Program-made: the position numbers and the translations under genes
In this document: positions 1 through 64,000 of the stretch, in pieces
Layout of the letters: each line of letters opens with the position of its first letter
How positions within the stretch are numbered: the stretch's first letter is position 1
Assembly (NCBI GenBank): GCA_024998815.1
Contig: JACEUQ010000002.1
Location: 696,501 to 760,500 of the forward strand
Length of the DNA stretch: 64,000 bases
Source of the DNA: Opitutus sp.
GTDB taxonomy: Bacteria; Verrucomicrobiota; Verrucomicrobiia; Opitutales; Opitutaceae
Direction: 5' to 3'
The notes under the pieces: model-generated
Told to the model about the DNA's origin: nothing
The model's input: the letters and a program-made list of their open reading frames with translations, nothing else
Database searches by the model: none

Positions 1-73
1 ACACCAAGTCGGCCCGCTTCTGGAACACCGAAGAGAGCGCCGGGGCTAGGGCGGTGGCGGGGGTGGCGCTCAT
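1..73 (-). CDS. flhA: Flagellar export gate protein FlhA, N-terminal fragment
   Basis: Only the first 24 codons are in the window. The reading begins MSATPATALAPALSSV and continues FQKRADLV, which resembles the (K)R(S/A)DL stretch just before the first membrane helix of FlhA. FlhA is the large inner-membrane subunit of the flagellar type III export gate. Its ATG overlaps the stop of flhB in an ATGA junction, and flhB-flhA is the usual gene order. Identity rests on position and this short stretch only. Confidence 0.75.
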   Translation of the reverse strand, partial: MSATPATALAPALSSVFQKRADLV

Positions 74-1191
74 GCGGCGGAGCCTCCTTGTTGAGCGGCG
101 GCGGCGCGGCGGCTCGGCAGGCGATAGAAGTAGTAGCGGTGGGTGCGGTAAACGAAGGCCAGGATACCGGCGACCGCCTGGTAAAGTTCAGAGGGGATGG
201 CCTCACCGACGGTGGCGGTGGCGTAGAGCATGCGGGCGACGGGGCGGTTTTCGACCATCGGCACCTCGTGCTCGGCGGCGAGGGCCTTGATGCGGCGGGC
301 GAGGGCGTTCTCACCCTTGGCCAGCACCATGGGAGCAGCGTCGATGCCGCGCTCGTATTTGAGGGCCACGGCGTAGTGGGTCGGGTTGGTCACCACCACG
401 TCGGCGGTGGCCACGGCGGCGAGCATCTGGCGCTGGGCCAGGCGGCGGGCCATGCGGCGAATGGCGCCCTTGACCAGCGCGTTACCCTCAGCCTGCTTGG
501 TCTCCTCCTTGACCTCCTCCTTGGTCATCATGAGGTCCTTGCCGGTTTTGTACTTTTCGTAGGCGTAGCTGATCGCGGCGATCACGCCCAGAGCCAGCAT
601 CAGGCGCGACAGCAGCGAGCGCATACTGCCGAGCATAAATTGGCCCAGGTAAGCGACCTCCATCGGCGTGGTGAACAGCGGGTCGGCCAGCAACTGCTTG
701 AGCGCCAGCCACAGACACACGCCGATCGCGCACATTTTCATGAAATCGACACAGCCGCTGACCACGACCTGCTGGGAAACCAGGCGCTGAAACCCGGGGA
801 TCGGGTTAAGTTTTTCGAGTTTGAAGCCGAGCGCCTCGGGGGTGAGCTGGAAGCCGCTCTGCAAGCCACCGGCGAGCAGCGAAGCCACCACGGTGGCGAC
901 GAGGATCGGGGCCAAGACGATCGCCACGACCTTGCCGGCGGCCACCAGCGGCAGCGGCAAGTGGCCGGGCGCAAAGGGATCTATGCTCAAGTGAGCCAAC
1001 ACGTTGCTGGTGTACTCGGCAACCTCACGAGCCCCGCTGGCAGCACCGAGACTGAGCGAAAAAAACGCGGCCGCCAGCGAGCAAACCATGCCCAACTCCG
1101 CCGAACGCGCGAACTGCCCCTTGTCATGGGCCTCCGTCAGGCGCTTGCCTGAGGCTTCTTCGGTTTTGGAGTCTTTGTCGTCGTCGGCCAT
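70..1191 (-). CDS. flhB: Flagellar export switch protein FlhB
   Basis: FlhB is the inner-membrane protein of the flagellar type III secretion system that switches export from hook to filament substrates after cleaving itself. The protein has about 373 residues. It starts MADDDKDSKTEEASGKRL, the typical charged FlhB N-terminus, followed by four hydrophobic segments (roughly 30-215) and a cytoplasmic domain with the self-cleavage motif NPTH at about residue 269, the same position as in Escherichia coli. An ATG 12 codons upstream (1227) is in frame, but the internal ATG at 1191 matches the family start. It overlaps flhA by four bases. A spacer and the EF-hand gene separate it from fliR. Confidence 0.95.
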   Translation of the reverse strand: MADDDKDSKTEEASGKRLTEAHDKGQFARSAELGMVCSLAAAFFSLSLGAASGAREVAEYTSNVLAHLSIDPFAPGHLPLPLVAAGKVVAIVLAPILVATVVASLLAGGLQSGFQLTPEALGFKLEKLNPIPGFQRLVSQQVVVSGCVDFMKMCAIGVCLWLALKQLLADPLFTTPMEVAYLGQFMLGSMRSLLSRLMLALGVIAAISYAYEKYKTGKDLMMTKEEVKEETKQAEGNALVKGAIRRMARRLAQRQMLAAVATADVVVTNPTHYAVALKYERGIDAAPMVLAKGENALARRIKALAAEHEVPMVENRPVARMLYATATVGEAIPSELYQAVAGILAFVYRTHRYYFYRLPSRRAAAAQQGGSAA

Positions 1192-1539
1192 TGAAAGGGA
1201 GAATTTACTTAGCAAGCCCGCTGCCAAGCGCGTGCCAACAACCCTAAGACGTTATACAACAGCTTTTAATAATTTTAAAAAAGCTGCCAGATGCGCGGCG
1301 GAAAAGAAAAATGAAGATCGCGCTAAAGAAGCGGCAAATTGTGCCGCTAGGTGATTTGGACACTGGTGTTTGCGCGGGAAGTGGAGGATGCGCTGCAGCT
1401 GGTTTGCGCGTGATCGACCCAGCCCACACGGAGGTGGGCCCTCCCTCGGTCCCGATTCATCCCACGTGCGATCCCAAGTGCCGATCCCCCGGAGGGACGA
1501 CCTCAGTGTCGTCCGTGCTCTACCCGATCCACACCCACA
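1192..1539. other. Intergenic region upstream of flhB with dispersed repeat motifs
   Basis: I see no convincing gene in these 350 bases. The part next to flhB is AT-rich for this genome (about 1240-1345) and could hold its promoter. From about 1417 the motif CCCAGCCCACACGGAGGTGG appears, which recurs at 33320 and, degenerate, at 26388. At about 1498 a complement of the ACGGACGAC-type motif recurs, as at 33200 and 27594. Confidence 0.5.
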
Positions 1540-1570
1540 AAAAAAAGACCCCGCCACATCGGGCGGGGTC
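1540..1570 (-). terminator. Rho-independent terminator after the EF-hand gene
   Basis: A perfect 9-bp stem, GACCCCGCC (1547-1555) pairing with GGCGGGGTC (1562-1570), closes a 6-base loop. On the minus strand it is followed by a run of seven T. It lies 24 bases after the stop of the EF-hand gene. A second A/T run on the other side means it could also work on the plus strand. Confidence 0.85.
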
Positions 1571-1593
1571 TAAAAAAAAGACTGAAACTCAGA

Positions 1594-1836
1594 TTACTTA
1601 GCGGCTTCGGCGGCCTTCTTCTTGTCAGCGGCGGCCTTTTTGGCGGCGCTCATTGCAGCTTTCTCTTCTTTATCCAAGGTGCCGTCTTTGTTGGCATCAT
1701 ATTTCTCTAAATCGGCAGCGGAAGGCGGCTTGGGCTTCTTCTTTTCCGATTCCTCGGCTGAAGCGGAGGAAACCGCGAAACCGATGACCAGAAGGGCAAG
1801 AACGCAACGGAGCGAGTGAGCTAGGGTGTTTTTCAT
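1594..1836 (-). CDS. Small secreted EF-hand protein
   Basis: An 80-residue protein starting MKNTLAHSLRCVLALLVIG, with a signal peptide ending near ASAEE. A short Lys/Pro-rich linker follows, then one EF-hand calcium-binding loop, DANKDGTLDKEE (about residues 47-58), and an Ala/Lys-rich tail. The start at 1836 puts the signal peptide at the N-terminus; an ATG at 1872 would add 12 unlikely residues. It sits between fliR and flhB and ends in its own terminator. Small secreted single EF-hand proteins are common in Verrucomicrobiota and Planctomycetota; the ligand role is a family inference and no flagellar role is shown. Confidence 0.75.
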   Translation of the reverse strand: MKNTLAHSLRCVLALLVIGFAVSSASAEESEKKKPKPPSAADLEKYDANKDGTLDKEEKAAMSAAKKAAADKKKAAEAAK

Positions 1837-1938
1837 TTTATGGGTGTTAAAGCATTCGGAACAAAGCCCCAACGACCACTCAGGTCCACTCCAAATTATA
1901 AAATTGTGGTCCGCTCATACCCACCGCCGGACGTCCGC

Positions 1939-2697
1939 TCAACGGCGCGTCACCAGCTCGAGCATCGTCCAAGGCAGGCGATCGAACGCGCCCGACAGGT
2001 ACCGAGTAAACAACGCCCCGCCGCCAGCCAACAGCATCATGCCCATCAGCGAGCGCATGGCGCCACTGAGGATAAACACGTTCATCTTCGGCACCGCCCG
2101 CCCCAAAATCGCAAAGGCGAAGGTGATCACGAAATTGAGCGCAATAAACGGCGCGGCCATCCGCAGCGCCATTTCCATGAGCGCCGACAGCCCGCCCACC
2201 AGGGTCTCGGCCGCCATCGGGCTCAGGCCACCCATTCCTGGCGGTGCGATCACAAAACTGCGCGCAAAGGCCGCCAGTACCTGCTCATGGGCGTGCAACG
2301 CGAAAAACATCAACCCGGCAAAGAAGCCCATCAACGAGGGCAGCGGCTCCTGCGAGGGTTTCGGCACGTCAAAGCCGGGCGCGGCGATCAAACCCACTTC
2401 GCCCGAGATCAACCGTCCCGCCAACTCCGCCCCGGACATCACCATGCGCATCACCAACCCCATCGCCAAACCGAGTAACAATTCGTGCAACGACGCCCCG
2501 GCCAAACTGACCAGCGCCGAGGTCGGCGGCACCACCCCGGGCGGGGCCACCGAGGCCAGCAGCCCGCCCAGCATAAACGCCAGCGCCGCGCGTAACATGG
2601 GCGGCAACGTGGTGCCGCCCATCGTCGGCAGGGCCAAGACCACGCCGATGGCCCGCAACGAGCCCATCATGACCACCATTATGTCCGCCCAGGGCAT
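1939..2697 (-). CDS. fliR: Flagellar export apparatus protein FliR
   Basis: FliR forms part of the FliPQR export gate in the flagellar basal body membrane. The 252-residue protein has about six hydrophobic segments and conserved FliR features: an early R-A-x-G stretch (GSLRAIGVVLALPT), the G-E-x-G region around 'LISGEVGLIAAPGFD', and a late segment reading NFVITFAFAILGRAVPKMN, close to the family's 'N-V-F-x-x-G' ending. The length is typical. It lies 12 bases after fliQ and is the last gene of the uninterrupted fliL-fliR run. Confidence 0.95.
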   Translation of the reverse strand: MPWADIMVVMMGSLRAIGVVLALPTMGGTTLPPMLRAALAFMLGGLLASVAPPGVVPPTSALVSLAGASLHELLLGLAMGLVMRMVMSGAELAGRLISGEVGLIAAPGFDVPKPSQEPLPSLMGFFAGLMFFALHAHEQVLAAFARSFVIAPPGMGGLSPMAAETLVGGLSALMEMALRMAAPFIALNFVITFAFAILGRAVPKMNVFILSGAMRSLMGMMLLAGGGALFTRYLSGAFDRLPWTMLELVTRR

Positions 2698-2709
2698 GGC
2701 CTTCGCGGG

Positions 2710-2979
2710 CTAGGGCCCCATGCTGCTGATGCGCATCAGGCTTTGCACCGTATACTCGGAGAGCAGCCGCAACACCCACGGGGCGAGCAGCATCATCACC
2801 GCAGCCAGCGCGATTAATTTGGGCACAAAGGTCAGCGTTGCCTCCTGAATACTGGTGACCGATTGCACCAGGCTGGTCAGCAAACCGACGATCAGAATCA
2901 CCCCGACAAAGGGGGCCATCAGGTACAGCGAGAACATCACCACCGTCTTAAAAATATCAATGGCGGCCTCGGCGTTCAT
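2710..2979 (-). CDS. fliQ: Flagellar export apparatus protein FliQ
   Basis: FliQ is a small two-helix subunit of the FliPQR gate. The protein has 89 residues, the expected size, with hydrophobic segments at about 14-38 and 51-72 and the conserved core 'LLTSLVQSVTSIQEATLTFVP' (given here only as a landmark, about residues 33-53). Its start overlaps the end of fliP by four bases, showing translational coupling in the order fliP-fliQ-fliR. Confidence 0.95.
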   Translation of the reverse strand: MNAEAAIDIFKTVVMFSLYLMAPFVGVILIVGLLTSLVQSVTSIQEATLTFVPKLIALAAVMMLLAPWVLRLLSEYTVQSLMRISSMGP

Positions 2980-3908
2980 ACGCGGAAACTCATCACCAGG
3001 CTTTGCACCACCAGGTGCCAGCCATCAACGAGGACAAAGAGCAGGAGTTTAAAGGGCAACGCGATGGTCGCCGGCGGCATCATCATCATGCCCAGCGCCA
3101 TCAGGGTGGCCGAGACGAGCAGATCGATGACGAGGAAGGGCAAAAAGATGAGGAAGCCCATCTGGAAGGCGGTTTGCAGCTCGCTGATGATGTAAGCGGG
3201 CACCACCACGCGCAGCGGCAGGTCATCGACCTTGGTCGGTGGAAAACGCCCCAGTTGCAGGAAAAATTCCAGGTCGCGGGTGCGGGTCTGCTTGAGCATG
3301 AACTCGCGCAGGGGTTGCGAAGCGGCCTCCAACGCCTGGGCCGTCCCTTGCTTACCCTCCATGTAGGGCTGTATCCCGTTTTTGTAAGATTTCTCCAACA
3401 CCGGCCCCATGATAAAAAGCGTCAGGAACAGGGCCAACCCGGTGACAATTTGATTGGCCGGGGCACTGGGCACGCCGATCGCGGTACGTACAAACCCGAG
3501 CACGATGACGATGCGGGTAAACGAGGTCATTAACAGGATCAGCGACGGGGCAACGCTCAAGAGCGTCATCACCACCACGATCTGCATGCCCACGCTGGCC
3601 GAACCGGCCTGCCCTGCCCCACCCTCCAAATCCACCGCCAGCCGCCAGGGCGCGGCCGCCGCAGCCGGAGCCGCTGGCGCCTCCTGGGCGCTCAACACCG
3701 CAGGCATGAGCAGCACCAGCGCGAGGAAGCACCAAGCGGCGAGTTTTAAAATGAAGGAAGTCAGGGCCGTGCCACCGACCTCTTTCTCTTTCCTCTTTAT
3801 CTTAATCGTTCTCTTGTCCGATCCGGTTCGTATCGGAACCGATCTGAGCAAGCCCCCTGACGAAAGAGAACGAGTAAGAGTAAGAGAACGAGAACGATTC
3901 AAGACCAT
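2976..3908 (-). CDS. fliP: Flagellar export apparatus protein FliP; start uncertain
   Basis: FliP is a gate subunit of the flagellar type III export apparatus. The recognisable protein begins with a signal peptide reading FILKLAAWCFLALVLL (near 3755) and covers the whole family: MTSFTRIVIVLGFVRTAIG, the FLTLFIMGP region, and the C-terminal helices with 'LPFKLLLFVLVDGW'. No ATG, GTG or TTG lies directly before the signal peptide. The nearest in-frame normal start is ATG 3908, which would add about 50 residues encoded by a repeat-like AGAACG-rich spacer. A CTG at 3764 is an alternative. The coordinates use the ATG, but I doubt the long N-terminus is native. Confidence 0.85.
   Translation of the reverse strand: MVLNRSRSLTLTRSLSSGGLLRSVPIRTGSDKRTIKIKRKEKEVGGTALTSFILKLAAWCFLALVLLMPAVLSAQEAPAAPAAAAAPWRLAVDLEGGAGQAGSASVGMQIVVVMTLLSVAPSLILLMTSFTRIVIVLGFVRTAIGVPSAPANQIVTGLALFLTLFIMGPVLEKSYKNGIQPYMEGKQGTAQALEAASQPLREFMLKQTRTRDLEFFLQLGRFPPTKVDDLPLRVVVPAYIISELQTAFQMGFLIFLPFLVIDLLVSATLMALGMMMMPPATIALPFKLLLFVLVDGWHLVVQSLVMSFRV
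3779..3906. repeat. AGAACG/CGTTCTC-rich dispersed repeat between fliO and fliP
   Basis: The stretch has TCTTTCTC..ATCGTTCTCTTG on one side and GAACGAGTAAGAG..GAACGAGAACGATTC on the other, forming an imperfect inverted repeat around a GC-rich middle. A very similar block lies at about 27618-27755 next to glpK, with the same GAACGAGAACGATTAAGAG words. It occupies nearly all of the fliO-fliP spacer. Confidence 0.7.
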
Positions 3909-3948
3909 GGGAGGGACGCCCATGCCACTCCGCAGGCCACTGCTCGCA

Positions 3949-4401
3949 CTAGGCTTTGTTGGCGTCATCGAGGTCGTCTTGGGAATCCAGGGGCGAAAGC
4001 ATTTGAATGCCGCCGGCAGCGACACCGAGCAGGAACCGGCGGCCATCGCAGGAGGCCACGACAAGGAACTGGCGGTTACCCAGCGCACGCGTATCCTCGA
4101 TTTGAATATTTCCACGGCGGCCCGGTTTGCTGGGTTGCCGGCGGCGCCAAAACCACACCGCGCCGGCGGTCACGCCGACCAGCACCACAAATACCCAGGT
4201 CGCGGAGGTGGCCGCCGGGGTTGCGGGCGCAACACCGGCAGGCGTCGGGCCGCCGGCAGGATAAAGCAGGGTTTCGCCCTCACGGGCGGTTGGAAGGGGT
4301 TCGGCAGCGTGCATCAGCTGCGTCGTCTCCATAACGACGCAGCCAACGACCACTGTCAGCCAGCGTACCAGGCTGGAAGGGGTGAAAAGGGGGAGGCGCA
4401 T
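3949..4401 (-). CDS. fliO: Flagellar biosynthesis protein FliO
   Basis: FliO is a small bitopic membrane protein that helps assemble the FliP ring. The protein has 150 residues: an N-terminal hydrophobic segment ending near 'MHAAEP' (probably a signal peptide), a Pro/Ala-rich periplasmic stretch, one membrane helix (about 70-88, TWVFVVLVGVTAGAVWFW), and a cytoplasmic domain with 'ALGNRQFLVVASCDGRRFLLG', typical of FliO. It shares one base with the fliN stop (TAATG) and precedes fliP. Confidence 0.9.
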   Translation of the reverse strand: MRLPLFTPSSLVRWLTVVVGCVVMETTQLMHAAEPLPTAREGETLLYPAGGPTPAGVAPATPAATSATWVFVVLVGVTAGAVWFWRRRQPSKPGRRGNIQIEDTRALGNRQFLVVASCDGRRFLLGVAAGGIQMLSPLDSQDDLDDANKA

Positions 4402-4649
4402 TAGGAGGCGGGGCCGATCAACTCGATGATCTTGATGCCGAAATGCTCCTCCACGACCACGACCTCGCCGTAGGCGACGAGTTTGTCGTTCACGTAGAGG
4501 CCGACCGGCTCGCTGGCTTTGTGCTGCAACTGGATGACGGAGCCGGCGGCGAGCGCGAGCACCTCGCGCATCGAGAGCATGCTCGAGCCGAGTTGCACGG
4601 TGACCTTCACCTTCACATCCATCACCAGATCAATAGTGGCGCTTTCCAT
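4401..4649 (-). CDS. fliN: Flagellar motor switch protein FliN
   Basis: FliN forms the bottom of the C ring with FliM and is needed for export and rotation switching. The protein has 82 residues and consists of just the SpoA domain: DVKVKVTVQLGSSMLSMREV, then GSVIQLQHKASEPVGLYVND and the ending EEHFGIKIIELI. The variable N-terminal extension of longer FliN proteins is missing, so this is a short form. It lies seven bases after fliM and overlaps fliO. Confidence 0.95.
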   Translation of the reverse strand: MESATIDLVMDVKVKVTVQLGSSMLSMREVLALAAGSVIQLQHKASEPVGLYVNDKLVAYGEVVVVEEHFGIKIIELIGPAS

Positions 4650-4655
4650 GATATT

Positions 4656-5684
4656 TTAGGACCGGGCTTGGTCAGCCTCGGTCAGTTTACGGTTGAGTTT
4701 CACGGCGACCTGCTGGCCTTCGAGGCCGACAGTGCCTAAAAATTTGGGGATGCCATTGAGCAGTACGCGGGTCTGCTCGATGTTGCCCATCGGGATTTCC
4801 AACAGGTCGCCCACGCGCATGCTGGCGATTTCGCGCAGCGGCATGTCGGGCAGGTTCCATTCGGCGCGCACGGGCAGTTGCACGTGCTCGTACACATCAT
4901 GCCACTCGGCCTTGGCTGCGGCGGCCACCGGCGCGGTGTCCTTTTGGCGGCGCTGTTGCAGGGATTTAACCAAGGGCTCGATGGTGTAATACGGCAGGCC
5001 GATCTGAATCTGCTCAGAGCAGTCGCCAAAGCTCACCTCGATGGCCAGCGCCAGCACCACCGAGTCGCGCGGCGAGGTCTGCAGGAAGCGGCCGTTACTC
5101 TCATGGCCGATGATCGCGTGGTGCAGTTCCTTGTCCTCGCGCCACTGCGAACACCACTCCTCCAAAATAATCTTCAGCACGTCCTCCAGCAGCGAAACCT
5201 CAATCTCGGTGAGGTAACGCTCGGCCTTCACAGAATGGCCGCGTCCACCCAGCAAGCGGTCGACAAACGTGAGCGCGAGACGGGGATTCACATCCAACAA
5301 ACCCACCCCGACCAGGGGCTCCATTTTGAACAAACAAATGTGCGAGGGCGACGCCAGCCCCTCGGTGAACTTGGCGTAGGACTGCGTCTGCAAGCGCGCC
5401 ATTTTCAAGCCGCACTCCATGCGCAAAAACATGGCCAGGCGGGCGGCCAAATAACGGATAAAATCCTCGTGCAGGATGCGCAACCGGCGCAGCTCGACCT
5501 CGGTCAGGAAGGTCGGGTTGCGGAAGTCGTAGGACTCCACCCGAACCTCCTCGGACTCACCGATGCGTTTGCCGTCGGCACGAATCAGCGGCGGCCGCGT
5601 CTCGGCCACTGCCGCAGCCAGCAGTTGGTCAATCTCGCTCTGGTCGAGAATGCCGCCCCCGATATTGTCCGTGGAGTCGCCCAT
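4656..5684 (-). CDS. fliM: Flagellar motor switch protein FliM
   Basis: FliM links FliG to FliN in the C ring and binds phosphorylated CheY. The protein has 342 residues. Near the N-terminus 'ILDQSEIDQLLAA' matches the CheY-P-binding motif. A CheC-like middle domain follows (about 50-240), with 'LTFVDRLLGGRGH', and then a C-terminal SpoA domain ('VQLPVRAEWNLPDMPLREI' to 'FLGTVGLEGQQVAVKL'). Length and order are standard. It sits between fliL (2 bases) and fliN (6 bases). Confidence 0.95.
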   Translation of the reverse strand: MGDSTDNIGGGILDQSEIDQLLAAAVAETRPPLIRADGKRIGESEEVRVESYDFRNPTFLTEVELRRLRILHEDFIRYLAARLAMFLRMECGLKMARLQTQSYAKFTEGLASPSHICLFKMEPLVGVGLLDVNPRLALTFVDRLLGGRGHSVKAERYLTEIEVSLLEDVLKIILEEWCSQWREDKELHHAIIGHESNGRFLQTSPRDSVVLALAIEVSFGDCSEQIQIGLPYYTIEPLVKSLQQRRQKDTAPVAAAAKAEWHDVYEHVQLPVRAEWNLPDMPLREIASMRVGDLLEIPMGNIEQTRVLLNGIPKFLGTVGLEGQQVAVKLNRKLTEADQARS

Positions 5685-5686
5685 AA

Positions 5687-6334
5687 TTACTGCACTACAA
5701 ATTCCGAGAAATAGAGGTTTTCGGCCACCTTGCTGCCAAGGGCCTGATTGTAGGAGGCGAGCAAGCGCTCGCGGAGGATGTTCTTGAACCCGGCTTCCTC
5801 CAGATCCGCGAGGGTAAGCGAGGACAGCACCGCGAGCGTAATGTCAGTCAACTGAGGTTTGGCCTCCGCAAAACGCTCGGCTAAATCGGGCCTCTCGCCG
5901 GTGATCAGGAAGGTGGCCTTGAGGTAACGCGTGCCCATGGTGCCGGCGAGGTTCACCACGACGTTTTCAAATTTGTAGCCCTCGCCGCCACCGCCGCCCT
6001 TGGCGCCATGCGGGTCGGCTTTTTTAGCCCCATGCGGATCGGCTTTTTTGGCACCATGAGCGTCGGCTTTGGCATCGGCCTTAGGTTTGGCCTCGCCGTG
6101 GGCTGCGGCCTCGGGATCGCCGGCGGCCACCGCCTCAGCCACGCTGGCCTTGAACTTGGGCAACAGCACGAAATTGGCGACGCCCCACGTGGCGGCCGGG
6201 GCCATCACGATGGCGATGATCGCCGGCATCATCGCCTTCATTCCACCTCCACCACCGCCGCCCGCAGCTGGCGCCGCCCCGTGGCCATCGCCTTTTTCGG
6301 CGGCCGGTGCCGCATCTGGTTTTTTGTCGGACAT
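5687..6334 (-). CDS. fliL: Flagellar basal body-associated protein FliL
   Basis: FliL is an inner-membrane protein that surrounds the stator and supports motor torque. The protein has 215 residues: a Gly/Ala-rich cytoplasmic head, one membrane helix (about 33-57), a long charged linker with three near-copies of (K)ADxHGAK (about 95-118), and the periplasmic FliL domain beginning YKFENVVVNLAGTMGTRYLK and ending 'ENLYFSEFVVQ'. The linker repeats are unusual; the domain itself is typical. It precedes fliM. Confidence 0.92.
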   Translation of the reverse strand: MSDKKPDAAPAAEKGDGHGAAPAAGGGGGGGMKAMMPAIIAIVMAPAATWGVANFVLLPKFKASVAEAVAAGDPEAAAHGEAKPKADAKADAHGAKKADPHGAKKADPHGAKGGGGGEGYKFENVVVNLAGTMGTRYLKATFLITGERPDLAERFAEAKPQLTDITLAVLSSLTLADLEEAGFKNILRERLLASYNQALGSKVAENLYFSEFVVQ

Positions 6335-6345
6335 AAATTAAAAAC

Positions 6346-7635
6346 TTAACGCTTCAGGTTCACGACTTCCTCAAGGATCGAGTCGGACACGGTGACGATG
6401 CGCGAGCTGGCTTGGAAACTGCGCTGCACGGTGATCATGTTGGCGAACTGCTCGGTGAGATCGACGTTGGACAACTCCAGCCTGCCGGCCTGGATGGTGC
6501 CCAGACCGTTGTTACCGGGGCTATTGAGGCCGGTTGCATCGAGAGCGGTACTGCCGGTGATGGGACCGGCGGCGGTGAAGCCGGCGTAAAGGTTGTCGCC
6601 GGCGCGTTGCAGGGCCGAGGGGTCCCTGAAATTTTGCAGGAGCAGCTTGTTGGTCGTCGCCGAACTGCCGTCGGAGTAGAACTCAATCACGTTACCCTGA
6701 GGATCGAAGGAGTAGGATTGGAGACCGGCCGGGGTGGTCGCGGCCAAGGCGGCGGTGTCAGCGGTGACTTTGCTGGCGGCAGCCGTGGTCGAGGAGGTGG
6801 TCAGGGAAGTCAGAAAGGCACTGGTCACAGATGGCTTGCCAAGTACGGCTGAGTTACCGGCGGCAATAGCCGCGCTGAGAGCATTCTTAACAGCGGTGGC
6901 GGCGGCCGAAGCGGTAGCGAGGGCAACATTGGTGGGAGCGGCGGCGGCGGCGGCGATGGCCGTGGTTTCAGCAGTGGTCGCCGTGCCCAAGGCGGTGGTA
7001 GCGGTAGCCAGGGCCGCGGCATTGTTTTGGCCAGCCGCGCTGGTCACGAGGCCCGCGAGGCTGGTATTGACGGCGGCGGCCACGGTGGCGTTGGCAGCCG
7101 TGTTGGCGATATTGGTGGCGTTGTGCACCGGCCAGGTAGCGGCGATTTCAGAACTGGTGCGCAGGCGGACGTTACCCACGGTGCTGGGAGCGTTCAGGTA
7201 ATCGCCGCCCGTTAAGCCCTGTACCCGCAGGCCCTTGGTGGTGACCAAAAAGCCTTTGTCATCCATGCGGAAATCGCCGGCACGGGTGGCGAATTGGCTG
7301 CCGTCAATCGGGCTGGCCACCACGAAAAACCCGGTGCCGGAAATACCCAGATCGGTGCTCACCCCGGTGCTACTCAAAGCGCCCTGGTTCATGTTGGCGT
7401 TGATCGATGCCAACTTGACGCCGGTACCCACCTGGATGGCCGAAAGATTGGAGCTGGTGGCGGTGGAGGCGGCGGAGGCGCGCAGGGTGTTGCTGAAGTT
7501 TTCTTGGAAATTGGCGGTCGAACCTTTGAAGCCAACGGTGTTCACGTTGGCGATATTGTTACCGATGACTTCGAGGCCCTTGGTGAAACTTTGCAGAGCG
7601 CTCGTACCTGAAGTGAGTGTGCCGATGAGTGACAT
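6346..7635 (-). CDS. flgE: Flagellar hook protein FlgE-type
   Basis: A hook/rod family protein of 429 residues. The N-terminus has the rod/hook signature 'GLEVIGNNIANVNTVGFKGS' and the C-terminus has 'LSNVDLTEQFANMITVQRSF', both coiled-coil ends of the FlgE/F/G family. After the conserved 'GTGFFVVASPIDGSQFATRAG' stretch there is an Ala/Thr/Ser-rich low-complexity insert from about residue 165 to 315, where FlgE proteins carry their variable outer domains. Position after flgD supports FlgE rather than FlgF or FlgG. Confidence 0.88.
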   Translation of the reverse strand: MSLIGTLTSGTSALQSFTKGLEVIGNNIANVNTVGFKGSTANFQENFSNTLRASAASTATSSNLSAIQVGTGVKLASINANMNQGALSSTGVSTDLGISGTGFFVVASPIDGSQFATRAGDFRMDDKGFLVTTKGLRVQGLTGGDYLNAPSTVGNVRLRTSSEIAATWPVHNATNIANTAANATVAAAVNTSLAGLVTSAAGQNNAAALATATTALGTATTAETTAIAAAAAAPTNVALATASAAATAVKNALSAAIAAGNSAVLGKPSVTSAFLTSLTTSSTTAAASKVTADTAALAATTPAGLQSYSFDPQGNVIEFYSDGSSATTNKLLLQNFRDPSALQRAGDNLYAGFTAAGPITGSTALDATGLNSPGNNGLGTIQAGRLELSNVDLTEQFANMITVQRSFQASSRIVTVSDSILEEVVNLKR

Positions 7636-7659
7636 GAGGGAGGGGGTTAAGGGTTACGA

Positions 7660-8094
7660 TTAATTCGAAGCGGGGGCCGGGGCCACGCCGACGACTTTGG
7701 ATAACGGGTAGGCGGTTCCGCCGACGTTCAGATTGACGCTGCCCGAAGAGACATCGACGGACTTGACCAGCCCGGTCACCAGGCCGTTGGGGGTGTTCAG
7801 GGTGACTTGGTGGCCAATCATGCCGGCGGCCGACTGCAGGGCGAAATCGTTTTGCAGGCTAGCCATGTCTTTGGCCATTTCCGAGGACTGCTGCAGGGCG
7901 GAGAACTGGGCCATCTGCGCCATGAAGGAGGTGTCCTCCATCGGCTTCATCGGATCCTGGGACTGGAGCTGAACGGTGAGTAACTTCAAGAAATCCGCCT
8001 GACCGAGGGCTTTCTGCGGCGTGCGCATCGAGCCGGGTTGGGTCGTCGAGGAGGCCGGATTAAAGGCGGCTGCGGTGATTGCTGAGGTGCTCAT
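7660..8094 (-). CDS. flgD: Flagellar hook assembly protein FlgD
   Basis: FlgD caps the growing hook and guides FlgE polymerisation. The protein has 144 residues, starting MSTSAITAAAFNPASS. It holds the conserved stretch LGQADFLKLLTVQLQSQDPM followed by 'MEDTSFMAQMAQFSALQ'. The C-terminal part is short (no full FnIII/Tudor region), so this is a minimal FlgD. The reading frame stays open upstream to 8526 across the 3' part of fliK, but that part is out of family; 8094 is the start. Confidence 0.9.
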   Translation of the reverse strand: MSTSAITAAAFNPASSTTQPGSMRTPQKALGQADFLKLLTVQLQSQDPMKPMEDTSFMAQMAQFSALQQSSEMAKDMASLQNDFALQSAAGMIGHQVTLNTPNGLVTGLVKSVDVSSGSVNLNVGGTAYPLSKVVGVAPAPASN

Positions 8095-8107
8095 AAGGAA
8101 GCGGGGG

Positions 8108-10129
8108 TTAAGCCAGCACGCTGAGGTGCTGGGAGTTTTCGGAACGAACGATAGGAGTTTTAACGTCAGCGCTCGCGGGGGCGGCGACGCTGGCGGCGGG
8201 ACGAATCGCTTTGGCCATGCCTTGGGTCTGGGCCTCGCGCTCGGCGGCCTGACGATTGGCCGAGTCCTGACCTTGGCTAAACGAAAGGGATGCCTCGTTG
8301 GCTTGCGCGGCGGGGGTGAAACTGGAAGCGGCTGCAGGAGCTCCCATCGTTGAAAACACCGGCGCGGCCCACTGCCGGTCCGTGCCTTCACGTTTTTGGG
8401 AAAACTCGTTCCAAGCCGAAGCCAGCGCCGCGCGCATATCGGCCGAATCACTGCGGAAGTCGGCGTGCACCTGGCCGCCGCGCATCGAAACATGCACATC
8501 GACGCGGTGGGTCGCATCCAAATCAATTCGCACGGTGACCTGCTCGGCCGGATTGGAGGCCAGGTGCTCGGCGACCTCGCTGACCTTCTCCACCATACGC
8601 ACCGCCGTGGACGCGACGGTCTGGGCGACGGGGGAGTTGGCGTTGACCGGTCCCAAGGTCTGCACGGATGCAGTCGGGGCCTGGAAAACGGGGGTGGTCG
8701 TACTCATGCTGGGCAACTCATAAGCTCGCCGTATGCCATCACCCAAAGCCGACTTCTTATCCTCTTTGTATTTAGCATCTTGATTACTGTTTTTAATTTT
8801 ACCGATGGCCAAATCCTGAGCCGAGGGGTTACCCGCTTTGGCTGTGTCGGCAATTTGTGCCGCCAGCCCGTAAGCGTTCGCACCTTGGCGCGCATCTGCT
8901 TGGGCGGCGGCAGCGGTCGAGCCCTCGGTCGCCACGTTCGAACCGGCAGCGGAGCCAGCTGGAAGGGCCGAAGGAAGCCCTTCGTTGGTATCAGCGCTTG
9001 CGGCTGACTCGGTGGCAGAGGCTAGGTTGCCGGAGGTTGCACTGGCGGTGGATTTTTGCGCCGTGGCATCGGCCGAGTTCAGGGTAAAATCACCCGTGCT
9101 TTTGGCAGCGGCGGTTTGGCTGGCGCGAGCCTTGGCCGCCACGTTCGAACCGGCAGCGGAGCCAGCTGGAAGGGCCGAAGGAAGCCCTTCGTTGGTATCA
9201 GCGCTTGCGGCTGACTCGGTGGCAGAGGCTAGGTTGCCGGAGGTTGCACTGGCGGTGGATTTTTGCGCCGTGGCATCGGCCGAGTTCAGGGTAAAATCAC
9301 CCGTGCTTTTGGCAGCGGCGGTTTGGCTGGCGCGAGCCTTGGCCGCCGCGTGGCTGGTCAGGGTGCCAGCTGCGGCAGTCGAAGCCTGCGAGGTGCCCTC
9401 AGCCGTCGCGAGTTCAGACACGGCGGCACTCGCCTCAGCTGAATCCGTACCTTGCTCCGGAGCCGGGACACCAGCTGTGGGCAGACCCACAGTTAGCGGT
9501 GCCACGGGCATAAGTGGGATTGCGGGTAAAGCGATCGCTTGGGGTTGTTCGCCAAAAGCAGGGAGAACGGCCAGCACTGGTTCGTCGGTCGCTGACGCAT
9601 CCTCGGAAGTCGTGTCGGAGAGGGCGTCAGCGGGCGATTTAACCACCGGGTTGAGCAGTTCAGGGGAGTCAGACTGGTCAGCGGTTGCCTCAGTATCGGC
9701 TTTGGCATCGGCCGCGTTGGAATTGGTTTTGGCTGCGGGCTTGGCCACGCGACGGTTGACCGAGTGGTCGACGGGTTTTTCGTGCTTCTCGCGAGCAGCC
9801 TTAGCGGTGGCCGAATCGCCCTCGGGGGAAGTGTCGCGGGATTTGGCTTCGGGCTGGGACTGGGTGTGCGCCTCGGCGCGCTCGTTGGCGCGGGCATGGT
9901 GATGATTCAGCGCCTGCGCTTTCGCGTGAAACTGCGCTCGGGAATGCGCCTGAGCCTGCGAGTGGGCCGATGCCTGGGAGTGCGCGGGCGGGGCGTTGGT
10001 TTTGCGGGCGAGCAACTCGTGAAACGAGGTGCCATCGGCGGGGGCACCTGCCTCCGGTTTATGGCTGGCGGCTTGATCAGCGGGCTTGGCGGAGGGAGTG
10101 GACGCGGCCGGAATGAAGGGTGAAAGCAT
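8108..10129 (-). CDS. fliK: Flagellar hook-length control protein FliK
   Basis: FliK is a secreted ruler that sets hook length and triggers the FlhB specificity switch. The protein has 673 residues, longer than the usual 400 or so. The first 470 residues are low complexity (Ala, Ser, Thr, Gln, His). The conserved C-terminal domain lies at about 510-575, with 'VTVRIDLDATHRVDVHVSM' and a helix rich in Ala ending 'SAWNEFSQ'. Residues about 262-400 are two identical 69-residue copies from a perfect tandem DNA duplication. Its place before flgD and flgE matches the hook operon order. Confidence 0.9.
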   Translation of the reverse strand: MLSPFIPAASTPSAKPADQAASHKPEAGAPADGTSFHELLARKTNAPPAHSQASAHSQAQAHSRAQFHAKAQALNHHHARANERAEAHTQSQPEAKSRDTSPEGDSATAKAAREKHEKPVDHSVNRRVAKPAAKTNSNAADAKADTEATADQSDSPELLNPVVKSPADALSDTTSEDASATDEPVLAVLPAFGEQPQAIALPAIPLMPVAPLTVGLPTAGVPAPEQGTDSAEASAAVSELATAEGTSQASTAAAGTLTSHAAAKARASQTAAAKSTGDFTLNSADATAQKSTASATSGNLASATESAASADTNEGLPSALPAGSAAGSNVAAKARASQTAAAKSTGDFTLNSADATAQKSTASATSGNLASATESAASADTNEGLPSALPAGSAAGSNVATEGSTAAAAQADARQGANAYGLAAQIADTAKAGNPSAQDLAIGKIKNSNQDAKYKEDKKSALGDGIRRAYELPSMSTTTPVFQAPTASVQTLGPVNANSPVAQTVASTAVRMVEKVSEVAEHLASNPAEQVTVRIDLDATHRVDVHVSMRGGQVHADFRSDSADMRAALASAWNEFSQKREGTDRQWAAPVFSTMGAPAAASSFTPAAQANEASLSFSQGQDSANRQAAEREAQTQGMAKAIRPAASVAAPASADVKTPIVRSENSQHLSVLA
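8931..9344 (-). repeat. Perfect 2 x 207-bp tandem duplication inside fliK
   Basis: Bases 8931-9137 and 9138-9344 are identical by eye over all 207 bases, which is 69 codons, so the frame is kept. The duplicated peptide begins near ATSGNLASAT and includes 'STGDFTLNSADATAQ'. Identity without silent differences points to a recent duplication, or to an assembly copy-number choice. Confidence 0.95.
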
Positions 10130-10207
10130 GGGGAGTACAGGCCTTCATGGCAGTTCACTCGCGCCGTCCTTGGCACGATAGGGGTGGTTGCGGAAGAAAG
10201 GGGGTAA

Positions 10208-10816
10208 TCAGCTGGCCGGCTGCTTGGCCGGTTGCATCATGCGCAGGCGCTGCGAAATATCGGCGGCTCGCTTGGCATTAACGTTATCCGGACCGGGCGA
10301 GCGGCCCATCTCCTGCAGAATCGCCGAGGTCAAATCCACCTTCATCATCGAGAGGATTTTGGTGACCGAGGGGACGTCCATCTCGCTAAAAATCGCGACA
10401 GCGGCGGCCGGGCTCACCTTGCTGTAGGTGGTGGACAGCGTCTTGATATTTTTGAGTTCCTGCGCCTGCACCTCGGTGATGCGCGAGGCTATTTCACCAC
10501 GCAGCGACTCGATCTGCTGACGCAGTACGTCGAGCTCCTTGGCGTCGGCGGCGATGCGTTTTTCACGCGTCGCCAGCTCGGCCTCACGGGCGGCAAAACC
10601 GGCCTTTTGCTCAACGAGTTCTTTCGCCAGATTTTCGACTTCAGGGGTCCAGAAATCCCAAGGCTTGGGCGGGCGCTTGGCTTCGATCTCGGCAGCCTTC
10701 TCCACCTTAATATTACCCAATAGTGCGGTGGAGGCCGTGGTGAGCATCATCATCATGGGCACGACAGAGAGCAGGACGGGGAGGAGGATAACAACAGGTG
10801 CGGGGAGCGCTTTCAT
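10208..10816 (-). CDS. MotE-like flagellar chaperone/stator-associated protein
   Basis: A 202-residue protein with an N-terminal membrane anchor or signal segment (about 8-34), a long predicted coiled coil (about 60-125, 'LVEQKAGFAAREAELATREK'), and a C-terminal MgtE-N-like helical domain ('YSKVSPAAAVAIFSEMDVPS', then 'VTKILSMMKVDLTSAILQEM'). This is the layout of MotE and FlbB-type proteins, periplasmic partners of the motor. It overlaps fliJ by four bases and precedes fliK, the usual place for this family. Confidence 0.75.
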   Translation of the reverse strand: MKALPAPVVILLPVLLSVVPMMMMLTTASTALLGNIKVEKAAEIEAKRPPKPWDFWTPEVENLAKELVEQKAGFAAREAELATREKRIAADAKELDVLRQQIESLRGEIASRITEVQAQELKNIKTLSTTYSKVSPAAAVAIFSEMDVPSVTKILSMMKVDLTSAILQEMGRSPGPDNVNAKRAADISQRLRMMQPAKQPAS

Positions 10817-11265
10817 GCGAGGGGGCCCAAACGGGCTAGGGTCATTGAGGCAATTTCATCCAGCAGGGTTTGCTCGGCTTTGTCGCTGGCTTCGCGGTGC
10901 GCGAGCCGAGCGCGCTCCTCGAGTTTTTGCATCACTTGAAGGGCGCGGCGGGCATTTAACCAGCCCTCGCGCGCCAGGTCGCGGGCCTTCTCGACCTCGC
11001 CGAGTTTGCGGCCGGCCTCTGCCACTTCGCGGTCAGCCTGGCCCAGCGCAGCCAAACCGGAAACCTGTTCACTGGGCCGAAAACTGCCGGTGCGCGCGCT
11101 GGAGATCGCGGCGTTCAATTCACTGCGGCGCACCTCGGCGGCTTCGACTGCCTGCTGGGCGATAAGCACCTGCTGCTGCGCCAGGCCGAAGCTCTCGCGC
11201 GCCTTGCGCTCGGCGACATCGCGCAGGTTCCGAATCGATTCGAGGCGGAAGCGGAAGCGTTTCAT
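10813..11265 (-). CDS. fliJ: Flagellar export chaperone FliJ
   Basis: FliJ is the central stalk-like coiled coil of the FliHIJ ATPase complex. The protein has 150 residues, almost wholly alpha-helical and charged, beginning 'MKRFRFRLESIRNLRDV', the standard FliJ opening of 'F-x-F-x-L-x-x-(V/I)-L/R'. It overlaps both neighbours with ATGA junctions (fliI upstream, the motE-like gene downstream). Sequence alone is weak for FliJ, but the gene order fixes it. Confidence 0.9.
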   Translation of the reverse strand: MKRFRFRLESIRNLRDVAERKARESFGLAQQQVLIAQQAVEAAEVRRSELNAAISSARTGSFRPSEQVSGLAALGQADREVAEAGRKLGEVEKARDLAREGWLNARRALQVMQKLEERARLAHREASDKAEQTLLDEIASMTLARLGPLA

Positions 11266-12590
11266 GCGGGGCCGAGGAGTTGAGCTAGGCGGGTGTAGGC
11301 GGTGGCGCGCACGGTGACCTCATCCACCGACTGGCGAAGGAAAGCCTTGAGGCCGTCGTGCAGGGCAACCGCGCGGTCGAGGGCGACGCTGGAGCCTTTT
11401 TGGTAGGCGCCCACGGTGATGAGGTCCTCGTTGCGTTTATAAAGGGCAAGGTGTTCTCGGGCTCGGGCGGCCAGCTCCACCTCGGCGGGTTGGCAAATGT
11501 CGCGGGTCAGACGGCTGACACTTTCGAGCACGTCGATGGCGGGATAATGGTTGGCGTGGGCCAGGGCGCGGGAGAGCACCAAGTGACCGTCCAAAATACC
11601 GCGCACCGCGTCAGCCACCGGCTCGTTCATGTCGTCGCCCTCGACGAGCACCGTGTAAAGCGCGGTGATCGCCCCGCTCTCGCCAGCACCAGCGCGCTCC
11701 AGCAGGCGTGGTAACATAGCGAATACCGACGGGGTGTAACCGCGGGTGGCGGGCGGCTCGCCGATGGCCAGACCGATTTCGCGTTGCGCCATGGCGTAAC
11801 GGGTCACCGAGTCCATTAACAGCAACACGTTTTTGCCGGCGTCGCGGAACCCCTCGGCGATCGAGGTCGCGGTGGTGGCGGCGCGCAGGCGTAGCGGTGC
11901 GGGGGAGTCGGAGGTGGCGACCACGACAACCGAACGAGCCAAACCTTCAGGGCCTAAATCCTTTTCCAAAAATTCGCGCACCTCACGACCGCGCTCGCCG
12001 ACCAGACCGATCACCACCACGTCAGCTTGGGCCGCGCGAGCGATCATGCCTAGGAGCGTCGATTTACCCACGCCGGAGCCGGCGAACAGGCCCAGACGTT
12101 GACCACGGCCGAAAGGGGTAAACACATCCAGCGCACGCACCCCGGTGGGGAACGTGTCGTGGATGCGTTGGCGGCGCAGCGGGTGCGGCGGTTTACCCGA
12201 ACCGGTGTTGCGGTGCAGCGGAACCGCACCGAGGGAATCGAAGGGCCGTCCCAGCGCACCAAGCACGCGGCCCAGCAGCGCCGGACCCGCCACGGGCAGC
12301 GGCGGACGGTCACACGCGGTGACCGAGCACCCTGCATGCAGGCCGGAGGTTTCACCCAAGGGCATGAGCAATACCTTCTCCGCGCGGAAGCCGACCACTT
12401 CGGCCATGACTTCAAATTCTTCGCGCTCGGATTTGAGCAAGCAGAGGTCGCCCAAGCCCACGTTGGGGCCCTCGGACTCGATGATCAGGCCGGTCACGGC
12501 GACGACCCGGCCCATGCGGCGCAGCGCTGGAGCGTGCCGCACTTGGGTGCGCAGCTGTTGGACGAAATCGGTGACGTCGGGTGCGCTCAT
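11262..12590 (-). CDS. fliI: Flagellum-specific ATPase FliI
   Basis: FliI is the ATPase that energises flagellar protein export. The protein has 442 residues, starting MSAPDVTDFVQQLRTQ. It has the F1-beta-like N-terminal barrel, a Walker A loop GLFAGSGVGKST (about 165-176), the 'LLLMDSVTRYAMAQREIGLA' Walker B region, and the family stretch GEPPATRGYTPSVFAMLPRL. An upstream in-frame start at 12734 is not used, because it would run through fliH. It overlaps fliH and fliJ by four bases each. Confidence 0.95.
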   Translation of the reverse strand: MSAPDVTDFVQQLRTQVRHAPALRRMGRVVAVTGLIIESEGPNVGLGDLCLLKSEREEFEVMAEVVGFRAEKVLLMPLGETSGLHAGCSVTACDRPPLPVAGPALLGRVLGALGRPFDSLGAVPLHRNTGSGKPPHPLRRQRIHDTFPTGVRALDVFTPFGRGQRLGLFAGSGVGKSTLLGMIARAAQADVVVIGLVGERGREVREFLEKDLGPEGLARSVVVVATSDSPAPLRLRAATTATSIAEGFRDAGKNVLLLMDSVTRYAMAQREIGLAIGEPPATRGYTPSVFAMLPRLLERAGAGESGAITALYTVLVEGDDMNEPVADAVRGILDGHLVLSRALAHANHYPAIDVLESVSRLTRDICQPAEVELAARAREHLALYKRNEDLITVGAYQKGSSVALDRAVALHDGLKAFLRQSVDEVTVRATAYTRLAQLLGPA

Positions 12591-13171
12591 GTGCCGAGGA
12601 GTTCCTGTTTGAGGCTGGCGATCTTGGATTCGCCGCGCGCGTCGGTGACGCCGAAGCGACTGCGCACGAGGCAATCGCCTGGGTTGAGGGTATCGTCGAT
12701 GGTGATACGCAGGTTGGTAAAATGAGCGCGCCATGAGGGCACCAGGCGCTCCAGCACGGCCGCATCGCGCGGGCCGACCACCAGTTCGAGTCCATCGCGC
12801 TCGGGATAAAGCTGGTCGAGGGCCTCGCGGCAGAGTTTTTCGACCAACTCCGGCGGCGGCACGAACCCAGCCAGCAAGCGCTGGCCGATTTCCACCGCCA
12901 GCTCAGGCAAGGCCCGGCGCACCTGCGCGGTGAGTTCGTCCTGCGCCTGGCCAATTCTGGTTAAAATCCCCTCCTGCAGCTGCTGCATCTCGGCGCGCAA
13001 CTCGACGATCTGCTGATTGGAAAAGTCGTGGGCGGCGTCCTGCCCGGCCTCATAACCAGCGACGCGGGCAGCGATGAGTTCGCCCGCCGTGTGCTCGCGC
13101 AGCGCCCCGAATGCGGGTTGCACCGCAATCAGGGGCCGGTCGAAAGCGAGAACGTGGTGTTGGGATGCCAT
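12587..13171 (-). CDS. fliH: Flagellar assembly protein FliH
   Basis: FliH dimers hold FliI and dock it to the C ring via FliN. The protein has 194 residues: an N-terminal segment, a coiled coil (about 45-90) with the Gly-containing start 'AARVAGYEAGQ', and a C-terminal V-ATPase E-like domain ('ELAVEIGQRLLAGFVPPPEL', then 'NPGDCLVRSRFGVTDAR'). The last part matches the FliH pattern 'G-x-C-x-(V/I)-x-T-x-x-G-x-x-D'. It lies 20 bases after fliG. Confidence 0.92.
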   Translation of the reverse strand: MASQHHVLAFDRPLIAVQPAFGALREHTAGELIAARVAGYEAGQDAAHDFSNQQIVELRAEMQQLQEGILTRIGQAQDELTAQVRRALPELAVEIGQRLLAGFVPPPELVEKLCREALDQLYPERDGLELVVGPRDAAVLERLVPSWRAHFTNLRITIDDTLNPGDCLVRSRFGVTDARGESKIASLKQELLGT

Positions 13172-13191
13172 AGGTTAGCAGACGCGGTGGG

Positions 13192-14217
13192 TTAGCCCAC
13201 CATGGCGCCGTCGCCGTCGCCGAGCGTGATCGCGCCTTCTTCTTCCAGACGGCGCACCACCTGGATGATGGCGTCCTGGGCGACTTCCACGTCCTTGAGG
13301 CGGATCGGCCCGAGCATGGTGATTTCGTCGCGCAGCGCCTCGGCGGCACGCTTGGAGATGGCTCCGTAGATGTTTTCGCGCAGCGCCTCGGTGGCGGACT
13401 TCATCGCCGTCGCCAGATGCGACGAGTCGACTTCGCGCAGCACGCGCTGCAGGTCGCCGGCCGAAAGGCGGCGAATGTCGTCGAAGCTGAACATCTTGCG
13501 GCGAACGGAGGAACCGAGGGTCTGGTTGCGCTCCTCGATGCGCGCCAGCAGGGTTTTCGAGCTTTCCTTGTCGAGCAGGTTGAGCAGGTCGGCCACCGCG
13601 CGCACCCCGCCGCTGACATGGTAAGGCGTGGCGGACTTGGCGGTGAGGTGGCGGGTGAGGCTACGGACGATTTTGCCGACCAAGTCGCTGGGCGTGCTTT
13701 CGATGGTGCCCAGGCGTTCGACGACCTCATCCCGTTGCTCGACGGGCAACATCATAAAGACCTCGGCGGCCTTGGCCGAGGACAGGTGCGAAAGGAGGTA
13801 GGCGATCGTCTGTGGCTGCTCATCGCGCAGAAGGTTATAAATCTGCCGCCCCTCCATCGCGCTGATTTCATCCATCATGCCACTGCTGTCACCAGGCATA
13901 GGCGCAGCACCGACGCGCGTGAGCAGCAAACCGGCCTTGTATTCACCTTTCGACAACTCCAGTGCGCGCCGGGCGTAATCCATGCCGCCCAAGGTGCAGC
14001 CCAAGCTGTCGCCGATAAGGGGGGCAAATTCTTCCAGGGCTAAGGTGCGAGCCGCATCCGGCACCACGGGCAGTTGGCCCATCTCGCGGCAAATCGATTC
14101 CAACTCCTCGTCTTCAAAGTGCTTAAGGATGTCGGCCGCGATTTCTGGGCCGGCAATGATCAGGAAAACCGCCAGCTTTTGCGTGCGGTTGAGCTTGGTG
14201 TAATCGACGTCGGCCAT
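13192..14217 (-). CDS. fliG: Flagellar motor switch protein FliG
   Basis: FliG couples the stator to the rotor. The protein has 341 residues with the three FliG domains: N-terminal (starting KLNRTQKLAVFLIIAGPEIA), middle with the EHPQ-like motif reading 'DEQPQTIAYLLSHL' (about residues 133-146), and C-terminal torque domain ('MFSFDDIRRLSAGDLQRVLR' and 'RLKDVEVAQDAIIQVVRRLE'). The D-E-Q-P-Q form replaces EHPQ, a known variation. It lies 14 bases after fliF. Confidence 0.95.
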   Translation of the reverse strand: MADVDYTKLNRTQKLAVFLIIAGPEIAADILKHFEDEELESICREMGQLPVVPDAARTLALEEFAPLIGDSLGCTLGGMDYARRALELSKGEYKAGLLLTRVGAAPMPGDSSGMMDEISAMEGRQIYNLLRDEQPQTIAYLLSHLSSAKAAEVFMMLPVEQRDEVVERLGTIESTPSDLVGKIVRSLTRHLTAKSATPYHVSGGVRAVADLLNLLDKESSKTLLARIEERNQTLGSSVRRKMFSFDDIRRLSAGDLQRVLREVDSSHLATAMKSATEALRENIYGAISKRAAEALRDEITMLGPIRLKDVEVAQDAIIQVVRRLEEEGAITLGDGDGAMVG

Positions 14218-14231
14218 GGTGGGGTGGGCGC

Positions 14232-15836
14232 TTAGTTACGCTTGGTGGCCGCCACCCAGTCGCGCAGGGCGGTGCCTACGTTGGCGGGCTTCTGGCGGAT
14301 GAGTTCGTTGAGCAGTTCGGGGGTCAGTGCAACCGGGCCGGAGGAAGCAGCGCGTGATCCGCCACCACTGCCATCCATGGAGAGCAACTCCACAGGCACC
14401 GGCTCTAGACGCTGGCTGCGCAGCATGCGGAAGAAGATAAAGAAGGCGCCCAAGGCGATGGCCACCGCCAAGTAACGCGAGGCGGTTTCGATCCAGCCCT
14501 GCACCCGGCTCTCCTTGGCCATGGTCTGGATCTGCTCGTCCACCACCACCGGCTGGAAGGCGGTCTCTTGCAAACTGACCAGCTCTTCAAGGTTCTGGCC
14601 GGCCAAGGGTTTGAGGCCGAGGGCGTTGATGACGATCCGGCGCAGGCCGTCGAGTTCGGCCGGGGTGCGCGCGGGGGCCGGCGTGGCGGGAGCGGGCGGC
14701 TGGCCGGCCACCACCGGAGCGGGGACCGGAGGACGAGCGGCGACGAAGACGGCGGCAGTCAGCGATTTGATCCCACCGGGGTTACGCTTCACGTTGGTGG
14801 TCTTGCGGTTGATCTCGTAGCTGATGGTCGTGTTCTTGCGGTTTTGGGCGTTGGTGATCGCGGGGGCCTCGGGCGCGGCGGCAGCGCCGGGAGCGCCGGG
14901 GGTATTGGCGGCGGCACCGGTCGCCCCGCTCTTACGCGCTTCCTGCGAGCTGTTGCTGTCCTCGGTGTTGGTCTGCGAACGAATGACCGCGCCCTCGGGG
15001 TCAAACTTGTCCTCGGTGAGCGTGGCCGACTCGTTGTCGATGTCGGCCGAGACGCGTACGATGGCCTGGCCGACGCCGAGCACGGGAGTGAGCATACCCT
15101 CGATTTTTTTGGCAAAGTAGTCCTCCACCTGCTGGCGGTAGCGGATCAAGCTGGAGGCGCTGCCGAGCAAGGGATCTTCCTTGAGGTCGGCTGAGAGCAC
15201 CCGGCCGCGTTGGTCAACCACCGCGACCTCGTCGGGCGAGAGGCCCTGCACGGCGTTGGCCACCAGGTGGCGGATAGAGTTAACCGCTTCGACCTCAAGA
15301 CGGCCGTTCACCTCGATGAACACCGAGGCGGTGGGTTTGACGCCCTGTTCGGTCAGCAGCAGGCGGTTTTCGGGCTGCACGATCATGACGCGGGCCGCAG
15401 CCACGCCGTCGAGCTGGCCGATGGTGCGGGCCAACTCGCCCTGAATGGCGCGGTTGTAATTGGTGCGTTGCACGAAGTCGCTCAGGCCGAATTGGCCCTT
15501 GTCGAAAATCTCGTAGCCCACGCCGTCGCCGCCGGGCAGGCCCTTGGAAGCGAGCTCCATGCGCAGGCGATGAACTTGGTCGGCAGGCACATAGATGTTA
15601 CCGCCGTTGAGGCCGACGCGGTGTTTGACGCCCTGTGCTTGTAAATTGGTGACGATGGCGGCGGCGTCCTTCTCCTTGAGGCGGCCGTAGAGCAGCTGGT
15701 AGTCGGGCTGATTCGACCAGACCGTCAGACCCGTGACCACGCCCGCCACCGCAACCGCGGCCACGATGAGCGAGACGCGTTGGTTGATGCCAAGTTGGCC
15801 CCAGAGGGCGACAATGGACTGGAAGAAGGGGTTCAT
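14232..15836 (-). CDS. fliF: Flagellar MS-ring protein FliF
   Basis: FliF builds the MS ring, the base of the motor. The protein has 534 residues. It has a first membrane helix (about 22-42), ring-building motif regions ('YQLLYGRLKEKDAAAIVTNL', 'GYEIFDKGQFGLSDFVQRTN', 'VMIVQPENRLLLTEQGVKPT'), an Ala/Pro-rich periplasmic insert, a second membrane helix (about 455-475), and a short cytoplasmic tail for FliG binding. It precedes fliG and follows fliE. Confidence 0.95.
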   Translation of the reverse strand: MNPFFQSIVALWGQLGINQRVSLIVAAVAVAGVVTGLTVWSNQPDYQLLYGRLKEKDAAAIVTNLQAQGVKHRVGLNGGNIYVPADQVHRLRMELASKGLPGGDGVGYEIFDKGQFGLSDFVQRTNYNRAIQGELARTIGQLDGVAAARVMIVQPENRLLLTEQGVKPTASVFIEVNGRLEVEAVNSIRHLVANAVQGLSPDEVAVVDQRGRVLSADLKEDPLLGSASSLIRYRQQVEDYFAKKIEGMLTPVLGVGQAIVRVSADIDNESATLTEDKFDPEGAVIRSQTNTEDSNSSQEARKSGATGAAANTPGAPGAAAAPEAPAITNAQNRKNTTISYEINRKTTNVKRNPGGIKSLTAAVFVAARPPVPAPVVAGQPPAPATPAPARTPAELDGLRRIVINALGLKPLAGQNLEELVSLQETAFQPVVVDEQIQTMAKESRVQGWIETASRYLAVAIALGAFFIFFRMLRSQRLEPVPVELLSMDGSGGGSRAASSGPVALTPELLNELIRQKPANVGTALRDWVAATKRN

Positions 15837-15891
15837 CTTTGGGGTTGGGGATCAGTAAAAGCGGGACGGGGTAAACAGCAGCGCAGGCAAC

Positions 15892-16230
15892 TCAGACCGG
15901 CATACGCATAAGTTCCTGGTAGGACTCGACCACCTTGTTGCGCACCTCGACCATCAGGCCGAAGGACAGGGAGGCCTCCTGCATGGCAATGACGCTCTGG
16001 TGGAGGTTGGGGTTGTCGCCCATGAGCACCGAGCGGGTCACTTCGCTGGCCTTGGCCTGGCGCTGCTCCACATCGGTGATCAGGTTATTGAAAATGTCGC
16101 CGAAGCCGCCGCCAGCCGGAGGGGCGCCGGCGGAGGTTTTGGGAGCGAAGGTCTCCTTGACCTGAGCGAGGTCGAGCTGGGGACGGATCGATTGGGCGGA
16201 AATGGGGAGGGCTGCGCCGATGAGTGCCAT
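15892..16230 (-). CDS. fliE: Flagellar hook-basal body protein FliE
   Basis: FliE joins the MS ring to the rod. The protein has 112 residues. After a variable N-terminus it carries the FliE core 'FNNLITDVEQRQAKASEVTR', then 'MQEASLSFGLMVEVRNKVVE' and the ending 'SYQELMRMPV', all typical. It sits between flgC and fliF, the standard flgB-flgC-fliE-fliF order. Confidence 0.93.
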   Translation of the reverse strand: MALIGAALPISAQSIRPQLDLAQVKETFAPKTSAGAPPAGGGFGDIFNNLITDVEQRQAKASEVTRSVLMGDNPNLHQSVIAMQEASLSFGLMVEVRNKVVESYQELMRMPV

Positions 16231-16245
16231 GGGGGGTGGGGGTAA

Positions 16246-16345
16246 GAGCTGGGAGCTTAGAGCTAGGAGCTGGGAGCGGTAAGGGAGGAAGCGGAGTGGC
16301 TGGGGGATTGAGAGCTCTTAGCTTTTAGCTATTAGCTCGTTAGCT
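16246..16345. repeat. AGCT-word simple repeat in the flgC-fliE spacer
   Basis: The spacer is made of recurring words such as GAGCTGGGAGCTTAGAGC, TAGGAGCTGGGAGC and TTAGCTATTAGCTCGTTAGC. A closely related, more regular tandem lies at 62155-62200. No gene is present. Confidence 0.6.
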
Positions 16346-16352
16346 CGTTCAC

Positions 16353-16781
16353 TTACTTACCGATTTCCAGGGTTTTCATCGCCATTTGGCGGGAGTTTTT
16401 GGCGACCGTGAGGTTGGCCTCATAGGCTCGGGAGGCGGTGATCAAGTCCACCATCTCGAACGCGAGGTTAACGTTGGGCATGGTCACCATGCCCTTGGCG
16501 TCGGCGTCCGGGCTGGACGGGTCGTTGATACGTTGGCCGGGGGTGGTGTCGTTGCTGATTTCGGACACCCGCACGGTGGACAGGCCGGCGCCGCGCGAGC
16601 CGAAGGCGTTTTGAGACTTCTGCATCTCGCTCTCGAAGCTGACCACCCGGCGTTGATAAGGCAGGCCATCGGGGCCGCGAGTGGTGTGGGCGTTGGCGAT
16701 GTTTTGCGCGATGACGTCCAAACGCGTGCGTTGGGCGGTCAGGGCGCTGTCGGTCGAGGCGATACCGGCGAGAATATCCAT
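16353..16781 (-). CDS. flgC: Flagellar basal body rod protein FlgC
   Basis: FlgC is a proximal rod subunit. The protein has 142 residues. The N-terminus carries the rod signature 'RLDVIAQNIANAHTTRGPDG' and the C-terminus reads 'MVDLITASRAYEANLTVAKN', the coiled coil shared by rod proteins. The middle 'PYQRRVVSFE' is typical of FlgC. It follows flgB by 12 bases. Confidence 0.95.
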   Translation of the reverse strand: MDILAGIASTDSALTAQRTRLDVIAQNIANAHTTRGPDGLPYQRRVVSFESEMQKSQNAFGSRGAGLSTVRVSEISNDTTPGQRINDPSSPDADAKGMVTMPNVNLAFEMVDLITASRAYEANLTVAKNSRQMAMKTLEIGK

Positions 16782-16793
16782 GGCGGGCAGGGG

Positions 16794-17186
16794 TTACGCA
16801 GAACGGCCGGTGATGGCCATTTTGAGTTGCTTGATGTTACGGCTGACCAATTCGGTAAGAAACTCGTGATCAACGCGGTTGCGGCTCATGGCCATCAACT
16901 CGGACTCGATCTCGACGCTATTACCATCGGGACGGACGGCATGCACGGTGGGGTCGACCGCGAGCCGGGGGGTGAGGGAGTCAAGGGCACCGGGCATCGG
17001 TTTAGCGCCTTGAGCGAACTGGGCCTTGAGGGTCTGGCCAAAGTCGGCGGAAACATCGAGGCGGCGATAGCCGGGGGTATCGGCGTTGGCGATGTTGTTG
17101 GCGATAGCCTCTTGGCGCACCACGGAGGCATCCAGCAGCTTGCGGGCAAGCTGGTAATTGGTGTTGGAGACGACGGCCTCGATCAT
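16794..17186 (-). CDS. flgB: Flagellar basal body rod protein FlgB
   Basis: FlgB is a proximal rod subunit. The protein has 130 residues, starting MIEAVVSNTNYQLARKLLDA with the rod motif 'EAIANNIANADTPGYRRLDV'. The ATG at 17186 gives the correct family N-terminus; an in-frame ATG at 17228 would add 14 residues that do not look native. It is the first gene of the flagellar cluster in this window. Confidence 0.93.
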   Translation of the reverse strand: MIEAVVSNTNYQLARKLLDASVVRQEAIANNIANADTPGYRRLDVSADFGQTLKAQFAQGAKPMPGALDSLTPRLAVDPTVHAVRPDGNSVEIESELMAMSRNRVDHEFLTELVSRNIKQLKMAITGRSA

Positions 17187-17198
17187 GAGGCTTGATTT

Positions 17199-17214
17199 AG
17201 CACACCTGGTGCCA
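17199..17214 (-). promoter_or_regulatory. Candidate sigma-54 promoter upstream of flgB
   Basis: On the minus strand TGGCACCAGGTGTGCT matches the sigma-54 -24/-12 consensus, with GG and GC correctly 10 bases apart. It lies 12-28 bases before the flgB ATG, which would leave almost no leader, so it may be fortuitous. Sigma-54 control of flagellar genes is common in other phyla. Confidence 0.3.
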
Positions 17215-17612
17215 GCCCAAAAACCCACGTCGCATCCCGCGACAGACCATCTGTTTAAAAATCACGCTCAAGCGCTCACGCCGCCCGACTAAAGGCCCGT
17301 AGCCGGCAGGGGCAAAAACTGCCGTACCACCCCGTCCTGGCGGTCGCCGCAGGGTAAGAAAAAGTACCGTGACTGCATATTTAATTACTCCGCAGCAATA
17401 TGAAGTATATCGAATCAAACCACGGCGATTTAGCCGCGAAAGATCGCAAGGAGCGCAAAGAATAAACCCTGTATTTCTATGCGTTCTCTGCGTTCTTTCG
17501 CGGCTAAACAGATCGGTGTTCGTCGTTGATGTTACAGGGCTTCAGGATGAAACACTTTAGATATTTTACCGACCAGCCTCTTACCAAAAAACCCCCAGCT
17601 CATCCCCACTTC
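17215..17612. other. Divergent intergenic region between flgB and the PIG-L gene
   Basis: No gene is supported. The region must hold the promoters for the minus-strand flagellar cluster and, on the plus strand, the PIG-L gene. It includes an AT-rich stretch (about 17360-17425) and a long palindrome at 17429-17508. Confidence 0.5.
17429..17508. repeat. Long palindrome TTAGCCGCGAAAG...CTTTCGCGGCTAA
   Basis: TTTAGCCGCGAAAGATCGCA at the left pairs, with a few mismatches, with TGCGTTCTTTCGCGGCTAAA at the right, around a short AT-rich middle. Palindromes built from this 'CGCGGCTAAA' type of word occur dispersed in many genomes. Only one copy is in this window. Confidence 0.7.
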
Positions 17613-18464
17613 ATGGAATTCTCCCACCCGAAAGCCGATGTCTATGTCCCCGGTGGCGCGCTCGCGCCCGCCGCCGCGCTCGCCACGGTCACGCACCTGT
17701 GCATCGGCGCGCACCAGGACGACATCGAGATCATGGCCCACGCCGGCATCTGCGACTGCCTCGATACCCCCGGCAAAGCCTTCGGCGGGGTGGTCGTGAC
17801 CAACGGCGCCGGCTCCTCGCGCTCCGGCCCCTTCGCCGCCTACACCGACGAGCAGATGCAGGACATCCGCCGCCTCGAACAGCGCAAGGCCGCCGACCTC
17901 GGCTGCTACGCGATCCAGATTCAACTCGCCCTCCCCAGCGCCGAGGTGAAACGCCCCGGCCAACCTGGAGTCGCCGCCGACCTGCTAGCGATTTTCGCCG
18001 GCTGCCAGCCCGAGGTGGTTTATCTGCACCAACCCGCCGATAAACACGACACCCACATCGGCGTGCTGGCGCGGTGTTTGGAGGCGATTCGCGCGCTGCC
18101 GCTGGAACGCCGCCCGCGCCGCGTGCTCGGCTGCGAAGTCTGGCGCGACCTCGACTGGATGATCGACGCCGACAAGGTGGCGCTCGATTCCGGCCGCCGG
18201 CTCGAACTGGCCGCGGATTTGTTAAAGGTGTTCGATTCCCAGATCAGCGGCGGCAAACGCTACGACCTGGCCACGATCGGCCGACGCGCGGCCAACGCCA
18301 CTTATCACACCTCGCACGCCTCCGACAAAACCGAGGGCATCACCTGGGCGATGGACCTGACGCCACTGGTGACCGCGCCGACGCTCGATCTGGCCGGCTA
18401 CACGCAGGGTTATATCGACCGCCTGCGCGCCGACGTGACCGAGCGCATCCAGCGGATGGGTTGA
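17613..18464 (+). CDS. PIG-L family deacetylase
   Basis: A 283-residue protein of the PIG-L/LmbE family, zinc-dependent N-acetylglucosamine-type deacetylases. The motif AHQDDIE lies at residues 33-39 (family AH-(P/D)-D-D-E; here Q replaces P), and a second metal-binding stretch, HDTH, at about 145-148. The start at 17613 (MEFSHPKADV) is preferred over upstream ATGs at 17526 and 17547, which give an unlikely basic leader. It stands alone, opposite the flagellar cluster. The substrate could be a sugar or a glycolipid; nothing in the neighbourhood decides this. Confidence 0.8.
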   Translation: MEFSHPKADVYVPGGALAPAAALATVTHLCIGAHQDDIEIMAHAGICDCLDTPGKAFGGVVVTNGAGSSRSGPFAAYTDEQMQDIRRLEQRKAADLGCYAIQIQLALPSAEVKRPGQPGVAADLLAIFAGCQPEVVYLHQPADKHDTHIGVLARCLEAIRALPLERRPRRVLGCEVWRDLDWMIDADKVALDSGRRLELAADLLKVFDSQISGGKRYDLATIGRRAANATYHTSHASDKTEGITWAMDLTPLVTAPTLDLAGYTQGYIDRLRADVTERIQRMG

Positions 18465-18662
18465 GTGCGCAGGGGCATTCAAGATAAGTTCACGGGGATT
18501 CCCAGTGCCACCTCAGGGATTTCACTCCGTGCCCCCATTCCGCCTGCCTCAATCCGCGTGGCCTTGCGCGTGAGCGCAGGGTGTTTCCACTTCCCCGCTT
18601 CCCTCGCTGACTCCACAGCGAGCGGGTACCGGGGTTTTATAATCGGGTAACGGGACTACGGT

Positions 18663-19577
18663 TTATTTAGCGGAGAGGGACGCCGGGTATTCACCGGCCG
18701 CCACCAACTGGGCGATCGCAGCGGTGACCAGGGGTTTGTCATCGCGGTAGGTCACGCCGAACCACGCGCCGTCGCTGGTGAGGACCTTCACTTGGGCGGC
18801 CTGGGCGGCCATCATGCCGGCCACGGCGGAGGGAATATAATACTCGGCTTTGTCGTCGCCGGCGCGGGTTTGCAGGAATTGGACGAGACCCGCTTCGAGC
18901 AGGGGGAAAATTGCCGGGGTAAACCCAAAAAAGTTCATCGATACGGTTTCCTGTCCGGTGAAATTAACCCAGTCGCCGGACGGGGCGTTGCAGCGGGCGC
19001 CGGCGGGGGCTTTTTCGATGCCGACCCACTCCTCGATCGATTGCAGGTTACCGGAGTCGTCGGCCGTGCAGACCCCGCGGGCCACGCTGCCGTGATCGGA
19101 CAGGGTGCGGTCGAGGCGGTACCCGACCATGGCAAAATGCTGCATGCCGTCCTGCGGGGCTGGAGTTGCAAAAAACTGGGCGAGCGAACGGTAGGCGTCG
19201 GCCCCGTAAAAATCGTCGGCGTTGATCGCGGCGAACGGGGTTTTCACTTTTTCCCGGGCGCACCAGATGGCGTGGCCGGTGCCGAGGGGCTTGGTGCGCG
19301 TGGGCGAGACACTGCAACCGGCGGGCAGCGTGTCCAGACCTTGGTAAACGTAGTCCACGTCGATGCGGTTTTCGTAGCGGCTGCCGATCATGGCGCGGAA
19401 CTCAGCGTCGAAATCGCGGCGGATCACAAAGACCACCCGGGTAAAGCCGGCGCGGATCGCATCGAACACCGAATAGTCGAGCAGGGTTTCCCCAGACGGC
19501 CCGACCGGGTCGAGCTGTTTAAGGCCGCCGTAGCGGCTCCCCATACCGGCCGCCAAAATGAGCAATGTCGTGGACAT
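18663..19577 (-). CDS. Sugar nucleotidyltransferase-like protein
   Basis: A 304-residue protein of the nucleotidyltransferase superfamily. It starts 'TTLLILAAGMGSRYGGLKQL', with the G-x-G-x-R loop that binds the nucleotide, and continues 'GPSGETLLDYSVFDAIRAGF'. A metal-binding 'NADDFYG' stretch lies at about 118-124, after LGTGHAIWCA. The full length suggests a nucleoside-triphosphate transferase, but the substrate cannot be told. It has no operon partner. The terminator of rpsI lies 60 bases upstream. Confidence 0.75.
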   Translation of the reverse strand: MSTTLLILAAGMGSRYGGLKQLDPVGPSGETLLDYSVFDAIRAGFTRVVFVIRRDFDAEFRAMIGSRYENRIDVDYVYQGLDTLPAGCSVSPTRTKPLGTGHAIWCAREKVKTPFAAINADDFYGADAYRSLAQFFATPAPQDGMQHFAMVGYRLDRTLSDHGSVARGVCTADDSGNLQSIEEWVGIEKAPAGARCNAPSGDWVNFTGQETVSMNFFGFTPAIFPLLEAGLVQFLQTRAGDDKAEYYIPSAVAGMMAAQAAQVKVLTSDGAWFGVTYRDDKPLVTAAIAQLVAAGEYPASLSAK

Positions 19578-19636
19578 GCGCCGAACCAGACCGATGTGAA
19601 AACACGGAGCAATACTTTGCTAAAGTAACCCGACAC

Positions 19637-19670
19637 AAAAAAGCCGCCCTCTCGCGAAGGGCGGCTTTTT
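19637..19670 (-). terminator. Terminator after rplM-rpsI
   Basis: A perfect 10-bp stem, AAGCCGCCCT (19641-19650) with AGGGCGGCTT (19658-19667), closes a 7-base loop and is followed on the minus strand by T residues. It is 22 bases after the rpsI stop. The symmetrical A/T runs make it potentially bidirectional. Confidence 0.85.
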
Positions 19671-19691
19671 GGTGAAAACGTTCCGAAGAAC

Positions 19692-20090
19692 TTAGCGCTT
19701 GGAGAACTGGAAGCGCTTGCGGGCGCCGGGTTGACCGGGCTTCTTGCGCTCTTTTTCGCGGGGGTCGCGCATCAGGTGGCCGGCTTTTTTAAGGGCGGCA
19801 CGCAGCTCAGGATTGAGCTTCTGGAGGGCGCGGGCGATACCGTGGGCAGTTGCACCGGCCTGGCCAGTGACACCACCGCCGGAAACGTTGACATCAACGT
19901 CGATCTTGTCGCGAAGCTCGACGGTGAGCAGCGGGCGGAAAGCCTGCTTGGCAAAGTTCTCGTGGGAGAAGTAAACCTCGAAGTCGCTGCCGTTGGCAGT
20001 GAGCTTGCCGGTGCCTTCGGAAAGGCGAACGCGGGCAGTGGAGGTCTTACGGCGGCCGGTGCCGAGGAAAATGGTCTTTTCAGCGCTCAT
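19692..20090 (-). CDS. rpsI: 30S ribosomal protein S9
   Basis: Ribosomal protein S9, 132 residues, located in the head of the small subunit near the P site. The sequence has 'FLGTGRRKTSTARVRLSEGT', 'VSGGGVTGQAGATAHGIARA', and the conserved basic C-terminal tail ending 'GARKRFQFSKR' that contacts tRNA. It follows rplM by five bases in the universal rplM-rpsI operon. Confidence 0.97.
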   Translation of the reverse strand: MSAEKTIFLGTGRRKTSTARVRLSEGTGKLTANGSDFEVYFSHENFAKQAFRPLLTVELRDKIDVDVNVSGGGVTGQAGATAHGIARALQKLNPELRAALKKAGHLMRDPREKERKKPGQPGARKRFQFSKR

Positions 20091-20095
20091 GGGTA

Positions 20096-20524
20096 TCAGG
20101 CGGAGATCTTGATCGGGTTCTGGGCCTCGTGGGTGTGGGTCGGGCCGGCGAACACGCGAAGTTTGGTGAGCATCGTGCGAGCGATACGGTTCTTGGGCAG
20201 CATGCCCTTGACCGCGTGCTCGATGATGAAGGCGGGGTTTTTGTCCCGCATCTGCTGCATAGTCTTGTAGCTTTCGCCACCGACGAAACCGGAGAAGAAC
20301 ATGTACTTGTTCTGTTCTTCTTTCTTACCGGTGAGTACGACCTTCTCGGCGTTGATGATGACAACGAAGTCACCGGTATCGACGCTGGGAGTGTAGGAGG
20401 CTTTATGCCGACCGCGAATTAGGTTGGCTGCTTTGACCGCGAGACGGCCAAGGACCTGCCCCTCGGCATCGATTAGATGCCACTTGGGTTGCACGGTCTC
20501 TTTTTTGGCGAGGAACGTTTTCAT
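20096..20524 (-). CDS. rplM: 50S ribosomal protein L13
   Basis: Ribosomal protein L13, 142 residues, an early-assembly protein of the large subunit. It has 'WHLIDAEGQVLGRLAVKAAN', 'DTGDFVVIINAEKVVLTG' and the late signature 'AVKGMLPKNRIARTMLTKLR'. It is the first gene of the operon with rpsI. Length and motifs are standard. Confidence 0.97.
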   Translation of the reverse strand: MKTFLAKKETVQPKWHLIDAEGQVLGRLAVKAANLIRGRHKASYTPSVDTGDFVVIINAEKVVLTGKKEEQNKYMFFSGFVGGESYKTMQQMRDKNPAFIIEHAVKGMLPKNRIARTMLTKLRVFAGPTHTHEAQNPIKISA

Positions 20525-20588
20525 TAGAAAAGAGGCGGATTGGGGATACTTAGAAGAGGTGTGTCAACCCCTGTTTTGCGGTTGTGAA

Positions 20589-20624
20589 TAAAAAAGCCCG
20601 CCGCGCAGTTTCCGCGCAACGGGC
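20589..20624 (-). terminator. Terminator after the outer membrane protein gene
   Basis: The stem GCCCG..GCGC pairs with GCGC..CGGGC around AGTTTC, with a short internal mismatch, followed on the minus strand by six T and ATT. It lies 33 bases after the stop of the 20657-21352 gene. Confidence 0.8.
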
Positions 20625-20656
20625 AGGTAAAGGTAGGGATTGAGCTTAAAAAGAGA

Positions 20657-21352
20657 TCAGAACCCAATGGCGATGCCCAGGGAGTACACGATCTGATCCT
20701 GCTCGGAGCTGATGCCACCGGTGGGATTTGAATCGCCCACATTGGTGTAGTTAACCGCAGCGGTCACCTTGGCGGTTTCGCTCAGCTGATAAGGAATCGC
20801 CGCACCCACACCCCAGTAGGTGTAGTCATCAGCACCGTTGGTGCGCTGGACGCAGCCCACCAGAGCGGAGAGGTCGACCTGAAGGCCGAGTTTTTCCACG
20901 GGAACACTGTGGCCGATGGAGGCGATGTAGGCGGTGCTCTCGTTGTCCAAATCGTAGTAGGCATACAGGCTGGGGCTGAGCAGCACGTTGGCCTTCAAAC
21001 CGACAAACGCCTCGGTGGAGTCGCCGAGCTGACGCTCGTAGAGGTAACGAGTCAGGCCGACATCGGCCGAGAAGATCTCGGTGAGGGCGAAATTATAGCC
21101 GGCGTAAAGGTCGGTCTCCGAGGCCACTTGGCCAGCGAAGTCATCGGAGTACCACACTCCGGCGTAGAAATCACGGTAGTTGGCCTCGATCGAGGGCTGG
21201 AAGGAGGCGCCTGCGGTTTCAAGGCCGCGAAACACGTAGGTGCTCACGAACGTGGAATCGAGGCTCACGGACAAGGGGTTGGAAATGCCTTCGGCAGCGG
21301 AGGCGGAAACGCCGGCCACGAGGGCAGCGAGGGCAATGATCGTCTTTTTCAT
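20657..21352 (-). CDS. Outer membrane beta-barrel protein, gcw_chp (TIGR02001)-like
   Basis: A 231-residue secreted protein with a signal peptide ending near 'SASAAEG'. The mature part alternates hydrophobic and polar residues, as in beta-barrel strands, and ends in phenylalanine ('LGIAIGF'), the usual C-terminal signal for barrel insertion. The opening 'VSLDSTFVSTYVFRGLETAG' and 'YAGVWYSDDF' resemble the TIGR02001 family of unknown function. The gene stands alone with its own terminator. The substrate is unknown. Confidence 0.7.
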   Translation of the reverse strand: MKKTIIALAALVAGVSASAAEGISNPLSVSLDSTFVSTYVFRGLETAGASFQPSIEANYRDFYAGVWYSDDFAGQVASETDLYAGYNFALTEIFSADVGLTRYLYERQLGDSTEAFVGLKANVLLSPSLYAYYDLDNESTAYIASIGHSVPVEKLGLQVDLSALVGCVQRTNGADDYTYWGVGAAIPYQLSETAKVTAAVNYTNVGDSNPTGGISSEQDQIVYSLGIAIGF

Positions 21353-21468
21353 GAATGATGTTCTTTAGGGTTAACTCTGACAGGGGCCGTTTTTCAACGG
21401 CTCGCACAGGCAATGAATTACTCGGCAAAGCTCAAGTCATTCCCGCCCAATCACCCGCATCCACGGAT

Positions 21469-22152
21469 TCAGGCCTTCTTGACGCGCACCGCGCGCCGCC
21501 GCTGCGGAAACAGCTCGCGGCATAACCCGCACACCGTCCCATCGCAGCCCCGCGCCGTGCAGTGCTCGCGCCCGTAAAAAATGATCCGCAGGTGCAACGC
21601 GTTCCAGTGCTCCACCGGAAACAGCTTTTTCAAATCACGCTCGGTCTGCTCCACGCTGGCCCCGAGGCGGGTGAGTTTCCAGCGCTGCGCGAGACGGTGA
21701 ATATGCGTGTCGACCGGGAACGCCGGCACGCCAAAGGCCTGCGCCATCACGACGGATGCCGTCTTGTGCCCCACCCCCGGCAACTCCTCCAGTTCCGCAA
21801 ACGTACGCGGCACCTCGCCGCCGTGGCGCTCCAGCAACAGCTCCGAGAGCCGGTGAATGGCCTGCGCCTTCCGCGGAGCGAGCCCGCAGGGGCGCACATG
21901 CGCGTCGATTTCAGCCACGCTGAGTTTCACCATGTCGCGGGGGTTATCCGCTTTCGCGAAGAGCCCGGGCGTCTGTAAATTAACCCGTTTGTCGGTGCAC
22001 TGGGCCGAGAGCAGGACTGCGATCAGCAGCGTGTAGGGGTTGGTGTGATCGAGCGGGATGGGGGTTTCTGGATACAACTTGGCCAGATACCGATCGATGT
22101 ACGCGGCGCGTGCCGCAGCGGTACGATAATCGGCGTTTTTTTTGGGCTCCAT
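21469..22152 (-). CDS. nth: Endonuclease III
   Basis: A bifunctional DNA glycosylase/AP lyase that removes oxidised pyrimidines. The 227-residue protein has the helix-hairpin-helix 'LEELPGVGHKTASVVMA' with the catalytic lysine, and 'FPVDTHIHRLAQRW' with the catalytic aspartate. The C-terminal Fe-S region reads CTARGCDGTVCGLC, spaced C-x4-C-x4-C-x2-C instead of C-x6-C-x2-C-x5-C: an extra cysteine lies in the first loop and the usual last cysteine is Gln. The start is the ATG at 22152; a GTG two codons upstream (22158) is possible. Confidence 0.92.
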   Translation of the reverse strand: MEPKKNADYRTAAARAAYIDRYLAKLYPETPIPLDHTNPYTLLIAVLLSAQCTDKRVNLQTPGLFAKADNPRDMVKLSVAEIDAHVRPCGLAPRKAQAIHRLSELLLERHGGEVPRTFAELEELPGVGHKTASVVMAQAFGVPAFPVDTHIHRLAQRWKLTRLGASVEQTERDLKKLFPVEHWNALHLRIIFYGREHCTARGCDGTVCGLCRELFPQRRRAVRVKKA

Positions 22153-22249
22153 ACTCACCGTCCACGTTCCCCATCACGCGAACGCAGGCAAGTCTGCAAA
22201 CACCGTTACGCGACCACGCGTTGAAGGCCCATTGTTGCACGGCGCACAG

Positions 22250-23014
22250 CTATTTCCCCGGGGCCAACCGTGCGGCAGTCAGCATCCCTGTCTTGTCGTG
22301 AGGCTCATCCACCAGGGCACGAATGACAGGCCCCACGCCCGTCGGCGCAGTCGCCGGAAACAGAACCAGACGCACTCGGGTACGCGGCCCAACATTAAGG
22401 AAATGATGGCCGGCAAAAACCCATTGCCCTCCATCAAAGCAGGCCAGGCGGAAATCAACCGGCCCCGTGGCGGAAACGTTGCTCCCGACACCCTGCGGCA
22501 GGTCCAAAACCTTACGCCCCACCTGCCCCGTGTAGTGCCGTCCCGTGGCGTTGACCACCGCGATGTGCCCCACCGGAAAGCGCGCCGGATCATCGTCCAC
22601 CGGAAGCACCAAAAACTTGATACCGTCGGGCTGCGTCTCCGGCAGCGGAATAAACAACAGCAACGCCTCCCTCATTCCGCTTGGCAGCGTCGCCACCGCA
22701 ACAGGGCGCGGCAACGGCTTCACGAGGGGGACCGCCACCACCCCGACCTGCGCATATCGTGCCCAATCTTCTACCGCATAAAACGCCACATCGGCCGAAC
22801 CCGTGTACCGGTACCGCTCCGATTTATTTTGGGTAAAAAACCGCAAGCTCATCGGCTGCGATAGCTTTGTCGGCAGGTAACACAACCCCTCCAATCGCTT
22901 GCGGCTAAAAACCGTGAACTGCACGGTCACCTCGGGCGGCGGCATGGCCTGGCCCTGAACGAAAACGGGGATGAGCGTCCAAAGACTGATTAAATATCGG
23001 AGGGGGATAACCAT
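22250..23014 (-). CDS. Secreted protein of unknown function
   Basis: A 254-residue protein with an N-terminal signal peptide ('LRYLISLWTLIPVFVQGQA'). The rest is rich in beta-type stretches without a motif I recognise, such as 'KSERYRYTGSADVAFYAVED' and 'ARFPVGHIAVVNATGRHYTG'. Its start overlaps the end of the upstream 1078-residue PilX-like gene by 25 bases, so the two are translationally linked. The pairing suggests a small partner protein of that surface protein. The function is unknown. Confidence 0.65.
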   Translation of the reverse strand: MVIPLRYLISLWTLIPVFVQGQAMPPPEVTVQFTVFSRKRLEGLCYLPTKLSQPMSLRFFTQNKSERYRYTGSADVAFYAVEDWARYAQVGVVAVPLVKPLPRPVAVATLPSGMREALLLFIPLPETQPDGIKFLVLPVDDDPARFPVGHIAVVNATGRHYTGQVGRKVLDLPQGVGSNVSATGPVDFRLACFDGGQWVFAGHHFLNVGPRTRVRLVLFPATAPTGVGPVIRALVDEPHDKTGMLTAARLAPGK

Positions 23015-26000
23015 CGGAATTGAGTGATTTTAAACCGGCGGCCGAAGCCATCCACCCGAGGCGCGAGCACGTCATCGTCCGCCGCGACGGTTTCCGGAAA
23101 ACGCTGCACGGTTGCCTCGCACCAAGCCCGAGCCGTTACCGTCGCGGCCGTGGGATTGATCACTTCGCCGTAGGCGCGGACCACAAAGGTATCCGATCGC
23201 GTGCGACAGTAGGGCGCCAAAGCGGTCATGATATCGGCAGGTGTGAGCGTGAGTGAGTTGAAGCCGGGATCAGTGAACGCAGGCACCGGATTTGCACTGA
23301 GGTTCGCTGGATTAATCGTCGCATCCGCAATGGCCTTTTCCAGCACGCTGGCCCCGCCCAAAAACGCCTGCGGCGCGAGAAACTCCTCCATGCCTCGAAA
23401 CGGTCCACTCGCCGCCATCTTGGTGCGCACCTGTCCCACGATCGCCTGCGCCATCAGCTCAAGTTGTGCGGTGGTGAGCAGGTGCGTTGCGCCACTGTCG
23501 CTGCCCCCGCGCAGGCCCGCGCGAAAGGTTTTCTTGGAAAGGAGCCCGTCGATCGCGGCGTTGGAATCCGCATACGTTTCCTGCGCCGATTGAGGGAAAC
23601 GAAAAAAAGCCGGGCCGCCGGCTCCCGCACCTTCGGCGAGCGTGGCATCGTTCAACGTCTCGTCGGCGCCCCCCTGCCCCACCCCCGCCTGACTGCCCGT
23701 GCAGTCGTTAGGTACAGCACTCTCGTCGACCACCATGCGCTGAAACGGTTTTGCCGCACTGAAGCGCACCCCCGAAAGCACCGCGCGCCAGGCCGCCGGA
23801 CTCGTCGAGTTCACATTGAAACCGCCCGCCTGCAGCAAGAACCGCGAGGTGTAGGCGCTGCCGCCATCGCGCACGACATCGAGAGAGAGAGGCGCAGTCC
23901 GAACCGCCCGGCTATCGACCGGCAGCAGATTGGCGTTGGGTAAAGGAACCCCGTTTAACAAATCCGGCGCGCCACCGGCCGAGGGCACCCCGGAAAAGAA
24001 AAAGCGGTCGAACCAGCCGTTGACCGTGCCGCCGCGCAGGTCGGTCACCGCCGCGCCCCACGCATTGCCCAACGCAAACGGACGGCCGGCGGTGAAACGC
24101 AGGTGCTGCAACTCGCCCAACGACAACAACGGCAACCTCGGCAACTCGAACACCGGCGCGTCATTGTTGGCGGAACGCGTGGAGCCCAGGGCGACGCCCG
24201 CAGCCCGGTAAAGCAGGAAATTATTAACCCCCATGCTGGTGGCCGGCGTCCCCACATACGCCTCGGGATCGAGGTCGAGGGTTTCATTAAACGCGGTGAA
24301 CACACTCGCCGGCGGGGACTGGTTTCTGAAATCGCCGGCCGCCGCCGAAAGCCAGTCGCGCTCCTTGTTCAACGAACTCGGCTGCCGGAGTCGAAAGCCG
24401 TAAGCGAACACCCAATTTCCGCTCGTCGCAGGATCTTCGACGTTGGGCACCAGCAGCGCCGGAAAAGTCGGCGAGGTGTAAGTCGCCAGTAAGTTGATAC
24501 CCGATTTGAGCCTGACCGTGAGAACGGGCGCGGAGTCGGTGGCCACCTGCAGCGCACCCGAAGTGCCCGCCAGAGGCATCGAGCTGTAAGCCCAACCTTG
24601 GGCCGACAGGTTTTTGGAATAAAACGTCAGATTGGCCGTCGGCGCGGAGCCGGTGCCGGTGACCCAAGCATAAAGGCGCCCCGGCAACCAGGACGCCCGG
24701 TCGGTTTGCGCGCCAACCGTGAAGGGGAGCTGAACTTGCATCGGCGTGGGCGATCCGCCGGATCCTTGCAATGTCGCGCCCACCGCCTGCAGATCAAAAG
24801 TCCCGGTTGCCCCGCCCGGCCCCGTATCGGTGATTTGAATGCGCGGAAGTCCGGTGATCTCCAGCGCAAGGCCGGCCGGCGGCACGAAGGCGGCGGTGTA
24901 GGGATTCCACAACTCGACGAAGAGCCGCGAGCGCACCTGTACCGAGCCGCCCGCGCGCAGCACGCGAAATTGAATCAGGAAGCTCGCCAACACCGGCGAC
25001 ACGCCAAATTCAAGAGCCGGCGCCTCGACGCTCGCAGCCGTCGCCACAGTGGGAAACAGGTGATAGCGCCGCCTTGAAGATGCCGTCGTAGTGATGGGCG
25101 GAACGGCGGAATTGGATTCACTGGGCGCCTCCATGTAAGCGGGGTAATTCACGAAAGCCGCAAAGGCGTTGCCCAGCAGCGCCGGCTGCGCTGAAAGGTC
25201 GCGCAACAACCCGCGGTGCGCCTGCGAATCCGGCAGCGTGTTGGCCAGGACCGACACAGCGCGCACCGTGAAATCGTGATAATGCTCACGCAGAAACCCG
25301 CCCAAAGGCGCACTGGACGCCACGGGCGTTAAGAACTGGCACTGATTGATCTCCAGCAGGCGATGGCGCAGCGGGTCATTTTGCGCATCCAACGGATCAA
25401 ACCCAGAGCGGTCGTTGGCCACGTTGCGGAAGTAGCTCGGCGCGGTCGCGATTTGCTGGCGGATGCGGCTGCGCTGGTCGTCCACCGCCGAAGTCACCCA
25501 CGGCGGGTAATTCACCTCGCCCGTCCGATCCGGCAGACCGACGGAGGCCTTCACGCCCTGGTCGCCCACCCAGTACGCGTAACGGCCGACGGTTTTGGCC
25601 GAGGCGAACCCCGGCGGCGTCAGGTTGATCGGGACTCCCGGCACCACGACGGAGCCGTCGGCCAAGCCACCGCCGCCCATGCGCGCGGCCCCCGCTCCCA
25701 CCAGCCGCACGGTATTGGGTTTTGCCGTACCAGGCCCGTTCATCGCCAAGCCAGCCGAGTCCAAAATCACGGCCTCGGCGCCAGCAGCAGAGGTTCTCCC
25801 CAAGTCGCCTTCAGGGCCGACGAGGAGGGGATTCACCTCGTTGCCACTGACCAGCCACACCAACGGTTCGAGGCCCGGCGAGTTGGCGCTCCAAATTCCA
25901 GTGAACCACGGGTTCGCGGCAGCCCGATCCACGGCCGAAGCCTGCGCACTGATGCGCGCGTCCGGACCGGCATAGCTCTGCAATTGGCCGATCGCGATAT

Positions 26001-26226
26001 TCAGGGCCATGAGCGCGTGCTGCTGGGCGAGAGACTGGGCCTGTTGATTGGCAGCCAGCTGAATCTCCACTCGCGTCAACGCGGCAAACGACACCCCCAC
26101 CAAGACCAGCAACGACATCAACAGGATCGTAATGATGAGCACAAAACCGTTCGAAAACCGCCCTCGCTGTACATCGGCAGCCTGCAGCGGTTTAGCGCGG
26201 GGAAAGGGAGTGGTTAACACATTCAA
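22990..26226 (-). CDS. Large prepilin-like protein (PilX / Verru_Chthon cassette A type)
   Basis: A 1078-residue protein. Near the N-terminus a hydrophobic helix, 'GFVLIITILLMSLLVLVGVS' (about residues 27-46), follows a Gly, as in type IV prepilin leaders, and is followed by a helical segment ('LTRVEIQLAANQQAQSLAQQ'). The large remainder is beta-rich. This layout matches the Verru_Chthon cassette protein A / PilX group, but no companion cassette proteins B-D are in the window. The start is a TTG at 26226 or a GTG at 26220, as no ATG is in frame. The family call is tentative. Confidence 0.6.
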   Translation of the reverse strand: MNVLTTPFPRAKPLQAADVQRGRFSNGFVLIITILLMSLLVLVGVSFAALTRVEIQLAANQQAQSLAQQHALMALNIAIGQLQSYAGPDARISAQASAVDRAAANPWFTGIWSANSPGLEPLVWLVSGNEVNPLLVGPEGDLGRTSAAGAEAVILDSAGLAMNGPGTAKPNTVRLVGAGAARMGGGGLADGSVVVPGVPINLTPPGFASAKTVGRYAYWVGDQGVKASVGLPDRTGEVNYPPWVTSAVDDQRSRIRQQIATAPSYFRNVANDRSGFDPLDAQNDPLRHRLLEINQCQFLTPVASSAPLGGFLREHYHDFTVRAVSVLANTLPDSQAHRGLLRDLSAQPALLGNAFAAFVNYPAYMEAPSESNSAVPPITTTASSRRRYHLFPTVATAASVEAPALEFGVSPVLASFLIQFRVLRAGGSVQVRSRLFVELWNPYTAAFVPPAGLALEITGLPRIQITDTGPGGATGTFDLQAVGATLQGSGGSPTPMQVQLPFTVGAQTDRASWLPGRLYAWVTGTGSAPTANLTFYSKNLSAQGWAYSSMPLAGTSGALQVATDSAPVLTVRLKSGINLLATYTSPTFPALLVPNVEDPATSGNWVFAYGFRLRQPSSLNKERDWLSAAAGDFRNQSPPASVFTAFNETLDLDPEAYVGTPATSMGVNNFLLYRAAGVALGSTRSANNDAPVFELPRLPLLSLGELQHLRFTAGRPFALGNAWGAAVTDLRGGTVNGWFDRFFFSGVPSAGGAPDLLNGVPLPNANLLPVDSRAVRTAPLSLDVVRDGGSAYTSRFLLQAGGFNVNSTSPAAWRAVLSGVRFSAAKPFQRMVVDESAVPNDCTGSQAGVGQGGADETLNDATLAEGAGAGGPAFFRFPQSAQETYADSNAAIDGLLSKKTFRAGLRGGSDSGATHLLTTAQLELMAQAIVGQVRTKMAASGPFRGMEEFLAPQAFLGGASVLEKAIADATINPANLSANPVPAFTDPGFNSLTLTPADIMTALAPYCRTRSDTFVVRAYGEVINPTAATVTARAWCEATVQRFPETVAADDDVLAPRVDGFGRRFKITQFRWLSPSDI

Positions 26227-26312
26227 GTTCAGGGCAGGCGGTTGTCCGGTAAAAGACAGCGACTTCCCGAAACGGTGCGCCCGCAGGCCGCAATCACGCC
26301 AAATGCAGTGAA

Positions 26313-26368
26313 GTAGCGCGGACTTCCAGTCTGCCCGAACGGGAAGGCAGGTTGGAAGCCTGCGCTAC
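26313..26368. repeat. Family A palindrome, degenerate copy
   Basis: GTAGCGCGGACTTCCAGTCT at the left and GGTTGGAAGCCTGCGCTAC at the right. Compared with the copies at 33230 and 40730 both arms carry changes, some of them compensating, so the hairpin can still form. Confidence 0.8.
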
Positions 26369-26518
26369 TTTTCAGGCCGTGTTCGCCCAGCCCACACGGA
26401 TGTAGGCCCTACGGCCCCAACCGGAGCCCAGTCCAACGGTGTCCTCGCAGAGCATCGACAGGCGCGTCAGAACCCGTGTCGTACTTTGCATTCGCCCCCC
26501 CCTCCAATCGCCCCCCAA

Positions 26519-26551
26519 CCCAAAGTGTCACCTAATAGGTGACACTTTGGG
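26519..26551. repeat. Family C palindrome, compensated variant
   Basis: CCCAAAGTGTCACCT - AAT - AGGTGACACTTTGGG is a perfect hairpin with 15-bp arms. The copies at 45222 and 47077 have CCG where this has CCC, with the matching change in the other arm, so the pairing is conserved. Confidence 0.9.
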
Positions 26552-26716
26552 CCGCCGCCCCCCGCCCCACTCAACCGCCACGCCCCACTCAACCGCTCCG
26601 CAGCGCGGCGACCGCGTTCGGCGGTGGGCCCTCCCTCGATCACTGGCATGCAATCACCAGCAAAACCCGATTCTTGAGGGCCTCGTTTTGAACGGGAATG
26701 AGCAGCAATCCGCGAC

Positions 26717-27505
26717 CTACTTCAGCGCCGCGAACTTGCGCAGGTATTTAAGCGCCACCTCGAACTCATTGGGCAGCGGCGCGGTGATCGTCACCGGCAG
26801 CTTGCCCACCGGATGTTTGATCGTGATGCGGCTGGCATGGAGCGCCAGGCGACTGATCAGCGGCTTTTCGTCCACACGGCCTTTGTAGCCACGCTTGAGA
26901 TTGGAGAGTTTTAACTCGGTCACGCCGTCGCCATAAAACGGATCGTTGAGGATCGGCATGCCGACGTATTGCAAGTGGACGCGCAGCTGGTGCGTGCGGC
27001 CGGTGAGCGGGCGGCACTCGACGAGCGTAAACCCGGTAAAACGCTCCAGCACTTTGACGATCGTCTGGCTTGCTTTGCCCTTTTTGCGGATGGTGCGCAT
27101 GCGGCCCGGCTGGGTCTCGTCGTCGATCAAATCACGGTTGATCAAAAATTCGTCGGCGCCGAGCGGGGCGGGCAGGTCCTCGGCATCCTCCTCGTCGAGA
27201 GGGTCAAACAGCTCGGGGGCCGGCAGGCCGACGCACAGGGCGTGGTAAACTTTGGCCACCGTTTTCGACTGGAACTGGCCGCTGACAAAATCGAGGGCGC
27301 TCTTTTGCTTCGTGCACAGCAGGATGCCGCTGGTGTCGGCGTCGATGCGGTGCACGTTGGCCACCTCATGGCCCATTTTGTCGTGAATGAGCCCCATGAG
27401 GTTTTCGCGAGTTTTGTCCCAGCGATCGGGCGCGACCAGCATGCCACTCGGTTTGTCGAACGCGATGAGCGTGTCGTCTTCGTAAATTACAGGAGGAATG
27501 GGCAT
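26717..27505 (-). CDS. RluA-family pseudouridine synthase
   Basis: A 262-residue enzyme that isomerises uridine to pseudouridine in RNA. The catalytic motif HRIDADTSG lies at residues 52-60, with Asp55 as the predicted nucleophile, and the second family motif 'RPLTGRTHQLRVHLQYVG' follows at about 169-186. There is no S4 domain, so it resembles the short RluA/TruC-like group. The start at 27505 matches the expected 'VIYEDDTLIAFDKPSGM' opening. The RNA target is unknown. Confidence 0.88.
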   Translation of the reverse strand: MPIPPVIYEDDTLIAFDKPSGMLVAPDRWDKTRENLMGLIHDKMGHEVANVHRIDADTSGILLCTKQKSALDFVSGQFQSKTVAKVYHALCVGLPAPELFDPLDEEDAEDLPAPLGADEFLINRDLIDDETQPGRMRTIRKKGKASQTIVKVLERFTGFTLVECRPLTGRTHQLRVHLQYVGMPILNDPFYGDGVTELKLSNLKRGYKGRVDEKPLISRLALHASRITIKHPVGKLPVTITAPLPNEFEVALKYLRKFAALK

Positions 27506-27798
27506 GGACGGGAACGCATGGGATGCCTACTCGGCCCATCGCGCAAGCTCGGAGCCACATCGCTGTGTCTGCTTGTGCGTGAGCGCGCAGAGCAACACGG
27601 ACGACACGGAGGTCGCCCCTCCGCAATCGTTCTCGTTCTCGTTCTCCTACTCGTTCTCGCGCCCGATGCCGACCAAACGCGCCCCGACCTTGCACACCGA
27701 TTCAATTCCGCTCTTCCTGACGAACGAGAACGATTAAGAGAACGAGAACGAAGCGGACCGGTTAACATCCAAATTCACTTATTTTCTCCCGCCGCCCC
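27506..27798. other. Intergenic region with AGAACG-type repeat, before glpK
   Basis: No gene is supported. The part at 27618-27755 repeats the CGTTCTC/GAACGAG words seen between fliO and fliP (3779-3906), in the same inverted layout. The motif ACGGACGACACGGAGGTCG lies at 27597. The glpK promoter would have to lie in or next to these repeats. Confidence 0.55.
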
Positions 27799-29307
27799 AT
27801 GAGCTCCCCCCGCCACATTCTTGCGCTCGACCAAGGTACCACCTCGTCACGCGCCCTCATTTTCGACCACTCCGGCCGCATCGTCGCCGCTGCCCAAAAG
27901 GAGTTCACTCAATATTACCCCACGCCCGGCTGGGTGGAACACGACCCTCGCGAACTCTGGGCCAGCCAACGCGCCGTCATCACCGAAGTGCTCGCCCGCG
28001 CCCAGCTGCCCGCCTCCGACTTCGCCGCGATCGGCCTGACCAACCAGCGCGAAACCACCCTGGTCTGGGACCGCGCGACGGGCCAACCCGTTTACAATGC
28101 CATCGTCTGGCAGGACCGCCGCACCGCCGATGACTGCGCGCAACTGCGCAGCGACGGCCACGAGCCCGGGGTCACCACCAAAACCGGCCTGCGCCTCGAC
28201 CCGTATTTCTCCGCCACCAAGCTGCGCTGGATTCTAAACAACGTGCCGGGCGCTCGCGACGGGGCCGAGGCGGGGCGCCTGCTTTTCGGCACCGTGGACA
28301 GCTGGCTGCTGTGGCAGCTCACGGGCGGGCGCGTGCACGCCACCGATGTGACTAACGCCTCTCGCACCCTGTTGTGTAATCTCCACACCGGCGACTGGGA
28401 CGACGAGCTGTTAACCCTTTTTGAAATCCCGCGCGCCCTGTTGCCGCAGATCCGCTCCTGCTCCGAAATCTACGGACACGTTGGCACCGAACTGCCGGAG
28501 CTCACGGGTGTGCCCATCGCAGGCGTGGCGGGCGACCAGCAGGCGGCGCTGTTTGGCCAGACATGCTTTCAACCCGGCATGGCCAAAAACACCTACGGCA
28601 CCGGCTGTTTTACCCTGATGCACACCGGCGATCAACCGGTGGTTTCGCGCCACCACCTGCTGACGACGCCTGCGTGGAAAATCGGCGGGCGCACCGAGTA
28701 TGCGCTGGAAGGCTCGGTATTCATCGGCGGGGCGGCCATCCAGTGGCTGCGCGACGAGCTGCAACTGGTGCGCGACGCCGCCGAGCTCGACCGGCTGGCC
28801 GAATCGGTGCCCGACGCCGGCGGACTTTTTTTGGTGCCTGCTTTTGCCGGACTGGGCGCGCCCCACTGGGACCCGTTTGCCCGCGGCACGATGGTCGGCA
28901 TCACCCGAGGGACCAACCGCGCGCAGCTTTGCCGCGCCGTGATAGAGGCCATCGGCCTGCAAACCGCCGATCTCATCCGCTGCATGGAAAAAGACAGCGG
29001 GCTACCGCTGCGCGAACTGCGCGTGGATGGCGGGGCCGCCCGCAGCGCCCCGCTGCTTCAGTTTCAGGCGGATTTGCTGGGGGTGGATGTCGTGCGCCCG
29101 CGCTGCATCGAAACGACCGCGCTGGGTGCGGCCTACCTGGCCGGGCTGGCAACCGGCTTCTGGTCCAACCGCGAGGAAATCGCCCGCCACTGGACGATCG
29201 ACCGCACCTTTACGCCCCAGCGATCAACCGAGGATATCGCCCGGCTGCGCGCGGACTGGGATTTGGCCGTTGGCGCGGCGCGGGCGTTTAAAACCTCGGG
29301 GCGCTAG
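27799..29307 (+). CDS. glpK: Glycerol kinase
   Basis: Glycerol kinase phosphorylates glycerol to glycerol 3-phosphate. The 502-residue protein is full length. It starts '[20 protein letters not shown]', with the ATP-binding phosphate loop, and has '[20 protein letters not shown]', '[20 protein letters not shown]' (here 'TTKTG...'), and '[11 protein letters not shown]' of the FGGY fold. The C-terminal FGGY signature appears as '[20 protein letters not shown]'. No glpF or glpD is next to it. A palindrome follows at 29421. Confidence 0.96.
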
Positions 29308-29420
29308 CGCGCGCAAATCGGACTTATCGCCATTCGCGTTCAAGCTGCCCCCGACAAAATTGGGTCTTAGGGCGTTTGGCTCTGGAGTTTGGCCCCTGAC
29401 TAGTCGAACGCAGATCAGCC

Positions 29421-29498
29421 GAATCCTTGAGCTCACGCTCAAGGCCACACTCTTCGCGAACACACTCCTTGTGGCCTTGAGCGTGAGCTCAAGGATTC
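29421..29498. repeat. Family B palindrome
   Basis: GAATCCTTGAGCTCACGCTC at the left and its complement at the right (GAGCGTGAGCTCAAGGATTC), with arms of about 29 bases that extend into AAGGCCACA / TGTGGCCTT. It lies 114 bases after glpK and could act as a terminator-like hairpin. Other copies are at 29857 and 42029, with half copies at 29601 and 55465. Confidence 0.9.
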
Positions 29499-29600
29499 GG
29501 CGCACCGCAGCCAGAAAAAACACCTCGTGCTCACGCACGAAGCCACACCGAGCCAAAGCCACCCAGGCAAAGGCACACTCCAGGCCGCACCCGCCCGAAC

Positions 29601-29638
29601 GTGGCCTTGAGCGTGAGCTCAAGGTCTGGAGTTTGGCC
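29601..29638. repeat. Half of family B joined to the TCTGGAGTTTGGCC tag
   Basis: GTGGCCTTGAGCGTGAGCTC (right arm of family B) followed directly by AAGGTCTGGAGTTTGGCC. The same tag follows the family C hairpin at 45256. The matching left arm is missing here. Confidence 0.75.
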
Positions 29639-29856
29639 GTTTAACTCGTGCCAAGAACCACACAGGTGCTGCGCATCATGTATGGCGATCTGAGCTGATC
29701 ACTCCGGAGAGTTTCGCAGACTTCGCAACTGCCACCCGCACGTCAACGAACGCATCGAAACCCATGCCGTTGCTACATGCGGTACGCTTCTACCTTAGCT
29801 GGGGGGACGGATCTCAACTCGTTTTGGGGCCAAACTCCAGGGCCTTTGGCTAAAAA

Positions 29857-29927
29857 CCCTGAGCTCACGCTCAAGGCCACGCTGCCGGCGAAAACACTGC
29901 ACGTGGCATTGAGCGTGAGCTCAGGGT
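29857..29927. repeat. Family B palindrome
   Basis: CCCTGAGCTCACGCTCAAGG ... CATTGAGCGTGAGCTCAGGG. The outer bases CCCTG/CAGGG differ from the copy at 29421 but still pair. A reversed TCTGGAGTTTGGCC tag lies just before it (29827-29840). Confidence 0.85.
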
Positions 29928-30133
29928 GGCCGTAGCCCTCAACTCGCACGCCATTTTGCATCGGGGATCGCGCCCTTGGAAGCTGGACGCCGAAGTGCGC
30001 TGCGGAGGGGAACAATCCGCCAAAAACCGGAACAATGTTACGACTGTGTTTCGCATGTGTGAACATTGCGTTACGCGGCCGCTTTGCCTTTGCGCACCGC
30101 TACAGGCGGCGCATCAGGACTAGCCACACCTTT

Positions 30134-31252
30134 ATGACCGCGCTGAGTTTCGCCCCCGCCCTCTCCCTGCTTGCCGCCTTCGGACGCATATCGCCCGCGC
30201 AACCGCTGCGCACGCTCATCCGCACCACCGGCTACAAGCTGCGCCCGCCCCGGCCGGTTCCCTACGAACCGCTCACCCGCACCGCCCAACACGCGGTACT
30301 GGCCTCGGCGGCGGCAGGTCCGCACCAGCTCGCCACGCTTTTACACGAAAAGCGCAAAGGCGACGTGCCCACGATCGTTCTTGGCGGCTTCGTGCCCGAT
30401 GCCACCGAGCAGGTCTTTTTGTTGCGCGGCTCGCTGCTCAAACGCGGCAGTGTGTTTTATCTTAACTACCCGCGCCACGGCTTTTCCGCCGACCTGCTTT
30501 TCGCCCAACTCGACGACCTGGTCGATGACCTCGCGCGCCGACAGGGCACCCCGCCGGTGATTTTTTCGGTGAGCTTTGGCTCCGGCCTGATCCTTGAATG
30601 GCTGCGTCGCGCCCGTTTGGCCGGTCGCCAGGCGGACGTTGCCGGCCTCGTGTTCGTGAGCCCCATCGGCTGTATCGAAGACCTGCTGGCCCCCGGCGAG
30701 GCCAAACCGGCCACCCTGCTCGGCCGCGCGGTCAAACCCTACCTCGACGCCGTCGATGGGGTGGTTGACCCGCGCCTGATTGAAAAATCGCGCACCATTT
30801 TCACCCGCATGTTTGGCGCCGGGGTGCAAAACAAGGCGGCACTGGCCACGCTCATGACCCCAGGCGAGATGGAGCACCTGAGTACGTCTGTGATGGACAC
30901 CATTGCGCGTATAGACGCCCGAGGTGCCTGCGAACGCATGGGGGCGCTGCGCCGCTTCACCTCCCCAAACGACTATTTCTCGCAACGCCTGCTGCCGTTG
31001 AGCACAGCCCCGGTGCTGATCCTGTTCGCGGAAGACGAGGACTCCGTGATCGATTCGCGCTCCCCCACCCGCTTCGCGTTCACCGCCGCCCACCGGGCCT
31101 TTTTTCCGCGTAGCGAGTGCCGCACGCTGGCCAACCCCTCCGGCGCACGGGTGCAACACGCCTCGTTAATTTTCCACATCGGCAATTTCCTGCCCCCCAT
31201 CGGCCGTTTTTACGGTACCATTAAAAACCGCCGGTTACCTCTCGCCGCATGA
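30134..31252 (+). CDS. Alpha/beta hydrolase
   Basis: A 372-residue alpha/beta-hydrolase-fold protein. The start at 30134 gives 'MTALSFAPALSLLAAFGR'; a start at 30035 would add a basic leader that looks non-native. A nucleophile-elbow-like stretch, 'PPVIFSVSFGSGLILEW', lies at about 141-157, with Ser in place of the first Gly of G-x-S-x-G. A late 'LILFAEDEDSVIDSRSPTRF' could supply the acid, and a His is near the C-terminus ('ARVQHAS'). It overlaps the GH3 gene by four bases. The substrate is unknown. Confidence 0.7.
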   Translation: MTALSFAPALSLLAAFGRISPAQPLRTLIRTTGYKLRPPRPVPYEPLTRTAQHAVLASAAAGPHQLATLLHEKRKGDVPTIVLGGFVPDATEQVFLLRGSLLKRGSVFYLNYPRHGFSADLLFAQLDDLVDDLARRQGTPPVIFSVSFGSGLILEWLRRARLAGRQADVAGLVFVSPIGCIEDLLAPGEAKPATLLGRAVKPYLDAVDGVVDPRLIEKSRTIFTRMFGAGVQNKAALATLMTPGEMEHLSTSVMDTIARIDARGACERMGALRRFTSPNDYFSQRLLPLSTAPVLILFAEDEDSVIDSRSPTRFAFTAAHRAFFPRSECRTLANPSGARVQHASLIFHIGNFLPPIGRFYGTIKNRRLPLAA

Positions 31253-32898
31253 ATACACTTGCGACCGCCCCCCGGGCCAAGCTGCCTAATCGCCAGCCGC
31301 CCCGTATGTTTTCCCCGACGCGAAGTCTGCTCACCGTAGGCGTCAGTTTCCTGACCACGCGCACTGCGCGTAAACTCAGGGACGGCAAGGACGCGGTGCC
31401 CGCACAAGAGCGCACCTTTGCGGGTTTGTGCACGCAACTCGCAGCCACCGCTTACGGCCGCTTGCACGGGATCGAGGCCCGTATGACCTACACCCAGTTT
31501 CAGTCGCGCGTACCTCTGCAAACCTACGAAGGCTTCATCCCCCACATCGAGCGCATGAAGGCCGGCGAGCCCAATGTGCTGTGGCCCGGGCATTGCAGTT
31601 TTTATGCGGTCTCCTCCGGCACCACCGCGGGGCGCACCAAGTACCTGCCGATCACCGAGGGAATGCTGGAGCACTTCCGCAAGGCCGGTCTGGACTCGCT
31701 GCTTTATTACACAGCACGCGTCGGCCACACGGGGGTTTTCCGCGGCAAACACCTGTTTCTCGGCGGCTCGACCACCCTTACCCAGCTTGAGGAATCCAAG
31801 CACCAGGCCGCCTACGCCGGCGACCTGAGCGGCATCACCGCGCTTAACCTGCCCGGCTGGGTCGAGAAGCACCTTTACGAGCCCGGCAAGTCGATTGCGC
31901 AAGTCGCCGACTGGCCCTCCAAGCTCCAAGCCATCGCCGAGCGCACGTGGAACCGCGACGTCACGCTTTTGGCAGGCATTCCCAGTTGGATGCTCATTCT
32001 TGCCGAAACGGTCAAAGCGCGCGCCACCACCCCGAACCACACTCCGGCCAATCTGCAAGCGGTCTGGCCGAATCTGGAATGCCTCATCCACGGCGGCGTC
32101 CCCGTCGGCCCTTACATCGAAGAGCTGCGCGCCCAAATCGGCCCCAGTGTTAACTTTCACGAGGTTTACCCCGCCTCCGAGGGTTTTATTGCCACCCAGG
32201 ACGCCGAATCGGCACTCGGCCTGCGGCTAATGACCGACGTCGGCCTGTTTTTCGAGTTCATCCCGCTCAAGGACTACCAACCCAGCAACCTGCAAAACCT
32301 CGGCGAACGCACCGTGCCCCTGGCTGGCGTGCGCGCCGGGGTAGATTACGTGCTCGTGCTGAGCACCCCGGCCGGGCTCACCCGATACGTGATCGGCGAC
32401 GTGGTGCGATTTATTTCCACCGACATTCCGCGCCTGGTTTACGTGGGGCGCACCGCGCTCCAGCTGAGCGCGTTCGGTGAGCATGTGATCGAAAAAGAGC
32501 TCACCGACGCCCTGATCGCCGTCTGCCAGCGTCACGGCTGGACAATTGTGAACTTCCATGTGGCCCCGCTGTTTAGCGACAGCGCAGCCGGCCAACGCCG
32601 AGGTCGCCACGAGTGGTGGGTGGAACTGAAGCCCAACACGACGGAAACACCCACCGGCCCGGTCATCGCCGTCGAGCTCGACGTGGAGTTAAAGCGACTC
32701 AACGACGACTATGAAGCCAAGCGTAACGGTGGCGGCCTAGATTCACCCGTAGTTAAGCTGGTGATGCCAGGGGTGTTCGAACAGTGGCTGCGCAGCAAAG
32801 GCAAATGGGGTGGCCAAAACAAAACCCCTCGCTGCCGCAGCGACCGCGAAATCGCCGACGGCCTAGCCCAAGTGGCCCGCTTTCACAGCGAAGCCTGA
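31249..32898 (+). CDS. GH3-family acyl-adenylate/amide synthetase
   Basis: A 549-residue protein of the GH3 family of adenylating enzymes, which join carboxylic acids to amino acids. The ATP-binding loop reads 'SSGTTAGRTKYLPITEG' (about 122-138), with later family stretches 'NFHEVYPASEGFIATQD' and 'LTRYVIGDVVRF', and 'YVGRTALQLSAFGEHVIEKE'. It is coupled to the alpha/beta hydrolase gene by an ATGA overlap. Bacterial GH3 proteins are little studied; the substrates here are unknown. A hairpin follows at 33091. Confidence 0.85.
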   Translation: MNTLATAPRAKLPNRQPPRMFSPTRSLLTVGVSFLTTRTARKLRDGKDAVPAQERTFAGLCTQLAATAYGRLHGIEARMTYTQFQSRVPLQTYEGFIPHIERMKAGEPNVLWPGHCSFYAVSSGTTAGRTKYLPITEGMLEHFRKAGLDSLLYYTARVGHTGVFRGKHLFLGGSTTLTQLEESKHQAAYAGDLSGITALNLPGWVEKHLYEPGKSIAQVADWPSKLQAIAERTWNRDVTLLAGIPSWMLILAETVKARATTPNHTPANLQAVWPNLECLIHGGVPVGPYIEELRAQIGPSVNFHEVYPASEGFIATQDAESALGLRLMTDVGLFFEFIPLKDYQPSNLQNLGERTVPLAGVRAGVDYVLVLSTPAGLTRYVIGDVVRFISTDIPRLVYVGRTALQLSAFGEHVIEKELTDALIAVCQRHGWTIVNFHVAPLFSDSAAGQRRGRHEWWVELKPNTTETPTGPVIAVELDVELKRLNDDYEAKRNGGGLDSPVVKLVMPGVFEQWLRSKGKWGGQNKTPRCRSDREIADGLAQVARFHSEA

Positions 32899-33090
32899 CG
32901 AACGCCTCGCCTGCCGCCGAGGCGAGAGGCGCGGGCGCGTGCGGTGTGCGACAAAAAAGTGATCAACCCGCAAGCCGTCGGATCGTTGGCACAACGGCTG
33001 CTAAAGCCTATGTCGACAGGGCTGGTCGCAAGCGGCCAGATCTTAGGGGTAACATGAGGCCGGCTTGATCGCCGGCGTAGAAAAACAGGG

Positions 33091-33125
33091 GGGCCCGCCG
33101 TTAGGGGTTTCGGCGGGCCCTTACT
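33091..33125 (+). terminator. Probable terminator hairpin after the GH3 gene
   Basis: A perfect 10-bp stem, GGGCCCGCCG (33091-33100) with CGGCGGGCCC (33111-33120), has a 10-base loop. It is followed only by TTACT, so the U-tract is weak. It lies 190 bases after the gene. Confidence 0.5.
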
Positions 33126-33229
33126 CTCAAGCGCGATAAAGAAGGGAGCTTAATTCCGAGGACGGCAACCTGCTGAAAACCAGAAAACCGGGAGCGGCGA
33201 CCTCCGTGTCGTCCGTGTTAGGCAGCCAA

Positions 33230-33302
33230 GTAGCGCAGACTTCCAGTCTGCTCCGAAGGCTTACGCGCTCCGCCGCCGAGGCAGACTGGAAGTCTGCGCT
33301 AC
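33230..33302. repeat. Family A palindrome
   Basis: GTAGCGCAGACTTCCAGTCT ... AGACTGGAAGTCTGCGCTAC with 22-base perfect arms and a Pro/Arg-codon-like spacer. Each arm has its own small inverted repeat, CAGACT-TCC-AGTCTG. The same arms occur at 40730-40793. Confidence 0.95.
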
Positions 33303-33384
33303 TTTTCGGGCCGCACCCGATCCAGCCCACACGGAGGTGGGCCCTCCCACTGACTCGTGCACTGTCCTCATGCCCCCCCCCAAA

Positions 33385-33924
33385 CTACAGCAGCGACGCG
33401 ATGAGCTTCTCGTAGGCGGCCGGATCGCTTAGCCCGACCTTGCGGTGGCGAATGTTGCCCTCGCGATCGATGACAAACGCGGTCGGCAACCCCTCTACCC
33501 CGCCAAAGGCCTCAGCTGTAGCCGCATCGGCCATCACGAGAGGGTAATTAATCTTCATTTTATCCCCGAACGCCTTCACCACCGATGCCGGAGCTTCGTC
33601 CAACGACAAACCCAAGATCACCAGGCCGCGATCGGCGTACTTTTTCTGCCAGGCGATGTAGTCGGGGATTTCCTTCCGGCAAGGCGGGCACCAGGTCGCC
33701 CAAAAATCCACCACCACGACCTTGCCCTTGTAATCGCTCGACTTGACCTCGCGTCCCTCGACGTCGCGAAGCACCCAAGCCGGGGCCTTGCCCAGCACCG
33801 GCAAAGTCGAACGCGCTAACAGCGGCGGCACCGGACCCGCAGCCGAAGACTGAGCGCCTGCGGTGGCCAGCAAGCCCGCGACCAGCGCTAATGCCACACA
33901 TCCCGTTTTCGTAAGATTATTCAT
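33385..33924 (-). CDS. TlpA-like secreted thioredoxin-fold protein
   Basis: A 179-residue protein with an N-terminal signal sequence ('VALALVAGLLATAGAQSS'). The mature domain is an AhpC/TSA-Redoxin fold with the active site FWATWCPPC, cysteines at 79 and 82. These are the marks of TlpA/ResA-type periplasmic thiol-disulfide oxidoreductases that reduce cytochrome c or other thiols. It stands alone. No c-type cytochrome assembly genes are near, so the partner is unknown. Confidence 0.88.
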   Translation of the reverse strand: MNNLTKTGCVALALVAGLLATAGAQSSAAGPVPPLLARSTLPVLGKAPAWVLRDVEGREVKSSDYKGKVVVVDFWATWCPPCRKEIPDYIAWQKKYADRGLVILGLSLDEAPASVVKAFGDKMKINYPLVMADAATAEAFGGVEGLPTAFVIDREGNIRHRKVGLSDPAAYEKLIASLL

Positions 33925-34290
33925 GGAGTAAGTTCTCCAGAGAATCCCGGTTCATCCCTGCGTCAAGCGACGCTACAAACAGCCAAAAAAAACGAGGCGC
34001 AGACCGAAATCATCGGGCTGCGCCTGCTCACTCAAATAAAGACTGGTAGGGCCGCCGTCGGCCCCCGACTCATACCATTTCGCGATCAAAGAAATACAAA
34101 CGAACCATTTTAACCACTAATGAACACTAATTTCCACCAATAAAAACAAGGGATTCGTCGCTTCTTGATTAGTGTATCTTAGTGTTCATTAGTGGTTAAA
34201 AATCCGGTTGTTTTAAGGTTGGATGATGGGTCGCTACTGACGTGATCACGGTAGTGGTCGGGTTTTAATGCGTTTGAATGCAAAATGGTA
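33925..34290. other. Intergenic region with long palindrome
   Basis: No gene is supported. Apart from the palindrome at 34106-34203 I see no structure. The TlpA promoter would lie at the 33925 end, and the tail of the LysR transcript ends at the other side. Confidence 0.5.
34106..34203. repeat. Long AT-rich palindrome TTAACCACTAATGAACACTA
   Basis: TTTTAACCACTAATGAACAC at the left pairs with its complement GTGTTCATTAGTGGTTAAAA at the right, with a second pairing inside (ACTAATTTCC / TTGATTAGT). The composition is far more AT-rich than the genes around it. Only one copy is in the window. Confidence 0.85.
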
Positions 34291-35199
34291 TCACACCTCC
34301 TCTTCAACCTCTGTCATATTCATTCCCAGCGTCTCGATGAACTTTTTCATCGCCGGGGTCAGCACCCGTCCCTTGCGATGCAAGATCGCCAGCGGACGAG
34401 TGAACTCCTGGTTCTTAAATGGGATAACCACCAGAGTACCCTGCTGTTGCTCCTGCAGAACGGTGGCCTGGGGCACAATCGCGATGCCATGATCGATCTC
34501 CACGGCGCGCTTCACCGTCTCGATGTTGTCGAACTCCATGACCGGATCGATATCCAGCTTGTTTTCGCGGAAAATCTGATCGACCGCCTTGCGCGTGGGA
34601 ATATCGGGGTCGAACCCGATAAAGCGTTGTCCTGCAAGTTGCTTCAAATCCACACCAGCTTCGCTAAACTGCGCCAGCGGATGGTTGGGATGGGCGATAA
34701 CCACCAGCCTGTCGTCGCGAAACGGGAGCTGCTCGATTTGGCGGGTGCGAACCGGAAAGGCGACTAGGCCGAAGTCCACCGAGTTGTGCAAAATGTCCTC
34801 GTAAACCAGGTTCGAGCGCCGGTATTCAACCCGCACGTTGACCGAGGGGAAATCGACCAGGAAACGCTTAATAAAGGGCGGCAGCTCGTGCAGACCGATC
34901 GAGTAGATCGTCGAAATACGAATGGTTCCGCTGATGATCTTCTTCATCTCCTGCAGCTCACTGGACAGCTTGTCATAACTGTGAAGCAGCTCCTTGGCCG
35001 CCTCATACACGCGCTGACCCTCACGGGTGAGTTGAAACTGCTTTTGACTGCGGTCGATCAACAGCGCCTTAAAATGCCGCTCCATTGCCCGCGCCTGCTG
35101 GCTCACGGCTGATTGCGTGATGGCATTAATTTTTGCCGCTTTTGAGAAACTCTTCGTCTCAACCAGATCCGCGAAGATTTTGAAGTTTTCGATTTGCAT
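34291..35199 (-). CDS. LysR-family transcriptional regulator
   Basis: A 302-residue LysR-type regulator. The helix-turn-helix at the N-terminus reads 'FSKAAKINAITQSAVSQQAR' (about residues 18-37), and the rest is a type 2 periplasmic-binding-like effector domain. The start at 35199 (MQIENFKIFADLVETKS) gives the normal family start; an upstream ATG at 35232 would add 11 residues. It faces the yggS gene divergently, with 68 bases between, a typical LysR arrangement. The inducer is unknown. Confidence 0.9.
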   Translation of the reverse strand: MQIENFKIFADLVETKSFSKAAKINAITQSAVSQQARAMERHFKALLIDRSQKQFQLTREGQRVYEAAKELLHSYDKLSSELQEMKKIISGTIRISTIYSIGLHELPPFIKRFLVDFPSVNVRVEYRRSNLVYEDILHNSVDFGLVAFPVRTRQIEQLPFRDDRLVVIAHPNHPLAQFSEAGVDLKQLAGQRFIGFDPDIPTRKAVDQIFRENKLDIDPVMEFDNIETVKRAVEIDHGIAIVPQATVLQEQQQGTLVVIPFKNQEFTRPLAILHRKGRVLTPAMKKFIETLGMNMTEVEEEV

Positions 35200-35267
35200 G
35201 AGGCTTGGGTGCTTATTGCTTGGTATAAACAAATCTTATTAAATCAACCCCGTAAACTAGGCTCATT

Positions 35268-35963
35268 ATGTTTCCCTCCTACGAGTCGTTTAAACAGCGG
35301 GCTGATACCGTTCGCGCGCAAATCGCCGCCGCCTGCCTGCGGGCGGGACGCGATCCGGCGTCGGTTGAACTGCTGGCGGTGACCAAAACCTACCCGGCCG
35401 CAGCCGCCGACTACGCCGCGCGCTATGGGTTGCGCACCGTGGGGGAAAACCGGGTGCAGGAGGCCGTGGAAAAACAACCCCAGTGCACGGCCAAAATCCA
35501 ATGGGAGCTGATCGGCCACCTTCAGTCCAACAAAGCCAAACTGGCCGCCGCCCACTTCGATCGCGTCCAAAGCGTGGACAGCGAAAAACTGCTCAACCAG
35601 CTCGATGCTGCCGCCGCCGCCCTAGGGAAAACCCTACCCATCCTGCTCCAGATCAACGCCGGCCGTGATCCCGCCAAGTTCGGTGCCGAGATCGAGGATG
35701 CACCCCGGCTATTGGCAGCGGCACTGGGGAAAACCCACCTGCGCGTCGACGGGTTAATGACGATCGCGCCACTCGCCGACGACCCCGCAGTGGCGGCGGG
35801 CACCTTTGCCACGTTGCGCACCCTCCGCGACGACCTCGCGGCCCGCTTCGGGGTGCCGCTGCGTGAACTCTCGATGGGCATGAGCGGCGACCTGGAACTG
35901 GCGATACTCGCCGGCAGCACGCAGGTGCGCGTCGGCAGTGCCCTTTATGGCAGCCGCAGCTGA
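35268..35963 (+). CDS. PLP homeostasis protein, YggS/PLPBP family
   Basis: A 231-residue pyridoxal-phosphate-binding protein with no known enzymatic activity, which controls PLP and amino/keto acid balance. The PLP lysine is Lys40 in 'LLAVTKTYPA', followed by the family stretches 'GENRVQEAVEK', 'WELIGHLQSNKAKLAA' and 'LSMGMSGDLELAI' with the 'GSTQVRVGSALYG' end. It is divergent from the LysR gene and almost abuts the glycosyltransferase (10 bases), with which it converges. Confidence 0.93.
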   Translation: MFPSYESFKQRADTVRAQIAAACLRAGRDPASVELLAVTKTYPAAAADYAARYGLRTVGENRVQEAVEKQPQCTAKIQWELIGHLQSNKAKLAAAHFDRVQSVDSEKLLNQLDAAAAALGKTLPILLQINAGRDPAKFGAEIEDAPRLLAAALGKTHLRVDGLMTIAPLADDPAVAAGTFATLRTLRDDLAARFGVPLRELSMGMSGDLELAILAGSTQVRVGSALYGSRS

Positions 35964-35973
35964 GCGGAGGACC

Positions 35974-37062
35974 TCAACGGACACTGCGCAGACGCACAAA
36001 GAGATCGAGGTAGGCTTGAGCCTGGCGGCCTGGATCGAACGCCGACCGGGCGAACGCACGCGCAGCCACGCCAGCGGTCTCGCAACGCTCGGCCGAACCT
36101 AGGTAACACCTCAACGCCGCGCCAAATCCCGCCGCGTTTCCCGGCTCCACCACCGCCCCCGTGACCCCATTTTGAATACATTCTCCCACGCCGCCCGCCG
36201 CGTAGGCCACCGCAGGCAAACCATGGGCCTGCGCCTCGATTAAAAAGTTGGAAAGCGACTCAGCCTTCGATGCGAGCACCGCCACATCCGCCGCCCGATA
36301 AAGCGGGGTCGGGTCGGCTTGAAAACCGAGAAACTTAACCCGCTCCGCCACCCCAAGGCGTTGAGCCAGCGCCTCGCACTCGCCTCGGGCCGAACCTTCG
36401 CCCGCCAGCCAGAGTTGCCAAGGGATTTCGCCACCGAAACCGGCGGCCACTTCAATGAGCGCGCGCTGGTTTTTCTCCGGACGCAACATGCCCACGCACA
36501 GCAGCACCCGAGTCGCTTCCGTGGCGCCAAAACGGGCGCGCAATGCTGAATCGCGTTTAACGACGACCGACGTCAGCGGAGGGAAAACCAACGCGTTATA
36601 AATCACCGAAACGCGGTCACTGGCGACGGCATGGACGCTCACCAGTTGGGCGGCCGATTCACCACTGTTGGCCACGATGTGCGCCACCTGCCGCAGCGAG
36701 CGGCGAAACAGGAACGGCAGGGGTTTTCCCGTGCGCAGGGTGCCAACCACCGTGACGGCCGGCAGTGCGCGGGCGATTTTACCCGCGTGGCAATTGGCCA
36801 TCCGCCCCATGCACAACACGACGTCTGGAGCGGCGGCTCGGGCGGCGCGCACCAGCCCCGGCGCGAACCAATTTAGGCCGGTGTCGATGGGCTGCAACGT
36901 GAGCTGCCGGACGCCCCCGAGCGTAGGTGCCAGCACCCCGCCGGGGCGAAACGTCACCACCGTGACCTCGTGGCCGGCTTCGTGAAAGGCGCGAGCCAAC
37001 AGCACGGTTTGCCGTTCGGTGCCGCCGCTGCGCAGACGGTCTTGAAGGAGCCAGATGATCAT
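35974..37062 (-). CDS. GT4-type glycosyltransferase
   Basis: A 362-residue GT-B fold enzyme of the GT4 group, which transfers a sugar from a nucleotide sugar. It opens 'MIIWLLQDRLRSGGTERQTV', with the N-terminal G-G-(T/A) loop. The C-terminal E-x7-E motif lies in 'SKAESLSNFLIEAQAHGLPA' (about 265-284). It overlaps the start of this strand's partner GT by four bases (ATGA at 37059) and comes second in a two-GT operon. Acceptor and donor are unknown. Confidence 0.88.
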   Translation of the reverse strand: MIIWLLQDRLRSGGTERQTVLLARAFHEAGHEVTVVTFRPGGVLAPTLGGVRQLTLQPIDTGLNWFAPGLVRAARAAAPDVVLCMGRMANCHAGKIARALPAVTVVGTLRTGKPLPFLFRRSLRQVAHIVANSGESAAQLVSVHAVASDRVSVIYNALVFPPLTSVVVKRDSALRARFGATEATRVLLCVGMLRPEKNQRALIEVAAGFGGEIPWQLWLAGEGSARGECEALAQRLGVAERVKFLGFQADPTPLYRAADVAVLASKAESLSNFLIEAQAHGLPAVAYAAGGVGECIQNGVTGAVVEPGNAAGFGAALRCYLGSAERCETAGVAARAFARSAFDPGRQAQAYLDLFVRLRSVR

Positions 37063-38234
37063 TCGTCGCTAGGGTCGTCGGGCAATTCGTCACCGGGATA
37101 AAACAGCAGCTCGGCGGCGCGGCTCCAGCTGGTGCGGCGGGCCCAGCTACGACCGGCCACGCCCATGCGGCTGCGCAGCACGGGATCTTCGATGAGTTGG
37201 CGGAACGCCTCGGTGAGCGCCGCGGGGTGTTGCGGGGCGACCAGCAAACCTGTTTCGCCGTCCACCACCGCTTCTGCCACACCACCGACCCGGTGCGCCA
37301 CCACCGGCAGCCCGTGGGCGGAGGCCTCCAGATAAACGAGTCCGAACCCCTCCACGCTGTGACCGTAATCGATGCTGGTGAGCGCAAAAATGTCCGCGCG
37401 GGCATAGAGGCGCTCGAGTTCCTCCTCCGCTACGTTGCCAAAAAAACGCACACTCGGGCCAGGCCGGGCGGCCGCTGCGCGCAGGGTCCGCTCGTAGCCA
37501 CCCCTATTCGCACTGCCCGCAACCCAATACTCCACTCGCTCGGCAAGCGCGGGCGGCAGCGCTTGCAAGGCCTGCAAAGCGAGCAACTGGCCCTTGCGCG
37601 GGTGAATCCGCCCGACTGTTAACACCACGACTTTGCCTGATGCTGCAGCCGCCGCGCTCGCCGCCGGTGTTCGCGCGACTGTGGCGAAATCATCCCGCAA
37701 CGCGCCGGGAGTCAGGAAGGTTTTCGCATCAGCCTCTGGGAAGCACTCACACAACAAGTTTTTGGTGTAATGCGTGAGCGTGGTGATGCGAAACGCGTGC
37801 CGAATCAGGCGGCGCGTGAGCCAGCGGGTCACCGGGTCAGCGTGGAAGCGCAGGATTTCCGAGCCGTGGAAGGTGAGCACGATCCGGCGAGGGCGGAAGG
37901 TGCGCAGGGGCAGCAGTGCCATGAGGGCGAGCATCGGCCCTGGTTCCGGCAAATAAACCGTGGCGTAGCGCAACCGGCGGCGCTCACGGATGAGCCGCAC
38001 GATGAGCTTGAGGCGACAGAACAGGTTGTGGGTGCCAGCCAGAGGCAGCCGACGCAGGGTGAACGGCCAGGGCTTTTCGGGGTGGCCTGCCGCGCTCTGG
38101 GCCCAAACTTCGATTTTGTGGCCCAGTGCCGCGCCGGCCCGGGCGACCTCCTCGGTAAACGTCGCGATCCCCCCTCGCTTGGGAAAAAACTCGTGTGTGA
38201 TGACAAACACAGAGTGCGGGCCTGAATCATTCAT
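37059..38234 (-). CDS. GT4-type glycosyltransferase
   Basis: A 391-residue GT4 enzyme. The N-terminus 'HSVFVITHEFFPKRGGIATF' has the Gly-rich loop, and the C-terminal part has the E-x7-E motif in 'SVEGFGLVYLEASAHGLPVV', followed by 'GGVAEAVVDGETGLLV'. It leads the two-GT operon on the minus strand. It is divergent from the ACP-FabZ gene, 147 bases away, so the two units may share a control region. Confidence 0.9.
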   Translation of the reverse strand: MNDSGPHSVFVITHEFFPKRGGIATFTEEVARAGAALGHKIEVWAQSAAGHPEKPWPFTLRRLPLAGTHNLFCRLKLIVRLIRERRRLRYATVYLPEPGPMLALMALLPLRTFRPRRIVLTFHGSEILRFHADPVTRWLTRRLIRHAFRITTLTHYTKNLLCECFPEADAKTFLTPGALRDDFATVARTPAASAAAAASGKVVVLTVGRIHPRKGQLLALQALQALPPALAERVEYWVAGSANRGGYERTLRAAAARPGPSVRFFGNVAEEELERLYARADIFALTSIDYGHSVEGFGLVYLEASAHGLPVVAHRVGGVAEAVVDGETGLLVAPQHPAALTEAFRQLIEDPVLRSRMGVAGRSWARRTSWSRAAELLFYPGDELPDDPSDE

Positions 38235-38381
38235 GAAGGCGCAAGCTCGTCAGGCAAATCCGCGCCGATGGCAAGCCCTGCCCCGCCAGCACCTGTTTTT
38301 TTGTAACTAAAATAAAATTCACCGGTCAGCGTTCCGTGTTTGTAACCTTGGTGCCGCCAATTTTACCCTCCCGCCCAACAC

Positions 38382-39347
38382 ATGTCGTCCGCCGCTCCCT
38401 CCACCGCCACGCCTGCCCACGTTCCCCTCACCGCCGAGGCCGAAATCGCGTTACGGGAAAGCCTGCGTCGGTGCTCGGCTAAAACCGTCGATGCCGCCGT
38501 CGCCTACGGTCAGACCGGCGCCCCCCAGCACATCCCGGCGATCATCATCGGCATCATTGAGCGTTTCGTAGAACCCGAACTGCGCCCTCGCTTGGCCGCC
38601 GATTGCGACGACCTGCGCGTCATCGAGGATCTCGGGCTGGATTCACTCACCATGATGGAAATCGTCATGCTGGTCGAAGAGGTCACCCAGACCAAAATCG
38701 AGAACGACGAGTTGCGCGGGCTGGTCACGATTGGCGACATCAAGATTTTCGTGGATTGCCGCGCCCGCGGGGTGACGCCTCCCGCGCCCGCCAAAGTCAT
38801 CCTCGGCGATGAACTGCGCAACCGCATGCCGATTTCAGCACCGTTTCTATTTCTCGACGATGCCCGCGTCAGCCCGACCCTCGCCACCGCCAGTTACCGC
38901 ATCACCGGCCAAGAGTTTTTCCTCGCCGGCCATTTCAAGGGCAACCCGGTTATGCCCGCCTCCATCATGCTGGAGGCGCTGGGCCAACTCGGCGTGCTGC
39001 ACCTGCTCACCGGGCTGCCCGTGGACGCCGGCAAGGTCGTGGGCGTTGCCACCATTTTCTTCGCCTCAACCGACGGCGTGCGTTGCCACCGCGTCTGCAA
39101 ACCCGGCGACGTGCTCACCCTGACGCTTAAGCCCAAACGCGTTAAAGAGCCGCTCGCCGTTTACACCGGCAGCATTCGCGTGGGCCAGGAAAAAGCCATC
39201 AGCGCCGAGGAAATCACCCTGACCTTCGGCATCGTCGACGCGCCTCCCGCTCCCGAGCCCGAAGCGACGCCCGCAGCTGAGCCAATTTCGCCCCCCGCAC
39301 CGATTGCGGCAACCGCCGCATCGACGACTCCTTCGCCTGCGGCGTGA
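38382..39347 (+). CDS. Acyl carrier protein fused to FabZ-type dehydratase
   Basis: A 321-residue two-domain protein. The first part is an acyl carrier protein with the phosphopantetheine serine (Ser88) in LGLDSLTMMEIV. A linker of about 30 residues follows, then a hot-dog-fold (3R)-hydroxyacyl-ACP dehydratase with the catalytic His184 in 'LAGHFKGNPVMPASIM' and Glu198. A Pro/Ala-rich tail ends the protein. The fusion puts carrier and dehydratase on one chain. It lies 80 bases before a FabF-type ketosynthase. It is likely part of a secondary lipid or polyketide pathway, not central FAS. Confidence 0.88.
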   Translation: MSSAAPSTATPAHVPLTAEAEIALRESLRRCSAKTVDAAVAYGQTGAPQHIPAIIIGIIERFVEPELRPRLAADCDDLRVIEDLGLDSLTMMEIVMLVEEVTQTKIENDELRGLVTIGDIKIFVDCRARGVTPPAPAKVILGDELRNRMPISAPFLFLDDARVSPTLATASYRITGQEFFLAGHFKGNPVMPASIMLEALGQLGVLHLLTGLPVDAGKVVGVATIFFASTDGVRCHRVCKPGDVLTLTLKPKRVKEPLAVYTGSIRVGQEKAISAEEITLTFGIVDAPPAPEPEATPAAEPISPPAPIAATAASTTPSPAA

Positions 39348-39427
39348 GTTGAACCGCCACCGCTTTTGGCGCACGCCGTGTAGCCCCGCTCTAACACGCT
39401 CCGCTGCGGAAACCGAATTATTCAGCC

Positions 39428-40690
39428 ATGCCTCGTATCTTCATCACCGGATTAGGATTTATCACCAGCATCGGCAACAGCTCAGCAGTCGTTGAGCAAA
39501 ACCTGCGCGAGCTGCGCCACGGGTTTGTCTGCCATCCGGCATTCGCCGCCGACACGATTCCGGTCAAAGTGGCCGCCCCGGTGCGCGACTTCAAAACCGA
39601 CGCCGAAGACCCCGAGGACTGGACGATCCCCGCGCCGTATTCGGTAAAACGCGACCAATTGCGCAGTCTCAGCCCGAACGCGCTCTACGCGACCTGCGCG
39701 ATGCAACAGGCCATCACCGACGCGAAACTCGCGCCCGAGGACGTCTCCAACGACGACACCGGCCTCTACGCCGCCTCGGCGGGTTCGCCCGGCATGCTGG
39801 CGCGCCAAGTTAACCGCATGAATCAACACGGGGTGATGCGCTGCCAGCCACTCGGTGTGGTGGCCAGCATCGCCGGCACGGTGCAATTCAACTTGGTCGC
39901 GCATTTTAAAATCAAGGGAGCGTCCACGGGCTTCACCTCGGCGTGCGCCGCTTCGGCCCACGCGATGGGTTTCGCCATCGATGAAATCGCGCTCGGCCGT
40001 CAGAAACGCATGTTCGTGGTCGGTGCCGAAGACGGCAACGTGGAGACGATCCTGCCGTTTGCGGCGATGCGCGCGCTGTCACTCAACCCCGACCCCGCCA
40101 CGGCCTCGCGCCCCTTCGACAAGCGCCGCGACGGCTTCGTCGGCACCGGTGGCGCCACCGTACTCGTGCTCGAAAGCGAAGCGGAGGTTCTGCGCCGCGG
40201 CGTAACCCCGTACGCCGAAGTGCTCGGTTGGGGCCAGGCCTCCGACGGCCACAATGTCGCCATTCCTCACCCCGACGGCGCCGGCCTGATTTCCGCCATG
40301 CGCAAGGCGCTCGCTGCCACCGGAGTCACCCCGGCCGACGTGGATCACATCAACGCGCACGGCACCTCCACGCCGATGGGCGACGCAGCCGAGTGTAAAG
40401 CCGTTCGAACCGTATTTGGCGAACACGCCGCCCGCGTCGCCATGAGCAGCACCAAGGCGCTCACAGGACACGGCCTTTCGCTGGCTGGAGCGATGGAGGC
40501 GGGCTTCTGCGCCCTCGCGCTCAAGCGTGGATTCATCCCCGGTTCGGCGCACATCAGCGAACTCGATCCGGCCTGCGAAGGCATAAAAATCCCCCGCACC
40601 ACGCTGGTCGAACAGCCGCGCATTGTGCTCAACAACAGCAGCGGATTTGGCGGGGCCAACGTCTGCGTCGTGCTCAAGCAGGTGGCTTAA
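39428..40690 (+). CDS. 3-oxoacyl-ACP synthase, FabF/KAS II type
   Basis: A 420-residue condensing enzyme that elongates acyl-ACP. The catalytic triad is intact: Cys173 in 'TSACAASAHAMG', His311 in 'HINAHGTSTPMGD' and His348 in 'TKALTGHGLSLAG'. The length is typical for FabF. It follows the ACP-FabZ gene on the same strand and precedes a glycosyltransferase by 21 bases. This cluster and not a fab locus suggests a dedicated lipid or polyene product. It is also possible that it is a normal KAS II paralogue. Confidence 0.9.
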   Translation: MPRIFITGLGFITSIGNSSAVVEQNLRELRHGFVCHPAFAADTIPVKVAAPVRDFKTDAEDPEDWTIPAPYSVKRDQLRSLSPNALYATCAMQQAITDAKLAPEDVSNDDTGLYAASAGSPGMLARQVNRMNQHGVMRCQPLGVVASIAGTVQFNLVAHFKIKGASTGFTSACAASAHAMGFAIDEIALGRQKRMFVVGAEDGNVETILPFAAMRALSLNPDPATASRPFDKRRDGFVGTGGATVLVLESEAEVLRRGVTPYAEVLGWGQASDGHNVAIPHPDGAGLISAMRKALAATGVTPADVDHINAHGTSTPMGDAAECKAVRTVFGEHAARVAMSSTKALTGHGLSLAGAMEAGFCALALKRGFIPGSAHISELDPACEGIKIPRTTLVEQPRIVLNNSSGFGGANVCVVLKQVA

Positions 40691-40711
40691 CCCGTCGAGC
40701 GCGCTGCACGA

Positions 40712-42028
40712 GTGAAGGACGAAGGAAAAGTAGCGCAGACTTCCAGTCTGCTCGGGGCAGCCGATCACCAAGCAGACTGGAAGTCTGCGCTACCTCCAGC
40801 CGATGCGCCCGTCATAGCCTACCTTTTCACCACGTTCCCGAAAGCCACGGAAACGTTCCTCCAGCGCGAGGTGACCGGCCTGCAGGCGCTCGGCGTCAAC
40901 CTGCGGCTCTACTCGATGTGGGGCGGAGGCGGCACGTTTAACGGCCAGCACGTGACCCGTTTCCCTAAGTGGAAACTCCTCTCGCTCGCCGTGTGGTTAC
41001 CCTGGCTGGGCCTGCGGCACCCGAGCGTACTCGGCGAACTTTTACGCGGAGTCTGTAGCCATCGCCCGCGGTCGACCCTCAACTTGTTTGAGAACCTGCT
41101 CGGGCTCGGCTTCGGGCTCATCCACGCATCCCAGTTCCGTAAAAACCGCCCGGCGCACATCCACGCCGTTTGGGGCGGCGCACCCGCGGCGAGCGCGTGG
41201 CTGCTCTCGCGGCTCGACGGCCATGAATACAGTGGAGCGGGTCATGCCTATGACCTGTATCAGCACGGCGGCGACGGCTGGCTGCGCCAAAAACTCGCAC
41301 CTGCACTTTGGATCCACACCTCGACCGACATGGGCCGACGCACGCTCTTGGAAAAGGGGCTGACCGACGGAAAAATTCACGTCATCCGCCGAGGGTTAAC
41401 CACCCTGCCGCCGCTCAAAAGCCTGCGCTCCGAGCGCAGCAGTACCCCGTTGCGCTTGTTATGCGTGGCCCGGCTCGTGCCCAAAAAAGGCCTCGACCAC
41501 CAGCTGCGTATCTACGCCGCGCTCAAGGCGGCGGGCGTGCCGTTTGAGGCGCGTATCGCCGGCGAAGGCCCGTTGCGCACCGCGCTTGAAAACCAGACCC
41601 GCGCCGCCGGTCTGACGGCGCAGGTGACGTTCCTCGGCCACCGACCGCAGGCGGATATCGCCGCGCAATTGGCATGGGCCGACGTTCTGCTCCACACCGG
41701 TGTGGTAGCGGCGGACGGCGACCGCGACGGGTTGCCCAACGTAATTCCCGAAGCGATGAGCGCCGGCGTGCTGGTGGTCACTTCACCGGCGGCGGCCACC
41801 ACCGAAGCGATCACCGACGGACTAACCGGTCGCGTATGCCCGTTCGATGAACCGGCCCGCTGGGTGGAAGCGCTGAGCGCCTTACGACATGATGGCAATA
41901 ACGCGAACGCGCGATCGGCGGCCCAGATGCAACTGGCCGCGCGCGCCTGGGTGGAAGCGAATTTCGATGCGCATAAAAACGCAGCGCGGCTGGCAGCGCT
42001 TTATCGGGAGCTCACGGCGGGGCACTGA
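40712..42028 (+). CDS. GT4-type glycosyltransferase with repeat-encoded N-terminus
   Basis: A 438-residue GT4 enzyme. The domain proper opens 'PVIAYLFTTFPKATETFLQR' (about residue 33) and has the E-x7-E stretch in 'DGLPNVIPEAMSAGVL' with 'AITDGLTGRVC' near the end. The only plausible start upstream is GTG 40712, so residues about 7-28 come from a family A palindrome (protein words VAQTSSLL and ADWKSAL). No ATG, GTG or TTG lies between the palindrome and the domain. It lies 21 bases after the FabF gene and probably belongs to the same operon. Confidence 0.85.
   Translation: MKDEGKVAQTSSLLGAADHQADWKSALPPADAPVIAYLFTTFPKATETFLQREVTGLQALGVNLRLYSMWGGGGTFNGQHVTRFPKWKLLSLAVWLPWLGLRHPSVLGELLRGVCSHRPRSTLNLFENLLGLGFGLIHASQFRKNRPAHIHAVWGGAPAASAWLLSRLDGHEYSGAGHAYDLYQHGGDGWLRQKLAPALWIHTSTDMGRRTLLEKGLTDGKIHVIRRGLTTLPPLKSLRSERSSTPLRLLCVARLVPKKGLDHQLRIYAALKAAGVPFEARIAGEGPLRTALENQTRAAGLTAQVTFLGHRPQADIAAQLAWADVLLHTGVVAADGDRDGLPNVIPEAMSAGVLVVTSPAAATTEAITDGLTGRVCPFDEPARWVEALSALRHDGNNANARSAAQMQLAARAWVEANFDAHKNAARLAALYRELTAGH
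40730..40793. repeat. Family A palindrome inside a glycosyltransferase gene
   Basis: GTAGCGCAGACTTCCAGTCT ... AGACTGGAAGTCTGCGCTAC with perfect 22-base arms. It is read in frame at the N-terminus of the glycosyltransferase. The arms are the same as in the copy at 33230. Confidence 0.95.
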
Positions 42029-42095
42029 CCCTGAGCTCACGCTCAAGGCCACACGTCACCCGACATACCTCGTGGCCTTGAGCGTGAGCTCAAGG
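42029..42095. repeat. Family B palindrome between convergent genes
   Basis: CCCTGAGCTCACGCTCAAGG ... CCTTGAGCGTGAGCTCAAGG, with the arms continuing to GCCACA / CGTGGC. It starts at the base after the glycosyltransferase stop and supplies the last 17 or so codons of the heparinase-like gene on the other strand. Confidence 0.9.
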
Positions 42096-43938
42096 TTCCC
42101 TCCGGCTGCTCCGGATCGAGCCGCAACTCGAAGTCCGCTTTGGCGTAACGAGCGCGAATTACCAACTGCCCGTCCGGCGCAAAAACGACGTCGAGCGTTG
42201 CCGCCAAGGGCCCCTCGTCGTTCGGCACGATGAGCCAGACATTGGTAGCGGGCTTGGCCACCCGTTGCGTAAACAGTGTGCAGGATGCCGGAGTCTTGAA
42301 ATTGAACCGGTCGCTCGACCAGCCTTGCACCGGATGATTGGCACCGCGCACCACCTGCCAGTCGCCGCCCGAAGCGCTGGAAGCAACCTGGAGTCGAAGT
42401 GAGCCCGCACCGTGGCGAATAATCTGCCCCGTGGCCGAATCGGCCGGAAGCGCGTCACAGACTGGCTCCCAATGCCAGAGCGTGCTCAGCGTGGCGGGCT
42501 GGAAGGCAACAATGCGGTCCACCACGATCCACCCCTGGTTGCGCACGTGAATCACCAGCCGCCGCCAGTCGCCGGCACGGGCATTTTCAGCAGTAGAAAA
42601 AGAGGTGTCGCCGTACGCGATTTCAAGATCCCCTTGGCGGAAAAACCGGCCGAGCGAATCGGGCGCACCGACGGCTTTCGGCCCCTGATCAGCGCCCTGG
42701 CCATCGAACAGGACAACATTATGGCCGGTCGCACCTGCGAAGTAGTCACGCCACGGGCCGGGCGCGTAGGTGTAGCGACCGTTGTCCACGAGGAAATCGC
42801 GGGTGCCCACCGACACTGAGAGGTGCAGGCGGTCGGCATGGTCATGGTCGGTGCCGCGTGGACCGGCGTCGAAGAACGACCAAAGCGTATCGTCACTGTG
42901 GGCATCTCGACTGCGGAAAACCGCCTGGCCCGCGTAGGGCATCCAATGGGAAACAGGGAGAGTCGGATCGGCGAGGTCGGGAGTGTTGTCGCGCAGGAGG
43001 CGGGCCACGTTTTCCTGGTCGGAGTCGTTGTTGAGCGGGTTGCCATGATCGGGCTTCATCACCGCCGCCAAATACGCCCAAAGCGTGCGTACACGCGGCC
43101 GCCAAGTATCCGCGAGATCGTGACGCCCGGCGGCATCGAGCAACGTGAGCAGGCGCTGGTAGATTGTCGCCACCACGCGTTGGTAGTGAGCGGACAACTC
43201 CTTGTGCGTACCGTCAGGGTAAACCTGGTCAGTGTAGCTTTGCTCGAGCTGCGCCAGGCTGTAACTTAGCCATTCCCCAGCATCGCGGTCTGTTTTAAAA
43301 ACCAGGCTGAGTTGGGCCAACGCCAGCATTTCGGTGATGCGGTGGTTGCCGGCGAGCGCGTGGTGGTGGCGCAATTGTTCGCCATGGGCGTGAACGCTAG
43401 CAAGGAAACGGGCGCGACGCTCGGCGGTGAACTGGGGGTGGTCGCCGAGCTTGAGGTAAACCAGCGACCAGCTGTCGATGATGCGGCGGGCCGCTTCCAG
43501 GGGGCGCCAAGCGGCGGAAAAGGAAAAACGCCCCGGCGCGGGGTGGCGCACGATCCAATCATCGAGGGTGACAAAAATAAACTCAGGGTAACGCTCGTCG
43601 TGGGTACGCGCATACGCCTGCCAGATTAAGGGAAAATAAGCGTGGCGGTTAAAAAACCACGCCCACTCGGGGTCGTCACGGGGGCCTTTGTCATCCCAGT
43701 CAAAACCGCCGTCGGCGCGTCGAGCAGCGACGCCCTGCACCCCTTGAAGTGTGAAGGTGTCGCGCAATGCGAACTCGGCCTCAGCCAGCGTGGCGTCTCC
43801 AGCCGGACCTGCCACGGTGAGAATCGGGGCCCAAGCCTCAGCGGAATCTTCGGCGACTGCATGTAGCCGGGGGCCGGCGAGTAGCAGCAGGGCAACCAGC
43901 GCAGCCCGGAACGCCGAACTCTTACACGTCGGTTCCAC
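42043..43938 (-). CDS. Heparinase II/III-like polysaccharide lyase
   Basis: A 631-residue secreted protein with a signal segment ('AFRAALVALLLLAGPRLHAV'). The N-terminal half is the alpha-helical Hepar_II_III domain ('ALAGNHRITEMLALAQLSLV' with the conserved N-H-R), and the C-terminal half has 'GPRGTDHDHADRLHLSVSVG' and 'HNVVLFDG', as in the lyase family. The GTG start at 43938 overlaps the small membrane gene. The last residues ('TLSSRSRPRGMSGDVWP') are encoded by a family B palindrome. The substrate is probably an acidic polysaccharide in envelope glycan turnover or synthesis. Confidence 0.82.
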   Translation of the reverse strand: MEPTCKSSAFRAALVALLLLAGPRLHAVAEDSAEAWAPILTVAGPAGDATLAEAEFALRDTFTLQGVQGVAARRADGGFDWDDKGPRDDPEWAWFFNRHAYFPLIWQAYARTHDERYPEFIFVTLDDWIVRHPAPGRFSFSAAWRPLEAARRIIDSWSLVYLKLGDHPQFTAERRARFLASVHAHGEQLRHHHALAGNHRITEMLALAQLSLVFKTDRDAGEWLSYSLAQLEQSYTDQVYPDGTHKELSAHYQRVVATIYQRLLTLLDAAGRHDLADTWRPRVRTLWAYLAAVMKPDHGNPLNNDSDQENVARLLRDNTPDLADPTLPVSHWMPYAGQAVFRSRDAHSDDTLWSFFDAGPRGTDHDHADRLHLSVSVGTRDFLVDNGRYTYAPGPWRDYFAGATGHNVVLFDGQGADQGPKAVGAPDSLGRFFRQGDLEIAYGDTSFSTAENARAGDWRRLVIHVRNQGWIVVDRIVAFQPATLSTLWHWEPVCDALPADSATGQIIRHGAGSLRLQVASSASGGDWQVVRGANHPVQGWSSDRFNFKTPASCTLFTQRVAKPATNVWLIVPNDEGPLAATLDVVFAPDGQLVIRARYAKADFELRLDPEQPEGTLSSRSRPRGMSGDVWP

Positions 43939-44158
43939 GGGCGAGCAAGCGGGCGAGCGGGCGGGCGAAACCGGCGAGGGCCAGCGACAGCGAGATGCCC
44001 ACAAGCGGACGGGAGAGCTGTTGTTTTACAAAGAAGCCGGCGTAGCTCGGGTTGAATGCGTCGAAGGATTGAGCGAGGTTGGCCAACAGCGTGACGAGGT
44101 TCACGACCACGCCACAAAGGGCCAGCAGGCGCACGAGCAGGAGGGCTTGGCGGTACAT
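43922..44158 (-). CDS. Small membrane protein of unknown function
   Basis: A 78-residue, strongly hydrophobic protein starting 'MYRQALLLVRLLALCGVVVN' with two or three membrane segments (about 5-29, 50-70). It overlaps the heparinase-like gene by 17 bases, as translationally coupled genes do. No family was recognised. The reading frame is open and the overlap is natural, but it could be a chance ORF. Confidence 0.5.
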   Translation of the reverse strand: MYRQALLLVRLLALCGVVVNLVTLLANLAQSFDAFNPSYAGFFVKQQLSRPLVGISLSLALAGFARPLARLLARGTDV

Positions 44159-44328
44159 CGGGCCGACTCAAACGAGGACGGGCGCGAGCGTCATCACAAA
44201 AACATGCGGCAACGGAATTCATCGTTCGGCTCTGCCTAGGGCTGCTTCGCCGCTACGACGGCGCCCGCCACTCCACCACGCCACTTCGGGGTTGCGGGCA
44301 AGTTCGGTGAATCCACATTCGCTCGCAC

Positions 44329-45246
44329 GTGACACCTGCCAACACCCACACGGATCCGCCCGAGGTCAGTATTATCATGGCGGTTTTTAACCGACTCGAC
44401 CTCACCCAGCGCTGCCTCGTCACGCTGGAGCAGTCGCTCATCGGCGTAAATTTTGAAGTCTTGATCGTGGACGACGTGAGCACCGACGGAACACGCGATT
44501 TCTTAAAAACCCTCGGTTCGCTGCATCGGGTTTTTCTAAACGAGCGGAAGGGCAATTTCGCGATCAACAACAACCTCGCGGCGCGGGAAGCTCGGGCGGA
44601 ACGGCTGCTGTTTTTAAACAACGACACCGAACTCGCCCCCGGCTGGTATGAGCCGCTGCGGGAAGCGTTGGCGGAAAAACCCGACGCGGGGTTCATTGGC
44701 AACCACCAGACCAATCCAACGACCCGCCGCTACGATCACCTCGGCGTGGTCTTCGCACCGTGGCTAACGCCGACCCACTACGGGCAACATTTCGCGCGGG
44801 TTCCGGCCGTTCTGCGCACTGGTGTGACACCTTGGAGCGCGGTAACGGCGGCGTGTTGCCTGACGCACCGCGACACGTTTTGGGCGGCGGGCGGTTTTGA
44901 CGAAGCCTACGTGAACGGCTGCGAAGACATCGATTTGTGCCTGCGCATGCACCGGCTCGGGCGACGTCACTATGTGGCCAACGCGAGCGTGATCGTGCAC
45001 CACAAAGGCGCTTCGCCAGGGCGGAAGCGATTTAACGACGTCAATCTGGAGCGGTTCAAGGCGGTCTGGGGCGACACGATCCGGCGTGAGTTTGTGGCGA
45101 GCGACGCGCGGTTGTTCGCGAAAACCTACCTGCGCAAAACGTTGGTTTACCCGTGGAAATCCAATCTGGGTAAAACCTGGGCGTGCCTGCGGATTTTGGC
45201 GGGCTGGCCGGCCAGGCGCGCACCGAAAGTGTCACCTAATAGGTGA
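44329..45246 (+). CDS. GT2-type glycosyltransferase
   Basis: A 305-residue GT-A fold enzyme of family 2, opening 'VSIIMAVFNRLDLTQRCLVT' with the nucleotide-binding loop and the DxD-like metal site 'LLFLNNDTELAPGWY'. The start is the GTG at 44329. The last eight or so residues ('APKVSPNR') and the stop codon are encoded by the family C palindrome at the end of an IS-like element, so the C-terminus has been replaced or trimmed. It probably belongs to the surface-glycan region. Confidence 0.82.
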   Translation: MTPANTHTDPPEVSIIMAVFNRLDLTQRCLVTLEQSLIGVNFEVLIVDDVSTDGTRDFLKTLGSLHRVFLNERKGNFAINNNLAAREARAERLLFLNNDTELAPGWYEPLREALAEKPDAGFIGNHQTNPTTRRYDHLGVVFAPWLTPTHYGQHFARVPAVLRTGVTPWSAVTAACCLTHRDTFWAAGGFDEAYVNGCEDIDLCLRMHRLGRRHYVANASVIVHHKGASPGRKRFNDVNLERFKAVWGDTIRREFVASDARLFAKTYLRKTLVYPWKSNLGKTWACLRILAGWPARRAPKVSPNR

Positions 45247-45269
45247 CACTTTCGGTCTGGAGTTTGGCC
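45221..45269. repeat. Left 49-base inverted repeat (family C hairpin plus tag)
   Basis: Begins CACCGAAAGTGTCACCTAAT and ends GTCTGGAGTTTGGCC. The first 36 bases are the perfect hairpin ACCGAAAGTGTCACCT - AAT - AGGTGACACTTTCGGT. It is the exact inverse of 47064-47112. Confidence 0.95.
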
Positions 45270-45306
45270 CCAAAAGCAGGTGGATGCGAAGCGGCCGGAG
45301 GCCCGG

Positions 45307-46719
45307 TTACGCAGCGCGGAAGAGTGCTTCAGCCAAGAAGGGTGGCGCTTTTGATGAGTTCGTGGAGGGAGGGTCGGTCGACGTGAAGTCGGAGAAACTC
45401 TCTGGGGCGATCTGGTCGGCCCAGCATTCGCTGCGCAGGGTGCGCAAGAGGTCCCCCGTGGAACTGGTCGCAGGCGAGGCGCCCGAAGAGTGCGTGCGCC
45501 ATTTGGGCGGGCGAAGATGCGGCGGCGGATCAGGGGTTTGCCCCGCAGGATCGCCGAAGAGCAGGGCGGCGATTAACAACAGCGCATAGGCGGCGACGGT
45601 GGCGGCGGGTTGGTTGCGGTTGGAGGCGGCGGTGCGCAGTTGTGCCTGGCCGGTGCCGATCAGGGTTTTCTCATCCCGGAAGTTTCCCTCGATGACCCAA
45701 CGCCAGAGGTAATACTGGAGTTGGTCACCCACGGGCATATCCGGGTCGGTGCAAACCAAGAAGGCAGGCTGGCGATAGAGCAGCTTCGAGCCTGCGCGCA
45801 ATCGGTAGCCCACCGGGGCGATCACCATGACTTGCAACGGGAGCGTCGCCCCGGCTTTACGCCACAGCACCGGCCCGAGGGTCTTGATTTTAAAGGTGTG
45901 CTTTTTTCCGGCCGCATAAGCCTCGACGCTTTGCCAGGCCACGGTGTCGTCGGTGCGCAGCTCTTCCGGGGTCTGGACCGGCGCGCCATAGACCGGCGGG
46001 CGACCGGTGGCCGCGGGTGGTCCAGGCAGGGCGTTGAGCACGGCGTCCCGGCGGATCCGGCCGATATAAACGGTCTTGGCGGGCAGGCCCTTGAGTACGA
46101 CCGCATTGGTGTAACTGCCATCGCCGGCGACCACCAGTTTGCGCGTGTCTGGCAGCGCCTGGCGAAGCTGCTGGATGCGGGCGAGCGCGACGACATTAAG
46201 CCGCTGCTGTTTTTTCTTCTCCGTGTACTGCTGAACCTCGTCGGTAGTGGCTTTTTTACCCGGCTTTGGCGGCGTCGGCGCGTGGGTGAAATCCACCGGA
46301 ATCATCCGGGCGTGTCCGTCGGAACCAGGCCAGGCCGCAGAGAGTTGCACATAGCGCTGGCCGCGCACCAGGTTGGTTTGGAACGCGGGGCCGAGCGGAT
46401 CGCGTTTCCAGCCGACGCCGTCGATCTTGACCCCGGTTTTGCGTACCAGGGTGTCATCGATGGCGGCCACCAACGGGGTAAGCGCCGGCAGGTTTACCTC
46501 AAGCTCATGGAGGACCGTGCGGAAAAGCCCCGCCGGCTTCACCCGGTCACGCGAATACAACCGGTAGTCGGCCGTCCAGTCCTGCTGGGCACGCCCGCAC
46601 AGACAAATCAGGTTGGTAAGAGTCCCCCGGCACGGTGAAACCAGTGCCGCCATGAGATGCCCCTGCAGTCTCCGGGCGCACTCGGGGGCGGCGCAAGCCG
46701 CAGCACAAGCCCGTTTCAT
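45307..46719 (-). CDS. Transposase, DDE (IS4-superfamily)
   Basis: A 470-residue transposase. The catalytic residues are visible: Asp in 'PLVAAIDDTLVRKTG', Asp in 'KLVVAGDGSYTNAV', and Glu in 'WRWVIEGNFRDEKTLIG', the last being the Y-x2-x3-E-like stretch of the IS4 superfamily. A long beta-insert lies between the second Asp and the Glu. The start at 46719 is set by an ATGA overlap with the AbrB-like gene (an earlier ATG at 46749 is possible). The exact IS family was not decided. Confidence 0.85.
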   Translation of the reverse strand: MKRACAAACAAPECARRLQGHLMAALVSPCRGTLTNLICLCGRAQQDWTADYRLYSRDRVKPAGLFRTVLHELEVNLPALTPLVAAIDDTLVRKTGVKIDGVGWKRDPLGPAFQTNLVRGQRYVQLSAAWPGSDGHARMIPVDFTHAPTPPKPGKKATTDEVQQYTEKKKQQRLNVVALARIQQLRQALPDTRKLVVAGDGSYTNAVVLKGLPAKTVYIGRIRRDAVLNALPGPPAATGRPPVYGAPVQTPEELRTDDTVAWQSVEAYAAGKKHTFKIKTLGPVLWRKAGATLPLQVMVIAPVGYRLRAGSKLLYRQPAFLVCTDPDMPVGDQLQYYLWRWVIEGNFRDEKTLIGTGQAQLRTAASNRNQPAATVAAYALLLIAALLFGDPAGQTPDPPPHLRPPKWRTHSSGASPATSSTGDLLRTLRSECWADQIAPESFSDFTSTDPPSTNSSKAPPFLAEALFRAA

Positions 46720-46973
46720 AAGTCGTCCCAGCCGATCGGATAAACCCAACTGGACTTTTTTTTAACGCCTACGTCCACCAGCTCGGGCGTGACCGGCATA
46801 ACGGGCGCGACCAGACTGCGTGAGAGGACCAAATGATGCGCGTCGGTGACGGTCCACTCGACGGCCTCCGACTTGGCGAACCCCATCGTCTGGGCGATGG
46901 AAGCGGGTAATGTCACATACCACTGCTCACTGTTTTTGCGGATGATGCGCTGAACTTTGGTGGTGGTGCTCAT
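46716..46973 (-). CDS. AbrB/SpoVT-like DNA-binding protein
   Basis: An 85-residue protein starting MSTTTKVQRIIRKNSEQW. The stretch 'YVTLPASIAQTMGFAKSEAV' followed by 'EWTVTDAHHLVLSR' is the swapped-hairpin AbrB/MazE DNA-binding fold. An upstream ATG at 47027 would add 18 basic residues. Its stop overlaps the transposase start (ATGA), so the two are translated together. It may be a repressor of the transposase promoter or an antitoxin-like part; no toxin gene is adjacent. Confidence 0.7.
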   Translation of the reverse strand: MSTTTKVQRIIRKNSEQWYVTLPASIAQTMGFAKSEAVEWTVTDAHHLVLSRSLVAPVMPVTPELVDVGVKKKSSWVYPIGWDDL

Positions 46974-47063
46974 GGTCCGACACCATCGTTCATGGCCACG
47001 CTTTTTCCCATGGGCCCGACGCCCCATTTATCTCTAGGGCCTTCTCCGGGCCAACTAGTCAGA

Positions 47064-47112
47064 GGCCAAACTCCAGACCGAAAGTGTCACCTAATAGGTG
47101 ACACTTTCGGTG
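47064..47112. repeat. Right 49-base inverted repeat (family C hairpin plus tag)
   Basis: The exact inverse of 45221-45269: GGCCAAACTCCAGACCGAAA ... ACACTTTCGGTG. Outside it, AACTAGTCAGA extends the match to the tag at 29381 (TCTGGAGTTTGGCCCCTGAC). Confidence 0.95.
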
Positions 47113-47333
47113 GGACGCCGTCGCCCCGCGTGTAGGCGTCCAGAGGACGCAGGGGGCCAAAATTGCGGTCGTCCACACTGACCATCCACATCGGTCGACC
47201 TGATTGCTGTCGGTTGCGCGTCCGGTCCAGCTGGTTTATTTCCAGCTGGTTGTGTCCGGCCTGTTGCGGGTCCGCTGGGTAGCCGGAGAAAACATCCCGT
47301 TCCAGCGCCTGCGGGCTAAAGCACCGCACTACC

Positions 47334-48533
47334 TCAAAGCGCTTTTTTCTTGGCGTAGGCAAACGCCTCGCCGATGCGCTCGATCTGTTCGTCGCTGTGA
47401 CCGGCGGAAATGGCAGTGCGAATCAGGTCTTTGCCGATCGGTACGGCGGGGGCGATCGACATGACGGTGAACACGTTTTTCTCCAGCAACGCCTGCCAAA
47501 AGGCGTAGGCGCGCTGCTTGTCACCGATCACCACGGGCACGGCGGGCGTTTCGCTGCCCCAGGTGTCCAACCCAAGGTTTTTTAACATCGCCGTGTAACG
47601 GCGGGTGTTGGTCCAAAGGCGTTCGAGGTGCTCCGGTTCGGATTGGAGCACGTCGAGGGCGGCCGAGGCGGCGGCGGTTTGCGACGGGCTGAGCGAGGCG
47701 CTGAAAATCGTGTGTTTACTGTGCGTGCGCAGGTACTCGATCAGCGCGCGATCGCCGGCCACGTAACCGCCGGTGCTTGCGAGGGCCTTGGACATGCTGC
47801 CGCAGATGATATCAACATCGGCGGTGAGCCCGAAGTGGTCGCAGGTCCCGCGCCCCTGCCGGCCAAGCACGCCAAAACCGTGGGCGTCGTCGAGCACGTT
47901 AAAACAGGTGAACTCCTTGGCAATCGCGAGCAGGCCGGGCAAGTCGGCGATATGGCCTTCCATCGAGTAAATGCCCTCGATGACCATCATCTTGGCCACT
48001 GCCGGAGGCAGACTGGTGACTACGGCGCGCAGGTCTTCGGCGCTGTTATGGGAAAAACGCTCGACGGTGGCAGTCGACAGGCGGATGCCGTCCCACAGGC
48101 AGGAGTGGATGTTTTTGTCGGCGAGGATGACGTCGCCTTTTTGGGCAAAGGCGGCGATGCCGGATAGGCAGGACAAATAACCGGCGGCGTGAACGTGGCA
48201 GGCTTCTTTACCCAAAAACGCGGCGAGTTTTTCCTCGAGTTCGAGGTGATAAGCACGTGAGCCGTTGGAAACGCGCGCACCGGTCGGGCTGGAGCCCCAT
48301 TTGAGAAGGGCGGCGCGGGACGCCTCGATGACCTTCGGATGGAAGGAAAGCCCGAGGTAGTCGTTACTCGCCAACATGATCATGTCGCGGCCCTGAAGGC
48401 GCACGGTGGTGCCCTGCTGGGCTTCCATGGCGTGGTAGTAGGGCGCGTACCGCAGGCGCAGCTTCGTGGCCGAATCGTCACGGGCGCGCTCAGCGATCGG
48501 TTTTTTGGACTTGGAGAAAAAAGGGAAGGCCAT
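47334..48533 (-). CDS. Alpha-oxoamine synthase (BioF/serine palmitoyltransferase-like)
   Basis: A 399-residue PLP enzyme that condenses an acyl thioester with an amino acid to give an amino ketone. The PLP lysine is Lys249 in 'CGSMSKALASTGGYVAG', with Asp216/His218 in 'VLDDAHGFGVLG' and a stacking-type His143 in 'DKNIHSCLWDG'. The family includes BioF, glycine C-acetyltransferase and serine palmitoyltransferase; the basic N-terminal extension and the SKALAS context favour the SPT side over BioF, but this needs a tree. No bio genes are near. It is the last gene of an exporter operon, 28 bases after the ATPase gene. Confidence 0.82.
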   Translation of the reverse strand: MAFPFFSKSKKPIAERARDDSATKLRLRYAPYYHAMEAQQGTTVRLQGRDMIMLASNDYLGLSFHPKVIEASRAALLKWGSSPTGARVSNGSRAYHLELEEKLAAFLGKEACHVHAAGYLSCLSGIAAFAQKGDVILADKNIHSCLWDGIRLSTATVERFSHNSAEDLRAVVTSLPPAVAKMMVIEGIYSMEGHIADLPGLLAIAKEFTCFNVLDDAHGFGVLGRQGRGTCDHFGLTADVDIICGSMSKALASTGGYVAGDRALIEYLRTHSKHTIFSASLSPSQTAAASAALDVLQSEPEHLERLWTNTRRYTAMLKNLGLDTWGSETPAVPVVIGDKQRAYAFWQALLEKNVFTVMSIAPAVPIGKDLIRTAISAGHSDEQIERIGEAFAYAKKKAL

Positions 48534-48561
48534 GGTTAAATGCTAAAAGCCGGCGATGCAC

Positions 48562-49236
48562 CTAAGCCAGAATCACGCCGTCCTGCATACGAAAAACGTG
48601 GTCGCAGCGGTTGGCCAAATCGGGGTTGTGCGACACCATCAGCAGCGCTTGGCCGCGTTGGTGGGCGATGTCGCTGAGCAACGCGAACACCCGGTCGGCG
48701 TTGGCGTGGTCCAAGTTACCCGTGGGCTCATCGGCCAGAATCAAACCGGGGTCGTTGGCCAACGCACGGGCAATGGCCACGCGCTGCTGTTCACCGCCTG
48801 ATAACTGCGTACCCAGACGCCGGGTTTTGTCACCCAGTCCGACGGCGGCGAGTAGGTCCGACGCCTTGGCTCGCATCGCTTCTTCGGGCAGGCGGCCAAG
48901 TTTGCGCATCGGCAGCATGACGTTCTCCAGCGCGGTGAACTCCTTGAGTAAAAAATGAAACTGGAAAACAAAGCCCATGTGCTCATTACGCACGGCTGTG
49001 CGCTCGTCGTCGGACAGCCGACTGGTCTCGCGGTCGCCCACCCAGATTCGCCCCTCGTCGGGGATGTCGAGCAGGCCGATGAGGTAAAGCAGCGTACTTT
49101 TGCCCGAGCCGGAATGGCCGGCGATGGCGTAGGTGCGCCCGCGCTCGATAGTGAAGCCGACTCCGCGCAGCGCGTGGCAGCGGGTGTCGCCCTCGCCCAG
49201 GTGGCGATGGAGGTTTTCGACGCGCAGCAGGCTCAT
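48562..49236 (-). CDS. ABC transporter ATP-binding protein, LolD/MacB type
   Basis: A 224-residue ATPase that drives an export-type permease. It has Walker A 'IAGHSGSGKSTLLYLIG', the signature 'LSGGEQQRVAIARA', Walker B 'LILADEPTGNLD', and the His switch 'MVSHNPDLAN'. The start is the ATG at 49236, which overlaps the permease stop (ATGA). The ATPase belongs to the LolD/MacB/DevA group used with FtsX-type permeases. It lies between the permease and the alpha-oxoamine synthase. Confidence 0.93.
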   Translation of the reverse strand: MSLLRVENLHRHLGEGDTRCHALRGVGFTIERGRTYAIAGHSGSGKSTLLYLIGLLDIPDEGRIWVGDRETSRLSDDERTAVRNEHMGFVFQFHFLLKEFTALENVMLPMRKLGRLPEEAMRAKASDLLAAVGLGDKTRRLGTQLSGGEQQRVAIARALANDPGLILADEPTGNLDHANADRVFALLSDIAHQRGQALLMVSHNPDLANRCDHVFRMQDGVILA

Positions 49237-50477
49237 GAGGAACTCCCCCGGATGACCGCGCCCGGCTCCAGACGAGCGGCGCGGCGAGATGGGAAATAAC
49301 TGGCAATTAACACCACGATTGTGGCGATGACTGCGGCCGCCACGTAGTGCCACGGATCCCACAAGACGACGAAGTGGTCGCTGGCGAAAATCCCGCGGAT
49401 GCGAATCGGGATATGCGAAAGAGTGTAAGTCCCCAAGGCGGCGGCCGCGCACCCGAGCACCACCCCGACCACCACGACAATACCGCCTTGCAGCATAAAA
49501 ATACGGCTGATGTCGGCCCGCGTGTAGCCCATTGAACGCAGGATGGCGATTTCGCGGGTCTTATCGACGACGATCATCACCAAGGTGTTAAACATGCCCA
49601 AGCCGGAGATAAAAATGATGGTCGAGATGGTCAGGGCGGAGGAAATACGCAGCACGCTAAAAACCTGCAGCCAGGTTTTCTCGCGTTCCTGCCACGCCAT
49701 GGTGGAGTGCGAAACAGCCTGCTCAATGCGGGGGGCGAGCGCAGGGGCGAGCGAGGGATCGAGCAGGTTGATTTGGATGAACGAGGCACCCGTAGGCTTG
49801 TTGAGCAGGGTACGAATAGCGGAAAGGTGCAGGTAGACGCGTTCGCGATCCACTTGATCGATACCCGTTTCAAAAATGGCGGCGACGCGGTAACGTTGCG
49901 GTTCGCCCGGCCCATCGAGCAAAACGGAATCCCCCACTTGCAAATTCATCCGCCTGGCTATTCGCGATCCAGCGATCAGGGCGTAGGGGCTTTCGCCAAA
50001 GGCTTTGATCGAGCCGTCAATAATCTGAGTGTCGAGGTCGGATACATTAAGGAAGGTATCGAGTTCGATACCGTAGGGCTTGGTGTCGTATTCGCGGAAA
50101 TTAGCGATGAGCGTGGCATTGCCCCGAATGACGGGCGAGGCCGCCGTGACCTCGGCGAAGCCATTGAGCGCGTCGATGACAACCTTAGGGTGCTGAATGC
50201 CTGGGATATACTTAACCGAGCCCTCCACTGCGATGGAGAAGCTGCTGCCCTCGGTTGCAGTAATCGCACGGGTCGACTGAATGCGGTCTTCAATGCGAAC
50301 CATCCCGTTTACCCCGAGGATGGTTTTGATAAAATAGGCCTCGAAGCCGGCGGTCTGGGCCTGGGTGATGACAAAAAAAGCCACCCCGAAAACGATGCCC
50401 GTCAGGCTCATGAGCATGGCGCGCTTGCGGGCGCCAAGGAAGCGGAGCGCAATGAGCAGGGAAGGAGGCATGGGCAA
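49233..50477 (-). CDS. ABC transporter permease, FtsX/MacB type
   Basis: A 414-residue membrane protein of the MacB/LolE/DevC group. An N-terminal helix ('RAMLMSLTGIVFGVAFFVIT') is followed by a large periplasmic domain (about 45-270) and an FtsX core with three helices near the C-terminus ('ISSALTISTIIFISGLGMFN', 'GGIVVVVGVVLGCAAAALG', 'WHYVAAAVIATIVVLIASYF'). The ending matches 'P-A-R-x-A-A-x-L-x-P-x-x-x-I-R'. It starts 10 bases after the adaptor gene. Confidence 0.93.
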   Translation of the reverse strand: MPMPPSLLIALRFLGARKRAMLMSLTGIVFGVAFFVITQAQTAGFEAYFIKTILGVNGMVRIEDRIQSTRAITATEGSSFSIAVEGSVKYIPGIQHPKVVIDALNGFAEVTAASPVIRGNATLIANFREYDTKPYGIELDTFLNVSDLDTQIIDGSIKAFGESPYALIAGSRIARRMNLQVGDSVLLDGPGEPQRYRVAAIFETGIDQVDRERVYLHLSAIRTLLNKPTGASFIQINLLDPSLAPALAPRIEQAVSHSTMAWQEREKTWLQVFSVLRISSALTISTIIFISGLGMFNTLVMIVVDKTREIAILRSMGYTRADISRIFMLQGGIVVVVGVVLGCAAAALGTYTLSHIPIRIRGIFASDHFVVLWDPWHYVAAAVIATIVVLIASYFPSRRAARLEPGAVIRGSSS

Positions 50478-50486
50478 TAAACAGAA

Positions 50487-51593
50487 TTAGCGGCTGACCT
50501 GAACGCGCATGCCGTCGCGGAGCGACTCGAGTTGTGTCAACGCCACCTGCGCGTTTTCCGGCACCCCATCAAGGATCTCCACCGCACTCAGGCTTCGAAA
50601 ACCCACCGTAACGGGGCGACGGTACGCCACGCCATTTTCGACCACAAAAACCGCCCCATCCTTCAGCGCGGAACGCGGCGCAATCAACGCACCCTCACGA
50701 CGGTTGCGAATGATACTGGCCTCACCACTTAAGCCCGGAATAAGGCGGTCGGTGGGGATATCCACGTCCAGGTAAGCGCGGTATTGCTGATTGAGCGGAT
50801 CGGCATTGGGCAGAACTTTGACCACCTTGGCCGGATAAAGCTCAGGCCCGTAAGCTAGGAAGCGCACCGATGCATCCAAACCGATACGGATACCGGAAAA
50901 GTCCTCCTCATTGATGCGGGCTTCGACCTGAATCGCCTTACTAAACATGCGAACCAACGGAGCGCGCACCGCAACCACCTCACCGGGCTGCGCAAACAGC
51001 TCGGTCACCGTTCCCGAGGTCGGGGCCTTGACGTGGCAATCCGCGATATCCCGACGGAGAAGCTTAATGGTGTGTTCCAGACCACCGAGTTTAAGGTCCC
51101 GCTCAAGGTGGTCCTTGCTCTGTTTTTCAATGAACATGGCAAGCTCATCTTGACGGCGCTTGAGCTCGAGTTCGGGGTATTCACCCGCCTTAGTACGAGC
51201 AGCAAAGTTGGCCAGATCCTCCTTGCGACGCTCAATGGCAGTGCGCTGATCAAGATCTAGCGCAAATTGTTGGCGGGAATTCTCTAAAGCGAGCAGCAGC
51301 TGTGAAAGCGTGAGTTCATACTTGGAGCTGTCGATTTCGAACAGCAGATCGCCCTCACTCACCACTTGGCCAATTTTCAAGTTCGATTTGCGCACAAGAC
51401 CGGCGACATCACTTGAGATCGTCACTTGAAACTCTGGATCCACTTTGACTGCGGCGGGCACGGCATCGAGTGCCCTATCACGCGTTATTGTGGCGACAGC
51501 CACCTCCGGACGCCCCCCAAAGAACAAACCACCGACGATCACGGCGCCCACAATAGTTGCGAACACAAGTAGTGATTTAGGCCTGAACTTCAT
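50487..51593 (-). CDS. Periplasmic adaptor (HlyD/MacA-type membrane fusion protein)
   Basis: A 368-residue protein with one N-terminal membrane anchor ('SLLVFATIVGAVIVGGLFF'), a barrel-sandwich domain ('VTISSDVAGLVRKSNLKIGQ', 'VKAPTSGTVTELFAQPGEVV'), a long coiled-coil hairpin (about 95-190) and beta-barrel C-terminal parts. This is the adaptor that links the inner-membrane pump to TolC. It follows the tolC gene by 62 bases. Confidence 0.93.
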   Translation of the reverse strand: MKFRPKSLLVFATIVGAVIVGGLFFGGRPEVAVATITRDRALDAVPAAVKVDPEFQVTISSDVAGLVRKSNLKIGQVVSEGDLLFEIDSSKYELTLSQLLLALENSRQQFALDLDQRTAIERRKEDLANFAARTKAGEYPELELKRRQDELAMFIEKQSKDHLERDLKLGGLEHTIKLLRRDIADCHVKAPTSGTVTELFAQPGEVVAVRAPLVRMFSKAIQVEARINEEDFSGIRIGLDASVRFLAYGPELYPAKVVKVLPNADPLNQQYRAYLDVDIPTDRLIPGLSGEASIIRNRREGALIAPRSALKDGAVFVVENGVAYRRPVTVGFRSLSAVEILDGVPENAQVALTQLESLRDGMRVQVSR

Positions 51594-51655
51594 ATGTTAT
51601 TGCAACCCGTTGTTTTATAGCAAACTTACATCCAATTAAAGAGGCGCCCTGCTGC

Positions 51656-52978
51656 TCACAAATTAACCGCAGCTGGTAGCGTCAGATCAAGGTAGTCGTT
51701 AATCGCCAACAACAATCGCACGCGTGTGCGCGAAACAGTCTGCTGGGCTTCGTTATGAACCACCTGCTTACTACGGAGTTCCTGCTGCGAGATTCGTCCC
51801 TCCTTAGCATCTCGCTCCTGCACCGCGAATTTCTGCGTGGCGAGTTCGGCACGCCGCTGATCAATCTGCAGCTGACGAGCGGAAAAACCGATCATCGCTA
51901 CCACCGTGGCACACTGAAGACGCAGTTCATCGCGAAAGGCGACCAGCTGCGCATCCAACCGACGCTGACGCAAGAGGACTTCGCGTTTTTTCGCTGAATT
52001 GGATGAGCCGTCAAACACGTTCCATGCCATGCTCACACCAACAAAATAAGAAAGAGTCTGCACGCTGTCCGCGCTCGATGTGTTCGTCTGAGACTGCCAC
52101 GTGGCGGCAGTGAAATTAAAATTGGGCCGCTGGGCCGCCTTGACCTTGATCAACTCCAGCCGTTCCCGTGCGACAAAATTCTGCCGACGCATCACCTCGG
52201 AGCTATCCTGTAGCCAGGCATCATCGCGCAACGATTGATTTTGATCCGCCCATGCAATCACAGCCGCCGCGTCCGGGTTGGGGACCGGCACGTTTAACGC
52301 GAGTGGGGCATCCCATCCTAGATTAAGCTTAAAATTGACTAAAATGCGCCGCTGCTGGGCTTCAACTAAGTCAATATCGACCAAACTCTGACTTAGATCG
52401 AGGTTGGCCTGCTCAATGGCAATGTCGGAAGCCGTGCCCTGTTCCTTGTCGGTCTGAGTCCGAGTGATACCGTCTTGAATCTGTTGCCGACGGAGGCGCA
52501 AGGTGACCAATGACTCCTGATTGACCAACAGAGTTAAATAATCAGCCCGCAGCGTCCGCTTCATTTGCCGCAGGATAAAAACGCGTTGGAGTTCCTCGTT
52601 TTTAAAGTCCAGCCGCGCCTGCTCGATGGCGGCGTCGAGGGCACCCCAATTATAAAGCGGTCGAGTGATGGACGCGTTAAACCCAAGGCCCATATTCTGC
52701 TTCGCCGGGGTGTCTCCCGTCATGTACATTGTCTTGGTGATACCTGAGTTAAACCCGACATCCACACGCGGATAGTATTTACCCTCCGCCGCTTCCAGCC
52801 GCGCAACCGACTCCTTTTGCGCAAGGCTTTGGGCCACTAACGCGGGAGCATTTTCACGCGCCTTTTCCAGCAAGCTATTAAGCTCGGGGATTTCGGCCTC
52901 CGGATATTGAATGGGAGCGGCCGACAAAGAGCCGAGGGACAGCAACGCAAGGCCAAGCAGACGACGTGGATAATGCAT
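51656..52978 (-). CDS. TolC-like outer membrane channel
   Basis: A 440-residue outer membrane efflux protein. A signal peptide (MHYPRRLLGLALLSLGSLSA) precedes the tandem helical repeats of the TolC family ('NSLLEKARENAPALVAQSLA', 'GLGFNASITRPLYNWGALDA', 'FVGVSMAWNVFDGSSN'). The start at 52978 gives a proper signal peptide; an ATG at 53005 adds nine residues. It is the first gene of the tolC-hlyD-permease-ATPase-oxoamine synthase run, all on the minus strand. Confidence 0.92.
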   Translation of the reverse strand: MHYPRRLLGLALLSLGSLSAAPIQYPEAEIPELNSLLEKARENAPALVAQSLAQKESVARLEAAEGKYYPRVDVGFNSGITKTMYMTGDTPAKQNMGLGFNASITRPLYNWGALDAAIEQARLDFKNEELQRVFILRQMKRTLRADYLTLLVNQESLVTLRLRRQQIQDGITRTQTDKEQGTASDIAIEQANLDLSQSLVDIDLVEAQQRRILVNFKLNLGWDAPLALNVPVPNPDAAAVIAWADQNQSLRDDAWLQDSSEVMRRQNFVARERLELIKVKAAQRPNFNFTAATWQSQTNTSSADSVQTLSYFVGVSMAWNVFDGSSNSAKKREVLLRQRRLDAQLVAFRDELRLQCATVVAMIGFSARQLQIDQRRAELATQKFAVQERDAKEGRISQQELRSKQVVHNEAQQTVSRTRVRLLLAINDYLDLTLPAAVNL

Positions 52979-53190
52979 GAGGGATAAAAGAATGGAGATA
53001 AGCACCCGCCACTAAGCAGGAACCTGAAGCAGCCGAGCTGCTTAAAATCAGCGAGGGCGCCGGTTTGTCGATTCTTGATTAGGGATTTGGCCGGAAACTA
53101 GCACACGCCGAGGCGGTTCAATCGATTATCCACGCCCATCGAGGGCCGAAAGAGTGCCCCCACGCGTTTGGACAATTCCCGGGGCCCCGT

Positions 53191-54537
53191 TCAGCCGCCG
53201 GAGATTTCGCGCGCCACTTGGGTAGCGTAGGCGTCGGTCATGCCGGCCACATGGTCCATCACCCGACCCAGCCACCATGCGCTTCCTCGGCCCTGATTCG
53301 CCACCACGTAGTCTTTTTCCCACGCCAGTTCGAGGCAGCGTTTATGAACAAAACTCAGCTTCTCGTAGCCGCCAGCCAGATCGCGCACCGCACGGCTGTG
53401 CACGGCGAGAATCTGCCCTAGGATATTATGCGCGCCCAGCTCCGTCGCCACCTTGGTGCGGTGGCCGAAAATCGCCTCATCATAACCCTGTTTAATCGTC
53501 GCCATGGCCTCGCGAATGTTTCCGGGGAAAGCGGCCCGCAGATCGTCGGCGCGCGCGCCCGTCATGATCGCCTCGTAATGCTCAAAAAAGGCGCCCGCCG
53601 CCGCGTCGATCAGCGTGCCGATCGCCGCCGCGCGCAACGCCGACAGCCGCCCGCCAGGGTCGCGGCCGACGATCTGCGCGAAAATCTGCCGCACGTGGCT
53701 TTCACTCAAAATACGCATCTCCACCGCATCCTCGAAATCCGAAATGCGGTAACAAATGTCGTCCGCCACCTCGGAAAGAAACGACAGCGGATGCCGCGCA
53801 ACCGTGCCGTCGGCCCGACGCAGCCCCAACCCCTCGGCCATCTGCAAAAACGCGGCTCTCTCCGAGGAGAACGCGTTGTGTTTCCCCTTGGCGGGAACCC
53901 GCGCATCGTCGGCCACCCACGGGTATTTGATCATCGCGCCCAGCGAGGCGTAAGTGAACCGGAAGTAGTCGCGCTCATTCTGGTCGCTGCGCACGACGAG
54001 GCGGAAGCTTTGAGCATTGCCCTCAAACCAGCGCCAGTCGTTGAGCACAGCATCGAGCGCGGGCTCGCGCGGCGCCGGAAAAACCGCCTCAAGGTGTTCG
54101 CCCGCCCAGCCCCGAATCGCGTACTCGCCGGCGTGGCCGAACGGCGGATTTCCCATGTCGTGGGCGAGGCAGGCCGCCTGGACAATGTAGGCGAGATCCG
54201 CCGCCGTGCGGTTGGGCGGAAGTTCACCGCGCGCGCTCAGAAACTGGGCAACCTTGGTCGCCAAAGAACGCCCCACGCTCGCCACCTCAAGCGTGTGCGT
54301 AAGCCGGTTGTGCACGTGATCGACGGAGGCAAACGGATGCACCTGGGTCTTGCCCGCCAAACGCCGAAAGGGGGCCGAAAAAATAATCCGATCATAGTCT
54401 TGCTCAAAGCGACTGCGTGAACCCTCCGCCATGGGCTTGGAGGGTTCAGGCCGGACGCCGACACCGCCGCCGTCCGCAGGTGAAATCGGCGGGCGCTGAT
54501 CCGAGAGCAAACGAATCCAATCGAAGCGAAATGACAT
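53191..54537 (-). CDS. dgt: Deoxyguanosinetriphosphate triphosphohydrolase
   Basis: A 448-residue HD-domain enzyme that hydrolyses dGTP to deoxyguanosine and triphosphate, lowering the dNTP pool. The HD motif shows in 'HNRLTHTLEVASVGR' and 'AHDMGNPPFGHAGE', with the third metal ligand in 'VADDICYRISDFEDAV'. The start at 54537 (MSFRFDWIRLLSDQRPP) agrees with the family; an ATG at 54582 would add a hydrophobic leader. It is divergent from the hydrolase gene at 54728. Confidence 0.93.
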   Translation of the reverse strand: MSFRFDWIRLLSDQRPPISPADGGGVGVRPEPSKPMAEGSRSRFEQDYDRIIFSAPFRRLAGKTQVHPFASVDHVHNRLTHTLEVASVGRSLATKVAQFLSARGELPPNRTAADLAYIVQAACLAHDMGNPPFGHAGEYAIRGWAGEHLEAVFPAPREPALDAVLNDWRWFEGNAQSFRLVVRSDQNERDYFRFTYASLGAMIKYPWVADDARVPAKGKHNAFSSERAAFLQMAEGLGLRRADGTVARHPLSFLSEVADDICYRISDFEDAVEMRILSESHVRQIFAQIVGRDPGGRLSALRAAAIGTLIDAAAGAFFEHYEAIMTGARADDLRAAFPGNIREAMATIKQGYDEAIFGHRTKVATELGAHNILGQILAVHSRAVRDLAGGYEKLSFVHKRCLELAWEKDYVVANQGRGSAWWLGRVMDHVAGMTDAYATQVAREISGG

Positions 54538-54727
54538 GGGAAAACCGAGTTCGTAAGCCGCCACAGGCGCAAGAACGAACACCGAAGACAGGGAAAACGC
54601 GCCCGATCACTTGATAAAGGAACGACTCGGAACACCGTGTTTCTGCAATCCGCCTCACTGCAGGACGGCCCGTGGATCATCCCGTTCCACCCCAACCCGC
54701 AAGCGCCCGCCGGTTGCCCCTCGCGCC

Positions 54728-55432
54728 ATGAAATACAACCCCAGCCGCGTCGCCTCCACCCCACTCGCAGGGCCAGATGAAGCCCTCCATCAGCCGGTCC
54801 AGATTCAGATCAATGAAATCATGCTGGCCGGCGAACTCACCCTCATTCCCGACTCCAAAGGCATCGTCCTGTTCGCCCACGGCAGCGGCAGCAGCCAGCA
54901 CAGTCCGCGCAACCAGCTGGTCGCCGGAGTGCTGCAGGCCTCGGGCACAAGCACGCTGTTATTCGACCTGCTCACCGCCGCCGAAGAAGAGGCCGACGAA
55001 CACGACGGCCACCTGCGCTTCGACATCAACCTACTGGCCCAACGCCTGATCGCCGCCACCCGTTGGCTAGACCAGCAACCGAGTACCCGCCGCCTCGGCA
55101 TAGGCTATTTTGGCGCCAGCACGGGCGGAGCCGCCGCATTGCTGGCAGCAGCACAACTCGGATGGGAGATAGACGCGGTTGTCTGTCGCGGAGCTCGGCC
55201 TGACTTGGCTGGGCGAGCCCTGCCGCGCGTGACCGCCCCCACCCTGCTGATCGTCGGTGGGCGCGACAACATCGTGAGGGAACTCAACCGCGATGCCCTC
55301 GACCAGTTACGGTGCAAAAAACAAATCATCGTCGTACCTGGAGCCACCCACCTGTTCGAAGAGCAGGGTGCGCTGGAAGAAGTCGCCGCACTCTCCGCTG
55401 GTTGGTTCCGTCAATATCTGCAGCCACGCTAA
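54728..55432 (+). CDS. Dienelactone hydrolase-like alpha/beta hydrolase
   Basis: A 234-residue alpha/beta hydrolase. The start at 54728 gives 'MKYNPSRVASTPLAGPDE'; an ATG at 54611 adds a Cys/Arg-rich leader. The oxyanion region is 'IVLFAHGSGSSQHSPRN', the nucleophile lies in 'IGYFGASTGGAAALLAA', an acid in 'LLIVGGRDNIVREL', and the His in 'VPGATHLFEEQG'. The pattern is like a dienelactone hydrolase or a phosphoribosyltransferase-linked hydrolase. Substrate unknown. Confidence 0.85.
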   Translation: MKYNPSRVASTPLAGPDEALHQPVQIQINEIMLAGELTLIPDSKGIVLFAHGSGSSQHSPRNQLVAGVLQASGTSTLLFDLLTAAEEEADEHDGHLRFDINLLAQRLIAATRWLDQQPSTRRLGIGYFGASTGGAAALLAAAQLGWEIDAVVCRGARPDLAGRALPRVTAPTLLIVGGRDNIVRELNRDALDQLRCKKQIIVVPGATHLFEEQGALEEVAALSAGWFRQYLQPR

Positions 55433-55464
55433 CACTAATTAGCTTTAAGGTGAGGGTTACGGCA

Positions 55465-55490
55465 TCCTTGAGCTCACGCTCAAAGCCACA
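55465..55490. repeat. Half of a family B palindrome next to the IS21 end
   Basis: TCCTTGAGCTCACGCTCAAA followed by GCCACA is one arm of family B. The second arm is not found on the other side of the IS21-like element, so the copy is broken. Confidence 0.8.
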
Positions 55491-55502
55491 TGCTTCGCGG
55501 AC

Positions 55503-55542
55503 TGTGAGCGGCGAGCGGGAAAGCGTCTATTTCTGGCGGTTA
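55503..55542. repeat. Left terminal inverted repeat of the IS21-like element
   Basis: TGTGAGCGGCGAGCGGGAAA followed by GCGTCTATTTCTGGCGGTTA. It pairs with 58845-58884, with seven differences in the middle part. Confidence 0.9.
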
Positions 55543-55694
55543 GGAATGCACTTCTTCTTCGGTGGATCTTCTTCCCCTTAAAAAGAGTAATACTCTTCTT
55601 CCGTGGGTGGGTTTTCTTCCCTGTCCGGCTGGGGATATGAGGGGTGCGAATGGGTGGAGATTGAACCGGCGGGACGCTTGGCGGATGCACAGCG

Positions 55695-56252
55695 ATGCAT
55701 CCAACCGGTTCACGCAAGTGTTTGCACTGTGCCGATTTCTTTCTGCCCGACGCGCATAACCGCGAGCGTCAGCGCTACTGCGGGAAGCCGGGATGCCGAC
55801 GGGCGAGCCGGGCGGCCAGTCAGGCCAAATGGTTGGCGAAGCCGGAGAACCTCGACCACTGGAAAGGCCCAGAAAATGTCCAACGGGTGCAGGAGTGGCG
55901 GAAGGCCAATCCGGGGTACTCAAGGCGGAGGGGGCCGCGACGGCGGGTGGCGTTACAAGACATCCCAACTACGCAATCCGTTGTGCACCAGCCTAAAGCC
56001 GAGCCGGTCGCCGAGGTGGCGTTACCGAATCCCTGCGTGCCGTTACAAGACAGATGGGAGTCGCAAAACCCTGTGCTCGTGGGGCTTATCGCGCAGTTCG
56101 CCGGAGTGACGTTACAAGAGGACCTCGAACCCATGCTGCGACACCTGCAATCCCGGGGGCGGGTGATCCTGGGCATCGACGTCCAGCCGCCCGATTATGC
56201 AAAAACAACCGATCGATCGCGAACAACTCCGGCGCACGCCGGCCCAGTTTAG
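55695..56252 (+). CDS. IS21-associated zinc-finger-like protein
   Basis: A 185-residue protein. The N-terminus has four cysteines in 'CLHCADFFLPDAHNRERQRY' followed by CGKPGC, a likely zinc-binding knuckle, then a basic stretch 'CRRASRAASQAKWLAKPENL'. The C-terminal half is helix-rich ('LVGLIAQFAGVTLQEDLEPM'). It overlaps the next gene by 56 bases and is inside the IS21 ends. I recall similar genes next to IS21-type pairs in Planctomycetota and Verrucomicrobiota, without a known role. Its function is unknown. Confidence 0.7.
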   Translation: MHPTGSRKCLHCADFFLPDAHNRERQRYCGKPGCRRASRAASQAKWLAKPENLDHWKGPENVQRVQEWRKANPGYSRRRGPRRRVALQDIPTTQSVVHQPKAEPVAEVALPNPCVPLQDRWESQNPVLVGLIAQFAGVTLQEDLEPMLRHLQSRGRVILGIDVQPPDYAKTTDRSRTTPAHAGPV

Positions 56253-56556
56253 CTGGCTGGACCACCGGCTGGTGCGGGGCAATTACCTGGGGCGGGCCAG
56301 TGCCCCCGCCTGGGGCCTCTATCTGGTCCTGGTCACCGTGGGCGACGCCGACGGGCTGAGTTACTACGCCACGCGCACCCTGGCCCGGCTGCTCACGCTC
56401 AGCGAGGACGGCCTGGTCGAGGCGCGCCGGCAGTTAATCGAGGCCGGGGTGATCGCCTACGCCGCGCCACTTTACCAGGTGCTCTCCTTGGACCAGGGCA
56501 GGCCAACGCACACGCTGGCGGTAACGCCGTCGCCGAGCCGGGAGGTGGGGGCGTGA
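56197..56556 (+). CDS. Small IS21-associated protein, possibly winged-helix
   Basis: A 119-residue protein, beginning 'MQKQPIDREQLRRTPAQFSW'. The middle 'SYYATRTLARLLTLSEDGLV' and 'EARRQLIEAGVIAYAAPLYQ' have the rhythm of a winged helix-turn-helix. It overlaps the upstream gene and its stop overlaps the istA start (GTGA at 56553). It lies inside the IS21 element. It may regulate transposition or take part in target choice; no function can be given. Confidence 0.65.
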   Translation: MQKQPIDREQLRRTPAQFSWLDHRLVRGNYLGRASAPAWGLYLVLVTVGDADGLSYYATRTLARLLTLSEDGLVEARRQLIEAGVIAYAAPLYQVLSLDQGRPTHTLAVTPSPSREVGA

Positions 56557-58019
56557 TCAATTACGAACTGTATTGCCGGATAAAACAGGCGGAGGCGGCC
56601 GGACACAGTGCGCCGCAAATCGCCCGCTCGCTCCAGTTGCACGTGCAGACGGTGAGGCGCTGGCAGGCGCAGGAAAAGTACGCGCGCAGCCAGGCCGCGC
56701 AGGTGCCTAGGCCAAGCAAGCTCGACGTGCACAAGCCGGCGATCGCGCGGTGGCTGGAGGCCCATCCGTTCACCGCCATGCAGCTCTGGCAAAAGGTGCG
56801 CGAGCGGGGGTACACGGGCGGGTATTCAATTTTGAAAGACTACGTGCGGCGGGTGCGGCCGCGGAACCTGGAGGCGTTTCTTACCCTCAAGTTCGCCCCC
56901 GGCCAGACCGCGCAGGTGGACTGGGGCAGCTTTGGCTCGGTGGAGGTGGACGGCACCCGGCGGGCTTTAAGTTTTTTCGTCATGGTTTTGGGGTACAGCC
57001 GGTTCCTGCATGTGGAATTTACCCTCGGGCAGGGCCAGGAGTGGTGGCTGGGCTGTCACCGGCGCGCCTTTGAAAAACTCGGCGGGGTGCCGCGCGAGGT
57101 GATGGTGGACAACTGCAAGACGGCCGTCCTCTCGCATGTGCCCGGGACCGACCCGGTGTACAACGCCCAGTACCTGGACTTTGCCCGGCACTACGGGTTT
57201 ACGATAAAAGCGTGCGGGCCGGGGCATCCGCAGTCCAAGGGCATGGTGGAAAACGCGGTGGGTTACGTGAAAAAAAGCTTCCTTGGCGGGAGGCAGATGA
57301 ATGGGTTTACCGAGCTGGGGCCGGCCGCCAGCTTGTGGCTGGAAACGGTGGCCAACGTGCGCGTTCACGCTGAAACCCAGGGCCGGCCGGTGGACCGGCT
57401 GCCCGAGGAGCGCGCTGCGCTCCTGCCGCTTAACCCGGTGGCCAGTCCGGCGGTGCGCACCTTAAGCGTGCGGGCGTCGCGGCGGTGCCGGGTGAGTATC
57501 GAAACGAACCGCTACTCGGTGCCCACGAAGTTTGCCGGGGCGCTACTCACCGCGCAGATCGAGGGGGCGCAGGTGAGGTTTTTTGCGGAACGCACCCTGG
57601 TGGCCGAGCACGCCCGCAGTTTTGCCCGCCGCGCCGATGTGGAAAACCCCGAGCATGTGCGCGAACTCGAGGAGCGCAAACGGCAGGGGGCGCGGCAGCG
57701 CCTGCGGCTACGGTTTTTGGAACTGAGCCCGGCGGCACCCGCCTACCAACGGGGGCTGGAGGAGCGCCGGCTCAACGCGGGACACCACCTGGCGACTATC
57801 GTGGGTTTGGTGGCCCTGTATGGAACGGATGCAGTCGGCCGGGCGATCGAAAGCGCCCATGAACTCGGCGCCTACTCCAGCGATTACATCCTCAACTTGC
57901 TCGAACAACGCGCGCGGGCCTTGCCGCAAGCCGGGCCGATCCACCTCACCCGCGCCGACGCGTTGGCCGCACTGGAACTCGAACTACGGCCCCCGGATTT
58001 AAGCCCCTATACCCAATGA
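56553..58019 (+). CDS. istA: IS21-family transposase IstA
   Basis: A 488-residue transposase. An N-terminal helix-turn-helix reads 'AAGHSAPQIARSLQLHVQTV'. The catalytic domain has Asp in 'TAQVDWGSFGSVEVDG', Asp in 'EVMVDNCKTAVL', and Glu in 'GMVENAVGYVKKSFL', with 'GPGHPQSKG' before it. The C-terminal part has the DNA-binding 'VSIETNRYSVPTKFAGAL' stretch. The GTG start is set by the overlap with the previous gene. It is coupled to istB by ATGA. Confidence 0.95.
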   Translation: MINYELYCRIKQAEAAGHSAPQIARSLQLHVQTVRRWQAQEKYARSQAAQVPRPSKLDVHKPAIARWLEAHPFTAMQLWQKVRERGYTGGYSILKDYVRRVRPRNLEAFLTLKFAPGQTAQVDWGSFGSVEVDGTRRALSFFVMVLGYSRFLHVEFTLGQGQEWWLGCHRRAFEKLGGVPREVMVDNCKTAVLSHVPGTDPVYNAQYLDFARHYGFTIKACGPGHPQSKGMVENAVGYVKKSFLGGRQMNGFTELGPAASLWLETVANVRVHAETQGRPVDRLPEERAALLPLNPVASPAVRTLSVRASRRCRVSIETNRYSVPTKFAGALLTAQIEGAQVRFFAERTLVAEHARSFARRADVENPEHVRELEERKRQGARQRLRLRFLELSPAAPAYQRGLEERRLNAGHHLATIVGLVALYGTDAVGRAIESAHELGAYSSDYILNLLEQRARALPQAGPIHLTRADALAALELELRPPDLSPYTQ

Positions 58020-58783
58020 AAACAGAACCCGAAAAACCCGATTTATTAAAAGACCAGCTCAAGTATCTGAAACTCGGTTACCTGTTGCGTCACCACGGCG
58101 AACTGACCGCCGAGGCGGCCAAGGCGCGCTGTTCGCACGCCGAATTTTTACGCCGACTGGTGCAGGCCGAGACCCAGGATCGCCAGATCCGGGCGCTGGA
58201 GCGGCGCATCCAGGCAGCGCGCTTCCCGGTCAAGAAAACCGTCGACCAGTTCCAGTGGGACTGGCCCAAGGAGTTGAACGAAGCGCAGGTACGCCACCTC
58301 TTCGAACTGGGCTTTGTGAAGGAGCGCACCAACGTGGTGTTTTGCGGTGGTGTGGGGCTCGGTAAAACACACCTCGCGAGCGCGTTGGGCTACGCGGCCT
58401 GCCAGGCGGGTTACACGGTGCTGTTTACGACGGCGGTGGACGCGATCAACGCCCTGGTCACCGCCCAGTCCCTGCACCGGTTGCAAGCCGAGTTGAAGCG
58501 TTACATGACCCCTGCGGTGCTCGTGCTCGATGAGGTCGGCTACCTGCCGCTCGACAAGTCGGGGGCCGACCTGCTCTTCCAGATCGTCAGCCAACGCTAC
58601 GAACGCGGCTCGCTGATCGTCACCACCAACAAGGCCTACAAACACTGGGCAGGGATCTTTAACAACGACGCTGGCATCACCGCGGCGATCCTGGACCGCC
58701 TGCTGCACCGGGCCCAGACCGTCGTCATCGAGGGCAAATCCTACCGCATGAAAGACCGCCTGGCCGACGAACCTGCAAGCTGA
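58016..58783 (+). CDS. istB: IS21-family helper ATPase IstB
   Basis: A 255-residue AAA+ ATPase that controls target choice by IstA. It has Walker A 'GGVGLGKTHLASALGYAA' and Walker B 'AVLVLDEVGYLPLDKSGADL', the DnaC-like pattern with 'LFQIVSQRYERGSLIVTTNK'. The length is standard. It overlaps istA by four bases and lies 60 bases before the right inverted repeat. Confidence 0.96.
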   Translation: MKTEPEKPDLLKDQLKYLKLGYLLRHHGELTAEAAKARCSHAEFLRRLVQAETQDRQIRALERRIQAARFPVKKTVDQFQWDWPKELNEAQVRHLFELGFVKERTNVVFCGGVGLGKTHLASALGYAACQAGYTVLFTTAVDAINALVTAQSLHRLQAELKRYMTPAVLVLDEVGYLPLDKSGADLLFQIVSQRYERGSLIVTTNKAYKHWAGIFNNDAGITAAILDRLLHRAQTVVIEGKSYRMKDRLADEPAS

Positions 58784-58844
58784 CCGGGCCTGATGATCGG
58801 CCCCTGGCGGGGCCGGTCATCGGCTTTTACGACAGGTGATTTTG

Positions 58845-58884
58845 TAACCGCCAGAAATAGACGGTGTTCGCGCCGCCGCTCACA
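58845..58884. repeat. Right terminal inverted repeat of the IS21-like element
   Basis: TAACCGCCAGAAATAGACGG ... GCCGCCGCTCACA, the inverse of 55503-55542 with seven differences. Confidence 0.9.
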
Positions 58885-59016
58885 TGCAGGCCGCATCAGT
58901 TGAGCCCCTGACGACGGGGTCCAGCATTTTATAACCACAAAAATCGGGTTCTGACCCGAACGCCGTACCGAGATAAATTTACCGGCACGTTCTCTCTCCA
59001 CCTAGCGCCGGAATCG

Positions 59017-60663
59017 TCACCGTGCCCGTTTTGTCCCGTGGGTTAGCGCGTTAAAACCTGTTACTAGCTGCTGGATCGACTGACTCTGATTCGCCATCTC
59101 CTGCCCCACCTTGCTGGTTTCATCGGCAAGGGATGCATGCGACTGGGTGGACTGGTCCATCTGGTGGACCACGGTATTGAGCTGTTCGATTCCCTTGGCC
59201 ATTTCGTCCGTGGCCGAGCTGATTTCGGTCACTAGGTCATGGATTTTACGACTGGAGAGTTTGTTGTGATTGACGATCGTGGCGACGCTTCCGACCTGAT
59301 TCACCACCACGTTAATGGAAGACACGGAGGTCTCGATCAGTCCTGCGGTTGCGCGCGCCGCTTCCCCGGCTTGCTTGGCCAAATTGCCGACTTCATCGGC
59401 GACCACGGAAAAGCCCCTGCCGGCTTCTCCGGCGCGGGCAGCTTCGACCGCCGCATTGAGCGCGAGCAGATTTGTTTTGAAGGCGATCGCATCGATGCTT
59501 TTGACGATTTTAACCGTCTGGTCGGCGGTGGCTTTGATCTGCTGGATGGCTTGGCTCAGTGCGTCCACGGCATGGGCGCCCTTCTCGTTCGATTCCAGTC
59601 CTTCAGCGGTGATCACGGCCGCGGTGATGGTGTTGGTGGCGGTCCGTTTAACCATCGACGACATCTGGGTGATGCTGGCGGCGGTTTCTTCTAGGGCGGC
59701 GGCCGACTGAGAGGTGGCAGCCGCCAAGGTTTCGCCGCCCGCAGTCAAGCGCCCAGAGGATTCAACGGCATTCTTGGCGCAGTCGGTGAGTTGCGCCACC
59801 AGCAGACTGAGCCGACGGGAAATTTTCCGCGAATAAACGGCGGCGGTCAGCAACCCAAGAATGACACAGGAGCCGAGGGCGAAAAACGACACGCGGATGA
59901 CGCGATCATTGGCGGCGACCATCCCTGAAAACGAGTCACCGCTCGCCTCCAACTTGGTGCGCGACACGTCCATGGCCGCGCCGGCTTCGGTGATGGTTTT
60001 GCCCAGTTCGCCAATCTGCCGGTTGATGGCCGCATCCTGCTCCTGTTTGGCGAGCACGAGGGCGGACATCTCGGCGCAGATTGCACTCAAGCGATCACTC
60101 AGGGTGAGCGCCTTCGCTTTTGCCTTGGTGAAATTTGCATTCCCGAGCACCCGGTCGTCGCCGAGGAAGGCATCCGAGGCGGCGGTGATGTTTTGACCGC
60201 AGGCATCGATGGCTGCGGGCATATTGGCGAGCTCCCACTTCGGCTCCGCCACCTTGAGCAGGGCGGCCATGATTTTGTCCAACCGCTTGCGGGTCGTACC
60301 GGCCTTGCGCTCGGACTCGGCCGATTGGCTCAAGGCGATCTCGGTTAGCCAAAAGTTCAGTTGCACAAACTCCCTATCCAGCTCCATCGCTAATTGGCGT
60401 TTGGTGAGGGCCTGAGCGATCGCGGCTGAAAGTTTTTCGCGTTGCTCGAGTAACACGCTCTGCTGCTGCACGAGCTTGGCCTGCGCCAGGATGGAGTGCG
60501 CTTGTTGCTGTACGTTGTCGTTTTGGCTGGTGACCAGTGAGCGGACCAGCGTGCCGTTGTGGTACATGGTCCACAGCACGGCGCCCCCGACCCCGGCCAC
60601 GGCGGCGATGACCAGCGCGAACATGAGCAGGATACTGACCGTGAGGGAAAGACGTTTAAGCAT
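59017..60663 (-). CDS. Methyl-accepting chemotaxis protein
   Basis: A 548-residue chemoreceptor. A first membrane helix lies at about 7-32, a periplasmic helical domain at about 33-255, and a second helix at about 258-280 ('[20 protein letters not shown]'). Then comes a cytoplasmic coiled coil with the signalling tip '[20 protein letters not shown]'. No typical HAMP sequence is seen. The start at 60663 gives the membrane leader; an ATG at 60735 would add 24 residues. It lies 84 bases after the tandem sensory-domain gene and may be its partner. The periplasmic domain has no family I recognise. Confidence 0.93.
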
Positions 60664-60747
60664 GGGTAGTTTTTCCCGTGAAAACTGGGCGTGTAAAAGG
60701 GCTGCTGACGGGAGGCGGTGCCTATTCAAGAGCACGCCTCCTGCACG

Positions 60748-61905
60748 TTATTTTTTAGCAGCTAAGAGCGCATCGACCTGCGCCTGGACTTGGTTGTACA
60801 TGGCGGTCGAAGCAGCCACCAGTGAGTCGATGTGTTTACGGTGCTCGTCGTAGAAGGGTAACAACTCTTGGCGGGCCACTTTTTTAGCGTCTTCCACTGC
60901 ACCCTTGGCGATGGCAGGCAGGAACGTGTCGTTACGGATGGCGAAAAACTTCAGCGCTGGTTCGTAGGACGCCTTGAGGGTCAAATCCTTGATCGCCTGC
61001 GCAGCGGGTGAGTCGGCCGCTAGATCAGTTGTCCAGAAGGCGATGCGTTCTTTGTATCCGGCCATCTCGCCTTTGGCGCTATCGCCGGCCTCGAGTTGGC
61101 GACCGTACTCGACCAGGCCGTCGAGCACGGCTTTATCGTTGGTATCGATGGTGCCGTCAGCCATAGCGATTTCGGTTTCATCGATCTGCTGTAACACCGT
61201 GAGGTAGGATTCGATAATGTAGGCGGGTGGCGGCAAGATATCCGCAACCAAATCCTTCATCTGGATAACCTTATTATACAGATCGCCCTTGATTTGAATG
61301 CTGGCAAAGGAGGCGTTTTTCGCTGAGTCGGCAAGCAGGTCGGAAACGTCCTTTTCGATCTTCTCGTTGACCCGACGGGAGCGGCTTACAACGGCATCGA
61401 TGCTGGCGCGGTGTTCGACATAAAGCGGTTTCAGGCCCGTCCGCACCAATTCCTTGGCGGCCTTCACATCGCCCGCCTTGATCAGCGGCGTGAACTTGCT
61501 GTCGCGCAGATCAAAAAACTGAGTAGCCGGTTCCACCGACTTCACCACCAGCAGTTTTTTAACTAATTTTTCGTCTGCCGAGGTTCCCGTCAGCTCCTTT
61601 TTCCATACCTCGATGCGCTCGAAGTAGCCCGGGAAGACGCCGGGCGAGCCGTCCTTCAACTTGACGCCATAGTCGATCATGGCGTCGATCACCTTCATTT
61701 CGGCGGCATCAATTTTGCCGTCGGCCATTGCCGTTTCTGCCGTATCAACCAAGCGCAGAACCGTCAGGTAGGATTCGATGATATAGGCGGGCGGCGGCAG
61801 GATGTCGGCGATCAGGTCCTTTTGCTGAACCAGTTTTTTGTAATAGGAGCCGTTGATGACGAGCTCCTTTTCTTGCACGGTCAGCTCCGCTGCCGAGAGC
61901 GGCAA
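60748..61905 (-). CDS. Tandem chemoreceptor-type sensory-domain protein, signal peptide frameshifted
   Basis: The open frame encodes 385 residues with two similar halves, each opening 'YYKKLVQQKDLIADILPPPA' or 'LYNKVIQMKDLVADILPPPA', then YIIESYLTVL. Such 'ILPPP-YIIESYL' sequences are known from the sensory part of methyl-accepting proteins. There is no membrane helix, HAMP or signalling domain. The only start in frame is a TTG (61905). Upstream, ATG 61984 encodes a good signal peptide, but in another frame; removing one T from the T7 run at 61926-61932 joins the two. It is in one strand with the chemoreceptor gene that follows. Confidence 0.75.
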   Translation of the reverse strand: MPLSAAELTVQEKELVINGSYYKKLVQQKDLIADILPPPAYIIESYLTVLRLVDTAETAMADGKIDAAEMKVIDAMIDYGVKLKDGSPGVFPGYFERIEVWKKELTGTSADEKLVKKLLVVKSVEPATQFFDLRDSKFTPLIKAGDVKAAKELVRTGLKPLYVEHRASIDAVVSRSRRVNEKIEKDVSDLLADSAKNASFASIQIKGDLYNKVIQMKDLVADILPPPAYIIESYLTVLQQIDETEIAMADGTIDTNDKAVLDGLVEYGRQLEAGDSAKGEMAGYKERIAFWTTDLAADSPAAQAIKDLTLKASYEPALKFFAIRNDTFLPAIAKGAVEDAKKVARQELLPFYDEHRKHIDSLVAASTAMYNQVQAQVDALLAAKK

Positions 61906-61925
61906 ACCAGTGCCAAGCGTAAGCG

Positions 61926-61932
61926 AAAAAAA
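61926..61932 (-). other. T7 run: frameshift point in the signal peptide of the sensory protein
   Basis: On the plus strand seven A; on the coding strand seven T. With six T, ATG 61984 reads MITALLNRLSPGIIPVALF and continues SLTLGTGLPLSAAE, a complete signal peptide, into the sensory protein. With seven T the leader goes out of frame. This could be a sequencing error, a mutation, slippage phase variation, or programmed slippage. Confidence 0.8.
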
Positions 61933-62154
61933 GGGCGACAGGGATGATGCCGGGGCTTAACCGGTTCAGTAGGGCAGTGATCATGGAGCGAATCGAGGGT
62001 TGCTGGATTGAGGGCTGAGCGAGTCGCGGGTGCGTCGAACCGTGCGAAGGAACGGGTGCGGACAGGCGCATGGCGGGTTTAGGTACGCTTCCCTTAACGG
62101 CACAATCGCGGCCTACTTTAGTTGTTTTTTCCGCAGACCGAACCGTAACAAGCG

Positions 62155-62200
62155 GCTCCTAGCTCCTAGCTCCCAGCTCCTAGCTCCTAGCTCCCAGCTC
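62155..62200. repeat. 21-bp AGCTCC tandem, two copies
   Basis: Two perfect copies of a 21-base unit starting GCTCCTAGCTCCTAGCTC and a 4-base partial third copy. The words are the same as in the flgC-fliE spacer (16246-16345). It ends at the stop of the small gene at 62199. Confidence 0.85.
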
Positions 62201-62444
62201 AATGCGGCCGCCCAGCCCGCCCGCCACACAGACCGACCGGAATGTCACTCACGCCGCCGAGAAATTGCACCGCCTTGGCGTAGCTGCGTCCCTCTAAAAA
62301 ATGCACCAATTGCGGATGCAACGTCGACCGGCCTTGGGCCAACAGCTCGTCGAGCCGGACCAGCTCGGCGGCGATGACGCCTCCATTAGCAGCGGTTATC
62401 CCATCAAGGAGCGAAATTAGAGAGGCTTTGATCTGTGTTTCCAT
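62199..62444 (-). CDS. Small protein of unknown function
   Basis: An 81-residue protein starting 'METQIKASLISLLDGITAAN'. It is mostly helical, with 'LVRLDELLAQGRSTLHPQLV' and 'HFLEGRSYAKAVQFLGG'. No signal peptide or membrane helix is seen. The frame closes at the AGCTCC repeat. It stands alone before the sucA gene on the other strand. No family was recognised, although the sequence looks like a real soluble protein. Confidence 0.6.
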   Translation of the reverse strand: METQIKASLISLLDGITAANGGVIAAELVRLDELLAQGRSTLHPQLVHFLEGRSYAKAVQFLGGVSDIPVGLCGGRAGRPH

Positions 62445-62642
62445 GTGAAGCATCACCCCAAATTAAGTTCGCTGCTCAGTCAGTTAGAAAAATTACAACT
62501 TGGGGTTCCAGGACGCTGCGTCGGGGATGGCTCTTGAGTTAAAAATTTAGGCGCGGCACGGTCACCCCCCTTTTCCTCCATTATCGCTATTCATAGCCGC
62601 AGACCCGTGTAAGTCCCCTCCGGCCATTAGGCCGCCTATTTC

Positions 62643-64000
62643 ATGATCACCCAGCCCCAGTCCTCACCCGCCAACTCCGAAGTCATCGAGGCGGCCTATA
62701 ACGCTTGGCTTACCAATCCCGACTCGGTCGATCCGACCTGGCGTGCGTTTTTCCAAGGCTTTTCACTCGGCAGCAAAGGCTCGGCCATGGCCAACGTCGC
62801 CGCCGCGGGGGTCAACGTACTCGACAGCAACAAACAGGCCCAGGTGCTGCGCTTGATCAACGCCTACCGCGCCCACGGCCACATGCAGGCGCACCTCGAC
62901 CCGCTCAGCCCCCCGCCCGCGCCCTTCCCGCGCCTCAACTACCAGCACTTCGGGCTCACCGAAGCCGACCTCGAACAGTCGTTCTCCGTCGGCAATTTCC
63001 GCGGCGGCGGCCAGATGAAGCTGCGCCTGTTGATCAGTTCGCTGAACGAGATTTTCTGCGGCCACATCGGCGTGGAATACCTGCACATGCAGGACCTCGA
63101 CGCCCGCGACTGGCTGCAACTGCGCATGGAGGAAGCCCACAACCGCCCCTCTTTCACCCGCAACCAAAAGATCCGCATCCTGCGCCGCCTACACAAGGCC
63201 GAGCTGTTTGAAAAGTTCCTCCACACCCGTTTCGTCGGCCAGAAGCGCTTCTCGCTAGAAGGCGGTGAAACCATGATTGCGGCCTTCGACGCCATGATCG
63301 AATACGCCCCCGAGCTCGGCGTGGAAGAGTTCGTCATGGGCATGGCCCACCGTGGTCGTCTCAGCGTACTCACCAACATCCTACGCAAGCCCTTCGAGGT
63401 GCTCTTCGAGCAATTTTCCGAAAACTACATCCCCAACACCGTCGGTGGTGACGGCGACGTGAAGTACCACCTTGGCTACGAGGCCGAGCTCACCACCGCC
63501 TCCGGCCACAAGGTCGAGGTTCGCCTCACCCCCAACCCCTCGCACTTGGAAATCGTTAACCCGGTGGTCGAGGGTCGGGCCCGCGCCCGCCAACGCATCC
63601 GTGGCGACGTCGACCGCCGCCGCGTCTGCCCGTTCCTCATTCACGGCGACGCCGCTTTCGCCGGCCAAGGCGTCATCCCCGAGACGCTCAACTTCTCGCA
63701 ACTGCCCGGCTACCGCACCGGCGGCACCGTACACTTGGTGATTAACAACCAGATCGGTTTCACCACACAGCCGAGCGATTCCCGCTCCACGCGCTACTGC
63801 ACCGACGTGGCCAAGATGATCGAGGCGCCCGTCTTCCACGTGAACGGCGACGACCCCGAGGCGGTCTGCTACGTCACCCGCCTCGCGCTCGAATTCCGCG
63901 TCAAATTCCAGCGCGACGTGGTGATCGACATGTATTGCTACCGCCGGCATGGCCACAACGAGGCCGACGAACCCGCCTTCACCCAGCCCACGCTCTACAA
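62643..64000 (+). CDS. sucA: 2-oxoglutarate dehydrogenase E1 component, N-terminal part
   Basis: The frame is open from ATG 62643 to the end of the window, 452 codons, so the gene is cut. E1 uses thiamine diphosphate to decarboxylate 2-oxoglutarate in the TCA cycle. The N-terminus reads 'VIEAAYNAWLTNPDSVDPTW', the typical E1 leader, followed by 'NAYRAHGHMQAHLDPLS', 'FLHTRFVGQKRFSLEGGE', 'MGMAHRGRLSVLTNILRKP', 'HGDAAFAGQGVIPETLNFSQ', 'VINNQIGFTTQP' and 'CYRRHGHNEADEPAFTQP', the last with the diphosphate site. No sequence feature marks the downstream sucB, which lies outside. Confidence 0.95.
   Translation, partial: MITQPQSSPANSEVIEAAYNAWLTNPDSVDPTWRAFFQGFSLGSKGSAMANVAAAGVNVLDSNKQAQVLRLINAYRAHGHMQAHLDPLSPPPAPFPRLNYQHFGLTEADLEQSFSVGNFRGGGQMKLRLLISSLNEIFCGHIGVEYLHMQDLDARDWLQLRMEEAHNRPSFTRNQKIRILRRLHKAELFEKFLHTRFVGQKRFSLEGGETMIAAFDAMIEYAPELGVEEFVMGMAHRGRLSVLTNILRKPFEVLFEQFSENYIPNTVGGDGDVKYHLGYEAELTTASGHKVEVRLTPNPSHLEIVNPVVEGRARARQRIRGDVDRRRVCPFLIHGDAAFAGQGVIPETLNFSQLPGYRTGGTVHLVINNQIGFTTQPSDSRSTRYCTDVAKMIEAPVFHVNGDDPEAVCYVTRLALEFRVKFQRDVVIDMYCYRRHGHNEADEPAFTQPTLY

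Follow-up and report, generated by a model that had tools for sequence, protein, structure and literature searches.

A LolE-like tripartite pump accompanying an SPT-like synthase in Opitutales: a candidate exporter of sphingolipid-like glycolipids

Does an alpha-oxoamine synthase encoded at the end of an exporter operon make the cargo of that exporter? The question is raised by a locus of Opitutus sp. lying in a window of 64,000 nucleotides (the whole stretch of DNA analysed here; contig JACEUQ010000002.1, positions 696,501 to 760,500).

The operon and its neighbourhood

Five genes stand close together on the minus strand, and their coordinates and Pfam domains bear out the layout described by the first-pass annotation. 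These encode a TolC-like outer membrane channel (51656..52978, with an ATG at 52978; Pfam OEP, 87.7 bits), a periplasmic adaptor of the RND_mfp type, also described as HlyD-type (50487..51593; TIGR01730, Pfam HlyD_3/HlyD_D23), an ABC permease of predicted type VII (LolE/LolF/MacB) fold (49233..50477; Pfam FtsX and MacB_PCD), a LolD-like ABC ATPase (48562..49242; Pfam ABC_tran) and an SPT-like alpha-oxoamine synthase of 399 amino acids (47334..48533; Pfam Aminotran_1_2). Gaps of 62 bases separate the channel and adaptor genes, 9 bases the adaptor and permease genes and 28 bases the ATPase and synthase genes, while the permease and ATPase genes overlap by 10 bases and are separate rather than forming one chain. 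A pattern scan for promoters and terminators listed no site in the 28-base gap, promoter-like and terminator-like sites being about as frequent as in shuffled sequence, and a single transcript for the five genes is plausible.

In relatives the synthase is accompanied by a glycolipid-type cluster (ketoacyl synthase, ACP-dehydratase fusion, SDR and glycosyltransferases), and much of this cluster is present in the window at 35974-45246, although an SDR of the cluster type was not found within it. On the minus strand lie two GT4 glycosyltransferase genes assigned by Pfam, one at 35974..37062, with homologs near the exporters of five genomes (G051, G074, G131, G062 and G039), and one at 37059..38234, for which 18 of the 80 named loci have a homolog. 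The latter is divergent from the plus-strand gene for an acyl carrier protein fused to a FabA/FabZ-like dehydratase (38382..39347; Pfam FabA and PP-binding), which is found near the synthase in 22 of the 80 loci. Also on the plus strand, a FabF-like beta-ketoacyl-ACP synthase (39428..40690; Pfam ketoacyl-synt N and C) and a further GT4 glycosyltransferase (40712..42028; Pfam Glycos_transf_1) occur near the synthase in 23/80 and 36/80 loci, respectively. A heparinase II/III-like lyase (42043..44004, minus strand; Pfam Hepar_II_III N and C) has homologs near the synthase in three loci (L166, L168 and L171) and near the exporter in G017, and is followed by a plus-strand GT2 glycosyltransferase (44329..45246; Pfam Glycos_transf_2). 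Between the synthase and the remaining cluster lies an insertion sequence (45221..47112) with 49-nt terminal inverted repeats, 98% complementary, and a DDE_5 transposase frame at 45307-46749 (Pfam).

Identity of the synthase and of the pump

Phylogenetic analysis placed the synthase in a clade of 17 rows (support 100/100) nested in a supergroup of 29 rows that includes the characterised SPTs (support 100/97), without a resolved sister inside the supergroup. E. coli BioF, KBL and RkpG were placed elsewhere in the tree, which disfavours each of them as the identity of the enzyme; the question of BioF, KBL or SPT, posed earlier, is thus answered by the tree in favour of the SPT supergroup. As judged by sequence the enzyme is SPT-like and forms a deep clade of its own within that supergroup, and we know of no characterised member of this clade. 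Residues K249, H143, D215, H218 and R372 aligned with K244, H138, D210, H213 and R367 of the Sphingobacterium SPT (PDB 8guh), so that the active-site PLP lysine, histidine and arginine (K249, H143 and R372) are kept; most of these residues are common to other alpha-oxoamine synthases. Ala86 occupies the position of Ser81 in 8guh, an important site that holds Ser in the SPT reference rows and Val or Ala in two KBL references; among the tree orthologs it is Ala in 13 of 16 and Ser in 3. Because of this replacement, serine as the substrate is unsure. None of the curated SPT models in NCBIfam was passed (best SerpalmtaseCFB, 384.2/640 bits; others 338.8/500 and 277.4/670), nor was the BioF cut-off reached (334.3 versus 426.45 bits). 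The window enzyme hence shares the type I PLP fold, active-site residues and supergroup with the SPTs of Sphingobacterium (8guh, 3a2b) and Sphingomonas (2x8u), but differs from them in its separate deep clade, its scores below all curated SPT cut-offs, the Ala at the Ser81 site and a genome that yields no ceramide synthase match.

The pump had been proposed to be of the DevBCA-TolC type. Like HgdD-DevBCA, the exporter of heterocyst glycolipids, it has an adaptor, separate permease and ATPase, and a TolC-type channel, glycolipid cargo being here a proposal. We nevertheless rejected DevBCA membership on score, the ATPase reaching 182.5 bits on the DevA model (cut-off 295.8); no Dev model was listed for the permease or the adaptor in NCBIfam. 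In excerpts of PMC6161253, DevCA is likened to MacB, whereas the permease and ATPase of the window are nearer to LolE and LolD. The parts first named, a channel, an adaptor, a permease and a LolD-type ATPase, are all present. The adaptor passed the RND_mfp cut-off (TIGR01730, 134.7 bits versus 94.9) and scored 42.6 against 342 on the MacA equivalog.

On the Lol models the ATPase scored 242.6 bits (LolD, cut-off 307.75) and the permease 165.8 bits (LolCE, cut-off 362.45), cut-offs that discriminate poorly here, as the presumed Lol system of the source genome likewise falls below both. The ATPase outscores that of this Lol system on LolD (242.6 versus 217.8), and a stronger LolCE match (260.1 versus 159.5 bits) lies elsewhere in the genome, at C3:520156, where a LolD-like gene adjoins it. 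Sequence matches of the permease in the PDB were LolF, LolC, LolE and MacB, and its AF2 model (pLDDT 84.1) gave Foldseek TM values of 0.81 for LolE and 0.62 for MacB, which predicts the type VII fold in common with LolCDE/LolF and MacAB-TolC. About ten residues of LolF and LolE were unmatched in the profile of the permease family, and these may be the Hook loop of the periplasmic domain or its counterpart. Such a loop has a role in the Lol system according to excerpts of PMC8333309. As generally held and as stated in parts of PMC8333309 and PMC6161253, Lol passes lipoproteins to LolA with no TolC partner, and MacB is fused to its ATPase. The window pump shares an RND_mfp-type adaptor with MacAB-TolC, but its permease and ATPase are two overlapping genes rather than one chain.

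Co-occurrence and linkage across Opitutales

Among 130 Opitutales genomes, 56 had both the synthase and the permease, 3 the synthase only, 5 the permease only and 66 neither (Fisher 5.7e-27), so that both genes were found in 56 of the 64 genomes holding either. Restricting the set to the 92 genomes of at least 2 Mb gave 55/3/4/30 in the same order, and permutation within families gave p = 0.007, a value that rests on the 4 families varying in both genes. The match with the synthase was looser for the ketoacyl synthase (54/5/19/52), a gene with paralogs that was scored at a cut-off of our own choosing, E 1e-110. A dGTPase gene (53191-54582) intended as a neutral control was found in 1 of the 130 genomes, its own, and was uninformative. 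Shared ancestry accounts for much of the co-occurrence: among the 66 genomes lacking the two genes, 58 come from families in which no member has either, and 36 are smaller than 2 Mb.

In the case of gene order, the permease adjoined the synthase in 4 of the 80 named loci, all near relatives; 5 further loci (L170, L202, L207, L219 and L228) start less than 2 kb upstream, and adjacency is not judgeable there. Of 38 exporter loci drawn from the 56 genomes, 6 carried the synthase at 8 kb or less from the permease, and in some genomes of one or two contigs (G016, G025, G017, G066 and G069) the two lay 1.0-2.7 Mb apart. The tight operon of exporter and synthase is a local arrangement and is not conserved. 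The exporter at this locus looks to have been acquired horizontally. An exporter occurring without the synthase in most relatives was to count against the first-pass proposal; this is the case for adjacency but not for genome content.

On the permease tree, proximity of the two genes within 8 kb implies a minimum of 5 changes (own clade, G039, G044, G149, and G052 with G071), compared with about 0.16-0.28 lineages from a rough estimate of chance. At least one cluster gene lay within 8 kb in 13/38 exporter loci versus 3/38 random 16-kb draws (Fisher 0.0098; a match being a cluster-gene score of at least 90 bits). Of the three matching draws, one hit the G149 synthase locus, one a KBL-type paralog in G039 and one a ketoacyl synthase at 28% identity. 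Synthase adjacency alone did not differ significantly from random (6/38 versus 1/38, p = 0.11), one draw having hit a synthase locus by chance. Given co-occurrence in 56 of 64 genomes and 8-kb proximity in five lineages or more, a functional link between synthase and pump is likely on this comparative evidence, and the tie between them extends beyond the window.

Proposed cargo and competing readings

We infer the substrate, the product, and the direction and destination of transport as follows. The synthase would join serine or a closely similar amino acid to a long acyl chain, which the ACP-dehydratase and ketoacyl synthase of the cluster would provide or lengthen, and so form a sphingoid-like 2-amino-3-ketone. 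A reductase and the glycosyltransferases may then convert this ketone, at the inner membrane, to a glycolipid. From the periplasmic leaflet the lipid would be lifted by the LolE-like permease and LolD-like ATPase and delivered through the MacA-like adaptor and TolC-like channel into the outer membrane or out of the cell. That such a pump exports an SPT-derived glycolipid has, in our judgement, slightly less than an even chance of being correct. Because glycosyltransferases surround the synthase, a glycosylated derivative is a likelier cargo than a free base; of the earlier proposal that a sphingoid-like base or a derivative is exported, the SPT-like synthase and its link to the pump are supported.

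The pump may instead carry other cargo, such as the small toxic molecules that MacAB-TolC exports or an unrelated glycolipid; horizontal insertion would then have set it beside the synthase by chance in this clade, and the co-occurrence would stem from common ancestry. Four genomes with the pump and no such synthase (G055, G058, G076 and G131) agree with this, as do five of the twelve synthase-bearing genomes of the own genus in which a permease match at E 1e-20 was absent (G001, G002, G003, G008 and G009), the usual location of the pump elsewhere in family f1, the family-wide double absences and the non-significant adjacency. Recurrence of the linkage in at least five lineages, the within-family co-occurrence and the pump's linkage to further genes of the cluster all speak against it, and we consider it rather unlikely. 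Less probable again is a role of the synthase in supplying the amino-lipid that anchors or primes a surface polysaccharide, a role ascribed in rhizobia to RkpG together with RkpA and RkpH; the glycosyltransferases would build the chain and the pump would export primer or product. The glycosyltransferases and heparinase-like lyase around the synthase would fit, and genes that appear by eye to serve polysaccharide export or synthesis lie near the synthase in G003 and G008 (clusters 20, 26, 29 and 32). A synthase relative on pSymB, presumably RkpG, also has an SDR-type multidomain gene on one side and an SDR on the other; the tree, however, puts that protein, on a long branch, outside the supergroup of the window enzyme, and no polysaccharide-export protein was present among the window proteins scanned. 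A lipoprotein-releasing system of LolDF-like type, unrelated to the synthase product, would account for LolF, LolC and LolE being the nearest solved relatives of the permease and for the LolD score of the ATPase. We regard it as very improbable, considering the adaptor and TolC genes in the same operon, the missed LolD and LolCE cut-offs, the better LolCE match with its LolD-like neighbour and the loop that finds no partner.

Turning back to an exported glycolipid, the first-pass annotation had called the pairing of synthase and exporter unusual, which is too strong, since the Caulobacter spt region, in excerpts of PMC11324152, contains acpR, cerR, cerS and the putative transport genes lptC2/F2/G2. 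Both there and in the window an SPT or SPT-like gene lies near an ACP gene and putative lipid transport genes; in those excerpts Lpt paralogs of the LPS type and a flippase are proposed, whereas here the parts are a LolE-like permease, an adaptor and TolC. According to excerpts of two 2024 papers (PMC11324152, PMC11087976), transporters of bacterial sphingolipids from inner to outer membrane were not yet identified, one of the two proposing Lpt paralogs. Spt-like proteins of Verrucomicrobiota have already been published (22 MAGs; PMC11334938, in the part consulted), and a search of open-licence literature by title found nothing describing this link between SPT-like synthase and exporter. A pump that tends to accompany an SPT-like enzyme, and whose genes have become its neighbours in several lineages, offers a concrete and deletable candidate sphingolipid transporter, and it points to a glycolipid class in Opitutales. 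More tentatively, and with appreciable doubt, we suggest that the LolE-like permease, MacA-like adaptor and TolC may together make up a machine dedicated to exporting sphingolipid-like glycolipids to the outer membrane, inherited across Opitutales along with a new SPT-like clade. No transporter before it would have been shown to carry a bacterial sphingolipid from one membrane to the other, inner to outer, and its cargo would be a new kind of lipid, made without the known ceramide synthase.

The ceramide synthase (bCerS) profile was built from two inferred genes, which encode GNAT proteins and neighbour SPT-like genes in Rubrobacter and Aureispira, and is of limited reach; at E 1e-5 it gave no match in the source genome, and a canonical ceramide pathway was rejected there on this ground. 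A CerR profile gave 14 epimerase-like matches in the same genome, which are not diagnostic. Strong bCerS matches were obtained in 2 of 37 genomes and weak partial ones in 4 more; one of the strong matches (G010) directly adjoins an RkpG-like paralog, and the other (G021) lies about 6 kb from an SPT paralog of proteobacterial type.

Organization and phylogeny of the synthase

The window corresponds to positions 696501-760500 of contig C2 in a genome (G000) of 4.24 Mb and 3 contigs. Its five minus-strand genes lie where the first-pass annotation had placed them, with gaps of 62, 9, -10 and 28 bases, and the identities it had assigned agree with the Pfam names. The alpha-oxoamine synthase (47334-48533) scored highest against the NCBIfam model for Bacteroidetes serine palmitoyltransferase (SPT; 384.2 bits), followed by the BioF/Kbl subfamily (342.3), proteobacterial SPT (338.8) and BioF (334.3), all below their cut-offs, and its best PDB relatives are Sphingobacterium SPT. 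The catalytic residues of SPT are conserved, with Ala86 occupying the site of Ser81. In a 38-row tree the enzyme and 16 orthologs formed a single clade (100/100) on a long stem, within a 29-row supergroup (100/97) that also holds Bacteroidetes and proteobacterial SPTs and in which the tree does not settle the closest sister. An enzyme previously described as SPT/BioF-like was grouped with SPTs; KBL, E. coli BioF and a pSymB protein, which we take to be RkpG, fell outside the supergroup, the last two as long branches. A protein search found one further relative in the genome itself (28% identity), and the records of the closest synthases, nearly all MAGs, are mostly titled Opitutaceae, Opitutae or Verrucomicrobia.

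Synthase matches (E 1e-50) occurred in 45 of 56 genomes, G000 counted, with identity of at least 57% in 43 of them; G053 and G055 hold only paralogs of 36-38%. Genes for a ketoacyl synthase, a fusion of ACP with a FabA-like dehydratase, an SDR and several glycosyltransferases (GT) surround the orthologs. Across 80 named loci, many cut by contig ends, the nearby genes included one GT4 family (64), a GT4 of the 40712 type (36), the ketoacyl synthase (23), the ACP-dehydratase (22), an MGDG-synthase-like GT (21) and the SDR (15). In the window an insertion sequence (45221-47112) stands between the synthase and the ACP-dehydratase, ketoacyl synthase and glycosyltransferases (35974-45246), and a search of the window for the SDR and MGDG-like GT found neither. 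This element, downstream of the synthase, starts inside the last bases of a GT2 gene, encodes a DDE_5 transposase and carries terminal inverted repeats of 49 nt, the ends of which form palindromes in their own right.

Identity and origin of the exporter

The permease scored 165.8 bits against the LolCE model (cut-off 362.45), has LolF, LolC, LolE and MacB as PDB relatives, and gave an AlphaFold2 model (44-row alignment; pLDDT 84.1) matched by Foldseek to LolE (TM 0.81) and MacB (TM 0.62). Since this permease is LolE-like, the ATPase closest to LolD and the adaptor an RND_mfp protein, the exporter is a hybrid of a LolE-like motor, a MacA-like adaptor and a TolC-like channel. A second LolCE homolog, at C3:520156 with an adjoining LolD-like gene, is presumably the lipoprotein system. 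Heterocyst glycolipids are exported by HgdD-DevBCA (PMC6161253).

A permease tree, built quickly and without bootstrap, placed the exporters from the window's own clade and from G017 with those of families f22 and f12 (97 SH-aLRT), not with other f1 exporters. Horizontal acquisition and replacement is the simplest reading, because each of the genus's 13 genomes shows at most one permease match; old paralogs with uneven loss could also have produced this position. At the G017 locus (L112, 6261-10553; permease 69%, ATPase 75% identity) the exporter genes adjoin a heparinase-like gene that has a homolog at window 42043-44004. Upstream of the window exporter, a dGTPase-like gene (53191-54582) had no match at E 1e-60 among the other 129 Opitutales genomes searched and is perhaps a recent acquisition.

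Linkage and co-occurrence of synthase and pump

Conservation of the operon in relatives was not borne out, the permease adjoining the synthase in 4 of the 80 named loci. Permease homologs occurred in 39 of the 56 genomes, or 38 once a 25% match in G034 is set aside, and the synthase lay within 8 kb of the exporter at 6 of 38 loci (G000, G007, G011, G039, G044 and G052) versus 1 of 38 random draws (p 0.11); at least one cluster gene lay that close at 13 of 38 versus 3 of 38 (Fisher 0.0098), the loci being interdependent in both comparisons. At least five changes on the permease tree are needed for adjacency, whose chance estimate is rough and disregards clustering of envelope genes. Immediate neighbours excluded, 18 same-contig pairs were 7 kb to 2.7 Mb apart. 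Family f1 exporters are mostly away from the synthase; at 12 of 27 loci two different conserved proteins (clusters 4 and 5) are encoded nearby.

At the genome level a functional pairing is suggested. Of 130 Opitutales genomes, each at least 85% complete, 56 have both genes, three the synthase only (G089, G101, G151), five the permease only (G044, G055, G058, G076, G131) and 66 neither; G044 has a partial synthase seen in the 56-genome search. Much of this pattern goes with family and with genome size: of the 66 genomes, 58 come from families that have neither gene and 36 are under 2 Mb. Permutation within families gave p 0.007, from four families (f1, f5, f20, f24), and the ketoacyl synthase tracked less well. 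In the window's own genus, five genomes have the synthase without the pump.

The product and related neighbourhoods

A ceramide-synthase profile had no match in G000 and strong matches in 2 of 37 genomes, each near a different synthase paralog; the window enzyme therefore probably starts a route not to ordinary ceramide but to some other amino-ketone lipid, which the neighbouring enzymes would glycosylate. Published work terms inter-membrane transporters for bacterial sphingolipids unknown or not identified (PMC11324152; PMC11087976), and another paper reports 22 Verrucomicrobiota MAGs with Spt-like proteins, and Cloacimonadota Spt-like proteins with no bacterial ceramide synthase (bCerS) or CerR nearby (PMC11334938). 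Plasmid pPNP1 of Pseudomonas sp. JS425 carries an acyl-AMP ligase, an epimerase, a phosphopantetheine protein and an SPT-like gene, after which comes a gene with the annotation ABC transporter ATP-binding protein; this is another SPT-transporter neighbourhood, with a pump of a different type. In genome G010 (C1, ~1572829-1573932; L337) a synthase paralog 50% identical to the pSymB protein directly adjoins a bCerS-like gene, a hint that what RkpG-like enzymes make may become N-acylated. Within the window, the gene at 30035-31252, which had no family match, precedes one (31249-32898) for a GH3-family protein resembling the lyso-ornithine lipid synthetase OlsH (381.7 bits; cut-off 620), which might N-acylate an amino lipid.
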